A stretch of 64,000 bases of DNA, from assembly GCF_036373705.1 (NCBI RefSeq), contig NC_089853.1:31217068-31281067 (forward strand), read 5' to 3'. Positions 1 to 64,000 of this stretch are shown in pieces. The translations under genes and the position numbers were made by a program. The stretch's first letter is position 1; the number at the start of each line of letters is the position of its first letter. Source of the DNA: Amia ocellicauda (Eukaryota; Chordata; Actinopteri; Amiiformes; Amiidae). The notes beneath the pieces are model-generated. The model was given only the letters and a program-made list of their open reading frames with translations. It searched no databases and was not told the DNA's origin.

Positions 1-627
1 CTAAGTGTACTGTAATTTGTTTTGTTTTGGTAGTTTGGGTAAAACCAGTCAAACAGTATCATATTGTAATACCACAAACCTTTAAAGACATCCCTTTGTT
101 TCACTGCCCGAATTGAAGATCCGTCTTGTTACATTTGAAGACGGTGCCTATATTTTTCACCGTTGTTTGTTAATAGTGAAATAGCATATAATTCCATCTC
201 TGCAGATTGGTGTGCATCTTGTGTTTAGGTATTTAAATCTACATTGTTACCTGGACGAACAAGCAACTGTTCTTTTATATACCCGAATCACAGATACAAA
301 ATTGTATTTCCATCAATCTACCTTAAAACAAAATAAATCCAAGATTGATTATCAAAACTACTGACAGAAATTAAGGTTCTTCCAATCTAAATATTGAATT
401 GTTTCTTTATATATTTGTTGCGCCAAGAACTAATATACTCAATTTATTAACGTTGTATGTCTGTGGTAGGTCTGAGTGTTAGTTAAACACACAAATTGAA
501 ATTGTTGAATTATTTAAATAATAGTTTGAGGATTGTATTTATTTACACTTTCTCTGCATAATTATTTTATATCTATACCTCAATTAACATTATTAAAGTA
601 GATACTATTTTGTTGTACTAGTAATTC

Positions 628-671
<44 letters not shown>

Positions 672-770
672 AATTTTCTTAAAGATTATGATGATGATGT
701 CTCCCAAAGAAGCAAGCTCTTAATTGTTTGGTTGAATTTCTCTATCACAATAACTGCATTTTAAAATAAA
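1..770. other. Intergenic DNA upstream of GTF2A2, no gene seen
   Basis: AT-rich sequence without a convincing exon, splice pair or transposon. The only distinct structure is the trinucleotide repeat listed at 629-669. Confidence 0.6.
629..669. repeat. (AAT)n microsatellite
   Basis: About 13 uninterrupted AAT units, read directly from the sequence. Confidence 0.95.
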
Positions 771-771
771 G

Positions 772-1000
772 GTGCTCCGAAACGCCGCACTCCAGCACGA
801 ACAAGTCCACAGCGTGAAGGTCCGCGCTCTTCGTCATGTTTGTCCTTCTCGGTGTGCCGTACTCTGTGTACCGGGTTTATGCTTCCTGTTTAAGAGACAA
901 CAACAGGACGGGGAAGGGAAATACCAGTACGAGGGAGTTTTGATTATATTAACAACAAGGGCTTGTAACCTTGGTATTACTACTCAGACAGTTAGATAAA
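772..1000 (+). promoter_or_regulatory. Probable GTF2A2 promoter / 5' untranslated exon region
   Basis: CpG content rises between about 775 and 860, in contrast to the AT-rich flanks. A usable splice acceptor (a pyrimidine/adenine stretch ending in CTCAG at 983-987) lies 14 bases before the GTF2A2 start codon. This suggests a noncoding first exon at about 780-910 spliced to the exon that carries the ATG. No TATA box or defined initiator is visible, so the boundaries are guesses. Confidence 0.4.
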
Positions 1001-2597
1001 ATGGCATACCAGCTTTACAGAAATACCACCCTGGGGAACAGTCTGCAGGAGAGTCTGGACGAACTCATTCAGGTAATATGCGAGGTGTAGGCAACGTGTG
1101 GTGTTCAGTATGTTCATACTCCCGCTACATGCACCAGTAGGCAAAACACGCATTTGTCTTTCCTCCGTCGACACCACGGTTATATCAACGTGTTCACTGA
1201 ACAGTGCAGGTGTTAAGGAAGCGCACTGCCACCGAGCTCAGTCGCGAATACAAGTTCAGCCTCAGACAGGACCAAAATGGTCGAGCTGTCTGCTCAGGCT
1301 CTGGGGACAAAAAGAAAAAAAGCAACTTTTCCCCTGTTATAAATCTGCAATCTCTTCTGTTTTGATGGGTGAGAGACGTGACGTTTTTACAAAGAGGGAT
1401 TTCCTGAGCAGCTCGGCATTGTAAAGTGTTTCCATATGGTGAACCCAATCACAGCGGGTCTGTTTAGTATTAATGTCCCCCAACACGCCACCCAAACGAT
1501 CAGGTACATTTCAGCAGAGAAGCAATGGTCTGTTCTGCCGATGATAATGTTTGATGTATTGGGATTTGAGTTTAGATACGGTATGGTTCTTTGTCGTAGT
1601 TCTAATAATTCATGGCTGACCTCAATGAATTGAATGGGATCTGACATGTCTTGAAAGGTCTGATAAGGTCAGTCGCAGGGGGGAGAAATCAATGGCTGTT
1701 GTACTTGTATGTGACACGCAAAGGTTATTAATTGAAACAAATTATTTCTGTGCCGTTTGGGAACATTGACCAGGTCGACAAAATCAGTAAAAGATCTGTC
1801 TAGGTATGCAACTCCCAGACACCATTACTGTAAGAACCAAGTTTGGCCCTTCAGCAATATACTGTGTTTTAAATTAATCTTTCATATTAAAGAAAGTCGT
1901 TTTATTGAGCTATGTGATGTGATGATGCTATATTATTGAGTGTTGAAGGTTTGTGTCGGTATGTGTTTTAAATATTGTGTATATTTATCATATTTATTTT
2001 GCCCCACTGAAATACGACAACACTTTCTACATTATAAGCGATGTCTTCTTGATTCCCAGACCCAACAGATCACTCCACAGCTTGCACTCCAGGTGCTCCT
2101 TCAGTTTGATAAAGCCATTAACACAGCGCTGGCGAATAGGGTGCGCAATCGGGTCAACTTTCGGGTGAGTACCGTGCTTTCCAGGACGCCCAGGTCTCGG
2201 CACAGTTATGGGTTAGAAGAGAGCAGAACTGCAAATATTCGAGGAATGGAATCTGGAACTTCAGGTTCTTAAGTTCCAGATTCCACTGCTCGAATATTTC
2301 CAGTTCTGCTCTCTTCTAACCCATAACTGTTTCCAAATATTATCCAAATATAACCGGAGAACTTCCAGTTCTGCGTTTCAATTCTTTTGTAGTCTTTTTG
2401 TGCCTCAAGAGGGCAGCATTGATGTACATGATGTACATATGTAACCACTTACATAAGTATTTGTGTGTATTTATCAGTCGACAGTGAATGTGACATGTTT
2501 AAACTTTTGTTGAGAAATGCCACAAACACCAAAATGTGTAAATACTATGTATGTAATGAGGAAAACATAATGAATATGGAATACTTTCATTTTAAAA

Positions 2598-2633
<36 letters not shown>

Positions 2634-3400
2634 TATATATATATTACTTTTTTGATATTTGTTCTTAACCATTGATTCGTTTTTTAAAAAATATTGCTCA
2701 GCTGCTCATAGTGCTATATTAAGATTACACTTTCATTTGTAGATATTATAAGTATGCATTGACAACCTTTTTTGGTTTTTACCCCCCCCCCCCTCCCCAT
2801 ATTGCTATCTTTGCAGGGATCGCTCAACACTTATAGATTCTGTGACAATGTCTGGACATTTGTGTTGAACGATGTCGAGTTTAGAGAAGTGACTGACTTG
2901 GTTAAAGTGGACAAAGTAAAGATTGTCGCTTGTGATGGAAAAAGTAAGTGGGAGCCTTTAAAAGTCCATGTAATGTTGTTATTCAATTAAGGAGTATGTA
3001 TAGTGCATTTGTTTACCTTACATTATTACATTTCTTAGCAGATGCATGTATAACATAATGAAGAACACAAAGTCTTCAGATTACATTACATTACTTCAGA
3101 TTCTTTCTCAGATGAAATTAAATTTTTAAATGAATTTCTGTGTATTCTGGATACTTTGTGTGAGAGGACTTCAATGTATTTTTTTCTGGTTCTATTTGTT
3201 TTACCCTGAAAAGACTTCTGAGGTGTACAGAACAATTGTCAAATATAAATCAAGGTACATAACTATACCTTGTATTCTGTTACTGTTTAAATGTATACAG
3301 TCTCTAAAATGTAATCTATTATGTGAAACACTTAAGTCACAGGTCTTGAACATTTTGTTTCATTTTTATTACAGACACTGGTTCCAATGCTGCTGAGTGA
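1001..3400 (+). CDS. GTF2A2: Transcription initiation factor IIA subunit 2 (TFIIA gamma)
   Basis: Four coding exons: 1001-1072, 2060-2164, 2817-2943 and 3375-3400. Together they give 330 bases, or 109 residues plus stop, which is exactly the length of vertebrate TFIIA gamma. All introns are GT..AG. The protein starts [12 protein letters not shown] and continues through [15 protein letters not shown] to a short C-terminus ending NAAE, and I recognise it as near-identical to human GTF2A2. TFIIA gamma pairs with the alpha/beta subunits from GTF2A1. It forms the four-helix bundle (here exons 1-2) and part of the beta-barrel (exon 3) that stabilise TBP on TATA DNA during RNA polymerase II initiation. 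The first ATG is the start because it matches the conserved N-terminus. The gene is convergent with the GCNT gene on the other strand, with about 1.1 kb between stop codons. Confidence 0.97.
2202..2330. repeat. Long hairpin (inverted repeat) in GTF2A2 intron 2
   Basis: The left arm starts ACAGTTATGGGTTAGAAGAG at 2202. The right arm ends with its reverse complement at 2330. Arms of about 60 bases face each other across a loop of roughly 9 bases, with only a few mismatches or small indels. It begins 37 bases after the exon 2 donor. It does not look like a known transposon end, and it could be a small foldback element or a local inverted duplication. Confidence 0.85.
2602..2630. repeat. (CT)n microsatellite
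   Basis: Uninterrupted CT units followed by a short TA run, in GTF2A2 intron 2. A poly-C run lies at about 2782-2792, just before exon 3. Confidence 0.95.
3010..3100. mobile_element. Possible L2/V-SINE tail fragment
   Basis: The wording 'acattattacatttcttagcagatgc' (3024-3048) with repeated 'attacattac' resembles the conserved 3' tail shared by fish L2 LINEs and V-SINEs (a 'ttagcagacgctttta' motif). It is short and diverged, so the call is weak. Confidence 0.3.
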
Positions 3401-3675
3401 ATAAAGGATTTTTGTGTAATTGTTACTGATGGAGAAGGGGCCCATGCTCCTGACAAAATGCCACACAGACAGGACTGTATATATTTATAATTTATGACAG
3501 TGATTTCTGTAAAGACCTGAAGTATCAACCCTGTATATAGCAAATGGATCAGTGGGAATAATGGAGCTACAAATGGATCTGCCGAATCATCTGTTTTTGC
3601 ATGACCTTTTTTTAATGACTTTCATATCCCAGCTTTTTTTCAGTTCATAACTGTTATTTAGCTTGAGATTTCTTT

Positions 3676-3681
3676 AATAAA
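3676..3681 (+). terminator. GTF2A2 polyadenylation signal AATAAA
   Basis: Canonical hexamer 276 bases after the GTF2A2 stop codon, followed by T-rich DNA. It is the best candidate for the 3' end of the transcript. Confidence 0.7.
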
Positions 3682-3700
3682 CTTTTATTTAAAAAAACAC

Positions 3701-4501
3701 ATACTGTTCCTGTCAGTTTTTGTCTTATACAAGTTTATTTAAAGTACACGTAAAGTATATACAAAAGGTTGTTCACAGTGTTGTACAGGGTTAACATTAA
3801 CATATTCAGTTTCTCATATGAAATCTACTATCAGAGCAAGGTATATTTGGTATTGGTCCCAACATATGAATTCTGTCAAATCTATGTAGTTAATCATCCA
3901 ATTCATACATTATTTAATTATGTGATGATTGTTCACTTAATTCACTGTAGTTAGAAAATGCAGTTTATTTCCTCCAGAGCATTAGGCTACACAATAGTCA
4001 GTATTTGAGTTCAAAACCATTTGTCCCTTTTTGAAAATCCATACAAAATATATTTTTCACACAAATAAAATAATTATCATTTTTATTCCTTGATATCATG
4101 AATGCTTTTCATTGTTTGTTGTAGTTCCTACATTAGCCTATGGGTCTTAGGGAGCTTTGTAGCCTGTATTGTGGGAATGGATTTTAAATCTGGGTCATAT
4201 TTGACAAATAATGTATTATCCAATATGATTAATCCTAGGTAACCATGTATGTAATATATTTTTTAAGTCATGAATATAACACTTATTAAGGCACACACCA
4301 ATTTAATAAAACATATTTGTAGACAAACCTGTTTTGTAGAGAGGAGTTGGCAAACGTTAAAAGCATAATGTATTGCATGATGTTTAAATAACACGTTCAA
4401 TTATAAATAAAAGTTTGATATCAATCTATGTTATAAATGATCTGTTTCTTATTTATCTTAGTAGGTCTTTGTAGGTCAATATTTGTCCTCATATAGTCCT
4501 G
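3701..4501. other. AT-rich spacer between convergent genes
   Basis: Between the GTF2A2 poly(A) signal and the GCNT stop codon. It probably includes the GCNT 3' untranslated region read on the minus strand: TTTATT, the complement of AATAAA, occurs at about 4082 and 3964. No other gene or repeat was recognised. Confidence 0.5.
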
Positions 4502-5827
4502 TTAACTCAAGATTGTCCCTAGTCTCTTGCCATTGACTGCTTTGTCACGAAGGTGCACCTCTAGGCATTTGATGGCAACGTCATCCACTTCAGGGTCAAA
4601 TTTGTTCGCGAATAGATGGTGCTGAGGTAGCATCCAATGGAGGTCCCCACTACCATAGACGCACACTGCTCTCCGGTGAATGCCAGAACAACGTGGATAG
4701 GGTGACCCTTTCCTTGTGTCGCCTTCAAAATACTCCCATTTTACTAGTCGAGCTATGGCCTGCAAATCCGTGGTGTGAAATTTGGAATTGCTGGGAATGG
4801 ATCCTGGTACTCCAGGCATTCTCTGTAAAGTCGCCCAGAGATGTTCATCCGGGCTGTACGTGTCCTTTGACCATTCCAGTAGATTCTGCACCTTGGGATT
4901 TTCAAATAGGTATTGGACAAATTCACGAGTGACAACAAAATAAGCGTTGCCAGCAAACATGGGAGAGTCGATAGGTGGGGGGATCTTCTTGGTTTCCGTC
5001 CTGGTTATGGAATCTTTGACTTCGTGATGGTAAATCCAACGGTCTTTCTTGTGCTGTGGTGGAGGCTCCGATTCAAGGCTGTTCTTGCCATTCAGGAATT
5101 TAAGGGTCTGTACTATTTCCGCGTTGGTTTTTATTGGAAAATCGGTCCCACAGGTATTTAGAAGATATCTCCATTGTACCGTTGAGTTGAGCAAATCTTC
5201 CATACAGTTCAGGTCAGCCTGCACCCTCGACCACGATGCGTAGACTATCTTTTCCAGCTTTTTCACCACAAACACATTCGGCAAACAGGACACAATGGCC
5301 CTCACGGCATTCTTGAAGTCAGTTGAAGATTTTTGGTCCACATGTACACAGTACACATTCTGAGGGGTGTATATGGCACGAAGAAGTCTCTCGAACATCT
5401 CAATTTTTTCATGGATAACCATTGAGTAAGAGATAGGGAAGTCTTTCTCTTCTTGGCTCAACGGTGATGTAAGAAATTTTCTATTTTTCACATAGGTATC
5501 ACAGTCACGTGTAAGGTTAACATAATCAGCTTCTGTTAAATGCTTAATTTTATTGGCGACAAGTACCCTGCTTATCAGTGCTTGCTCAATAGCATCCTGA
5601 TCTCCACGAATTATTCTGGAACAGGTGGACAAATCCTTTTGGTCGTCACTTACCAGATGCACAGGTCTCAATGTTAAGTTATTGATGGTACAGTTGTCTC
5701 TTCTAGTCTGCCACAGAATGAACATGAATGAAAGCCAAAAAAGTAAAAGAGTACCGGTTGAAAATTTGTGATGGAAGAGTTTTGTCACAGCTTTTAAACT
5801 TGTGTTGATTTTATTCCATTTTGCCAT
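4502..5827 (-). CDS. GCNT3: Beta-1,6-N-acetylglucosaminyltransferase (core 2 GlcNAc transferase), GCNT3-like
   Basis: An intact single-exon frame of 441 residues, the usual size and exon structure of the GCNT (GT14) family. It is a type II Golgi membrane protein with a short basic cytosolic N-terminus, a signal anchor at about residues 27-40 ([13 protein letters not shown]), a stem, and then the lumenal catalytic domain. Visible family motifs are [20 protein letters not shown] (134-153), YCVHVDQKS (159-167), [16 protein letters not shown] (197-212), [17 protein letters not shown] (222-238) and [10 protein letters not shown] (325-334). The last contains Glu328, at the position of the catalytic base known in mouse C2GnT. 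Nine family cysteines are expected, and cysteines are present in the matching blocks. The enzyme transfers GlcNAc from UDP-GlcNAc onto O-glycan core 1, and onto core 3 for GCNT3. Sequence alone does not separate GCNT1, 3 and 4. I chose GCNT3 because human GCNT3 is the immediate neighbour of GTF2A2 on 15q22. Confidence 0.88.
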
Positions 5828-5883
5828 CGCTAATAATATGTTGTTTTTTTAAAAAGTCTCCTGAAAAGCAGAAATCTCCTGTC

Positions 5884-5891
5884 CTATATAA
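5884..5891 (-). promoter_or_regulatory. TATA-like box upstream of GCNT3
   Basis: The minus strand reads TTATATAG about 57 bases before the GCNT start codon, which is a possible TATA box if transcription starts close to the coding exon. An ATTATTAG just before the ATG could instead be a splice acceptor for an upstream noncoding exon, so promoter placement is unsure. Confidence 0.3.
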
Positions 5892-6049
5892 GTATGAGCA
5901 TGCAGTATCCACATCCCTTGAGTACACTGCGCTTTTTAAGTCTTCAGCAAAAGTAATCACTTTTGAGTAAACAAGGTAAAGTAAATTATTTACCCAGGAT
6001 ATTATCTTCAAGAATGAATAACCAAGTATTGTGTTAGTCAAATGCCCTT

Positions 6050-6900
6050 TCGACTATACAGCAATCCATTTTTTTATGAAGTGGTGTCGTGACTCATTTG
6101 TTCTGACCTCAGCACTGACAAAAACTGAGCAAAACTATACAAATGTTTCCCACCCTTAGTTGTGGTTATTTGCAATATTGGCTCATCCCATGCACATGCG
6201 TTCTCAGAAGGTTTTCCTATGTTGACATTGTTCCTCTTGCATTAGGCTACTTAAACAGGCAAGCCATGCAACTGTTGGAATTTGTCAAAAATTCTCCTAA
6301 ACTTTTTCTTATGCATAGAACGAGATTATTTTCAGTAATTTACACATTTTTCAGGATATACATTTCTTATCTCACAAAAAATATAGAAAGACAAACAACG
6401 TAATAAAGGGAGAATATATTTACAATCATACAGAACACCTGTTTGATGGTAACATCCGTACAACATCATTTTTTAATTGTTTTATTATTAAATAAACCAC
6501 ATAGAAGATAAACTTAGCTGTACTATGTGCTGACCTTGCTATGGGAAAATATACTATCGGGATTCACTAAACAGTAAAGATCAGGGAAAACAATACTTTA
6601 TTAAAAATCTCATTTTGCATTTGCTGGTTTCAATCCTGAACAGCCTAAAACGAATTATGTTCTAGTTAAATATGCTATTGCCAAGGGGGGAAGATGTCAG
6701 AAACGTGTGTATAATTCAAATACCAGCAGAACTGGCCAGTGTATAGGCTATAGCATAATTCACACTCATAATTCAGCAACTCATCAGATAATTTTTTGTG
6801 TAAAATGTAGTTTTACACTTTACAAGTACTCCGCTGTTATTGTAATACGTACTGTAACTTACTGGCAACTCAAGCTGCAAGATATGTTTATTCGATATAA
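6050..6900. other. Intergenic DNA, nothing recognised
   Basis: AT-rich upstream flank of the GCNT gene. Open frames here are short and lack codon bias or splice context. Confidence 0.5.
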
Positions 6901-6904
6901 TTAT

Positions 6905-7330
6905 TGATATATTTCACAGAATAACCCGGAAAAGAGACATGGCAAATACAGCAAGGGAAAATCCAGAGCAGAATCAAGGCTGCCGATCTCGGTTCAATGG
7001 CTGTGTATTGTGTATTAATCTTCATAGACGTGTTCCTGGATGTATTTGTGATTACCCAAGAGCTTTCAATACAGGAAAGAGGGCTTATTGTGATAGCTAC
7101 AGATCCGGCATTGCGATGCCCGCCCAGGTTCACAGCAGGAGCCTGACTTCCACGGCGAGGTGTTGGCTTTACCTGTCTGGCCGCGGGTGTGGAGGTTGTG
7201 TCGGTTATTAACTTGCAGATAAAGGGAGGAGATTAATCACGGCAAGCTCCTCTGTCTTTGTGGGAGTTTGTAGAGATCCGGCAGTCCCGGAAAGCTAGCT
7301 GATAAAAGGGCTTATACGCTTATAAATTGA
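6905..7330. promoter_or_regulatory. Candidate regulatory block upstream of GCNT3
   Basis: A high-complexity, GC-richer island in AT-rich DNA, 1.1-1.5 kb upstream of the GCNT start. It holds GGTTATTAAC (an HNF1-like half site) and AGATAAAGG (GATA-like), both near 7200-7225, then GATTAATC (OTX/CRX-like) and TGATAAAAGG. HNF1 and GATA factors drive many gut genes, and GCNT3 is an intestinal mucin enzyme in mammals, so an enhancer is plausible. This rests on motif reading alone. Confidence 0.25.
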
Positions 7331-7472
7331 AAGTTAGTCAGAAAATAGAGGAATTAAGGTGGGCGCACCTTTACCTATAAACTACATAATAGGATTTCTC
7401 AATGTCTAATAAATCAATAAACAAAAAGCAGAATAACTAAATATAATATGTATATATGACCATTAGCCTACA

Positions 7473-7477
<5 letters not shown>

Positions 7478-7516
<39 letters not shown>
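7478..7516. repeat. (TA)n microsatellite
   Basis: About 19 TA units, read directly. The tyrosine/isoleucine open frame over it is an artefact of the repeat. Confidence 0.95.
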
Positions 7517-7519
<3 letters not shown>

Positions 7520-7870
7520 TAGTGTAAGTTATGCTGGACACTGCCTTTATTACTAGTGGACAATTTATTAAGTCATCTCTATATGTATAACTTTTTCCCC
7601 CAACATTTAATTTTAAGGAAAAGAGCACACGCATACATCCCTCTTCACATCAGGAGGCATTTCATTTATAAACGTTGAAGTTCGTGTGCCTGTAAAAAGC
7701 ACAGCAGCATCTCAGGGATCTTGTCTAAATGAGAAAAGGCGGGTGGAAACATCTTGGCAGTAATTACATTTCTTTACAGCATATTAAAGTATTTAATGAA
7801 GCCTTCTTTTGAAACTCTAAAAAAAAAATCTATTTTAATACACAACATAAACAAACTACCCAGCAGCCAC

Positions 7871-8010
7871 TCGACGTCATTTCATCGTTGTTTCGTGGTT
7901 GAAATGACGTGGATCAACAACAATACAACCGCTATCCAACGTGGATTTGGCAGCGATTCATCAACGTCGAAATATACGTTGCTTTAATGTTCAATAGACG
8001 TCGTGACAGT
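7871..8010. repeat. ACGT-rich imperfect repeat
   Basis: The stretch contains many spaced GACGT / AACGT words (for example CGACGTCATTTC, TGACGTGG, CAACGTGG, CAACGTCG, ATACGTTG, GACGTCGTGAC). Dispersed repeats of this style occur in fish genomes, but I cannot name a family. Confidence 0.4.
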
Positions 8011-8159
8011 CAAAGCAATCAAACAGACCCCAGATAACAAACACAGTATCCTCTCAAACACATGTATTTCCCCAGACGGTACTTTTTTCATGGGTGTATT
8101 TTGAGTGACATGGTAAAAAATAAGCAAAATTCCCCTTAATAAAGAAAACATATAAATAA

Positions 8160-8325
8160 AACGCTACTCTATGACAAACAGCTTAGCCGGCGAATCATAG
8201 AGTCGGAAAGGGTTATCAAGTACTCAGCCAATGAGATGAAGGCGGGAAGCCTCTGAACTGGAACACCTGGGAAGAGCCTCCATTTTCACGGAAGCGGCTG
8301 TATGGAGGAAGGCTTGCTCAAGTAA
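8160..8325 (+). promoter_or_regulatory. Promoter-like segment with possible first exon
   Basis: A GC-richer patch with a CCAAT box (AGCCAATGAG, about 8225-8234). It is followed by about 90 bases ending CTCAA|GTAAGA at 8320/8321, a strong splice donor on +. It could be the first exon of a noncoding RNA or of a gene not otherwise visible. No downstream partner exon was found. Confidence 0.25.
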
Positions 8326-8661
8326 GACTACATATATTTTTTGTGTAGGCTGTTGAACGGGTCTTTGCTGCTTAAATGTTTAAGTGCTATACACTGTAGA
8401 AATTGATGAAGGTATATAATTCGAATTGAAGCACGGACAAATATTTCTGAGTTTCGTTAATTAAAATATGTCATTTGTCATATGTCATAAACGGCTAGTT
8501 TAACTCAAATATTTTACCAGCAAAATATTTCAGTGCAGGATAACAAAATTGTATTATGTGTGCATTCATCAAATTTATTATCAAAATAGTAACTACATTT
8601 AAAATATTTTATCAGTGACCGCTGACGATATTTGAAATTTGAAAAATGTCAGCGTGCATCG

Positions 8662-8663
8662 TT

Positions 8664-8720
<57 letters not shown>
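8662..8720. repeat. (GTT)n microsatellite
   Basis: About 19 units of GTT. The poly-asparagine open frame on the minus strand comes from this repeat. Confidence 0.95.
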
Positions 8721-10357
8721 TTTACTTCAACTTTAATTGAACTGGAGACCTGTATACAACATATTGGAAAAACTGAATGTGTATAAAAGTGCTCTCTAAC
8801 CATAACTTGCATGGAACTAGTTTTAAAAACATTGATAGTATTTTTAAAATCTGTTTTTCAGGTTTAATATACATGTGTATAAATTCTACACAAATAATGT
8901 GTTAGGTACTACACAATATGTGGAGGGTACTGTCTTTCTTCTAACACACGTCAATAAACTAATTTCAGCCAAAAAAACGATGTTTGCAGTTTTCATTCTA
9001 GGTTCATCCTGAAGCTGTAGTGTTTTTTCCTCTACTGTTTTTGTATAGTTAACACCAAGAAAGTGTATTTCAGTTGTTTTCATTTCTTCTCCCCCCCAGA
9101 TTAACTGTCATCACTCTCTCTCTGTGGTTGTTTGCATTTGCTGATGAAATTGATGTTGAAGAAATGTTGACAATGAACATAAGAAAGTTTACAAATGAGA
9201 GGAGGCCATTCGACCCATCATGCTCGTTTGGTGTCCATTTGGGTCCAAGGATCCTATCCAGTCTATTTTTGAATGTTCCCAAATTCTCAGCTTCAACCAC
9301 ATTGTTGGGGAGTTTGTTCCAGATTGTGACAACTCTCTGTGTAAAGAAGTGTCTCCTGTTTTCCGTTTTGAATGCCTTGAAGCCCAATTTCCATTTGTGT
9401 CCCTGGGTGCATGTGTCCCTGCTGATCTGGAAAAGCTCCTCTGGTTTGATGTGGTCGATGCCTTTCATGATTTTGAAGACTTGAATCAAGTCCCCACGTA
9501 GTCTCCTCTGTTCCAGGGTGAAAAGGTTCAGTTCCTCAGTCTCTCAGTAGGACATTCCCTTCAGACCTGGAATAAGTCTGGTTGCTCTCCTCTGAACTGC
9601 CTCTAGAGCAGCGATATCTTTCTTGAAGTGTGGAGCCCAGAACTGTACACAGTATCCAGATGAGCTCTAACTAGTGCATTGTACAGTCTGAACATCACTG
9701 CCCTTGTTCTCAATTCTACACTATTGACAATATACCTTAACATCATTTGCCTTTTTTATTGCTTCCCCACATTGTTCGGATGGAGAAAGTGAGGAGTCCA
9801 CATAGACTCCTAGGTATTTCTCATGTGTTACTTCCTCTAGTTCAATTCCTCCCATAGTGTAATTATAGTGGACATTTTTATTGTATTACCTTGCACTTGT
9901 CCACATCTTGTTTCATCTGCCAGGTGTCGGCCCACAACTGAATATTATCTAAGTCCCTTTGAATGGCCTGTGCTGCCGAGATTGTATCTGCGAGCCACCT
10001 ATTTAAGTATCATCTGCAAATTTGACAAGTTTGCTAACTATCCCAGAGTCCAGATCATTGATATAGATTAGACAAAGCAAAGGCCCTAATACTGATCCCT
10101 GTGGAACTCCACTAACAACCTCACTCCAGTTACAGTGAGGGAAAAAAGTATTTGATCCCCTGCTGATTTTGTACGTTTGCCCACTGACAAAGAAATGATC
10201 AGTCTATAATTTTAATGGTAGGTGTATTTTAACCGTGAGAGACCGAATAACAACAAAATCCAGAAAAACGCATTTCAAAAAAGTTATAAATTGATTTGCA
10301 TGTTAATGAGGGAAATAAGTATTTGATCCCCTATCAATCAGCAAGATTTCTGGCTCC

Positions 10358-10454
10358 CAGGTGTCTTTTATACAGGTAACGAGCTGAGATTAGGAGCACT
10401 CTCTTAAAGGGACTGCTCCTAATCTCAGCTCGTTACCTGTATAAAAGACACCTG
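10358..10454. repeat. Palindrome in the Tc1 5' leader
   Basis: Two perfect 41-base arms (10358-10398 and 10414-10454) separated by a 15-base loop, ending 42 bases before the transposase ATG. The second Tc1 copy has the same palindrome at about 18228-18324, so it belongs to the element family. In a transcript it would form a very stable hairpin ahead of the start codon. Confidence 0.95.
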
Positions 10455-10496
10455 TCCACAGAAGCAAGCAATCAATCAGATTCCAAACTCTCCACC

Positions 10497-11510
10497 ATGG
10501 CCAAGACCAAAGAGCTGTCCAAGGATGTCAGGGACAAGATTGTAGACCTACACAAGGCTGGAATGGGCTACAAGACCATCGCCAAGCAGCTTGGTGAGAA
10601 GGTGACAACAGTTGGTGCGAATATTCGCAAATGGAAGAAACACAAAATAACTGTCAATCTCCCTCGGTCTGGGGCTCCATGCAAGATCTCACCTCGTGGA
10701 GTTTCAATGATCATGAGAACGGTGAGGAATCAGCCCAGAACTACACGGGAGGATCTTGTTAATGAGCTCAAGGCAGCTGGGACCATAGTCACCAAGAAAA
10801 CAATTGGTAACACACTACACCGTGAAGGACTGAAATCCTGCAGCGCCCGCAAGGTCCCCCTGCTCAAGAAAGCACATGTTCATTGGCAAACTTCAGATGG
10901 GCCTGTACATCTGAATGATTCAGAGGAGAACTGGGTGAAAGTGTTGTGGTCAGATGAGACCAAAATCGAGCTCTTTGGCATCAACTCAACTCGCCGTGTT
11001 TGGAGGAGGAGGAATGACCCCAAGAACACCATCCCCACCGTCAAACATGGAGGTGGAAACATTATGCTTTGGGGGTGTTTTTCTGCTAAGGGGACAGGAC
11101 AACTGCACCGCATCAAAGGGACGATGGACAGGGCCATGTACCATCAAATCTTGGGTGAGAACCTCCTTCCCTCAGCCAGGGCATTGAAAATGGGTCGTGG
11201 ATGGGTATTCCAGCATGACAATGACCCAAGACACACAGCCAAGGCAACAAAGGAGTGGCTCAAGAAGAAGCACATTAAGGTCCTGGAGTGGCCTAGCCAG
11301 TCTCCAGACCTTAGTCCCATAGAAAATCTGTGGAGGGAGCTGAAGGTTCGAGTTGCCAAACGTCAGCCTCGAAACCTTAATGACTTGGAGAGGATCTGCA
11401 AAGAGGAGTGGGACAAAATCCCTCCTGAGATGTGTGCAAACCTGGTGGCCAACTACAAGAAACGTCTGACCTCTGTGATTGCCAACAAGGGTTTTGCCAC
11501 CAAGTACTAA
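10497..11510 (+). CDS. Tc1-family transposase, open but with an internal micro-inversion
   Basis: 337 codons without a stop, starting at ATG in a strong context (CACCATGG). Residues 1-120 are the paired-like helix-turn-helix DNA-binding region, and the rest is the DDE domain. The catalytic triad is present: Asp153 in [11 protein letters not shown], Asp241 in [10 protein letters not shown] and Glu276 in SPIENLW, with 34 residues between the last two (DD34E). Such an enzyme cuts and pastes the element at TA sites. Residues about 128-137 read [10 protein letters not shown] instead of the conserved Tc1 segment resembling QARLKFANE. The DNA for that stretch (10876-10910) is inverted, and its reverse complement translates in frame to [10 protein letters not shown]. 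About three residues seem missing after VWRRRN (172-173) compared with relatives. The protein is therefore probably inactive despite its open frame. Confidence 0.93.
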
Positions 11511-11989
11511 GTGGAAGGGGTCAAATACTTATTTCTCTCATTAACATGCATATACATTTATAACTTTTTTGAAATGCGTTTTTCTGGATTTTGTTGTTGT
11601 TATTCTGTCTCTCACTGTTAAAATACACCTACCATTAAAATTATAGACTGATCCATTACTTTGTCAGTGGGTAAACGTACAAAAGCAGCAGGGGATCAAA
11701 TACTTTTTTCCCCTCACTGTAGAAGCAACTCCTCTAAATCAACACCCTCTGTTTCCTATACATCAACCAGTTCATAATCCATCTACTTACATTACCCTGA
11801 ATGCCTACAGCTTCCAATGTGAGGATCAGTCTTTGGTGTGGAACCTTATCAAAAGCTTTGTGAAAATCTAAGTATATCATATCATATCATATGCTTTCAT
11901 GTGATCAACAGCTGTGATGAATGAATTTATGATTACACTCCTAATAAAATATTTCCCCTCATTCACTTTCACTTGATAATATACACATG

Positions 11990-12299
11990 TACTATATTAT
12001 ATATAGGAGGAAAAAAAAAAAACATTCAACCCCACCCTCCCACCTCAATGAACACCCCCAAATCACAGGCCCTTCAGAACAGGTTGAAGACACTCCATAG
12101 TGGTTAGATCATATCCAAAGTACTAGATAAAGGTATGGTTTCTGTAATCTTTTTATTTAGGATACATCCTCAAATTATCAAAAAGATGAAGCATCATACA
12201 AAAATTACTTTCTAAATATGAATTTGTGTGTGAAGCATCATGTTCCTACTGAAGGCACGTATTCAGCAAACCACTACACATTTCACACAGATCTTGGCC
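11990..12299. other. 3' flank of the furin-repeat gene
   Basis: It contains a short poly-A-rich stretch (12009-12021) and the probable 3' untranslated region of the minus-strand gene. No other feature was recognised. Confidence 0.5.
12152..12157 (-). terminator. Polyadenylation signal of the furin-repeat gene
   Basis: TTTATT on + is AATAAA on the minus strand, 143 bases after the stop codon. It is the first canonical hexamer downstream. Confidence 0.6.
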
Positions 12300-12688
12300 C
12301 TAAGATTTGCTCAAGTAAGTGTTTTCATTGTCATCCTCTCCATCCTCAGCCTTGATGAAGTTGTAGCGTCGGTAGACCGTGCCATCCCTGCTGGTGTAAA
12401 CCACATCAGTCTCGTCACCGCTGTCCTCGGGGCCCGGGACGCCATGGAGCATGGTAGAGGTGGGGGGGGCAGCCTTAGCACTGCCACTCAGTCTCTCATA
12501 GCTCTGTTTCCAGCACAGTCTCTTCCTCGCCCTGGCCTGGAAGAGTGCGAACATGGCTAGCCCCAACACCAGGGCCAGCACCAGCAGGGCAGGCAGTGCT
12601 ATGGATGCGTGACTTGGCATCTGAGAGTCTGCCTTCCCAGATAGAAGAGTGTGCTCCGACATGGGGAAGGAGACCTCTACACAAAGCG
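12300..12688 (-). CDS. Terminal exon: transmembrane helix and acidic tail
   Basis: Encodes residues 837-965. After a short linker comes the hydrophobic run [20 protein letters not shown] (866-885). A stop-transfer ARARKRLCW follows, then the tail with two acidic clusters and the tyrosine-containing stretch [16 protein letters not shown]. Ser in EDSGDETD fits a CK2 site (S-x-x-E). In furin and PC5B, phosphorylated acidic clusters are bound by PACS-1 for return to the trans-Golgi network, so a similar route is likely here. The acceptor is CCCCAG at 12694-12689. Confidence 0.88.
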
Positions 12689-15386
12689 CTGGGGATTGTA
12701 AACAAACAAATTCAGCTAGCATCACACTATTACCATTTTTTTAACATACATACTTTACTGGTGCTAGTAATTAATCTCCTGTGGTGGCAAAGTAAATATA
12801 AAGAAGCTGGTTGTAGAAAATGCACTAAACATTTTATTGGGTGGAAATTCAGGTCAATATAACCATGTTATATAAACCACAGGGAAACAGAATATTGATA
12901 ACTTGCAAGTACACTATGTGCAAATCTTTGCTGCAGAATTTATTTAGATCACTCAGTTTTAATCAGAAGGCAATTCATTCTAATAATCCATGAAAGAACA
13001 CCGGAATATCATACTACTGGACAAAGAACCAATATAATCAGTTTGCAATTGTGATACTGCAGCTTTGTGAAGATTTAACCCATCTCATATTACTTTACAC
13101 CACACTTTGCTACCAACCTCTTGTGGTTCTACAAAACCCTCCATTTTAGATTTGAAAAGCTTGAGTACCTGAGTTGGTACTACAGTGGCAGCAGTTAGTA
13201 TTGTTGAGCTTTGACTCGCAGCATCTATCACACCGGTTTTCCAGAGGATGAAGACTGAAGTTAGGCTTGCATGTCAAACACTGATGTGGGCCCGGGCCTG
13301 AACAGTGTCTGCAGGAGGGATCACATAGCTTACAAAGCTCCTGAGGGGAGAGAGGAGAAAACATATCCAGATGGCTACAATTAGATGAGTTATCCATATT
13401 GAATGGCATGCTATGCAACTTAAAATGTCCACAGAGAGGTATCTAAATCTAAAATTGTTTTGAAATGTAATGTTTGTATTCAGGATAGGGAGAAGGAATA
13501 TTTACTTATCCGTTTGAAAACAGAGAGCTACCATGATCTCAAATCAATTGGGTTGAGTATAATATTCTTGGAAAGAAACTGGCAATTTATTAAGTTTTGC
13601 ACAATGCTGGTTTGATATGTATGTTTTTAAGAAACAAGAAACTGTGAAAGTAAGCCAAAATGTTAAACAGACTGATACAATGTTGTGTAAGAGCAAGAGC
13701 ATGCTTGGTGCACACAATTATATTCATATGAAGGAACCTCCAATAAGCACCCTTCTTTTGTAACTCAAAACCGTAACCTTATGAGCAGTTCTCAGATGGC
13801 AAAACCACATTAACAGGCCATACATCACATTTTATATGACAAATATTTGTTGCAGATCCTTAAAGAGCAGAACTTGAGTTTTAATGTATACTTTTTTTTT
13901 ATTATTATTATTTACATCATGTTAGTCATAGGTGTAGTCAAATAAAAGTCAGCATTTCTTAACCACAGTACAACTTCTTTTGTATTGCAGCTACTGGAGT
14001 CTTTGACTGCAGCTACTTACATCCTCAGAGAAGTAATGCCTTTCTTCACAGCGAGGGTAACAGATCCCATCCTGCAGGGTACTGCCCCTGTCACAGGTAA
14101 GACATCCCTGAGGGGTGGCATCTACAATGTAAAAACTATCAAATCAAGGGTTAAGGGTTCACGAGACAAAAACTGAAACTTATATAAAAAACAGAATTGA
14201 ACTATGAACTGACAAATTATTACTGTTCCTCAAGGGCAGTTTGTTAGATGAGGTGCTTGCTTTCATCAGCATTGACAGTAATAAACCAATAGCCCTAATT
14301 ACCTTTACAAGTTTTACAGCTAGTGTGGCACTGTCTGCACTTGTGGTCCTGCTGGTAGAATCGCTGAGGGCAGTGCTCTACACAGAGTTTGGTACTTTCC
14401 AGTTCCAGCAGGTGGGGGGGGCAGGCCAGGCAGGACTTAATGCCAGGGCCAGAGCAGCGGCCACAGGAAGAGTCACATTTCTCACATCGAGTCTTCTCAC
14501 GATAGTACCTGTAGCAACCAGGACAAAACTACTACATAAGGATGCAAACATTCAGTAAGGCATGTGCATCAAACCAGACAGCCTGTATTAAAAAAATAAA
14601 TACAAAACAAATCATTAAAAAAGTGTCAGTCTTCAGTCACCCTTGATTTGGATTCTTCCTAGCAAATCCTTTATGGTCAGTGACTGGCTGCATGAATAAC
14701 ATTAGTACCAAAGAACATTGAATAAAGTTATTCAGCATCTTCTTTCTCTCACATATTGGTTTAAAAGTGTTAAGATAACACCTTTAAACTCAAGGATGTA
14801 AGGGCAAAACTTGACTTAAGTTTTATGGAGTTGGAGTTGGTCAAAGGACTTCCTTGGTCCTTCTGGGCTCTGAATTAGAGATTCCCTTAAGCTGACCAGA
14901 CTTGTTTTTTCCAGGTCTAAGGCAGAGTCCTCTAGCCCTGGTCCTGCAGAGCTTTAGGCTTTATAGGGTTATCACATCATTGGCTAAATAAATCAATCAC
15001 ATAATACAATCAAAACCAATTACACCACAATTGGTTCATTAAATAAATGAGAACATGGCTGAAAATAAATGCAAACAACTCAGTTCTCCAGAAGCAGGAT
15101 CAGGGACTCCGGAAGAAAAATAAACGAAATACCTGTAAAACCTGTCCCCATATGCTCATTCATATAAACATTATCTTTTGAGATCTCTTCCTTATTAAAC
15201 ATGGGTAGTGCAGTCAGGTTCCTATATATACGGAACTACCCATTTACCATTGTCACTAGGAAATCAAATCTATTCCAGAGTTGACGTTGGTCACCAGCAG
15301 TTGGTGTAATATTTGCAGTAAGCATGTTCAATTTAGGTGGGGCAATCAGGACACAGTCATTGTATAAGCAGGTAAGGGTGGAGGAG

Positions 15387-15420
<34 letters not shown>

Positions 15421-18400
15421 ACAGGTGTGCAACACATACCAATTCACCTGTAGCACTAGGCTAAATAAAAACTCAATCCTCTCCTCTTACAGAAGGTTGG
15501 ATTAAGGATGAATAATATCTTCATGATAGCGTCACTACAGTCACACGCAAATACTACCATTAAGATTGATACAGGTGTGGAAACAGGTGGAGAAGTTAAC
15601 ACAGACCAAGTATTCCTACAATGCCATGTCTGAAAGTATTAGTCATTTGAAAAGCTTCTTTTACCCTGTAGTTATATCAATTTTCAATTTCTTCTGAATT
15701 CGTAACGGACGTGTGCTGAAACTACTTCTGGTTTAAATGGTTTCCTCAAAATGTGGTAGGATGTATTTGACAAACTACTGCCCACACTTAACGGTACTTA
15801 CCCTGTGGGACAGTGGGAGATGCAGAGGTGAAGGAATTTTAAATAGCCTGAAGAACAAGTGATGCAGTCCTTGGGCGAGGCCCCAGTACAGGTGTCACAG
15901 ACATGGTCACACACCGAACAGAAACCGAGCTCCACTCTGTCTGCCTCCTCACTGGACTGGAAGGTGCCCCCAGGACATCCCGTCACACATGTGCCATCTG
16001 CATCAAAACAAATTGGCATACTGGATGCAGCTGTTCTCTTCAGATTAAGCCTTTCACCGTGTATTTCAAATTATATTACATTTTACGGTCACTTGCATAT
16101 AATGAAACAGGGGGGAAGAAATGTTTCCAATATGATGGAGCTCTGCCAGACCATTACAAGTACCCACTACATATAACAAAAATCAAGCACATCTCGCAAG
16201 ACTTGATCAACAAAAGTACTTACTGTACAAGTAACTGGGCACTGCGCAGGTCTGGCAGTCTGTGTCAGCAGGGCCCACACACGATTCACACTGGCGGTGA
16301 CAAGCATTGCAAGTGAAACGATCTTCATGAAGAAACATTTTGGGGGGGCAGTTGGAGTCACCGGTGACACCACACATCCTGGTTTCTTGATCTAGTGCCA
16401 AGCCTTCCTTACATTTAATGCACTGTGTTGCCTCTGGGCCTAAACAGCTGGCACAGGTCAGGTCACACTCTGAAAGATTGAAGATTACAATTATATATTC
16501 CTTAGAGGCATTTTCCAATTAATGTCTTGAACGTTTTTAACGATCTGTTTTTAAATCTGCCTTCACGCCTGAGTGAAAAGTAAACACGGTTGTTAAAACA
16601 CCAACTAACAAAAGTTGAATTCTGAGGAAAAAGTATTGGAGACCGTGACAATGGTCAATTTGATTTCAAATTCATTGGAACACTGTACTCAAGCTGTCGC
16701 ACGGTAGGGAAGTGCCACAATCGATAAGGTTGTGTGTGTATCCCAAGGCGCCTTCGGCAGATGCATAAAACACTTTGTGCTACATGCAGTAGTAACATGC
16801 ATGATAATAAAGGACTATATACATTCAAGCCTTTGTTTTCTTCTAAGCAATAAACACAATTGTGGTGGATTTAGCTGCAATTACAGAAGAGATTAACCAC
16901 AGTCACTGAAGATTACCATTTAAACTAAAAGGCACATATGTATGACTACTGTGCAACAAATGCAAGTAACAGTATATAAATATGTATAGGTACATGCATA
17001 CAAATGGGTTCTAGAGTAATTACAGTGAGGGGAAAAAAGTATTTGATCCCCTGCTGATTTTGTACGTTTGCCCACTGACAAAGAAATGATCAGTCTATAA
17101 TTTTAATGGTAGGTGTATTTTAACAGTGAGAGACAGAATAACAACAAAAAAATCCAGACTTCGACTTCGACTTAGTACTTGGTGGCAAAACCCTTGTTGG
17201 CAATCACAGAGGTCAGACGTTTCTTGTAGTTGGCCACCAGGTTTGCACACATCTCAGGAGGGATTTTGTCCCACTCCTCTTTGCAGATCCTCTCCAAGTC
17301 ATTAAGGTTTCGAGGCTGACGTTTGGCAACTCGAACCTTCAGCTCCCTCCACAGATTTTCTATGGGATTAAGGTCTGGTGACTGGCTAGGCCACTCCAGG
17401 ACCTTAATGTGCTTCTTCTTGAGCCACTCCTTTGTTGCCTTGGCTGTGTGTTTTGGGTCATTGTCTTGCTGGGATACCCATCCATGACCCATTTTCAATG
17501 CCCTGGCTGAGGGGAGGAGGTTCTCACCCAAGATTTGACGGTACATGGCCCCGTCCATCGTCCCTTTGACGCGGTGCAGTTGTCCTGTCCCCTTAGCAGA
17601 AAATCACCCCCAAAGCATAATGTTTCCACCTCCATGTTTGACGGTGGGGATGGTGTTCTTGGGGTCATTCCTCCTCCTCCAAACATGGCAAGTTGAGTTG
17701 ATGCCAAAGAGCTCGATTTTGGTCTCATCTGACCACAACACTTTCACCCAGTTCTCCTCTGAATCATTCAGATGTACAGGCCCATCTGAAGTTTGCCAAT
17801 GAACATGTGCTTTCTTGAGCAGGGGGACCTTGCGGGCGCTGCAGGATTTCAGTCCTTCACGGTGTAGTGTGTTACCAATTGTTTTCTTGGTGACTATGGT
17901 CCCAGCTGCCTTGAGCTCATTAACAAGATCCTCCCGTGTAGTTCTGGGCTGATTCCTCACCGTTCTCATGATCATTGAAACTCCACGAGGTGAGATCTTG
18001 CATGGAGCCCCAGACCGAGGGAGATTGACAGTTATTTTGTGTTTCTTCCATTTGCGAATATTCGCACCAACTGTTGTCACCTTCTCACCAAGCTGCTTGG
18101 CGATGGTCTTGTAGCCCATTCCAGCCTTGTGTAGGTCTACAATCTTGTCCCTGACATCCTTGGACAGCTCTTTGGTCTTGGCCATGGTGGAGAGTTTGGA
18201 ATCTGATTGATTGCTTGCTTCTGTGGACAGGTGTCTTTTATACAGGTAACGAGCTGAGATTAGGAGCAGTCCCTTTAAGAGAGTGCTCCTAATCTCAGCT
18301 CGTTACCTGTATAAAAGACACCTGGGAGCCAGAAATCTTGCTGATTGATAGGGGATCAAATACTTATTTCCCTCATTAACATGCAAATCAATTTATAACT

Positions 18401-21400
18401 TTTTTGAAATGCGTTTTTCTGGATTTTGTTGTTATTCGGTCTCTCACGGTTAAAATACACCTACCATTAAAATTATAGACTGATCATTTCTTTGTCAGTG
18501 GGCAAACGTACAAAATCAGCAGGGGATCAAATACTTTTTTCCCTCACTGTATATATACAAGGTTAATAAGTAACATCTTTACTACATGGCATGTCTAGCT
18601 GTCCATTTTTTACTGTAGTCCTAACATGATTTGTATTGAAATCTAAAGTCTGATCACACATTGATTATAATTGTTCCCTTACCCTGACATTCACTGGCTG
18701 AAATCTCATAATAGGTTCCTGGAGGACAGTCCTCAGAGCAGCGACCATCGTACAGCCTGGGATATTGCAGTGAGCAGCTCTCACAATCATCCGTCTCTGG
18801 CCCCGAGCAGGTGGCACAGGTAGGGTGGCATGGAACACACTTGCCTTTGTCCAGGTCCTCATAGTAACCATCAGGACAATTTGCTTTGCAGACACCATTG
18901 AGAAGCAGGTACAAAAAACTGCATTCTTGGTGAAACAAAACAAATAAATTGGTAAAAATGTATTAGTTTGCTGATCTTGCATCTTTGTGAAGAGAATTTA
19001 AACAGTTTCTTCCCAGCAACAATCCACTGAACACTACCTCCTGACTTTGAATATTTTAGGAGATGCCCAGCAGCTGCACTGAGACACAGTCACCACAGTC
19101 ACCACCTACTGAAGTGCTCCACTGGCCTGCTGCTCTCAAGCCCCAGCTGGATTCATGAAGTTCAGTTTACATGGGTTTAGAGAAGCCCAATGAAGGACTG
19201 ATTTTAAAAGCAAAACATATACGTTTTAGCTGCAAACAGTTCATTGAAAACTTGTGCAAGATACAAACATTAAAAATTCTGAATGCTCAATTTATTTTTT
19301 CTGAAAAAACAGTGCCACAGGCAGAACAGGACAATGGAGAGACTCAGTTCCAGCATCTGCAACACATTTTTCAGACAGAATATCAGCCAGTATTCTTTCA
19401 TGCTGGCTGAACTGATGTCTTGCAACCCCAGGAAGTGCGATTACAACAAGGAAAATGTAAAAGCCAAAATGAGATTCTCTCAAAATGTAACTAAATCAAC
19501 TGGAGACCCACCATGCTATGCTTTCTTCTTCATTTGGCAAAGAAAAATGGGGCTTGTGATGCAATAACTGAACTGTAATCAGGTTTAGGACAGAAAAGGA
19601 AAAAAACAGGCTGAAGAATAGTAACTGCATCTGGAGAGAAGGCTGCTCACAACAGCCCAGACATCCCTGGTTCCAATTTCAATCGCTGGGGCTGGCCTGG
19701 CTCACAGTTGGCCAGGGTTTCCTTGACTTGCTGCACAACAATAAGGACTGTCTAACCAGGCACATGTAGGTCCACAGCATTATTGGCGAGAGCTGCATTA
19801 GTTACAACCTTACTGCATGTCAATTTGGAGCCTGTGTGCATAAATCATCTCCCCGAGCCTGTATAATAGTTGTAGTAGCAGTGATAGTTACAAAAACAAG
19901 TTTGGAGGGCTTAAAAGAATGCGTTCAAAAACCAAAAAACATCTTCACTAAACAATGGCCTTCAACTATGAAGAATCAGCCATACTATTTGAGAAGTGCT
20001 TAATGATCAGCCTAAATGAATAACAAATAATCACAGTGATGCCTTACTCATACAGGTGTTGGCGTCAGTGCAGACATCACAGTGAGCAGAGCAGCGGCTG
20101 CAGGTCCCATCCTCGGCAGGGTAGCTCCCGAAGGAGCAGTTGCCATTGCACTGGTGATTCTCCAGGTACAGCCCCTTCACACAAGACAGGCACTTGTACT
20201 TGTTTTCGTCACATGTAAGACAGGAGTCATCACAGGCCTCACATGTGCCTTCCACTCTCTCAAAGTAACCTCTGAAACGACACTGTAGTGAATCACCATA
20301 CTTTGACCAAAACTACAACATTTAAAACAATACATTTTTTTTGCATTAAAGGGTGTGCTGCAGATATAATCTAAATTATTTCATAATCAAGGTTAGAACT
20401 GTATACAGTACCATGAAAAAGTATTTGCCCCATACTTTACATGAAAAGGGTGAATTTTGTCAGAATTAAGTTTGATAATTCCAACTTACTCTGGGCAATT
20501 TGACCAGCACTTCCCTTCATGAAGGAAGAGTCTGTATTTGCCTTTCTTACAGCTGACACACGTGTCACTAGTCTCCTCGCATGTCTCACAGTTGGGAGAG
20601 CACTCCTCACACAGCTGGCTTTCAGACTTAACAAAGTACCCAGCAGGGCAGTGCTCCACACAGGAGCCCTCCTGGTCCAGTAGATAGCCTACAACAGCAG
20701 GAGTAGATAAGTTGTTAGAGGAAACAACCAAGTCTAATATATTGCTTACACCAGGTTGAACAGTCATGGTCCCACCATTACATCTTTGGGTTTCAATCTT
20801 GCCTAATTCAATGCATTATAACATTTTACCCCAGTACTTTAGGTGTTCATTGTTTAATATGACCTATAACACATAAGACTGCAGCACTCCAATATCAGTG
20901 ACCGATAACTGATTCGGACAGAATATGGAAATTGTAAACCAAATCTTGAATTAGGGTAATTTATCCCCATGTGTCACCCTCATTTAAGATTGAGTGCAAC
21001 TGCTGGGTCTCCAGGGCATTGGCAATCATTTCCACAGTGTCTGGGTCAAATGAAGTGTTCCCAGGTATGCAGAGGAGTTAATTGAAATGGTTACAGTATG
21101 TACATAAATATCACTTGCCTCTCCAAATCTCTCGAGATTATTGCAGGCAATATTGCTCAGTGTGTTACACTGGGCGGTTTGCCCACCAGGCTTTCTTTCT
21201 GCTCAATTATCAGTGAGGGGATTACAGTTCCAGTTGCTATTTTTAGTTCCATCAAACAGAGGACAGTGACAAATGTGCAATTTAACATCACCATCCATTT
21301 AGTTCGGGAGGTTGAAGTATTTTACCATTAACTGATCCCATTCCACAATCACTACCATCAGACGACAGCCTCTAATCTGTGTAGTTATCAGATTTATGCT

Positions 21401-24000
21401 GTGGCTGTTTACAGCAGAAAGGATAAACATGCATCAAAGTGAAATGGAGGCCGTTTAGCAAGGAGAACGACAGCATTTGTGAAATATCTTCCCTTGTAAA
21501 ATCCATTTGCATTATATATTTTCGCCACCGACTTCATGGTTTGTAACAGTAATTGCTTGAATAGATGGACATTACAAACAAACCCGTTTGGTTCATGAAA
21601 TGCGCATCTTGACTGAATCGACACTCACGCAAAGGGACAAAGTACCTGTAAAGCATGAGGAGCAGTCCAGAGCTTGAGGCCCAAAGCAGGTCTTGCAGGA
21701 AATGTCACATGCATAGCACTTTGCATCGGTTGCTAAGAGGTCAGGCAATACAAGAGAAACCAAATAAAACATGTCCAGATTCAAAAAGCATAGATCTGAT
21801 ACAGCCACAGTACAGTCTAACTTTGCGATTGTCTTATTATATCCACAACATAAATCCATTTTCGGAAAACAGGCAAAACCAAAATAAATCTATACAAACT
21901 ATGTGTTTACAGTTCTTACAAATGGAACTGCAGTGTTTCCCTGCATTAAACAGCATAAGTACCAAAGTGTAGTATTTGAATTTATCCAGCAGAGGACAGT
22001 CTTGGTATTGCTATAAGGAAGGCTATATCTTTTTTTATGCATTCACATTCTGAATTAATTTTATTTGAAGTTGATTTTGAACGTAGATGTACATCTAAAA
22101 ATAAACTTTGGTAAGAAGAATACATCTTACATAAAACTGCAATTTTAATTTTACTTTTTCCCCAGTAGTTTGTGCTGTAGGGATGTACAACATGAGAAAA
22201 GGGAAGTAGCAGCACAGGGACATTAAAACAGCTGAAAGAACATCCCTGTGTGGGCCGCAGTGTGGAGATAAACAGATGGTCTTTCCAGGGCCCAAAGAAA
22301 ATCAAAATACAAAACAAATGGTAAATTTTGAAAAAGTAGTTATTGCAGTATTTTTAACTTAACATTTTGAATTTTGACAGTACGGAATTAAACCTAGGGG
22401 TTTTTAGCAGACCCTATTGAATAAGGCAAACAATTAAATGGATAGACATGGAAAGATTTTATAATAAGTGCGTTTACAGCTCTGGCAGTGTGTGGAAAGC
22501 AGTTGTTGATTAGTTTAAAAAATAATGAAAAACTACTGAATAGAATGGAATGGATGACTGGTTTGTTCAATTGAATCGCTTTAAAATAAAGTTTCAATTT
22601 CAGCAAATCTATATTTATATTTATCAAAATCGGGTACAACTGCACAATGGTTTTTAATCTTACCTAAAATTACTAGAACACTTAGTGACACAGTCCTTGT
22701 GATATTTACAAGTTACACAGAAGCAGTTTGTTCAAAAGACAGATTATGTACACTTAATAAAAAAAAAAAAAAAAGCGTCAGTGTTGGCCGACTTACCATC
22801 AAAATACTGTCCCTCCAGGCAGCTGGCAGCAGGACACTGACCGTACAGAGGAAGGTTCCCATCAGGGCATACATCACAGTCCTTCACCAGCAGGCCATGG
22901 CAGCTCTGGCAGGAGCTGTGACAGGCCTCGCAGCGCCAGCCGTTTGTGTCCCCGTAGGTGCCATCAGGGCATTGCTTTACACAACCTCCCTCTGTGGACA
23001 AAGCATATTGTAGGGCATGATGAATTCCTGCCACGGCCTTCTCACACAAAACAATCCTGCCTGCCCACCCGTTGCGTAGATTACAACAAGAATATAACAA
23101 AAACAAAAGCTGTGATGTATATTTCAGTAACTACTTCAGAAGCAGACTTCTGACCTGTATAAACAATTTCCTTATGTTCAGCATTTGAGAAAGATTAAGC
23201 CATGATAGTAAGCAAAATTCCACACACTTTCTTGGATATCAAATAATTTGGTCCAATAATCCTTTTTGCATGGTTGAGTCACAGTGACCAGGTGGTTGCT
23301 AAAAAAATATCTTTACCTGTAAAATGTAAGAATCATTGTTTTGACCATTTGTACATATAATGCTTTTTTACCCTTAGAATTTATGGGTGGGCACAGGGCA
23401 TGTTAAAGTGCAGATACAAAAAAGGTCACAGGAGTTTGTTATGGATTATGAGCCTTTTTCTTAAATTATAAAAAACCAAGAAGGAATACAGTTTTCAATT
23501 CCACTAGATGGGTCCAAATCAAAAGATCAAAACAAACATGTATTGTTTAGTATGTTCACTTTTAAAGTAATTACATTTTAAAAGTTATTTCTGAAATAGC
23601 TGAAAGCACTGGAAATCAACATTAGATTATAAATGCAAACCAGCAATACAGAATAGTCCTCCTTGCAATGGATATCCCTAAATCGCAGAGAAAAACTACA
23701 ACATTCCCACAAAAGATTACAGAACAGGTAGTTCCAGGCCACTTTTTGAATACACACATTGAAGCTAGAAACGGCAATGGCGCTCAAAACTGTTGATGTT
23801 AGAGAAAGTGCCGAATGGCTCGCCTTAAGCAAATGAAGTGGAGCTCTCAAAGGCGGTCTGTGTTTTTGTCATGACCTCTCCTCAGTTAGAGTAAGCAAGG
23901 CAGTGTCTTCTTGCATTCCTTCTGGCAGTTCAACTGTGAAACTGTGACCCAAATCACTTGGAACTGGATCTCAAACAACGGCTTGCTTTTAAGAGAGTGG

Positions 24001-24040
<40 letters not shown>

Positions 24041-27000
24041 GAGGGAGAGGAGGCGGCTTCAGCTGCCTGTAACTATGAAACTAAAGTACACAGTGCCCTC
24101 TCAGAAATGCAACTGAAGGAGGGGAGGAGGGGAAAAGTAAAGTATGAAAGTCAACAATTGTCAATCTAAAAACAAAAACACGAGAGGTTTTCTTTACAAA
24201 CATATATGGTATGACAGTTGAAATGCAGCATGTTTTCTCTGATGGGGAAAAAAAATAAATAAAAAAATAAATGGAAACCCTGAAATTTAAATACCCTCTT
24301 TTTACATCTCCCAATTTCTAAGATAATGCATTGCTACCACCTTCAAACAAAATAAAGATCTAAAGATAGTTTTCCCTAATAGTACTGCAATTGCACAGGT
24401 ACCTGACCAGCCACAAAGGTTGTGCTTGTACATAATACCATGAACATTGGGGGCCATGGTGACTGCAGACTGAGCAGAGACCTTTACTAGCTGAGCCACT
24501 ACATCTAATATGGAGTCACAGATACTATGTATAATAGCCATTGACTGGATATTACAACTGCTTGCTTTTGGTAAAAGGTCAGTGAAGCTCAGTGAAGACT
24601 TGCCGAGGGTCAAATTGGCAGTGTAAAAAATGTAATTGGAACCTCTTTATATTGGACTACTTGTAGGACATCTGTCCCAGTTTGTCATCAATGTATTGGG
24701 CTAGGGCATTATTTATATATTATATACATCACACACACACACACACACTTAACCCCTCAACCATTATTTGCATTACCCCTAGAATCCAATTGCCTATAGA
24801 AATAGAACACTGATTTGCTATCCAAATTGACTATTGTTGGACTTTCATCATAGAAGTGCCTTTATGAGTGTGGCAAGTTTATTAGGTGCTGGGAAATGTC
24901 TAGAAACTACAAGAGAAACTCAACTGGTTAATTCTGGGTTAATTTTTAAACAAACAAACTCTTATTGGAGGCAGTGATTCTTATAGCTGACTACTGAAAG
25001 ATTCCAGTGGGCTGATTGGTGAACTGTTCAAAGTGGTGTCTGCTATTTATGAAGAAAAGGAAAGAAAGAGGAAAAAAACACAAAAAAAACCAAAGCAGTT
25101 TCAGCTGGGTCTCATGATGTGCCCTGATATTTTGCTTTGTTTAATTCATTTTAGATTACCTAGACCTCAGCGGAGTCACCTCTCTACCGCCACCTTCCAA
25201 AAAGTTAGAAAGATTAAGCTCTTTGAATCATTCCTCTTTAAAGCACTCATCCAAAAGGTAATTCGTCAAAATGAGAAACTGAGAATACACCAAAATGCTT
25301 TCATTTATTCTCAACATTGCCCTGTCCTCAAACATTTCATGAATGAGTTTCTCATGCCTGGGACAATGTCAAAGTATTTGGAGCATTTCATTTTCTGACT
25401 TCTAAATCCTTTTCAGGATATCATGCCCTGAACTAGACATGGTATTCTAAGTGAAGTAATAACCAAAGAGCAAGTTAGTAGTAGCTGCGCATTCACTGTA
25501 GGCTGTAGACTAAAGCACTAAAACATTAGGTACTCACCAGTCAAGAAATGGCCAGGCTGACAGGCAAGGCAGAGAGACTCACTAAAGCAGTCAGTGCAGG
25601 GGACTGGGCAGCTAAAGCAAATTTTCCTCCCAACATCCTCATAGGTCTTTTGTGGGCAGCGCCGGCGACACTGGTGTCTGTAGCTGGAGAAATGCAAGAT
25701 CAATATAATCAGGAGATTGCATTGCCATAGAGGTCATTATATCAAATTTCAACCTCCAATCTAAATAACAATACAGGAGAGTACACGAAGTAAAGGTTCT
25801 AATAAGAACCTTTTAGGGTTCCTGGGGTTGATACTGTGGAGGAACCCTTAAGGTTCTTATTAGAACCTTTTACCAAGGTTCCTTACAAACAAGTATCCTT
25901 AAAGAACGTTAAATGTATCTTAAATCAACCACGATCATGATGAAAAGGGTTTTTAAATGATCCCATGCGTTTAAGACAGACCTCACGGTTCTTAAACAAA
26001 CTCTTTAACTCAAGAACCCAAAGGTTCTAAATAGAACCGCTAAAGAACCTTCATATTTTACAGTGCAAGAATAAGTAAGACTGGAGACGTTTTTTTCCTT
26101 CTTCTTCCAGGGCTGATTGGGAGCACGTGACATGTATGCATTTCCACTGTATGCTGAAAGAAATGTACAGTAATCAAAATACTTTGTGATTAATTTATAT
26201 TCGGACTTATGGGATGCATCAGTGTTCTGAGAGAAAAGAGCAAGAGAAGGCTGCTACCGAGTGAGAAATTCACTTCCAGATACAGTACGGTAGCCCAACT
26301 TATTAATTGAAGCAGGGCAACTGATATGATTGTTCTCAGATCAAATGGCTAATGAAAATAATATGGCTATGAATCATTATGGCTCTTGCAGGTGATACAA
26401 AGATAAATAATGGGATATGGCTGTGTGTGGAAGTCTGACAATAGGAGCTGGGCAAAGAGGTAACCAGAGAGCTGCTGCCACACCCAGGTTCACAGCACAG
26501 CCTGCAGCAGTATAGAAGTGGGCTGGAGACAGTGGCCCAAGGGAGTCCAAAAGCACACCTGTTGCATTGTTTAAGTATCCCCATGTCAAAGATATAACTT
26601 GACATTAACAACCTGGTTGGCATACAGCTCTCCGAAATTAAAAACCATCCCAGAACTGCTTTTCAGGCTACTGCCCCACAGGGTCATTTTAATTGACAAG
26701 TTGTCCCCAGAAATGGTTTTAAATGAAATAGGATTTTGTGCGACACTGTAAAAGTCACAGTTTAAACGTTGCTACATGTACAGTCACTTAATAGTCTGGA
26801 CTGGTGACAGTCATCTTGCTTGAAAGTTTCAAATACAAACTAATGGAGCAGGTGTGATCCAATGATCTGGGGCTGGCACCGATGGGCTCTCAGTTAAGTG
26901 AAGTCTTTAATTATTGGAATAATTATTGGAACCGACAGTGAGTTGCGTTTCCTGCTCGGTGCTGTGGCTGTGAATCTCTGCACTGTGATGCTCTGAGGGG

Positions 27001-30000
27001 CTGTTCAGATAAACTGCAGAGGCTGTGTTGCTCATCACAGCTGCTCATCTCTTTCAGAGCCAGAAACCCATGGCCAGCTGCAGGCAATACAACCTTCAAA
27101 GTGTCCAGGCACATTTCCTCTGTCACACACTGGCATCATGGTTTGTAGACTACAGTGGTAACCAGTTACCCAAAGCTATCAGCCACAGATAAAGAAAATC
27201 AGCTTCCTTCTTGCTTAAAAGAGTTATTGGAAGTGCACTGCTGCTTATGACATTTTAGATTGTATTATAGAATAACCATGACATTAATATACATTACCTT
27301 ATTCCTTATAAACCTTATGGTCATTTAGGTTTTGTACAATGCAGACAAAGTGTGTGGAAGTGTTTGCGCGTGTGTGTATGCACACAGACTTGGACAAGAA
27401 TACTACCAGTACTTTAAACACTGTTTGTTGCCAAAGAAATATTCTACGTGCATATATTTGGGGTCCTTGCTTTCCTTTCCCGAGTTACAGGTTACTAAAG
27501 CTGGGGGACTGCAGTTTGCTTTGATTTAACCCGAGAGCTGAAAAAATGCATTGCAAAGCTGAAAATAAAGTACCAGCATTTTAAGGGTATTGAAGGGTGG
27601 ATTTTGTGGACTTGGATTAATAAGCAAAAGATTCAAGAACAGTGTGAAGACTTTTGAAAAGGAAACAAAAAATGACCCTAAATCCTGTTTACTACTTAGC
27701 TGTGTTTCTCCAGTTAATCTTCCCAGCTACAATGGATGATTTTCCACTACTAAAATCTATCAAGGGCTTTCAAACACAATGCATGAATGCATAAGGTTTT
27801 TTAAATGTTTACCTTTTAAAGTGTTGAAGATTGCCAACAAATATTACTATAGAATATTCCATGTAAGAAGGGGACAACTGGGGAAGCATGGAAAGGGAAG
27901 ATACCAGAGAAACCCTATGTACACAGCCTCCAAACCTTCAAAGGAAATGTCTGACTTAAAACTGAAGGATGACCCCCCAAAAATAAATCGTAAAAGTCAA
28001 CCGTAAATAGTAAAGGTAAAATCCAAATAAACAGACAGATTTGTTTCCAAACTGTTGACATCAACATAGACTATTCGCTAATATGTTGGGTTCAATTCAG
28101 CTCTACAAGTTTTCCTCTATACTAAATCTCAGGTTTCAGAAAACATCCCTCATCAGTAGGTAACATGATGCAAAAGAATAGTGGAGCAAAGCTAATGCAG
28201 AAGGGGAAACTGAACAATGTGCCATTTGTTCAGAGGCTAAGGTAATGCAGGGGACCAATGAAACAACTCTGGCGCAGTGGAGAGAGTGTTGGTCGCCACA
28301 TCTGGATTCTTGGTTGCTGCTCGGTTTTCAGTCCTTAAAAAGAGCCAGGCTCCCTAAATAGAGCGGTGACATTCACCCCCCTTGCCATCAGGTAAAATAT
28401 CTAAAGAGGATTAATCACTATTCAGGAATGTAATCTAGCATTCTTTATAATACTTCAATGGAAGTCAAATCAGACTCAGTTTTAGCCTCAGGCACCACAT
28501 CATTGTTTAAATCTTCTCTGGTCCTCAAGGGCCAAATTATGGTTATTTTATATAGGTCTCTTTTTCTCATTACCTTCTTCAGTTCTGGGTGGAGTGTTAA
28601 ATATGGTTCAGTGCAGTTCATCAAAAGTTTACTTTCCTGAAAGCTCAGGTGGATGTGAAACAACAACAGACCCTATGGCCCCCAAGGACTGGATGGAAAA
28701 GGAACTCTGTCAGGAATGGTTCTTTCAATTTATAGCCAAGGTGGTGCAAAACTTGAGATGTTATGCATGTGGGACCTTCCACGTTCAAAACACTTCCATT
28801 TCAAGGCTTCCATTTCTTTGTGAGGATACTGAAGGGGAACTGACCACACTCGTTTGCATATTCATTAATAAAAGTAACCAGAAGTTGTTTCTTCTATTAG
28901 AAACCCAAACAAAATGTTCAAAACCAGCCTAACACTGCAGAACATATTCTTACATCAGCAGGGAGGAAGACAGTCTTGGCAAACATCCCTTTTTGTAGCA
29001 GGCTGAAGACATATTTGGAGGACTTACATGCTATGGCAGTTCTCCATTTCATTGTGAAACAATACTGGTCAATTAAGAATTTCAGTAAATTAAAAGACTC
29101 CCTTTTGGGACATCCAGAGGAATTGTACACTCAAACACCTTGGACTGTGAAAGGAAGAGAAAGAATGCAATGGGAAAAAATGCAAATGAGCTTTACTCAC
29201 AGAAAATATCCTTCCATGCAGCTGTTACAGAGCTCAGGGTCATCTGGGTGGGAAAGAAAGAATGATCAGTACGAGAAAGTGCTTTTCAGGACGCAAATAA
29301 AATACAAAAAGCACCAGGGAATGAGAAAGGACGTGAACATATTGATCCACTTTAGCAGCCTCATATATTTTCTTGCAAAAGAAGAGATCTTACATGCTGA
29401 ACACAAAAAATATGGCCATACATTAGTTTAAGTTCATAAAATGGAAAATAGGCCGATAAAGTGCCCTCTAATAATAAAGTCCACTGCAGTTTTCAAGCTT
29501 AAATTACAGACTTGTTTTCATCAATGCTAACTTATTACCTTTCACCCCCCTGTGTACACAATTCCAAATGAACATTAGCCATAATCTAAATCACCAGCCC
29601 ATTTATACAGCAGGCCCCAGGATCAGACCTGTGATTTACCTGTTGAACATGTTTTACATCCAGCTTCACAGTCAAAGCATTCTCCAGTTTCAGGGTCTTG
29701 GACTTGGCCTGTAACACAAGAAGCACAGCACCACTCAGCCCCTGAACACCAGGCACTACATTTACAAAGCAACTGCACCTCCTCCGAGAGAGACTGGAGC
29801 TCTGTGCACTATGACATTTAAATATCCTTCTCTTCCAACACCAATTTCTCTTGGTCGGGTCATCAAAAAGTCACCGGTTAACATTACCTTCTTCACACTC
29901 AGCTGCCTGGCAGATTCCATTTTGGAGTTTGTAACTTTCTTGGCACTTGGCGCAGACATCGGCATCAGTGCAGATCTCACAGTTGGGCATGCAGGACTCG

Positions 30001-32337
30001 CAGGTGTACAGATTCCGGTCTGGGTAGTAACCCCGGGGGCAGTGCAGCCTGCAGCGGCCTCGGTGCAGAAACCGCTCCAATCCGTCTTCATCTAGGAAGA
30101 CCACAAGTGCTGTTAATGGAAACCAGCGCTTCACCTCTCCTGATGGATCCATTAGCTACAAAAATGCTTGCCAGTAAAGGTCTTTTGCAATCCAAGTTCC
30201 ACTGGGAATTTTAATCAAAGGCTCTTCCACAACAATATACAAATCTGTGCCAAGTAGGTTTTACCAACTTTTGCATAAATCAAATGTGACACGGCCCATT
30301 GAAAGGTTATTGTTTGGTTACATTTATTATATGAAAGTTCACATAAGGTAAACGACATACTGGCAAGGGTGCGTCAACCTTCTTCCAGCAAGACACTGAA
30401 CACACCAAAGGAAGCAGCCAGATCAGACCATAATAAGAAAATGCATCAGGGAAGTCATCTTCACTTTCAATACAAAAAAAGGGGTGGGGTTGATTTCAAC
30501 CTTTTACCATACAAAGCTTTGTCAGGATGTTAACTGTTGAAATAAAAGTTGTTAGTTAACTTTAGTTCATGATTATGCAACATATAGAGGTCTACTATAG
30601 CAACACCCCTGTCCACACACACCAATATACGAGACAGAAGTTAGTGTAGGAAAGACAATTAGGCCAAATCCTACAAATGTTGCTCTGAACTCAACTATAA
30701 CATTAAATTGCTGCATTTGTCTTTGCTTGCTTTTCATGATCAGAGCATGTTTTTCTCCCACCAAACCCATTTAAACCAGCTTTCAACTTCTAATAGGCCC
30801 TAGTAGATTGCACCCTACTTATTCAGCCAAATCAGTACAATAACAGAGCAGTTACATTATTTATGCATTTTAATGTCCATTCCACAATTCATATTTTTAT
30901 CATCCATGCATCAGTATGAACCATTTCACAGCTGTGTATAACCTTGGAAAGAACAGTCAAATTTTGCAAATCTAGAATATTTGTCTAGCTATAATTTACT
31001 TATTTATTAAAAACAACTTAATACATAGTCCTTTTCTGAAATCAAAACCATTAACCACATTGTCTGGTAGTTCTTGATTTCCTTAGTGCTCTATACAGTG
31101 TGGTTTCCTATCCAGACAACTACTTAGGACGGGGGGACTATGTAATAAGACAACCGCATAGTGCTGCAGCAATGGCTAACTGGATGCTTTCTTGTACATT
31201 TCTAATTGTTTGTGTGTGTGGCTGCTGTAGTTATCACATTACAACAATACAGCATGGACTTGAATCCATTTTGCAACATAAAGGCCGGAAAATGGGCACT
31301 TCTGTTCCCCCTGCCACCCATTTCTGTATTAAAGGATTTCTCTAAACTGAGTTGCTTGCGATTCCTTATTGAGATAGAGAGAGAAAACTTTAGGGGATTA
31401 ATATTTTACCAAACGTTTGCATTTCTAATAATACAAATTAGATATAGCTCAGCTGAAAGAAACGTCCTTATAATTAAAATAATGTTAAAAACAAAAATAC
31501 AAAAAGAAGTCCTTTATTATGCATGTCGTCGACTTTACTTAGCCAGGTCTCTTTTTCAAAAATAATGCATCTTTGTCAAAAAGATAAATGAAGGTGTGCT
31601 TCGTTTTGTCCGACTCCAACAGCTGTGTATACAGAGAGAACAAGCTGGGAGCCTGGGATTGCTCACCACCTTATTAGCTTCTCTGAGAACAAATACCTTT
31701 GAACAGAAAGACAGTGGTGAGCCTTTGTGTCTATGCGAAAATGTTAAATAGAGACCTGAAATACCCCACCAATACTGTTAAATTAAATTCTAAACGGATT
31801 CCTTATGAAACTGCATTCACCCACGTTTGTGTACACCTAGCATTTAGAAAGAGTTTCCTTATTCAGTTATTGCTTATCTCAAAACTAACTAATAATACAT
31901 TATGTTTATCGTTGTTTCATTATACTTTCTCAAACTGGCGGATATGTTGCGCAAAAAGGAACACTTCCACCAGCCTTCACATGGTGAATGATTAGTAAAT
32001 ACGATAACAACGCATTGCATTTCACATTGCACCACAACATTAAAAAGGCATGCATGTATATTTCAATCCAGTTAAGGAATTAGCTTTTTATTTGCATCTC
32101 GACTCCTTTTAAAACTCATTTGATGCATGTACACAAGTCACAAAGTGTCTCACCCACTCCACAGGTTGTGCACTCAAACAGCTCATGACCGACGCATTCA
32201 GCGCAGGTAGGATGGCAGCCGACGCACTGCTGCTTCAACGCAAACTGCCCGCCGGGACAGGACAGCGACGCAGGTTTACTGTGCGCAAATCCGCAGAAAA
32301 CCACCAAAAGCAGTGCTTGGAAAGTGTTAACCTCCAT
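12300..32337 (-). CDS. PCSK5-like furin-repeat (FU) type I membrane protein without protease domain
   Basis: Sixteen exons in transcript order: 32337-32154, 30091-29888, 29708-29640, 29243-29201, 25677-25538, 22991-22797, 21732-21646, 20688-20490, 20271-20048, 18925-18683, 16469-16224, 15997-15802, 14508-14303, 14121-14021, 13340-13169, 12688-12300. All introns are GT..AG, phases match at every junction, and the sum is 2898 bases, or 965 residues plus stop. Layout: signal peptide 1-20, then about 16-18 furin-like cysteine-rich repeats of the CxxC...C..C type ([32 protein letters not shown] and similar), a transmembrane helix at about 866-886, and a 79-residue cytosolic tail with clusters EDSGDETD and EDGEDDNE. 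The same order makes up the C-terminal half of proprotein convertase PCSK5 isoform B, where the Cys-rich domain tethers the enzyme to surface proteoglycans and the acidic tail directs Golgi/endosome sorting. No subtilisin domain is encoded here. I infer a membrane-bound binding or decoy protein. An RSPO, FRAS1 or EGFR-like identity is less likely given the tail. Confidence 0.85.
12689..13168 (-). other. Intron 15 of the furin-repeat gene
   Basis: AT-rich, no repeats recognised. Introns 14 (13341-14020) and 12 (14509-15801) are similar. Intron 12 carries a poly-A run of about 30 bases at 15387-15417. Confidence 0.6.
14303..14508 (-). CDS. Internal FU-repeat exon 13 of the PCSK5-like gene
   Basis: This exon has no internal methionine start, so it is easy to miss. 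The minus-strand frame runs from acceptor GCTACAG to donor AAAG|GTAATT and reads [18 protein letters not shown], then [20 protein letters not shown], then further Cys pairs to CHTSCKTCK. It enters in phase 2 and leaves in phase 1, matching both neighbours. With the whole frame dividing by three only when it is included, it is well supported. Confidence 0.88.
15387..15417. repeat. Poly-A run in intron 12
   Basis: About 30 consecutive A residues, read directly. It could be the tail of an unrecognised plus-strand retroposon. Confidence 0.9.
17023..18549 (-). mobile_element. Tc1-type DNA transposon, copy B, in intron 10
   Basis: Same family as copy A, opposite orientation to it and same strand as the host gene. 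TA duplications lie at 17021-17022 and 18550-18551, and termini are CAGTGAGGG / CCCTCACTG. It is shorter (1527 bp) because the 3' region after the transposase stop has lost roughly 75 bases and carries a small 'cttcgacttcgactt' repeat at 17159-17173. It otherwise differs from copy A at only scattered positions, so both are recent. Confidence 0.96.
17172..18185 (-). pseudogene. Tc1 transposase with one nonsense codon
   Basis: The frame starts [20 protein letters not shown] at 18185 and would end FATKY, like copy A. Codon 194 is TGA (17606-17604) where copy A has TGT in [10 protein letters not shown], so the frame is cut between the first and second catalytic Asp. Downstream, the same frame stays open and keeps [10 protein letters not shown] and NPIENLW. 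It shares with copy A the micro-inversion (17772-17806) and the shortened [11 protein letters not shown] stretch, which shows a common defective ancestor. Confidence 0.92.
18926..20047 (-). other. Intron 9 of the furin-repeat gene
   Basis: No exon or transposon recognised. Plus-strand open frames at 19171-19567 lack splice context or family resemblance. Introns 7 (20689-21645) and 6 (21733-22796) are likewise featureless. Confidence 0.55.
22992..25537 (-). other. Intron 5 of the furin-repeat gene
   Basis: Holds a (GA)n microsatellite at 24003-24036 and a (CA)n stretch at about 24730-24748. No missed FU exon is needed, because phases of exons 5 and 6 join cleanly. Confidence 0.6.
24003..24036. 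repeat. (GA)n microsatellite
   Basis: About 17 uninterrupted GA units in intron 5. Confidence 0.95.
25791..26065. repeat. Foldback repeat built from AAGGTTCT modules
   Basis: A 31-32 base arm at 25791-25822 (AAAGGTTCTAATAAGAACCT onward to GGGTTCCT) faces its near-perfect reverse complement at about 25841-25872. Each arm is itself nearly palindromic. Further AAGGTTC / GAACC words continue to an end reading AAAGAACCTTCATATTTTAC followed by AGTG. This is the style of short nonautonomous foldback or MITE elements in fish. I cannot name the family or see a target duplication. Confidence 0.6.
28262..28400 (+). mobile_element. Decayed tRNA-derived SINE (tentative)
   Basis: TGGCGCAGTGG at 28270-28280 fits an RNA polymerase III A box, and GGTTTTCAGTCC about 45 bases on is a damaged B box. 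The spacing suits a tRNA head, but no cloverleaf can be folded and the body is not recognised. Confidence 0.4.
30092..32153 (-). other. Intron 1 of the furin-repeat gene
   Basis: Separates the signal-peptide exon from FU exon 2. No protease-like exon is visible within it. Confidence 0.6.
32154..32337 (-). CDS. First coding exon: signal peptide plus start of FU repeats
   Basis: Starts at the only in-frame ATG (context GACATGG, strong). Residues 1-20 form a signal peptide ([20 protein letters not shown], cleavage likely before KPAS). The next residues already enter the Cys-rich repeats ([19 protein letters not shown]), with no propeptide or catalytic domain between. The donor is GTGAGA at 32153-32148, phase 1, and it joins exon 2 to give [14 protein letters not shown]. 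Upstream DNA is CpG-containing and shows no splice acceptor with matching frame, so this looks like a true 5' end. Confidence 0.8.
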
Positions 32338-32480
32338 GTCTTCTTTAACATTCACGCAAAAACAAGAGCTTTTAGTGACGATAAATGACGGCAGTCGGCG
32401 AGTTGAAGCTCCCGCAGGTGTGCATCCCTAGTTGAGCACCAGGGATTGAACGCTTGAACTCGCTCGACCAGTTTGTGTAT
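32338..32480 (-). promoter_or_regulatory. Probable promoter / 5' UTR of the furin-repeat gene
   Basis: CpG-containing DNA directly upstream of the signal-peptide exon (several CG in 32350-32480), distinct from the AT-rich sequence beyond it. No TATA box is seen at a usable distance. Confidence 0.35.
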
Positions 32481-35400
32481 GGGGGTTGGTCAATTGGCAC
32501 GCTGAGTGAGCAAATTGTGCACTTTTAGAAATAAAACGATGATTCTCAATAGGCATTTCAATATTTAATTGCTTATACAATGTAGAGAGACATTGTGTCT
32601 AACAGTACTGATTTCATACACTATGCGTTTCCGTTTTGATGTTAATAATGAATATACAATAAATACTGGACGCTATATAAAAGAAGCGATGATCCATTTA
32701 AAAGCTCGATAAATATTACAAAAATAATTCCTATTACACAAGAGTGGAGCAGGTTAAATGTATAGCCTACGTAATTTTCAAGTAAAAGTTTCTTTGTCAC
32801 AACTGAAGAACTTAATTAAGTAACATACCATTCTAATTTGAATTGCAATTTATGATACATATTTTATTATTATTTGTCTCCGACTGATGCAACTTTGAAC
32901 CTGTCTCTACCCACTTGCAGGTCCCCTGCTGTAAGTCACGCGTTTTGAGAGATGGATTATGCTCAAGACAATTGCATTAGGTAGGCCTATAGTAAAACAT
33001 AATATAACAGTTAATTTCAACTAGTTACAATAGGCATGGAGATAATAATCACAAATGATATGCAGTATGGTTCCAGAATTGTAATGAAATGTGCATATTA
33101 ATTGATTGTACCTGTATTGGCCTTGTACTATTATTACACTGTGAAGTGCCTTGATTTCATTATATGGAACAATGAGGCTAAATTACCCCCACCCGCTGGT
33201 GCGCCCTGACACTGCAATCCTTCAGAGGAGCAGACGGAGACACAGACCTGCCTGTGCCTGTGCCTCATCACGGTCTAACAGTAATAGTTTCATGTGTTGT
33301 TCATTGTGTGGACGCTTGCATAGCTGATGTATTTGTTAAAATGCAATGGGTTATTTACAAAATATTGGTCGAAAAGCATTTCAATTACAATATTATACCC
33401 TACATTTTAAAATCAACTGTATTGCCTTGTCTGATTTCACTGGTCTAATTTTGATACAACTTTAGAGCGAACTATAGGCCTACAGTCTTCTGTCTGCTTG
33501 GTACAAATGTAATTATATATAAGCTACTAATTGTTTTGGTCCCCATTTAGCTGAGGTTTTGCTGAGTGGACGTTATGGACATTTTAAAATGGAAAGCCTA
33601 TTTTATTATCAAAGCATAGAACACTGAATATTTGTGGTTTTAAACATTCTTCTTAGCACGTACATTTTGAAGGATTCTGCAATTCACAAAAGATCAGTTA
33701 AATGAATAAAAGCCCATGCCTTTGGTTTATACTCAAGGTCAAGCCTTTCAAGGTCATTAACTATTGTGAAATATTCCCGAGCTTCTTACTTGCATAATTT
33801 GGCAGAAACCATTATCAAAAGTGACCTAATTGAAATATAAAACGTAAAACTATATTTGTTTCTGATTTGTGATCATTATTTGTTTTCCCAAAGAATGTGC
33901 TGAAAATAATAAAATTAACACTTCTAATTTAACAGCAGACGGGAACAATTCATGTATATGCTTTGCACACAGACACTTGGAATTTCTCAAGGCAGGGCGT
34001 TAATAGCTCCCCCAGTTAGACTTTTTCTTTACAGTTTCCAATTACGTAAGAAGTACATAAGAGCTCGGATCCCCAGAACATTCTGCATGTCTGAACTATT
34101 CCTTTCTAGGAGAACATTTTGTTTTTTGTTTGTTTTGAATTTGGTATTGAAAACTTTCAAATTTTAAGTATCAGTCTAGTATTCACTTTTAACACAGACA
34201 GGCCTCTGCTTTCCTTTCTCTTAGCTGAAGAAAAGGTTATGACAGTTAAGCTTGCTAGGAAATGCCTTTGAACTTGTGTTCTGTGAAACCCAGATCTTAA
34301 GTGGCAATTGCTATTAATGTGAGATGAGAGCTCTGCTAGTGTGGATTTTTCCATCTCCGCTAGCCCTTTGAAGCTAATGGCCCTGCCGTGCATAATGAGT
34401 GCATGCCTCTCCTGTTTGCAGATGCTAGTCAACCTAGCAACTTGTAATGATGAGTGTTAAATTGGGATTGCAATAAAAAGTGTCAAACCTTGTTTTGTTC
34501 CAGCGATGGCCCAGCAGCTGTTTTGTAGACAAGTCAGTGCTGCCTAATTCAGGACTAAGCACCTCCTGGCAACTCCCTCAGTCAGCTTCTGAGATTTTCT
34601 GGCCTGGGAGAGAATCCCACTTTTATTTAGAATCGTGTTTGGAACAGATTGTCTGGGGCTAGAAAAATGGCCACGGTTATAAGAAGATGAAGGGATGAGA
34701 ATTTGACATTCCTGATTTATAACCATGAAGAAGGAAAATAAAAGTCACGATTACAGGGTGATGGTTTTGAATTTAGGCATGTTAATTTTCTTTAGGTATA
34801 AAACATAACATTTTAAATTAATTAGTATATATTAAAAAAAAATACAGACAGACTTAAGTATCTCCTACTGTCTTCTTACATTGCTGCATAATATGAGACA
34901 GCTCAGACTGTTCAGGTTTCACACTGAGCCCATCAATCAGAAATAACCTGATAATAGTCAAACATAATGTGTACAAATGTGTTTGCTTTAAAATTATTTG
35001 CTGTTTAATTATTTTTACTGTGGGTTGACTTGGTTATAAAATTAAGTTATTCTACATAAAAAGTTATTCATTTTTTTTCAAAATGTGTATTCTCTACAAA
35101 GGTACTATGCCTATGAACAGAGATCTTATATAATAATCCTTATATAATATCTTGTATAGGTGTACAGCATGTATAAACATAAACACATAGTTTTCACACT
35201 TTCAGAAATTCACACTTTTTACAATATGTAAGTTCAAGTAGAATTAGCTGTGATGTAAAACCAATCTAAACACATCTCTTAAGTTCAGGGAGCCATGTGG
35301 GAGGTATGTTATCTAGCAATTAAGGACTTGGGTACATTACACCATTTCTAGGAAATGCGCAAACATCTAGTGTTGCAACAGACTGAATATGAAAATAGTA

Positions 35401-36430
35401 TTGTATCATAATGCTGACTGATGATTATTTTTGTTGCAGCTTATTAAACCTAATCATTGATTAGGAATTGTGCAAAGGATCAATGAAATGCCATTTGGTC
35501 ACTGAAGCTGAATGACCTGCAAAAGTGTATCTAAAGTGAGTTACATTATTAACGCCAGTGACAGTTTTGGGATACCTATGAAAAGTACAGAGAGAATACA
35601 GAATTACAAATGTTTTGTCTGACTGCTTAGTCACATCTTTCTTTAAGGGACTTTGAGTGTGTTGGTGGTGAAAAGACACTGTCACTCATCTCTGCTTCTC
35701 TCCTGGGGGGTCAACCAGAACAGCTCACTTTTAATTTGAATTTCCCGTCTCTGATATGACTCTGAGCACAGTGAATCACAAATAGATGTCTTCACTTTTC
35801 TCCACTGACTTGTTCCTGTAACATTTGTGTTCAATTATGTGCCATAGATCAGTTTATATACATGTACTCCTCCTAAAGGCTATAGAATGGGTAATAATGG
35901 GTTTCATATACATGATTATTTTGCTGCATTAAAACATTGCCATGAGAAAAACAATCTATACAAATATATTTTAATCTTAGGGGCATTGATATACATTTTC
36001 TGCATTCACCCTCAATTGAGTTGATTTAGTCATGTACAGCCACAAATATTGACTTATAACATTGATGCTTTTTTTTTTTTTACTTTTTAAGGGTTTCCTT
36101 CTTTTCGGTTGTAAGAAATATATCAGTGCTCATGTACTTCATTTAAAAGTATAATTGATCTAATGGTCAAATGCGCATAATCTGAAGTCTAGTTTTTATA
36201 TATCACTATGAAATATATTCTGTAAAGTTTCTCTCTATGTTTTAAATGTATTTATTTATTTGTTTGTTTAATTGGTTTTATGCTGGTTTCAACTGAATGT
36301 CACACTCAGACATGTTAATGTATCTTCAGTATTGAACTTAGTAAATTGCAAGGGGATTTTTATTCATATTTTGGGATCTTGATAGGGTCTACCCCAACAT
36401 CAATGCAAAACTACTTTGACCTGAAGTGAC
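32480..36430. other. Intergenic DNA, no gene recognised
   Basis: AT-rich and largely free of recognisable transposons. The stretch at about 34200-34460 is higher in complexity and holds an imperfect RFX-like X-box (GTCAACCTAGCAAC, near 34427-34440), so it may be a conserved noncoding element, but that cannot be tested here. Confidence 0.45.
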
Positions 36431-36559
36431 AACTGCAAGGTAGGATTGAAAACAAGTGAGGAACCTGCATACAAATATTATGAGCATCTTGTGCAAACTG
36501 CCCAGGCACATAAGTGGAGATGTCTCCCTGGGTTCCACCAAGAAAGGCGGGTTGATATC

Positions 36560-36655
36560 CTGAGATTGATTAGGTCTGGCAATCAAATGCACAAGCGAGA
36601 CAGACTGAATGGGCCTAATCTAATTTGTAACCTTTATTATGTTCTTATCCGATCT
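36560..36655 (+). mobile_element. LINE 3' tail fragment
   Basis: The wording 'gactgaatgggcctaatct', 'atttgtaacctttattatgt', 'tctta' matches the common vertebrate CR1/L2-group 3' end ('gggccgaatggcctcctctc', 'gtttgtaaa', 'cttatgttctta'). Only the tail is identifiable. Confidence 0.5.
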
Positions 36656-37500
36656 GTACATCTATGTTTAAATTCCTGACACACTGTATATATAACATCA
36701 AACTCCTTGACTCTCCTTCATTGATCTCATGCTGAACACAGAGCCTGTGAACTACTGTCTGGAGACTGCTGGCATGTGAGTAAAGCACACCAACGGCAGT
36801 CTTGGCAGGCAACTCCACGTCTACCTAAAACCCGATGTGGGCTTGTTGCTGTTGATCAGCATGAAAGAACGAAAGGGAAAAATACTCAGGACATGTGGAA
36901 ATTGTATTTGAATTTGTATTGGATTTCACCAAATAACAAAAGGAAAGGAGTGTACATAGACACAGAGTAACCCTAGAGGTCCATTTTAATTTTTACAGAA
37001 TTTTGCTTCAGTTCATTGTGTAGCTTCACACCCAAACCCATTAAGTGGTCATTTGAGGTATTCATTATTTTGGTATCGTTTTACTGTCCAATATGCTACA
37101 GATGCTTAGAACTATCAATATTATACTTCTAGGAAAAGTGAAACTGCTATAGTATCAAAAGTTGCTGGTATTAAATGCAATATTATTAAAGATGAATGTT
37201 TCTGTTCTGATTGTGTCCTGTATGTTTATGTACTGCACTTTTTAGGAGCATGTTCAAAAATATGCTAAGTAAAGGTGCTGTTGGAGTTAGTCAGGCAGAG
37301 ACTTTAGCTGCCTGGCCTTTACAGATGGGACAGGATAATTGTGTGTACCCACTCTACAATGAATGCAAGAGCCGGAAACCCATGGCACAGCAACACGAAC
37401 ATGGCAATGCCCGTCGTCTGCACTGTCTTCCTCAGACAACTGAAGTACCAGGCGCCATCCCCTGGCGTGACACAAATATGCAGTAATGCAGCTTCAAGTG

Positions 37501-38180
37501 CAATGCATCCCTACGCCATTTTCACGCCCCCCCTGCCTCACGGAAAGAAACCCACCTCTCGCATGTAATTGACGCTAAATCAGACGAACAGCAGAGTACG
37601 CTGTTTCTCAGGCCCGGGACGCCAGGTGAGGAGATCGCCAATGGCGGAGCGGAGGAGGGCGGCTGCTGTTGATCCCTGACGTCATGGCGTGGAAGAGATA
37701 GGGGGAGGAGTGACTTTGTGGTTCTGCTGCAGCGGAGAATGACAAGAGGATGAGAGAGAGAGAGAGAGAGAGGGGGGGAGACGGACTGTCTTGTTTATTA
37801 TAGGGAATAAATAAGGTATTCATAAAGGAACCGGAGGAGGGGAAATAAGATGGGGAGTAATGACTGAATGTACGACGGTAAGACGCTGTTTGTTGTGTTT
37901 CAGCTGTGAGATGCATGGAAATATGAAATATTTAAGAGAGTCAGCTGTTTAAATCACTGCAGACCTGGAACAGGTGCACCCTGGTCTTGTAAATGTGCTA
38001 CGTGCCTGTGTCTATTTGCATGGTGCAGGTTAGGTGTTTGTTTTTGATGAAGTATGCAAACATGAAATGCAGCCGACTGGGGGGTAGGGGTGCAGCGCAT
38101 CTGAAAAGGGAGCTCGGGGAGGGGGAGCAATTTTTGGGGAGAGTTATTGTGTTTCGCGATGTGAAGAAGGCACCTTGATG
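37501..38180 (+). promoter_or_regulatory. CpG-rich promoter and putative first exon of an unidentified gene
   Basis: The clearest CpG-rich stretch of the window. It contains a CCAAT box inside a YY1-like site (GCCAATGGCGGAG, 37637-37649), a perfect palindromic CRE, a (GA)n run at 37752-37774 and a strong splice donor ACG|GTAAGA at 37877/37878. These point to transcription on + from about 37.65 kb, with a noncoding or barely coding first exon. No downstream coding exon that I can identify lies before 64 kb, so the first intron would be long. The orthologous human neighbourhood (15q22) has long-intron genes such as MYO1E and RORA, but nothing here proves either. Confidence 0.5.
37677..37684. 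promoter_or_regulatory. cAMP-response element TGACGTCA
   Basis: Perfect 8-base CREB/ATF palindrome, about 35 bases after the CCAAT/YY1-like site, in the CpG-rich stretch. Confidence 0.6.
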
Positions 38181-41100
38181 CACAGAGATAGCGATCTAAG
38201 CCGCCAACGTCAGGGGGAGGATTTAAAGAAAGTCTTTTATGTGTTGACGTAAAAATAACTCTTTCATATCCCACGTACATAGTACTGCAACTTCACCAGT
38301 TTCAGTGGCGATCACATCCCCGCAAACGTGAAAGGTGTGTTTGTTTTGTGTCGGCACAGCTCATTGTGTGGCTTCCGCTGCTCACAGGTTTCTTTTCTTT
38401 TTTCAATGAACGTGTTTTCAGAAAAACGAAAGCTGCTATGTATGTATTGGCTTTCTCGTTTATGCCTCCTATTAGGGTTAACGTGACCTGTTTGAAATCA
38501 TTATCAGCTGGTATGCAATTTCTGGCAATGTGATTGAAGATCACTAACCCAAGAAGATAACTTCTCGTTTCAACTTTGATGTTATGCTTTGACTAGTGTT
38601 TCATTGTGTCCGTTTAATGTATAAAGAACATACGTTATTTTCCTTAATAACTACCTTCATTATTTCCAATCAGTTCCAATCAAGATTTTAAAATTGTGAG
38701 CACAAATGTGAATTGCAATAGAAATGCATGTATCTGTCAGAATCCGGTCATTCCGGTTCCGTTATGTGGAAGAAATGTTAGCACTCCTTCTACATTGTAT
38801 CTCATAACGGAAATCATTTAATGACCTTTAAATAGCTATTTACCAGTTGGACATTTACAAACCTTTTTTTGTTATTCATTAAAGGAATTGATAAACGTTT
38901 ACAACCATTATATCTGCTTTAACCCGTTTTCTTCAATACATATGTATTTTGCATATATACGTTTCATTGCTTGAACACATTAAGCTACCATATTGCTTAA
39001 AGCTGAATGGTAACAGCAGGATGAGAAACAAGAGGGGGGTGCCTAACCCAGGGATTATTATAGTCTAGTTAGAGCTACCCTTACCATTTCCATAGGGAAA
39101 CGACATTGTTTTTGAGCATCCTGCAACAAAGCTGGGCAGATTGCATTTTGCAGGGCACTAGCACCACTGATGTACTCCAAAGCAGGTTAAGGCTCAAACA
39201 TAAACGGGTAACTGTGGAGGTCTGAAAAAAGGACTGGGAGACTCTTTTCCTCAATTGGCTGTTTGTCGCAGCATCATAATGTGAGTTCTGTTAAGGCTTT
39301 TGAGAACTGACACACAAAATGAATGACATGCGTGTCTGCCGCTGTTTGGGGTTTTCTTTTCAGTCTCATTCCTTTATATCACTGCTTTTGAAAATGAATA
39401 GGGTACATCTTCAAAATCAGTGCACTATTTCCTACAATTTTTAATTTGGCTGGGACTTTACTGTTAAGCCCAGATCTTACTGGAAGAAGCTTGATGCTGG
39501 ACCTCAGTGCTCTATGGACCTGTTTTGCAGAGACGTAGTTGTCTGGGTGGTTTGTCCAGATATTTGTGTAGGATGTTTCATTCTTGGTGGTGATGCTTCA
39601 CCTTCACTCGTACTAATGTTAATGCTCTGAATGTCACCGGGTTTACATTTTAGACTAGTTTATTGGGTATGGGGACCAAGGGCCATGAAAGTACTGACTT
39701 TCCAAACTGTATTTTTTATACTTCAATGTCTGAGGGTCTGGAACCAATTTGGCTCATGTGGACTCAAGGCAGCTTAGTTTTGGAGTATTGTGTACAGAAC
39801 AATTCCCACCTGTGTCTATACATCTTTAACTGGAAAATTATTAAGAGTGGTTGAAACGGCTAACGGGGAGTAACAATTTCTGTATAAAAACCGGAGGACT
39901 GACCTACATTTTCAATACACCTAAAGCAGTTTTTTTCTAAAAGCAAGGACTGAGGTCAGAAGTTTTAAAAAAGAAGAAAACACAGTAGTTCAGTTGAGTA
40001 TTGAGATTGTATGAGGTAATAATAGCTCAACCTGAATGAAAAATGTACAATACAAGAAATCCAGGACTGAAAAACCTTGACATAGATATGATTTCAGTAT
40101 ATCGTTCCTTGTTTTTGTTTTTATAGGAAGGAAAGCCGACATCAGTCTAAAATGCACTTGGTGTTCATATTGTGTTCCTTTAAATCAAAACAAACACGTT
40201 CTGAAATGACAACAGGGGGAAGGGAAACATTAACAATAAATTAACCATTAGAAGAACGTTTATGTTTAAATTCTGGTCTTTCATTTTTTTAACACAAAAC
40301 AAATGCCAAAAGCTATTCAGTTCATCTGTGTAATGGCCAGTTTTAAGAACATAACTTCTGTTTCTCAGGGTAGGGAAGCTATATAATTATATAATCATCA
40401 AGGGGAGTTAGCAGAAATCAGTACTATGCCAGATGCCTATTGTACGGTACAGGCCTCACAGCATCCCTCCATTGACTGAAGTGTCTGAATTCCTGGGTCA
40501 TCATGTTGCTCTCCTTCATTTTTTTACCCTTTGTGAATCAGAAACTCCCTCTGCAAATGCTTAACTTTCAGTACTCACCTCACTAGAGAAGATGCTAATT
40601 TATAATATGCATGACATCATCTATAGACCTTAGCTTTTATTACTGATGAATATCCTTCAGTAGCTTGTCCCTCTTATGGCTCGTGTAGGGGTGACTTTCA
40701 TGAGTGGTGGTGTTTCTGTGTTTCAGACCTCCATATGATGGCCTATTACTAAGGTATGACTGTCTCTCCTGTTCTTGAAATCAGATAGGACAAAAGTTCC
40801 TGAGCTTCATATAAAGATAACTGAGCTTTTCTTTCATACGTGTGAATCTGCCATCAATGTCTGCTTGTCCTCTTGAGAAACCCTTTTGCATACATGCTGA
40901 AATAATGCAGTTACAACCAGAGATTTTGGGCAGAGCATATCTTTCAAGGTGGCTGTGAGTAAGAAATAAAGTGATAATTAGCATGTAACAGGGATGCAAG
41001 TCAAGTGCAGAAATATATAAAGTGTGAACATATAGGAACAATGTACAGTTTGTTTATAGTGTATATACATTAGTGAATATCATTGAGTGCCTGTTTAATA

Positions 41101-44100
41101 ACACTTCGATAATACGTGCCAATATATTCCAAATTAAAACACAGTTTTGTATTTTGATGTTGTTGTCTCCTCTGGTCCATTTACACACAGTGTGTCTTGT
41201 TAAAACCACATTTTCCATTTCTGTTGTATCTTGGCAATGTTCAGTCTTTTTTTCTTGTGCAGTGTTTCTGCACACTAAATATTGTGTCCAACTCATTAAG
41301 GTCTTGAGTTGTCTGTCAAAAATCTGCCATCATGTATTGAAATTGTAATTGAGATTGGTGGATGGGCCAATGTTTTGGTTTAGTCTGGGCCCAAGCCAAA
41401 ATGGTTGGTTGAAAAATGTGTAAAGACATGTTTGTTTCCAGGAATACTTTAAGAACAATGAAAATTGTGCCCACTTTGGCATGACAGTATCATTATAGAT
41501 ATTGTTGAAAGACATTGATGAGATGCTATAACAAAGTTGTAGCAGTTTTCCAAATGTACCATACAGCACTAGAATAGGTGGTATCGCTAAAAAACCAATA
41601 AAGACCTTTACAGCTGTTGCACCAGAGGGGAAAAACATCACATTGTTTTTTTTATATTTTATTAAAATGAAAATCTGTTTATTACATACTGTTAAACCTA
41701 CTTTTTGGTTCTGGTGACTTGCAATAAGTAGCCCACTGACTAATAGGCCTGTGTTCAATAAGAATAAACAAAATCTGCATCAGGAACACCAACTTTGAAC
41801 TTGAGCTTTATCATTCACTTGATTACAATCCTCTTACACTTCCAATTTGGATGTTATCATATATGATGTATGTGTATTACGTAAGCTAATATAACTATGT
41901 AACATGCTGCATGAATTATGCACTTTATGCACATTTCAAGGAAGCAACTGAAAGTGGGAGACCATTACTGAATGCAATTACAGGTTAACTTGCTTTTATA
42001 TGGGCAATTATAACATTTCCCATTGGTTACTAAGCACTATTTTTCATCCCCCCTGCCCCCACCTTTATGGCTTGTGTGGTTCACTTAAAAATGGAAGATT
42101 AAAGGCCCAATATTAGTATTGGCATTTATTATTTATCAAGAGAGTGTTTGTGTACATACAGTGTTTCATCTGATTATTAGATTGATACACTTAGATCAGG
42201 AGTTTAAGTATTGTATTTTCATCATTGACACAAATATATCAGATTTATTCCCACTTATTTAAAAATGCAAATTATTCATTTTTATTTGCAGATGCACAAC
42301 TAAAGTAGTATTTAGTCTCCTTAAAAAACATGAATATATCAGTTTCAGCCAAGTGAGAATGAAAGAAAATACCAAAATCAGATCATACAAAAACATCAGT
42401 TAGATAAAGATTCAACCTACAATTTTAGATCTTTTCTTAAGCATATTGGAATCTTAGTGTATGTGTGTGTTTTTTTTTTTTTTTTTTTTTAGAAATAATC
42501 CCTTTTCGGAATGAAAATTCACACCTTTGTTATTGTTCAAACATGATGTAATGTTTTTCTGCACTCTGCTGAATGTGTCTCCAGCACTGCATGTGAGACA
42601 TCACTGGTATATGGACCATTCATGACTAATGACAATTCAACACATGCATAATCTTAAGTCTGAAATGTGGTGCTTACATTCATTCATCTACAAAGCTAAA
42701 CATATATATAAAGGGTGTTTTAACCTCCAAATTGAAAGTAACAAAGATGCTAGTACGCTTTAATTTAAAATCTTTCCTTCATCCTTCATCATCTATAGTA
42801 TTCACATTTCATTGTTCACTGATTGTGGAAGGCAGAAACTTGGCAATTTAGTAAAAAGTACAAACAAAATGTAATTTTTGCCTAGTATTAATGCATTGTT
42901 ATGAACAAATTATTTAAAAAAGATACATATTTTCTTAGGTTCAAAATCCAATTAAAAATGTGTTTTATTGATGTAGCTTTCTGTGGGGAATTCGTACTTG
43001 ACTTCAGGGTATCTATAAAAGCATTCATTTTACTTTGAGTATTTCTTTACTTGAAAATACACAACATGCGTTCGATAGCATTATTTTATTTTTTAATTAG
43101 ACTTGGTACTGTTTGGGAAATACACCACCAGCCACTCAAAGTGCAGCAGTTTAGCATAATTCCCTTATGAATACAGCATCTCAGCCTTGACTGCAATCAT
43201 ACGTTCCCGACAAACACCAACTCGGAGACGGGAGCAACAGTGACAGCCAGGAAGCAAGGCGTGCACACTGATCTGCGATAGTGCTGCTCACAGAGTCCAG
43301 TCTGGACTGAATGTGAGCACAAGGGGCTAGATTGTTTTTCCAGTAGATTCTCATCATTTGCAGCGTTGTGTTTTTTTCTAGTGCTTTCAGAAATTAGCTC
43401 ATAGTTAATGAAAAGTAAAGTAAATGTATTATATACATTTAATTCCCCCTCAGATATGACCAAGGCTCAGTGCCTGAACCCTCTGCGTTGATTGAAGGCC
43501 TGTCCCTCAGTATCAGTAAGCAAGTCCCGTCCCTTTAGTGGAAACTGGCTAAATGTTGCAAATGGCTACATGTACCACAGGCATCATAGGACTGTATTTA
43601 CTAAACTTTCTGCATCTGTTGGAAAGTTTGCTTTCAACTACAACTTGCTGATGGTTTACTCCAAGTAATGGCTTAAATGATTTCACTCTTAACCAAATAT
43701 TTTGGCTTATTTGTCTCTAGTCATGAACAATCTATGGACTTTAATCCCAGATTTGTTCCTTTTTCCTTTTTTTTTTGCATAAACTACTTGCTGCAAACAT
43801 ATCTGTGCTTCAGTGCATCATTTCGCTTTGCAAATAAGACCAACCTTGTTAATGGTTCGACGTTTGAAGTAACATAGCCACATGATTCTAGGCATAGCAT
43901 TGATTGTATAGGACTATATATTTCTTTAAAATAAACATTATTACCAGAAATGGGGGGCACCTGAGACATTAGGGTAACTTGAGTCAGTATGGCAACATTT
44001 TGAACTTGTCAACTTCAGCCAGGGTGCTGTATTGTATCGTATTGCCTGGATGTCAGAAGCAACATCAGCCTGCGTTTCTGCAGTGTGATAAGTACTCTTT

Positions 44101-46440
44101 CTGAATGTCAGGGCATTCTAGAATTCTTGGTTCATTTATGTGGTTAAAAAAAGTAAGCTTAATAGGGGTATTCATATACTCTGTTAAATAAATAATATAA
44201 AGGAGATGCATAAATGCCCTTTTGTAAAAGATGTTACCACACCACTTGAAATGTCACGACATTGTGCAGAGCAAGTATTGACTGAGAGACAGCAAAGGCA
44301 GATCGTTTTCTTAGTAGACAAGCAGCCAACAGTGGCTATGGCAGCAAGTGTTAAAGCAAAGCCTGTAAGAAAATTTACTGAATCTCATAAAGAAGTCCCT
44401 CTCTGGTTATATAATGTAACTGCTTAACAACCATTTTAAATAGCACTGTGTCAGCTTCATGATTTTTTTTTTCTGTTGTGTGGGCTCTACATTTTTTTTG
44501 CAGTATAAACTACATCTTGTTTTTAAAGTAAAGTGAAACACTGTTTAATTTCCATAGTTAACAGCCTGAGCATGTTACTTTACATTATACATTTGTAGGT
44601 CTCTGACTAAAGCTCTATTACATTTGAACATCTTTTATTTGTATTCTCTCTAAAAGAGCATTTTCCCTCTAAGCATTGGTCCAAGAGATTACTAATGTGA
44701 AAAAAATATTATAAAATTATTACACCATGCCAGTATGGATTAGAATATCTTGCCAACCTGGGCTTGCATTTGAAAGGGACAGTGTTGTGCTTTTATTCTG
44801 TTTGTCAGACTCATTATTCTGTATTGGTTTTGAATTGTGTGTTCACTTTCTGACTTGAAAGCATTTACCACAAATTGAGTTTAAACTAAGGGCCCTGTGG
44901 TGATTTTTATTTTGTTATTGTTTTGTTTTGTAACAAGTTATTACAAGCTGCATTAGAGAACTGTAATGAACCATAATACATCATAAAAAGAAACCTTGAC
45001 AGTAACACTGTTGTTTATCCTGTGATGAATGTTTGCATTTCAGAGGTTGTGTGTTTAATACCTGTTGTGAACATATAGTAAATGTATACTGTATATGACC
45101 TCATTTCATTTGTTGTAACCAAGTAAATCATAATTCTCGCAATACCAAGTGGTCATTGCCATGATATTTCATTAATCTGCCATACAATGTATTGAATATA
45201 ATACCGTTTAACTCTGAGTAATTAAAGATACCAGACTCATTCAGCATTACTTTGGCTTTTTCTGTTTCAAACTAATAGAAATTGCCCCCTTTATTATCTC
45301 ACCCTAGAGGTTGAGTGTCCTTGATTACACCTTGAAATTAAGGGAAGTTAAAGCTGGAAGGAAATAGTGTCCAGCTTGGTATTGGTATTTTAATCAAAGC
45401 TATAGACGTTTATGTAAGATATTCTCAGATTATTGCTTGCAGTTTCATATATTTTCAGAATGCCTTTCCTCTTCTGTGTACTATTCAGAACCATGGTGCA
45501 GACTTCTGCTAGGATACAAGCTCATGTGAAGCTCACTCACTGCCATATAGTGGATACTGTTGCAAGGTTTTTAAACCAAGAACGGGGCAGCAAGACATTG
45601 TTTTAAACTCGATACTGTTCAGGAACAATTAAGTAAAATCGATATGTTTAAATCCAGCAGTAAACCTATTGGTGAGTCCCAAAATCATCCAAATTTAACT
45701 TTGCCATCTGCTCAGTAAAACAACTTTTTATAAAACACTGCTTCTCTGTGTTTGTGCATAGTGACATCAAAGAATGCTGATTTGTTTTACAGAACGAGGT
45801 ATATATTCCTTGCAGAAAATGAAGATGCTTATTATCTTCAAAGAAATTCAAACTACAGCTAGAGGCCACTCATTTGGGTGCTGTTTCCAGAAAGCCTCTC
45901 TTCTCAGTTGTGCACTGCCCAGCCTGCTCTGCACATTCTACATTTGAACCAAAGTTTGGTCCCCATGTAGATGTGAAATTTTAAAAGCGCAAACCCCAAT
46001 AGTTCTGAACAATGTATGTGATCTGTGATATAATTTGTTCAGTTGTTCACAACCAACCTGATCCTTCAGTCAAAAACATCACTGCACTCACTTACAGATT
46101 AATCAAACGCGTCTGGATTTTCATAACATCTATTCCTATAATACACCGTATCGCTGCTAGCTTCGGGAATTAAGTTCAGAATGAATTGCAATCTATAGGG
46201 AATCTCATTTATTAACAAGAACTAAAAGAAAAATGTGGCTGTACATATTTTGTTTTCTTAATTTTCTATTTCTGATTCTGTATCAAAATAACACAAGTGT
46301 GAACACATGATGATACTGCCACACACGCAATTATTACCAGGGTTTTAGAAGACTGGAACTTGCTAGATGATATCAGTTTTTCATTTTTCATCATACATGT
46401 TTTTCAGATAAAAAACTAAACAAAAAACTAAAACAGGCAT
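38180..46440. other. Long noncoding stretch, no gene recognised
   Basis: Mostly unique-looking AT-rich DNA, with poly-T at about 42470-42490. Open frames (for example 41330-41758 on - and 44206-44427 on +) have no splice context or known motifs. If the gene starting at 37.65 kb is real, this is probably its first intron. Confidence 0.5.
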
Positions 46441-46448
46441 TCGAATAA

Positions 46449-46477
46449 GTGTATGTGTATGTGTATGTATATGTATA

Positions 46478-46532
<55 letters not shown>

Positions 46533-46573
46533 TGTATATATTTATATATATATATATATATAAATATATACAT
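46449..46573. repeat. (TG)n/(TA)n compound microsatellite
   Basis: TGTATG units pass into a long TA run and TATATATT variants. The tyrosine/isoleucine-rich frames on both strands are artefacts. Confidence 0.95.
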
Positions 46574-47105
46574 ACAAGTGGCAGTGTTGGGAGTAAGTCC
46601 AGCACTGCCAGGGCTCTCAGGTGGGGTTTAAGGAACAAGGAGACAAACGGGTACACACAGTGATTTATTACAGTGCTCAAACCACAACAAGACCAACAGA
46701 AACTGAAAACAAAAGCTAACTCTTTGTTGAGCCTAAACTAACACACATAATCTGGTCCTTCTCTAAATATAATAATAAGACAATACACTATCAATCCAAT
46801 ATCTGCAATCTGTTGTCGTTGTCAAATTAATAATCCAAGTCCTGTTACCATAATTGTTATGCTCAAAGCTCTTCTTTTGTTCACACACAAAACAGTCAGC
46901 TCCTCTCCCAGGTTCTCCTCTCTGCCTCTCTACAACAGGAAGCCTGTCACTTCCTGTTTAAGTGAGGGGAGAGCCAGTCATGGGGGAAAACACTGGTCAT
47001 ATGTTGTCATCCGCCCACATGGTAATTTTCTTCCACCAGGGTCTGGGGAGATGCAGGGTAGTTCAGGGTGGGTCCCCACCTCGCCACCAAGCATGGAGTA
47101 ACAAT
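46574..47105. repeat. Possible dispersed repeat of unknown class
   Basis: A moderately GC-rich unit between a TA microsatellite and a Tc1 relic. The phrase 'gtgatttattacagtgctc' and the TGTT start are reminiscent of LTR or hAT-type fish repeats. No coding capacity or clear termini. Confidence 0.25.
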
Positions 47106-47110
47106 ATATA

Positions 47111-47590
47111 CACTGAACAAAACGCAACAGTTTTAAAGATTTTACTGAGTTACAGTTCATATAAGGAAATCGGTCAATTGAAATAAATTAATTAGGCCCT
47201 TATCAATGGATATCAAGTCTCAAGTTTTTAGGGAGTCAGGTCAAGGCCCTGGTGAGGACAATGAGCAGGCAGATAAACTTCCCTGAGACCATTTGTCCAG
47301 AAATTATTTGGTTGTGCAACAGCTCTGGTGGACATTCCTGCAGTCAGCAGCCAATTGCACTCCCTCAAAACTTAGACATCTGTGGGATTGTGTTGTGTGA
47401 CAAAACTGCACATTTTAGAGTAGCCTTTTACTGTCCCCAGTACAAGGGGCACCTGTGTAATGGTCATGCTGTTTAATCAGCTTCTTGATTTGCCACACCT
47501 GTCAGGTGGATGGATGGAGAAATGCTCACTATCAGGGATTTAAACAAATTTGTGCACAAAAATATGGAGAAACTCATCTCAAATCTCTGA
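47111..47590. mobile_element. Internally deleted Tc1-type element (second family)
   Basis: Starts after TA (47109-47110) with CACTGAACAAAACGCAAC, the terminus of a Tc1 family whose ends read 'cactgaacaaaaatataaacgcaac'. The inner part contains the family's subterminal wording ('gccacacctgtcaggtgg', 'aaaactgcacattttagagt', 'gacattcctgcagtcagcag'), but almost all transposase sequence is gone. The right terminus is too decayed to place exactly. Confidence 0.7.
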
Positions 47591-47998
47591 GAAAATACAA
47601 ATTAATTCAAGTACCCCAGGGCAATCATTCATTTTTTAATTGTTTTTTTAAGGATTGATTGTGCATGCTAAAATTAATTGTTATTTTAACACATTTCTGC
47701 TGGTTGATAAGAAACAACAGTGTACAGTCCATTAAAGAGCAATGTCAAGTTGTCTTGCATGCTGTTGGTAACAAGGTCAAATGACTTGAGGAAGGAGGTT
47801 TTTACTGAAACTTGAAGGACAGTTGAAAGTGTCTTTGATTTTAACCTAGGAAAAATAACATGCACTCCAACTTTTAACCCCCCAAAAAAGGGAGTATTGA
47901 ATGGAAGTAGGTCCAATGTAATACTGTATTTATAGGAGATGTATGTATTTTTTCCCCCTAATTTTAAGTTCAGAATAACAGACCTTTTTGAAGATGTA

Positions 47999-49562
47999 CA
48001 GTACTGTGCAAAAGTTTTAGGCAGGTGTGAAAAAATGCTTTCAAAAATAGACATGTTAATAGATTATATTTATCAATTAACTAAATGCAAAGTGAGTGAA
48101 CAGAAGAAAAATCTACATCAAATCCATATTTGGTGTGACCACCCTTTGCCTTCAAAACAGCATCAGTTCTTCTAGGTACACTTGCACAAAGTCAGGGATT
48201 TTGTAGGCATATAGTCAGGTGTATGATTAAACAATTATACAAAACAGGTGCTAATGATCATCAATTCAATTAAATTGAAACAGAATCATTAACTGAAACA
48301 GAAACAGCTGTGTAGGAGGAATAAAACTGGGTGAGGAACAGCCAAACTCAGCTAACAAGGTGAGGTTGCTGAAGACAGTTTACTGTCAAAAGTCATAAAC
48401 CATGGCAAGACTGAGCACAGCATCAAGACACAAGGTAGTTATACTGCATCAGCAAGGTCTCTCCCAGGCAGACATTTCAAGGCAGACGGGTTTCCAGATG
48501 TGCTGTCCAAGCTCTTCTGAAGAAGCACAAAGAAACGGGCAACGTTGAGGACCATAGACGCAGTGGTCGGCCAAGGAAACTTACTGCAGCAGATGAAAGA
48601 CACATCATGCTTACTTCCCTTCGCAATCGGAAGATGTCCAACAGTGCCATCAGCTCAGAATTGGCAGAAAACAGTGGGACCCTGGTATACCCATCTACTG
48701 TCCGGAGAAGTCTGGTCAGAAGTGGCCTTCATGGAAGACTTGCGGCCAAAAAGCCATACCTCCGACGTGACAACAAGGCCAAGCGGTTCAACTATGCACA
48801 AAAACACAGGAACTGGGGTGCAGAAAAATGGCAGCAGGTGCTCTGTACTGAAGAGTCAAAATTTGTAATATTTGGCTGTAGGAGAAGGCAGTTTGTTCGC
48901 TGAAGGGCTGGAGAGCGGTACACAAATGAGTGTCTGTAGACAACAGTGAAGCACGGTGGAGGTTCCTTGCAAGTTTGGGGCTGCATTTCTGCAAATGGAG
49001 TTGGGGATTTGGTCAGAATTAATGGTCTCCTCAATGTTGAGAAGTACAGGCAGATACTTATCCATCATGCAATACCATCAGAGAGGCATCTGATTGGCCC
49101 CAAATGTATTCTGCAGCACGAGGACCCCAAACATACAGCAACAGTCATTAAGAAGTATCTTCAGCGTAAAGAAGAACAAAGAGTCCTGGAAGTGATGGTA
49201 TGGCCCCCACAGAGCCCTGATCTCAACATCATTGAGTCTGTCTGGGATTACATGAAGAGAGAGAAGCAACTGAGGCTGCCTAAATCTTGGAGAACTAACC
49301 ACAGTTCTTCTGTGGATGTTTGGGCCAACCTACCTGCTGAGTTCCTTCACAAACTGTGTGCAAGTGAACCTAGAAGAATTGATGCTGTTTTGAAGTCAAA
49401 GGGTGGTCACACCAAATATGGATTTGATGTAGATTTTTCTTCTGTTCACTCACTTTGCATTTAGTTAATTGATAAATATAATCAATTAACATGTCTATTT
49501 TTGAAAGCATTCTTACTTTATAGCATTTTTTCACACCTGCCCAAAACTTTTGCACAGCACTG
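47999..49562 (+). mobile_element. Tc1-type DNA transposon (third family)
   Basis: 1564 bp between TA at 47997-47998 and TA at 49563-49564. The left end CAGTACTGTGCAAAAGTTTT and the right end AAAACTTTTGCACAGCACTG form inverted repeats, with longer matching arms of about 150 bases inside. It carries a damaged transposase and is older than copies A and B, judging from its mutations. Confidence 0.95.
48402..49464 (+). pseudogene. Tc1 transposase pseudogene (third family)
   Basis: The frame begins MARLSTASRHKVV at 48402. Near 48478-48495 bases are missing relative to the family, causing a frameshift. At 48901-48903 a TGA interrupts RRQFVR-stop-RAGERY, where CGA is expected. The last part (48946-49464) still shows MKHGGGSLQVWG and MVWPPQSPDLNIIESVW. 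The end codon has been lost (TATGGA), so the frame runs on 17 codons into the terminal repeat. Confidence 0.9.
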
Positions 49563-49714
49563 TATTTGTTACTAGGGAGTACTTAGGAGGAATGTCTTAA
49601 CTTAACGTGAATTACTGTTATGTAGGCTAGGTTTTTGTTTTTTATAGGGGGGATAGTGGAATTTTTAAATGAAAAGGGTGTTGTTTAAGTTTAAATCACA
49701 TTTACTCGCAGAAT

Positions 49715-49747
<33 letters not shown>

Positions 49748-49800
49748 AGTTTAATTTTCAGATGCCTTTAGACAGGGCAACTCATATGGTGTAAGAAAAC
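49715..49800. repeat. (ATT)n microsatellite with L2-like tail
   Basis: About nine ATT units at 49719-49746, followed by 'ttttcagatgcctttagaca', 'gggcaact', a diverged version of the L2/V-SINE 3' tail. A small retroposon remnant is likely. Confidence 0.45.
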
Positions 49801-50870
49801 AGCCTTGTTCTGTGTCCTTATTAGTTATTTACTTGCTTTTAAACTGCCCTGCTATATGTGTTGACATACACCAGTATGATATGTTGCATCATGAGCAGTG
49901 CAACTGCCTGTTCTTTATTTTTTGGATTTAATCAATGCTCTTAGTCTCAAGATGATGTCAAAAGGTGGTTCACTGTGAAGTATAGATAGGTGATATAGAT
50001 GATGTACAAGAAAAGGAGCTCTTTTATAAGAAGCAAGTCAATTCTGAAGCTGTTTTAACAAAGTCTAAATGTGTCAGTAGGTCCTAAGGAGATAACTAAT
50101 AACTAATATAGTGGTAACTCAGGTCTCTGGCTTGGTTTAACCTTGGACTTAATGCCACCTAAATCTGCATGTTTTTTACACTATTTGTATGAAGCTGTGA
50201 TATGTCCTTGAAAAGCTGGAAACTAGACTGTATGAGACCCAATGAAATAATATCCTTTAAATGTTCACTAATTACTGTATTAACAGATTGAGATATTTGT
50301 TTGAATATTGATTTGATTTAATGTGCTGACTCCTACACTATTAGCACTTCTACTGTAGGTTGGAGCAGGAAAATTAAAAAAATAGGATGGTACTCATCAT
50401 TGGTGCTGAACATGCTTATCTAAGTACAGGATGGGTGCTATATTTCTAAGGTTATAGGTTCAAATATTAGATGACTGGCTGTGATTCTCTGGCTCTTTAG
50501 CTCTGTTCTTCGCACAGTGGATGGCAGTGTAGAATTAAACTGAATGCCCTGGCAGTTTGTTTTAGAGGGAGCTTGTAAGTGGTCTTCATCCATCTAGTGC
50601 TGGGATGAAGGTTGTAATGATGATGTGAGATTAATTTAAAAAATCCTAATTGAGTTGTAAAGTAGTTGGTACATTCACAGTAAGCCAACAATATAGGTGA
50701 GTTTGATTTGAAGTATTCCACAATCCTCTATTGAATAACAAAATGTTGTAAGTATTAAGCTTTTTTGTTTCCTTTGTAATTTTAAGATATTTTGCACATG
50801 GGAAAAGCCAGAAACAAACCTCTGTTGAAATTATTGCCTGCATGGTTTCTGTGACAGTCTTCCCTGATGT
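49800..50870. other. Unannotated spacer
   Basis: AT-rich with no exon or repeat recognised. Confidence 0.5.
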
Positions 50871-50871
50871 A

Positions 50872-53035
50872 CACTGAGTTGCCACTTTATTAGATACACC
50901 CTCCCTTTCCATGAAAAAGACTGTGCAGTCAGTGACAGCATCACGTGTTCAGACTATGCAATTTAAAGCAGGTTGGCAGTTACCTAGAGATGCTGTGTGT
51001 GTGCAAAATCAGAGGGAGAATGGACAATACAAAAGATTAAAGCAACTTTGAGCACACAACTCATCGTACCTTGTCACGGATAGGTCATCGCCTGCCATAC
51101 CCTATCTGAGGTTGCAGTCGGCTAAGGAGCAAAAACACTGGACAATGGAGGATTGGAAAAAAATCACCTGGTCTGATTGAATCACATTTTCTGCTGTTTC
51201 ACGCTGATAAGAGGACCAGGATATGGCAAAAACTGCAGGAGTCGATGGATTGATACTGCAGGGTATCAAGAATGCAGACTGGTGGTGGCAGTGTGATGGT
51301 GTGGGGTATGTTTTTGTGGCACATATTGAGTCCTGTTGTATTATTATTTATTTTTTGGCAGATGCCCTTATCCGGGCGCAATACAAAGTGCAAAAATACA
51401 GTTCAGTACAAAACATTACAAATTCAGATTTACATAATACAAAGCAATTCAAAGCATAATACATTTTACAAATTCCAATTTACACAAGTGAATACAATAA
51501 ATGAGGTCTTACATCCTGGATAGTAAAAGCTAGGTGCGGACAAGATGTTAGGTCACAGTCAAGGGCTACGGGAACGGGAGCAAAGGGGAAATCAAAATAA
51601 TACAAATACAAGTAACGCAAGAAGCATGTTAAAATGTTGTAAAGTGCTATCCTACAGGAGAGTAAAGGACTAAAATTACAAGTATTGTCTGAAAAGTTGT
51701 GTCTTGAGTAATCACCGGAATGAGGTCAAGGACTCTGCTGTTTTGACTTCAGTGGGAAGGTCGTTCCACCACTTAGGGGCCAGGGATGAGAAGGAGCGGC
51801 TCTGGAGGATGGAGAGTGGAGAGGAGGCAGAGTTAGTCTTCTGCCACTGGAAGACCGCAGCGGTCTGGAGGGGATGTATGGAGAGACGAGGGACGGAAGG
51901 TAGCTTGTTGCCATGTGGTCGAGACAGCGGTAGGTGAGGGTAAATGTCTTGAACTGAATGCGTGCTGTTATCAGGAGCCAGTGGAGTAGCGTGTGCAAAA
52001 GGGGGCAGAGAGAATACCAGACGGGCCGCAGAGTTCTGGATGAGCTGGAGCGGGCGGATAGTAGTTGCAGGTAGGCCGGCCAGGAGGGAGTTGCAGTAGT
52101 CCAGGCGGGAGAGGATCAGTGACTGGACGAGCCGCTGAGTCGAGTAGTTGGTGAGGAAGGGACGGATCTGGCGTATGTCGCTCAGGAAGAATCTGCAAGT
52201 GCGTGTCAGCGTGGTGATATGCTTGGTGTAGGAGAGCACAGGATTGAGGGTCACTCCTAGGTTTTTAGCGGAAGAAGAAGGAGAGAGTGTCGTAGACTCA
52301 ATGGGATTGAAATGGAGATATCAGCAGAAAGTGAGGAAGAGTGGGGGAAAAAAAGAAGAGATCCGATTTGAAGAGATTGAGCTTGAGGTGGTGCGAGTGC
52401 ATCCAGGCGGAAACAGCAGACAAGCAGGAAGAGATGCGAGAGGGGATGAGAGGGTCAGAAGAGGGAAAAGACAGGAAGATGTGGGCATCATCAGCATAGA
52501 AGTGGTAGGAGAAACCATGGGATGCGATGAGGGGGCCCAGGGAACGAGTGTAGAGAGAGAACAGGAGCGGGCCCAGGACGGAGCCTTGGGGTATGCCTTA
52601 GAGGAGAGGTTGGGGGGTGGATGAGGAACCTCGCCATGTAACCTTGTATGAGTGGATCAATGTTTGCCACAGGATATTTGAACATTGTTGGGAATCAAGT
52701 GCATCCCTTCATGGCAGCCGTGTATCCATCTGCGAATGGGTTCTTGCAGCAGGATAATGCCCCATGCCACAAAGCTAGGATTGTCCAGGAATGGTTCTGG
52801 GAACATGACAATGTCTTCAGCTTACTGCAGTGGCCTCTCCAGTTACCAGATGTCATTCTAATAGAGTATCTGTGGGATGAGATGGAATGAGCTGTTGGGA
52901 GTAGAGATCCACCACCAGCCAATTTGCAACAACTATGGGAAGCAATTGAGTCAACATGATGCTTGTGACACCTTGTTGAGTCCATGCCTCTGACTGATGA
53001 ATTGAGGTTGTTCTGAAGGCAAAAGGGGGAGCAAC
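50872..53035 (+). mobile_element. Tc1-type relic (fourth family) split by an L2 LINE
   Basis: Starts after TA with CACTGAGTTGCCACTTTATT, the end of a widespread Tc1 family. The first block (50872-51335) has lost much of the DNA-binding domain and reads to a GGGSVMVWGMF-type motif. The second block (52641-53035) continues with the DDE part: FLQQDNAPCHKARIVQEWF (Asp present) and a damaged ILIEYLWDEME (Glu in the triad position). The right terminus is missing, replaced by an RTE tail at about 53036. A LINE lies between the blocks. Confidence 0.88.
51336..52640 (-). mobile_element. L2-type LINE, 5' truncated, inserted in the Tc1 relic
   Basis: The minus-strand translation (51712-52254) shows the reverse transcriptase C-terminal region typical of L2: LDYCNSLLAGLP, LQLIQNSAARLVF and APKWWNDLPTEVKTAESL. 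The upstream part continues to about 52620 in broken frames. The 3' end at 51336 has a TTATTATTTA tail and the motif 'ttggcagatgcccttatcc', the shared fish L2 tail. It is relatively GC-rich and better preserved than its host, so it is younger. Confidence 0.88.
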
Positions 53036-53091
53036 TCATTATCATCATCATCTGCCTTTGCAATCCACTACTGGATGAGGTCCTCCCCAAA
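52959..53091. repeat. Direct repeat unit 1 (133 bp, Tc1/RTE junction)
   Basis: Spans the junction of the Tc1 relic's 3' end and the RTE tail (ATGCTTGTGACACC to CCTCCCCAAA). It matches 54888-55020 at all but one of 133 positions. Confidence 0.95.
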
Positions 53092-53470
53092 ATGTTTGGA
53101 CTTTTTTCCAATGTAGAGCATGTCTTTGCCAGGTCACACTGGCAAAGCATCACTTGGGATCCATTATATAGCTTCTTTGGTACATCTTTGGTCTGTTCTT
53201 CTTGCAATGTGTACGGCCCATTGGCATTTTAACATTGTCACTCTTTCAATGTTAAACACTTTTTTTGATTCTCTGATTAATTTCTTTATTTTTCTGTCTC
53301 TTCTTGTTATTCCAAGCATTCATCTTTCCATGCTTCTTTGTGTTGTTTGCAGTTTCTGTATAATTTTTGCATTTAGTCACCGTTCTGAGCCACAGGTGAG
53401 CACTGGTAGTATGCACTGATAAACTGTGCTGAGGAGCCTTTCGCCTTTTCAGATTTGAATGTTTTTAAGT
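53036..53470 (-). mobile_element. RTE-type LINE relic
   Basis: Antisense. The 3' tail is a TGATGATGATGA microsatellite at 53036-53051, typical of RTE elements, preceded by 'catccagtagtggattgcaa'. It shares wording ('tccaagcattcatctttccatg', 'tgagccac..gtgagcactggtagta') with the better readable relic at 58 kb. Only the last roughly 430 bases remain. Confidence 0.7.
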
Positions 53471-54298
53471 GGTCTGGGGCAATCAAAGATGCAGCAGAAA
53501 GACAGAGACTGAAAAATAGACGCTCTAGTAGTCGCTCTCAGTGGTGAAGCAGACATATATGCATTAATGTAATGTACAATTAATGTCAGGGTGAATTTTT
53601 AAATTGGTAGATAAACTCGTAGGACAAAGCCTGCAAGCTTCTCCAGATTGTTTAATCCCTTGTTTAGTATCTTTAAAAATCGGTAAGTGCAGTTCTGAAT
53701 ATCATTGTTACCACACCACATTGCATGGTAAAGCCTACACCAGTAATTTGAGATAATGTATTGAACCACACTAGCTACAAACATAAGAGTTTTTTTGTGG
53801 TCATTGGTCTTAACAAATAAGTGCAATCATCATGTACAAACATGTATAAATAATATATTTGTATGACTTGGCATAGTATGAATATATTTAGTGGATCATA
53901 GTTTATTTAATTTTTATTTCAAATTTAATGTTTTTTAAAAATTAATGAAAATTAAAACTGATATATGCGAGATATGTATTTGGACACTGTTCTCGGTTAT
54001 AATGTTAATTTTATCATAGTATTCATTTAATCCAAAGCTTCAGTTATTGTTTGGACAATGTAATTATTTTGCTCATCTACAATTGTCGAGATCGGCAACG
54101 ATGGGGATTTGAATTGTTTTCCTAAATTAATTTCTAAACAAAGAGCCCCTAGACATGCTTTCCAAATGGATTCATTTTCTGAATTACAGTTTGATGGACA
54201 TACCTTAAGAAGGAAATTGTGATAGTGACCGAGTAAAGGTGAGTTTAATGATAAGGCTTGAGAGAAATTGCTGGTTCTGTGTGGGCTCTTCTTTACAG
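53470..54298. other. Unannotated spacer
   Basis: AT-rich. No repeat or gene recognised. Confidence 0.5.
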
Positions 54299-54396
54299 GA
54301 ACTGGAATACTTTACAGATGACGATGACAAAAATTTTACAGATTGTGCTGAGTCAGGCAGCAGCCACTGTGCCATGATCATATTTCATTTGCCAGA
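54299..54396 (+). other. Candidate exon of an unidentified gene
   Basis: 98 bases between a strong acceptor (pyrimidine-rich, CTTCTTTACAG) and a consensus donor (CCAGA|GTAAGT). One frame is open throughout and reads ELEYFTDDDDKNFTDCAESG and on to FHLPE. I do not recognise the peptide. It is not in frame with the ATG in the 37.87-kb first exon. It may be an internal exon of the plus-strand gene suggested by the CpG promoter, or chance. Confidence 0.3.
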
Positions 54397-54887
54397 GTAA
54401 GTCAGGGCTTTTAGACTATACTCGCAGCCCATAGGAAACTGTAAAATGAAAATTGAATGAGGTCAGGACCAGGAGCTCCTTAATGATTTTTGAGGCCAGT
54501 GAAAGCATAGTACAGTCTAATTCGTGGTACTTGCAGCAGTCTTTAACACGGCAATCAGAATGAGAGGAGTTCTTGTCTAATTTAAGGCTGTCTGCTGTAA
54601 TTCTGGCTCAAAGAATACTGGTAGATTCATAATAGAAATTGTTCTGTGAGTGTGTTGACTGCTAGAAAGTGTTTTGATGAAATCTGTCTGAATGTATTTG
54701 ATATCGTTTTAAATTATTATGATTGCTTCATAGAATCACATTAATGGGAGTGTCTGATAGCATTAGGTTACATGATGTAGGGCCTTGTTGTGCGGACTTT
54801 CTTCCTGAAAGTGAGCTAGCTTCCAGTGCTGCAGCTGAGCTGAACATAATAAAACCCACAGGTTTCTTTGAGAATTAGCCTGCACTT

Positions 54888-55020
54888 ATGCTTGTGACAC
54901 CTTGTTGAGTCCATGCCTCTGACTGACGAATTGAGGTTGTTCTGAAGGCAAAAGGGGGAGCAACTCATTATCATCATCATCTGCCTTTGCAATCCACTAC
55001 TGGATGAGGTCCTCCCCAAA
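54888..55020. repeat. Direct repeat unit 2 (133 bp)
   Basis: A 132/133 match to 52959-53091, 1929 bp downstream in the same orientation. The flanks differ immediately outside. Confidence 0.95.
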
Positions 55021-55626
55021 TTGGTAATTAGCTCAGTTTGGGCATCTTTAATTAAAATTGCCCAAAATGGCAATTAACATAAAAATAAAATAATCTTAGG
55101 TAAAAGTATTGAGGCCTTATCCCAGGATTGTCTGCACACTTTTAAAAAGCACTTCACAGCACTTCAGTCAATCACTCTCAAAGGCAGCCAAGTGCTAGAC
55201 TGAAATGAAGAAAATGGGTTTTCTCTGCCTGATTGGAAGATTCAAGTGCATCTGCCTCTTGATAAGAGAGCAGTTAGTTTCGCAGAACGGAGGACACTGC
55301 AGGTTGGTGTGGTTTGCTCGAAAGATGGGTTTTGATGTGAGGGAGCAATAGCAGACAGGCTTCATCAACTGAGTGGCTACAGGCAAAGCCCCTGGCCATT
55401 GGATCAAGGAATAACAGTGGATATGAAGCATTAGCAGATGATGTTTTAGAGTGTTTTCAAACTCACAATTCGGTTCTTCAAATTGAAGTCAAGCCTCTTG
55501 AGAAGCTTTACCATACTCTCCAGACTTAGGTATGGTCAGGGTTCCACCCTTCCTAAGAATTTTCACAATTGAAGCTGAGAGAGGCCATTACACAAGTTGA
55601 AATTGTACAGCTCTGAAATATTTGTA
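55020..55626. other. Unannotated spacer
   Basis: No gene or repeat recognised. Confidence 0.5.
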
Positions 55627-56417
55627 CACAACTGGTCAAAAGTTTTAGAACACCTACATTTTTCCAGTTTAATGTCTCAACGTACTCTGAAATTAAAGCA
55701 TAGAACAAATAAACAATTGGAGATAAAAAAGAAATAATGGAATCGTTTTGCTTAACAAAATTTAATTTAAATTTGTGACTCATCAAAGTAGCCACCTTTT
55801 GCAGCTATAACAGCCGAACATGCTTGTGGCATTCTTTCTACAATGGAAATCAAATATTGTTCGGAAAGTTCTTCCCAACACTGTTGCAGAAGTTCCCACA
55901 AATGTGTTGCACTTGTAGGTTGATTTGCTTTCACCCTATTATCCAGTTCATCTCAAACCAGCTCGATGGGGTTTAAGTCTGGAGACTGTGTCGACCATTC
56001 CATGATTTGAAGCCTACCGTCTTGTTCTTTTCTTCTAAGGTAGTTCTGACATAGCCTTGAGGTATGTTTTGGGTCATTATTTTGCTGTAGGATGAACCCC
56101 TGAGGGTTTGTAAGTAATCAACAAAAGTTGGGACACCTGTAGGAATTGTTTGCATCAACTTTCAAGGCTTAATTTACTTCCATTGCTGCAGAACAGCTGT
56201 AAGTTGTTAACCTATTACTTGTTTCAGGAAAAAGGCCTTTTTTATAACTCTAAAATGTACATTATTTTTCAGTTTTTGGTAACCTCAACTTTATTTTAAC
56301 CTCTCTCAGTTTACCGCTTACCTATGTACCATTTCAGGTTATTCACTGGACTTGAACTGCTTAAATTTCAAAGAAACTGGAAAAATAGGGGTGTTCTAAA
56401 AGTTGTGACCGGTAGTG
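55627..56417 (-). mobile_element. Deleted Tc1-type element (fifth family)
   Basis: Flanked by TA (55625-55626 and 56418-56419). The left end CACAACTGGTCAAAAGTTTT and the right end CTAAAAGTTGTGACCGGTAGTG form the imperfect termini of a known fish Tc1 family. Only the C-terminal third of the transposase remains on the minus strand: an ILQQNNDPKHTSRLCQNYLR-like stretch, then [13 protein letters not shown] followed by a stop. The second catalytic Asp is changed to Asn, and about 800 bases of the expected 1.6 kb are missing. Confidence 0.88.
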
Positions 56418-56419
56418 TA

Positions 56420-58035
56420 TACGTATGTGTGTGTTTGTTTGTTTATTATTTTGTTAATTATGATTACTTTTCCAATATATAGATTTATATTTTAAACTTA
56501 TATAGATATAGTTGTTAAGTTGTGCATGTAATTAAAGATTTGATTGGATATTTTCTTAGACAAAAAGTAAAACCGACAGATCAGTTAAAAAAATCTTAAG
56601 AACTGGATCTGTTATTTTTTTCTTTTTACTTTTTTAAGTATTTAACTTTTTAGGATATTAAGAAATATGTCACTGAAGATGTGGTCTTATTTAGAATTGG
56701 CAAAGCAGAGCTAATGAAAGAGGCTAAATTCCCTGTAATCTCTGATAATTTGCTCTTCAACATTAGTTTCACTTATCTTTCCCTCTTACAATTTGAAAAT
56801 AAATAAATATCCTGTTCCCAAAATCTGATTTAGGAAGTCTGCTTAGAATGACTTACCCTTTAGTGAAATTTGCACAAGCTATTTTTCCAGTCTGTTTAGA
56901 CAACTGCTTATGCTTAAGACTTAAGAGATCTTTTAAGGTTTCAAATGCACAATTAATATAAGATTCATATGCTTGATGGTGACACTATAATAATGAGGTA
57001 TAAAAAGTAACTTAACTATTAACATGAAGGTGTTGACAATAAATATTTGAACACTCGAATAGTCTTTAATTTAATTTCCACCTGTTTTTCCATATTTTGC
57101 TCTGCAGGCACAGATTTAGACCAGTTCATATAAATTCACATGAACCAGTCCAGAAAAAAAAAGAAAAAAAATCAGACAATCAGAATGTTTTTAATAATTT
57201 GTTAAAATTTTAAGAGATTATTTGAACGACTTGTTTCATATGTCCTGAATGTTGATAGCAGGGGACCTTTTCTGTAACTGGAAGTTTTCATTTAATATTC
57301 AGTCATCCTACACGTTTGCTTCCACTCCAGCTCTAGTCCTAAGTTTGTGACTCATGACAAAACAAAACAACAATAACAGTTTTGCTGACATGTGAATCAT
57401 AGTGCACAGATCGGGAAGACACTGAACAGCCCTAAATAAGGAGTGCAAGTCTTGTCTTTGAATTAAATTAAAATTTGTAAAGGAAGGAGGCACTAGTCTG
57501 GGTGCAAGTGCTTATGCCATCCTTGGGTTGTTATGACTATAAACCATGTGTGAAATGTCGGGACCCTTGTCCCATAACTGTCAATGCCGTACCTTTGTGA
57601 TGGTTTCATTCCTGTTGTTCAGTGATTTCTACCACATTTTGTTTAAGCTTAAGTCTTTGTGTCATCATTCTGTGTAACTCAAGTCTATGTACTTTCCATT
57701 TTGGCTAGGTGCCATTAACGGGGCAGTTGCTGAAAGGTTTTGCAATAAAATCTACAGACTACGTGGATTTCCTTTTGAAGGCTGGAATGGAATCTTTCCC
57801 AGCTTGCCTACTGACTCCATGCTTAGATAGAACCCACTATATTATTAAGTTTTATGTGTATCAATAGACCTTAATATTAAAGTACCACCATAAAATCTTG
57901 CCCAGCCAGAGGCAAGACTGTTTGCTTTTCTATGGCTAGAGACTTATACTACTTTCTTTTAGGATTGTTAAGATTTCATATAAGTGTTATTTTATTTTAC
58001 TCATTCTCTCTCTCTCTCTCCTTACTTATCTATAT
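56420..58035. other. Unannotated spacer
   Basis: AT-rich, with an (AC/TG)-rich start and a TC run near 58005-58022. No exon recognised. Confidence 0.5.
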
Positions 58036-58039
58036 CAGT

Positions 58040-58740
58040 CTATCTCAATCTACTGCTGGATGAAGGCCTCCCCAAGATGTTTCCACTTGCTTTAGGTTGC
58101 CTTTTCCATGTCACACCTGCAAACTTAATCTTCCTATATTTTAATCCTTTTCAATTAAACTATTTTAGTTTGTTCTCAAATGTATTCATTTATTTTTCCA
58201 TTTCTTGATATTCCAAGCATACATCTTTCCATGTTTCTTTGTGTTATCCACACTTTCTGTAACACTTTTGTGTTTAGTGACTTGGAGCCATAAGTGAGTA
58301 TTGGTAGTAGGCATTGATCAAATACTTTACTCTTCAGGCATATGGGTAGATTTCCTTTTAACAGCATGTTGTTTCTTCCAAATGAAATCCATCCCATTTT
58401 TTCATTTTTTGATTTCTTCCATAATATCTCCATCTGTGCTGATTTGTTGTCCAAGGTAGACATCACATTTTTTCAACTTTTGACTTCTTCAAGTATCTGA
58501 TCTATTTCAATTCTTAAATATAACAATTTTTAAACATGACTTTGGTTTTACTCAAGTTCATTTTTAGTAAATTTTTCTTGCTTGCATCTGAGAGTTCTTG
58601 AATTTCTATCCAAAGGATTCTCTCTGTTTTTGGATACCATTGTGTGAAGCACAGCTACAGCTTCATTTTCAATGTGTAGAAGTGCTAGTATCCACACAGT
58701 TCCAATACAAGTCTCCTCTTTTTCTTCTTCTCTTCTGTAT
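58040..58740 (-). mobile_element. RTE-type LINE relic with reverse transcriptase remnant
   Basis: The minus-strand frame 58176-58466 reads MSTLDNKSAQMEI, then LPICLKSKVFDQCLLPILTY and MERCMLGISRNGKINEY, the C-terminal wording of RTE/BovB-like reverse transcriptases ('VFDQCVLPTLTYGAE' and 'AMERSMLGISLRD'). The 3' end is at about 58040 ('ctactgctggatgaaggcctc'), and weak similarity extends to about 58740. It is frameshifted and truncated. Confidence 0.8.
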
Positions 58741-58744
58741 TCTG

Positions 58745-59235
58745 TCAGTGTGGTGAGAAGGGGAGTTAGCCCCTGAGCTGGTTCACGGAGATGTCATTTG
58801 TGGGGGTGTCCTCTCTCTGCCTCCTTTGTCTCATGTCTGTCCCTACCTGTGCACAAAGAAACCTTGAACTGCACCACGTCTCTATGCCAAGGTCACAACT
58901 GGCTAGGAAGTGTTCTTGTGTGATGGGTACAAAACAGCCCATAAGCTGCCTGTGATGTGTGTAGAATATTCCCTTGCTGTGTTGAATTAAATCTTGACCA
59001 CCTTCTCCAAATTGCATTTGCAACTTATTAGGCACCTCCAGCTGCCCCCCAAATAAGTCTCATGGTGATTTCGGACTTGGCTCTGTGCTTCTACTGATAA
59101 TTTGACTCGGGGTCCATTTGTGGAGTCTTGTCTCTCTTTTGTTGTCATTTGAAAAGAATAAATGTTTTGACTAAATCCCAAGGTTTCTTTGGATTGGGGT
59201 CTGAATTTGCATCAAGGCACAGCTTGGCAGGAAGC
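58745..59235. repeat. Possible solo LTR or unknown repeat
   Basis: A GC-richer block in AT-rich DNA with an internal AATAAA (about 59157) followed by 'tcccaaggtttctttggatt'. The layout suggests a plus-strand LTR, but terminal TG..CA and a target duplication could not be placed. Confidence 0.25.
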
Positions 59236-59239
59236 TGGA

Positions 59240-62200
59240 ATATGTTGTACTAGGGGAGTTTTGTAAGGGTTTTCAACCTAAATCTCTGTCTTAATCTTAT
59301 ACATGTGACAAGTATTAATATGGTGTACAATTTATGTTCCTTTTTAAAACTTGTGTTTATTTTCACAACTGTATCTTGCTCTGCAGTTCCCAACATTTGC
59401 ATCTAACTCATCCACTATTTATTAATGCCACACCACTTGCTTTTTTTTTTTTTTTTTTTAAAGCATGTTAATGCATGCATACCATGTTCTTCTCTTTGAG
59501 CTTAGGAAGTTACTATTCTTGAGAGATTTCAGCAAGAGACAGGGTTCAGTAGTGTTATATGTGCATGTGTGGGTATACATACCACATACAAATTGTGGAT
59601 CAGAAAATCTGTTCGAAACTGTCAATATTTAAGTTTAACCTTTTAAGTACTCTCTCTAAAAAATAATACAACTTTCATATTGAATCTTTAATATTGGTTT
59701 ATCCCTGTTTTTAACACCTCTGGTATTCTTTCACAAAATAAGTTTATAATGGTCTTGGTAAAAGGTTGAGACCATGAGAGTTGCACAGAAGGTCTCACCC
59801 TCCCCCCTCCTTGTTATCCTAGCTGCCTTTTCACACAATTTAAACTGTACAGCAGGAGGTTTTAATGTGGTGTCTTTTTTCGCTTGCAAATAAGGTTAAT
59901 GACCAAGTACATTGTGTATTGTCTGAAATGGGCTAGAATTTTCTTCAAAAAAATGTCAGCCTCCTTGAAGGCCTAATCAACCATCACAGATCAGATGTCT
60001 AGGAAAACATGTTTCCATTTATTCACCATGTGTGTTACATAACCAGGACTGTTCCGTATCTGAAACCCAAGAACAACCATTTTGTAATTGCACAAAAGAC
60101 CTTTTTTGGCTTTTATAATATACATCTTCAAAAAGGCGACTATTAGTGAGGTACAGAAGCAAATGTGAGGAGCAGAAATGTAAATTTATCGGCGAGAGAG
60201 AGAGAGAGAGAGAGAGGTGGGGCTGTAGCCTGTATTCCATCATCCTTCTGATGCCCTCCTGAAAGATACCCCCCACAGAGTGGTTACCAAGTGTTAAATT
60301 AAAGGCTCTCATGCATTTGTGCCAAGGTCAACAGCTACCATAAAACTTCATTACATTCTTCACAGAAATACCTCTTCATGGCCATATTCAGCTGGATGAA
60401 ACAAAGAGTGCAGTGAAAATATCAAAGTGATCATAGTTCAATAACGTTTGCTTCAAATAGGCAAGCAATTGAATATGTATTGAAATATTCTTTCTGACCA
60501 CTAAAAAGTGCATAACAGATTAATCTTGATCTTTGGCAATAAGCACAGGGATCCTATACATGTTTAAAAGGGTGCACTGCTCTTCATTGCATCTATTATA
60601 CATATATTTTGTATTATTCTTGTTTTTTTAAATTTTATTTTTAAGCCTTTCAACCTATTTGAGCTGTAAATGGGAAGCAGTTTTATACAAAACTTGACCT
60701 TCTCATTTCCCTTTCACTATTACTCTGCCAACAGTATTACTAAAGTAAGATGTTTTTAGCAGCTTTGTTTTAGATGTTATTTGACCATGCTCCAAAGAAG
60801 TCTTAAGCCTTTCACCCCCCTCCCTGCCAACCTTTTTTTTTTCATCTAGTTGAAGCACTTTCACGTTGATTACATAATGTGGCAATGTATTTACTATTAG
60901 ATTTTTTTTTTTTTTCCCTCTTCATCATAAAGAATTAGAGGGAGACTCTTTCATATTAATGTTTTGGGAATTCAGCAACTGGGGGGGTGAAGAGAAAAAA
61001 GCTAAACGAAATTGACGCTGTCTGGAGAGATGGGGATTTCAGTGCATTTAACCTAAAGTAATCATAACTCAAGCAAGAGGGTCATGTCGTGTCCCTGTCT
61101 CGGTAATAGCCGGGCTGTGTCATCGAAAAAAATATATTTATTTGACCAGAGAGACTGCTTAAAGTGTTTCATATCATACAGACTGTAAATTGAACAGACT
61201 TTCGCGACATGTCAGATTTAGCAGGCTTGGAAGCCATCCTTATGGCATTGCAGAGGTAGAAATGATTCAGCCCAGATTTATGTTTTAATGGCACAGATTA
61301 TAAGGGCTATTCTCACACCTAACAACACATCTTTTTGAGCCCAACCCACCTTTTTTTAAGTGACATGTTTTAGTTTATATTGCAGGTGCCTCTCAAAAAA
61401 GAAGGTGTTTTCTCCCCTGATGCATTGCAACTTTCGGTTCTCCAGTTGGGTATCGCTGCATTGTGAATGTGCAATATCAGATTTTAACAAAGATGTCGCT
61501 TTATTGTTGTGTTTCTGGACTGATTAATTAAGTTTGATTGGACGACTCTGCTGGCAGTGTGGAGGAACTCCTCTTCTGATTTGCCCTGGGAGAATTACAG
61601 GCCGCATGCTGTGCTTTGGGTTTATGAGGTGCGTTAGTCCAATTCTCACATAAAACATGGTTGTAAAAAACTGGTCCTTGAGAGTCTAAATCTGGGAGGT
61701 ATTTAAATCATTAGCTGCTTAAAATGTGGAGATCATGTATATTTTGTCTAGCTTAGACAATAATCAGCTCTCTAAGTTAAAGCTTGTATAGTGGCATTTT
61801 GAGGTTTTTATCAAGGAACACTTTGAGAGCTATGACAAAATGCATTTGTTGAGTATAGAAACCCTACCAACTATCACTAAAATTTAAGAACCAATATTTT
61901 CAAAAGCACAACTTCAGAACAATGGTAAAACAAATGGACACATGAACAACAGTGCTTCCAAATATCCCATACATAGAATACAGAATAGCAGAATCTGAGC
62001 AATTTTGCTAAATGTTAGCCCTATACAGTATAGCCTGATTTATAGGTCAGGAGATGGGCTGTAACCATAAATACAATTAATCAAAGTCTACTACACCAAC
62101 TACATTAGAGGTGAAAACACTGTCCCATGCTACAAACCGCAACTGAAATTTACTTAAATACAACACATCCATGTCATGTAATCCTAATATTGACAGAGTT

Positions 62201-62243
62201 TGTAGTGATGGGTATTTTAAATAGACGTAGAAGAAACTGTACA

Positions 62244-62278
<35 letters not shown>

Positions 62279-64000
62279 TTTTTTGTTTTGTTTTTACACA
62301 GTGCTTTCATTAAAATACAATGTTTGGTTTCTAATACTAAAAATGCAGTGTAATGGGCAGTTTCTATTAGTTTAGTTGTCAAGTGAGGAATAGGCTATAT
62401 GTGCTTGGATGCAGTAAGCAGAATGGAATAAGAATGTTTTTAAGAGCTAGACATTCTAAAGGATTCCGTAGGTTTAAGAGTCGCAAACAAGTTGGAAATG
62501 TCGGGTGACATACTAAACAACAGAAATGACTTTTGTATGGTTTAAAGAACTGTTTTGCAGAAATAATCAAATGTTTCGATTAAGCCATTGATGAATATTT
62601 CCTAATTCTGGGCATTTCTGCAAAAAGCTGCAAAGATGGGTTGGAGAAGGTGTGAATGAGGTGTATAATTTATTACAATAAGATGTACTAAAGCCGCCAG
62701 CATTAGTGACACTTGTAATTGCATCAATTAATTAAGAACTTTGGAGAGCATGTTTTAAACTGTTGCAATCAGCAATCCTTTCAAGGGAAATGTGGGGAAA
62801 AAACACTGTAACCTCACCAAGATCAAAAGACAAAATCGAGAACAGGTGCAGTCGCCATTCACACAATTATTGAGCTACTGGATGATTGAAAAGATGACCT
62901 GGAGCGAGCCTGCCCCCCAGAGAAGCAGTGCTATCCCTGCAGGGGTGAAAATATTATTCACCCTGTATTTTATGTTTTTCACTGAACACATGCTTCAGCC
63001 TTAAAAAGTCTTTCAAATGTCATTTTTATTGGTATTACTATTATTACTGTTGTTTTTAGTAGTCTTACTACATCTATACCAAAGTGTTTTGGAGTTCTGC
63101 CTTGGTCTCCAATTTCATCTCAATCCATAGTAACTGTAATGTATATTTTGGCATCTAAACCCTCATGGAGTGTAATTTGGTCTATGGTAAATGATAAACT
63201 TCAGTACAGACATTGTGGTTCAGCATGATTAATGACATGGTTTACCATAGAAATGTTTAATTAAACTAGCAACATGCAGTCAGCCTTACATTGCCACCAA
63301 TATTATTTGTTGTTCTTGTCATTGTTCGCTCATTGTGAAGATTAATGTTAATAGAAGGGACATTTTCTTTAGATGCATCCTGTTACAGTTCATTAATTCC
63401 CCCCGGAACAAAATGGGCTGCCACAGTTTGATGGAAAAAGGGGATATGTCCTTATAATTTGGAAGGAGATTTTGTTGTATTGAACAAAATCCTGTCATTG
63501 CACAGTTATTGATGTTCTCATGCTTTTTCCTCAATGGCTGCATTCATTGTGCCGTACCAGCGGATGTGACTACAATCCCTTATTAGAATTGCCAGCATCA
63601 GTCTGATCAGAAATGCAGGTGCAGTACAGAGCATTTTAATTTCTGCTTTTGGCCATAACTGAAGAATAATAGCCCACAGGGGTCATATGTTGTCTGGCTA
63701 AGGCAAGATAATATTTGTTGAATTTCCAGCCTTTTAAGTGTGACATTCTGGCAGCTATGTCTATATGTAACTCTGTATTTTGTAAAATCTGCACAGACAT
63801 TGTCCATCTACACTTCAGATTTTGACTAAATGTTTTTTCTACCAGCAGTCTTAAAGAAACTCGCACCTAGTTTCACATTTCTCACGTTATGAAATAACCA
63901 AGCCTATTTCTGTTATTTTAAGACGTAGACCTAGTTTTGTTTTACACTTTAGTCTCTAGTTACTGAGATAAACATTTATTTGGATCCTCCAACCCCCTTT
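59240..64000. other. Noncoding stretch at the window end
   Basis: No gene recognised. Simple repeats: poly-T at about 59441-59459, (GA)n at 60193-60216 and poly-A at 62247-62275. The segments 60900-61650 and 62640-63000 are of higher complexity (for example CTTGTAATTGCATCAATTAA with homeodomain-type cores), which may mark conserved regulatory DNA, but this is only an impression. Confidence 0.45.

Follow-up and report, generated by a model that had tools for sequence, protein, structure and literature searches.

PCSK5 isoform B (PC5B, also called PC6B) extends the protease by a long array of furin-like Cys-rich (FU) repeats and a tail for sorting, and to our knowledge little is known of what this half does by itself. 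FU repeats also make up R-spondins, which are secreted proteins with two FU repeats, a TSP1 domain and no transmembrane helix. PC5B is reported in trans-Golgi vesicles, and the Cys-rich domain of PACE4 (PCSK6) is reported to bind HSPG and TIMP (PMC9296861). Here we analyse a 64,000-nucleotide stretch of the genome of Amia ocellicauda (the window), which contains a gene resembling isoform B of PCSK5 stripped of its protease. The matches listed in the open-licence literature contained no description of such a protease-free PCSK5B-type gene, and we know of no human counterpart.

Results

Structure of the gene and its product

Exon-by-exon rebuilding, with splice sites picked by eye, gave a minus-strand gene running from 32337 to a TAG stop that finishes at 12300, with 16 exons and 15 introns, all GT-AG and with consistent phases (Table 1). 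The product is 967 amino acids long and contains 136 cysteines; the original prediction had the 16 exons joining in phase correctly but gave 965 codons. The protein contains 16 copies of the FU motif C-x2-C-x3-C-x2-C, one transmembrane helix at residues ~866-888 (19-residue mean Kyte-Doolittle hydropathy up to 2.71), and two acidic stretches C-terminal to the helix. By hydropathy, the -3/-1 rule and the motif count, the rebuilt model thus bears out the earlier description of a first exon leading from a signal peptide into FU repeats and a last exon carrying the helix and two acidic clusters. In a Pfam scan the best matches were VSP (E = 5.8e-21), Furin-like_2 (E = 8.9e-20) and GF_recep_IV (E = 1.5e-17), while Furin-like (PF00757) appeared only below its cut-off and no subtilisin-type catalytic domain was matched in the 967 residues. 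The VSP match, a Giardia family, is partial (73-138 of 397) and we read it as a generic Cys-rich resemblance.

Table 1. Features of the window, with exon phases and partner exons in PCSK5 on contig C8.
Feature	Position	Strand	Phase	PCSK5 partner (C8)	Remarks
GCNT-type frame	4505..5848	-			Core-2/I-branching enzyme; single exon, 448 aa
Exon 16	12300..12688	-		33622494-33622906 (tail exon; ends by eye)	juxtamembrane, transmembrane helix, cytoplasmic tail, stop
Tail	12324..12428	-			EDSGDETD acidic cluster, Y-x-x-hydrophobic motif, EDGEDDNE acidic cluster
Transmembrane helix	12540..12608	-			by hydropathy
Exon 15	13169..13340	-	0 to 1		final FU repeat and CC motif
Exon 14	14021..14121	-	1 to 0
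Exon 13	14303..14508	-	2 to 1	33624591-33624374	best score in exon matrix
Exon 12	15802..15997	-	1 to 2	33625415-33625238	positional partner
Exon 11	16224..16469	-	1 to 1	33625980-33625747
Exon 10	18683..18925	-	1 to 1	33626481-33626239	both 243 nt; E 2.4e-13
Exon 9	20048..20271	-	2 to 1	33627814-33627594
Exon 8	20490..20688	-	1 to 2
Exon 7	21646..21732	-	1 to 1
Exon 6	22797..22991	-	1 to 1	33629134-33628937
Exon 5	25538..25683	-	2 to 1
Exon 4	29201..29243	-	1 to 2
Exon 3	29640..29708	-	1 to 1
Exon 2	29888..30091	-	1 to 1	33638206-33638006
Exon 1	32154..32337	-	0 to 1	33640566-33640430	3' part (ending ECTTC) is positional partner of this internal exon
Signal peptide (predicted)	32278..32337	-			20 residues, 5' portion of exon 1
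CpG-rich stretch	32167..32466	.			probable promoter; 21 CpG/300 bp, window maximum

The ATG at 32337 is the first in an open frame that extends to 32427. A script placed the first -3/-1 cleavage site after residue 18 (GFA); cleavage after residue 20, between AHS and K, would fit too, and the mature N-terminus leads directly into the FU repeats. The predicted signal peptide has no basic residue ahead of its hydrophobic stretch. Among the 384 open ATGs of the window, a set that includes the gene's own ATG, nine reach at least the hydrophobicity of the exon 1 peptide and six of the 384 also have a -3/-1 site, so taken alone the signal peptide is an event of about 2%. It heads the FU array and falls inside the CpG-richest 300 bp of the window. 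That maximum is narrow (21 CpG, versus 20 in the 300-bp stretch at 37390 and 18 in that at 51881), with an observed/expected CpG ratio of 0.90 at 32201-32500 compared with 0.33 for the whole window. The features of type I topology, a signal peptide and one helix, come from hydropathy and the -3/-1 rule only.

Protease and PLAC exons are not found nearby

For these searches we used the window's own genome assembly of 988 Mb. With a furin query that spanned the catalytic and P domains, starting after the prodomain, the window and 200 kb upstream gave no match at a cutoff of 1 and a best E-value of 2.5 at a cutoff of 10, for the P domain as for the protease; the same query detected proprotein convertase exons at fetched loci with E-values down to 1.9e-40. 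On contig C4, which carries the window, the nearest convertase exon among the 75 candidates (all scored) is at 25.35 Mb, ~5.8-5.9 Mb from our gene (31.23-31.25 Mb). Subtilisin exons upstream, which would have made the gene part of an ordinary convertase, were thus not found within ~5.8 Mb on the contig, at the level of the assembly. None of the 35 PLAC matches in the genome search lies at C4:31.2-31.5 Mb; PLAC exons are present at C8:33654569 (E = 1.4e-4) and C4:24455365 (E = 1.2e-5).

The gene is colinear with the isoform-B half of PCSK5

Contig C8 carries a PCSK5 gene with protease and isoform-B tail. Its catalytic exons are followed by the PLAC exon and then by FU exons and a tail in the same order as in the window gene. 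We scored the nine C8 exons expected to pair with window exons 1, 2, 6, 9 to 13 and 16, and numbered X1 to X16 after these partners, against all 16 window exons; the comparison covered these exons but not the C8 DNA separating X1 from X2. Seven of the nine scored best on the expected partner; the other two were X6, for which exon 6 ranked second of 16, one point behind exon 10, and X12, for which exon 12 ranked fourth of 16 by score with agreeing phases. At the scanned sites the incoming phase agrees in 7 of 7 exons and the outgoing phase in 7 of 7, as do the outgoing phase of X13 and the incoming phase of X16 (both by eye), but the C8 exon ends were chosen to hold the frame open, so the phase agreement is not fully independent.

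Sequence identity between the two genes is low (33-48% in the genome search). A reciprocal search recovered window exons 2, 6 and 9 (38-41% identity, E-values 3.5e-8 to 9.2e-6) and, more weakly, exon 1 (41%, E = 0.022), and part of X6 matched window exon 10 as well (43%). X1 is the best of 16 on exon 1 only narrowly (score 100, versus 96 for exon 10 and 94 for exon 12), and in the genome search X1, X12 and X13 aligned to query repeats other than those expected (residues 720-763, 448-509 and 471-546, respectively), which for X1 speaks against the pairing with exon 1; the FU repeats are mutually similar. Upstream of X1 there is an in-frame stop with no ATG in between. Within exon 1, an AG lies at the boundary of the signal peptide, at offset 57; it has phase 2, the incoming phase of the PCSK5 partner exon, and the tract preceding it is 63% pyrimidine.

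The tail match to PCSK5, taken alone, has an E-value of 0.0015; the PCSK5 counterpart of the tail is VYMGQDGTVYRKFKYGLLEDDEEEE. A single helix and a DGTVYR tail with acidic clusters are common to both proteins, the last acidic cluster being weaker in the window gene. The original prediction had equated the gene with the C-terminal half of PCSK5 isoform B: for the nine exons compared, the colinear exons, the phases and the tail uphold this. The colinear match, judged by the exon-by-exon matrix and the phases instead of a tree of the short, similar FU repeats, is to PCSK5, which keeps the gene within the PCSK5/6 group.

For the convertases themselves we built a small catalytic-exon tree, from which loci L004 and L005 (C6:16.03) were excluded beforehand and which kept seven of ten rows (human furin and nine gene groups; C29, C6:11.56 and C1:59.52 were dropped for low coverage). 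The C8 PCSK5 exons are sister to those at C4:24.48 (81% identity, support 0.865), a PCSK6-like gene of the same subfamily on the same contig as our gene.

Weaker resemblances extend to other FU proteins. By sequence, the best match among solved structures is an R-spondin (4qxf, E = 5.9e-8), whereas our protein has 16 repeats and a helix, with no TSP1 domain in the Pfam scan. Five weak matches at C8:14.00-14.01 Mb (best E-value 0.0044), which we label FRAS1 by guess, fall far below those to PCSK5 and include no tail match. We ruled out FRAS1 and R-spondin as identities, the similarity being generic to FU repeats.

Shared neighbours point to duplicated regions

GCNT (59% identity), TRPM, KLF (65%) and ROR genes occur on both C4 and C8, in an order that is partly scrambled, with ROR on the opposite side. 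Relatives of KLF (74%) and ROR (75%), about equally close, also lie together on C28, so these two neighbours are common to three regions. On the upstream side of the window gene lie OTUD7A-like exons and, at 37.4 kb, the second CpG peak. Given the human gene order, the window might have been taken for the PCSK5-GCNT1 locus; we dropped this reading, the protease and GCNT being together on C8 and OTUD7A- and KLF-like genes being the neighbours here. PMC2682703 describes GCNT1 near ALDH1A1 on human chromosome 9 and GCNT3 near ALDH1A2 on human chromosome 15 as duplicated neighbourhoods.

Discussion

The exon structure, the colinear homology, the common neighbours and the failure to find protease exons nearby can all be read directly from the sequence. 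From the colinear exons, the phases and the neighbours we conclude, with a probability of roughly three in four, that we are dealing with a PCSK5 paralogue that kept the isoform-B half only. Most likely it dates from the genome duplications early in vertebrate history. The subtilisin and P-domain half would have gone from the locus, leaving the late FU repeats, the helix and the sorting tail; an exon internal in PCSK5 would have become the first exon, with its own CpG-rich promoter, and a signal peptide would now occupy the spot where the old FU segment began. Like isoform B the gene has the compared B exons in the same order and phases, FU repeats, a single helix, a tail with DGTVYR, a Y-x-x-hydrophobic motif and an acidic cluster, and a downstream GCNT neighbour; it differs in its 33-48% identity, in having no detected subtilisin, P-domain or PLAC exon, and in its predicted signal peptide and probable promoter. 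The PCSK5-duplicate neighbourhood and the putative positional match of exon 1 to an internal PCSK5 exon go beyond the original prediction.

A less probable but still plausible alternative is fission, in which a single ancestral PCSK5-type gene broke in two, one half being the window gene and the other PCSK6. In the ancestor of C4, a rearrangement would have moved the half with the protease, the short Cys-rich region and PLAC (now PCSK6, C4:24.455-24.487 Mb), and the isoform-B half would have stayed beside GCNT. The PCSK6-like gene, the sister of PCSK5, is found at a distance of 6.7 Mb; it keeps its protease and is followed on the same strand by the C4 PLAC exon, and searches with E-values up to 10 found no isoform-B-type tail exon at its locus, so that, on either side of the PLAC/B boundary, each gene seems to have what the other lacks, like mirror images. 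An extra TRPM gene 1.6 Mb from it (C4:22.836) echoes the PCSK5-TRPM pair of C8, yet TRPM and PCSK6 there differ from C8 in relative order and orientation, and the window gene has kept KLF, TRPM and GCNT at its sides, so that whatever moved was not a clean block. PMC2682703 puts PCSK3 and PCSK6 near ALDH1A3, not ALDH1A2. Two independent half-losses would account for the same pattern. It is unlikely, though worth stating, that such a fission followed the early vertebrate duplications, that the membrane-anchored half persisted through the conversion of an internal FU exon boundary (the old phase-2 acceptor and the pyrimidine-rich tract ahead of it) to a promoter-driven signal-peptide exon, and that the resulting protease-free receptor was later lost in mammals.

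We consider it very improbable that the gene is a decaying, non-functional duplicate that lost its protease half. The weaker last acidic cluster would suit decay, but all 16 exons are open with consensus splice sites, the 136 cysteines fall in 16 regular repeats, a CpG peak marks the start, and the large divergence from PCSK5 makes chance survival of a 2.9-kb frame unlikely. Least credible of all is an ordinary PCSK5 3' half with protease exons upstream, exon 1 then being either an internal exon drawn too long or an alternative promoter: the phase-2 AG and its pyrimidine tract suggest that an old acceptor may survive, but the searches of the 200 kb upstream and of ~5.8 Mb of the contig found no protease exons, the upstream side is occupied by the second CpG peak and the OTUD7A-like exons, and the gene with protease and B tail sits elsewhere. 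The gene is not PCSK5 itself, which lies on C8 with protease, PLAC and B tail.

On the reading as a reduced PCSK5 paralogue, the product would be a type I membrane protein whose 16 FU modules face the exterior. The Y-x-x-hydrophobic motif beside acidic clusters, which we take to have its usual sorting meaning, suggests that it probably cycles between the trans-Golgi, endosomes and the surface, as isoform B does. Most likely it would bind some of the ligands of PCSK5-type Cys-rich domains and work non-proteolytically, as a decoy, scavenger or sorting receptor. The earlier interpretation is partly supported: a gene for a protease-free, PCSK5B-type, stand-alone membrane protein is what the sequence predicts, while its suggestion was that the protein may compete with, or present ligands for, convertases or proteoglycans.

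An intact isoform-B half kept as a separate gene suggests that this half has a job of its own, and the gene may serve as a natural protease-free construct for finding ligands. In addition, it would let one trace how an internal exon turned into a first exon with a signal peptide.

Structure of the window gene and its product

Exon-by-exon reconstruction gave a gene of 16 exons on the minus strand of the window (32337-12300, numbered downward from 32337), in which all 15 introns are GT-AG and the phases are consistent. The original prediction of 16 exons joining in phase stands, but the predicted product has 967 residues and not 965, 136 of them cysteines. As proposed, the N-terminal peptide runs directly into furin-like Cys-rich (FU) repeats, and a single helix near residues 866-888 is followed by a C-terminal tail with two acidic clusters. 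The protein contains 16 copies of the motif C-x2-C-x3-C-x2-C; its Pfam matches are VSP, Furin-like_2 and GF_recep_IV, and its top solved-structure matches by sequence are R-spondin FU domains. The 300-bp stretch holding exon 1 has the most CpGs in the window (21; the next peaks have 20 and 18). As a control for the predicted signal peptide, we found an equally hydrophobic stretch in 9 of the 384 open ATGs of the window, and hydrophobicity combined with the cleavage rule in 6, so the signal peptide taken alone is suggestive, not proof.

A furin query, which aligned to PDB 6yd3 without a mismatch, found no protease exons in the window and the 200 kb upstream (best E-value 2.5; none at a cutoff of 1), and as a positive control it detected proprotein convertase (PC) exons at other loci of this genome. 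The genome-wide PC search, in which all 75 candidates were scored, gave 74 matches; the nearest PC exons on the same contig, C4, are at 25.35 Mb, as compared to 31.23-31.25 Mb for the window gene. Within this scope, the assembly supports the claim that the gene lacks a subtilisin exon. When the FU protein was searched against the 264-kb block (cutoff 1), all 99 local matches fell inside the window gene.

Features in the window beside the Cys-rich gene
Feature	Position	Strand	Domains
GCNT-type frame	4505-5848	-	Core-2/I-branching enzyme
Tc1/Sleeping Beauty-type transposon, open 376-aa transposase frame	10380-11507	+	HTH_SB, DDE_3
Second Tc1 copy, in intron 10 of the window gene, frame broken in two	17172-18299	-	
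Further Tc1-type transposase, two pieces	48439-49461	+	

Relationship to PCSK5

At E-values up to 10, the last exon of the window gene matches a single other place in the genome, C8:33622530-33622835 (36%, E = 0.0015), which reads DGTVYRKFKYGLL and then an acidic run. Matches to the whole protein are colinear on contig C8, with residues 65-134, 216-271, 376-450, 451-532, 532-613 and the tail at descending coordinates. Four others in or just above this interval are out of order by alignment range (448-509, 471-546, 667-736 and 720-763); repeats can produce such alignments. Above these isoform-B-type (B) exons are a PLAC exon (33654569) and furin-like catalytic exons (33.668-33.709 Mb). The catalytic exons are sister to those at C4:24.48 (81%; support 0.865), so we name the C8 gene PCSK5 and the C4:24.48 gene PCSK6, names that rest on this relation and not on named reference records. 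In its catalytic exons, another compact furin-family gene, at G000:C8:2396827-2406836, shares 70% identity with human furin and 68-69% with the genes that we name PCSK5 and PCSK6.

When nine PCSK5 exons were scored against all 16 window exons, the best-scoring window exon was the expected partner for seven; the partner of X6 (the exon expected to pair with window exon 6) ranked second, one point short, and that of X12 ranked fourth. Intron phases agree at sites listed by a splice-site scan (in-phase 7/7, out-phase 7/7), as do two more at sites set by eye. Because splice sites were picked in frame, we take this agreement as support and not as an independent test. Reverse searches from PCSK5 matched window exons 2, 6 and 9 (38-41%, E = 3.5e-8 to 9.2e-6), exon 1 (41%, E = 0.022), exon 10 (43%), and exons 5, 8 and 12. 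At the level of sequence, we regard the architecture and ancestry of the window gene as shown.

The PCSK5 partner of exon 1, C8:33640566-33640430, is an internal exon that opens with FU coding YFSEGQCVI ahead of SCPKG; upstream there is an in-frame stop codon, with no ATG between it and the exon. Window exon 1 has SLSCPGG where PCSK5 has SCPKG, preceded by the putative signal peptide. We pair the two because both precede the exon-2 pair and have the same out-phase, and because their score is the highest of 16 (narrowly, 100 versus 96), although the whole-protein search aligned this PCSK5 exon to residues 720-763. The signal-peptide boundary carries an AG that would yield phase 2, as in the PCSK5 acceptor. 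One reading, that an old acceptor tract turned into the signal peptide, is weak since the first 100 bases of exon 1 contain four AGs.

Genomic neighborhood and origin

The GCNT-type frame has its closest relative at C8:33600835 (59%), about 21 kb below the PCSK5 tail exon. Upstream of the window gene are exons that we take to be OTUD7A-like and KLF-like (a Pfam match to OTU that misses its cut-off, E = 0.0009, and one to zf-C2H2) and, at 31.50 Mb, a TRPM gene; on C8 the TRPM genes are at 33.83 and 34.52, and a KLF (65%) is at 34.60. A CpG peak at 37390-37689, the second highest (20 in 300 bp), lies about 5 kb from the window gene's start and may serve as promoter for the OTUD7A-like gene beyond it. 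ROR genes are on opposite sides (C4:30.999 and C8:33.871), so gene order is partly scrambled between C4 and C8. On a third contig, KLF (74% over 69 residues) and ROR (75%) are 38 kb apart (G000:C28:10557921-10596041), and a PC gene lies 5 Mb from the pair, at 15.56 Mb. These neighbors thus occur again in a third region, the pattern expected from repeated genome duplication. A passage of PMC2682703 places GCNT1 near ALDH1A1 (human 9) and GCNT3 near ALDH1A2 (human 15) in duplicated neighborhoods. Together with the neighbors common to C4 and C8, this makes it most likely that the window gene sits in the position of PCSK5 within a paralogous region.

The protease-free gene may have arisen in either of two ways. 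The protease half may have been lost in place: the gene's flanks survive, and PCSK6 is linked to ALDH1A3 in a passage of the same paper (PMC2682703). Alternatively, PCSK6 may be the other half of one ancestral gene that underwent fission: the two are complementary at the PLAC/B boundary and share a contig.

Possible function

Among the matches listed from the open-licence literature, there was no published account of such a protease-free PCSK5-type gene; an automatic database annotation as PCSK5-like may well exist. The product would enter the secretory path with type I topology, and YNFI and the acidic clusters may give it trafficking like that of PCSK5 isoform B, which part of a review (PMC9296861) places in trans-Golgi vesicles. 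Its FU repeats may bind ligands; the same part of the review (PMC9296861) describes heparan sulfate proteoglycans and TIMPs as bound by the PACE4 Cys-rich domain. We tentatively suggest, at slightly less than even odds, that the product would act as a decoy, scavenger or sorting receptor.
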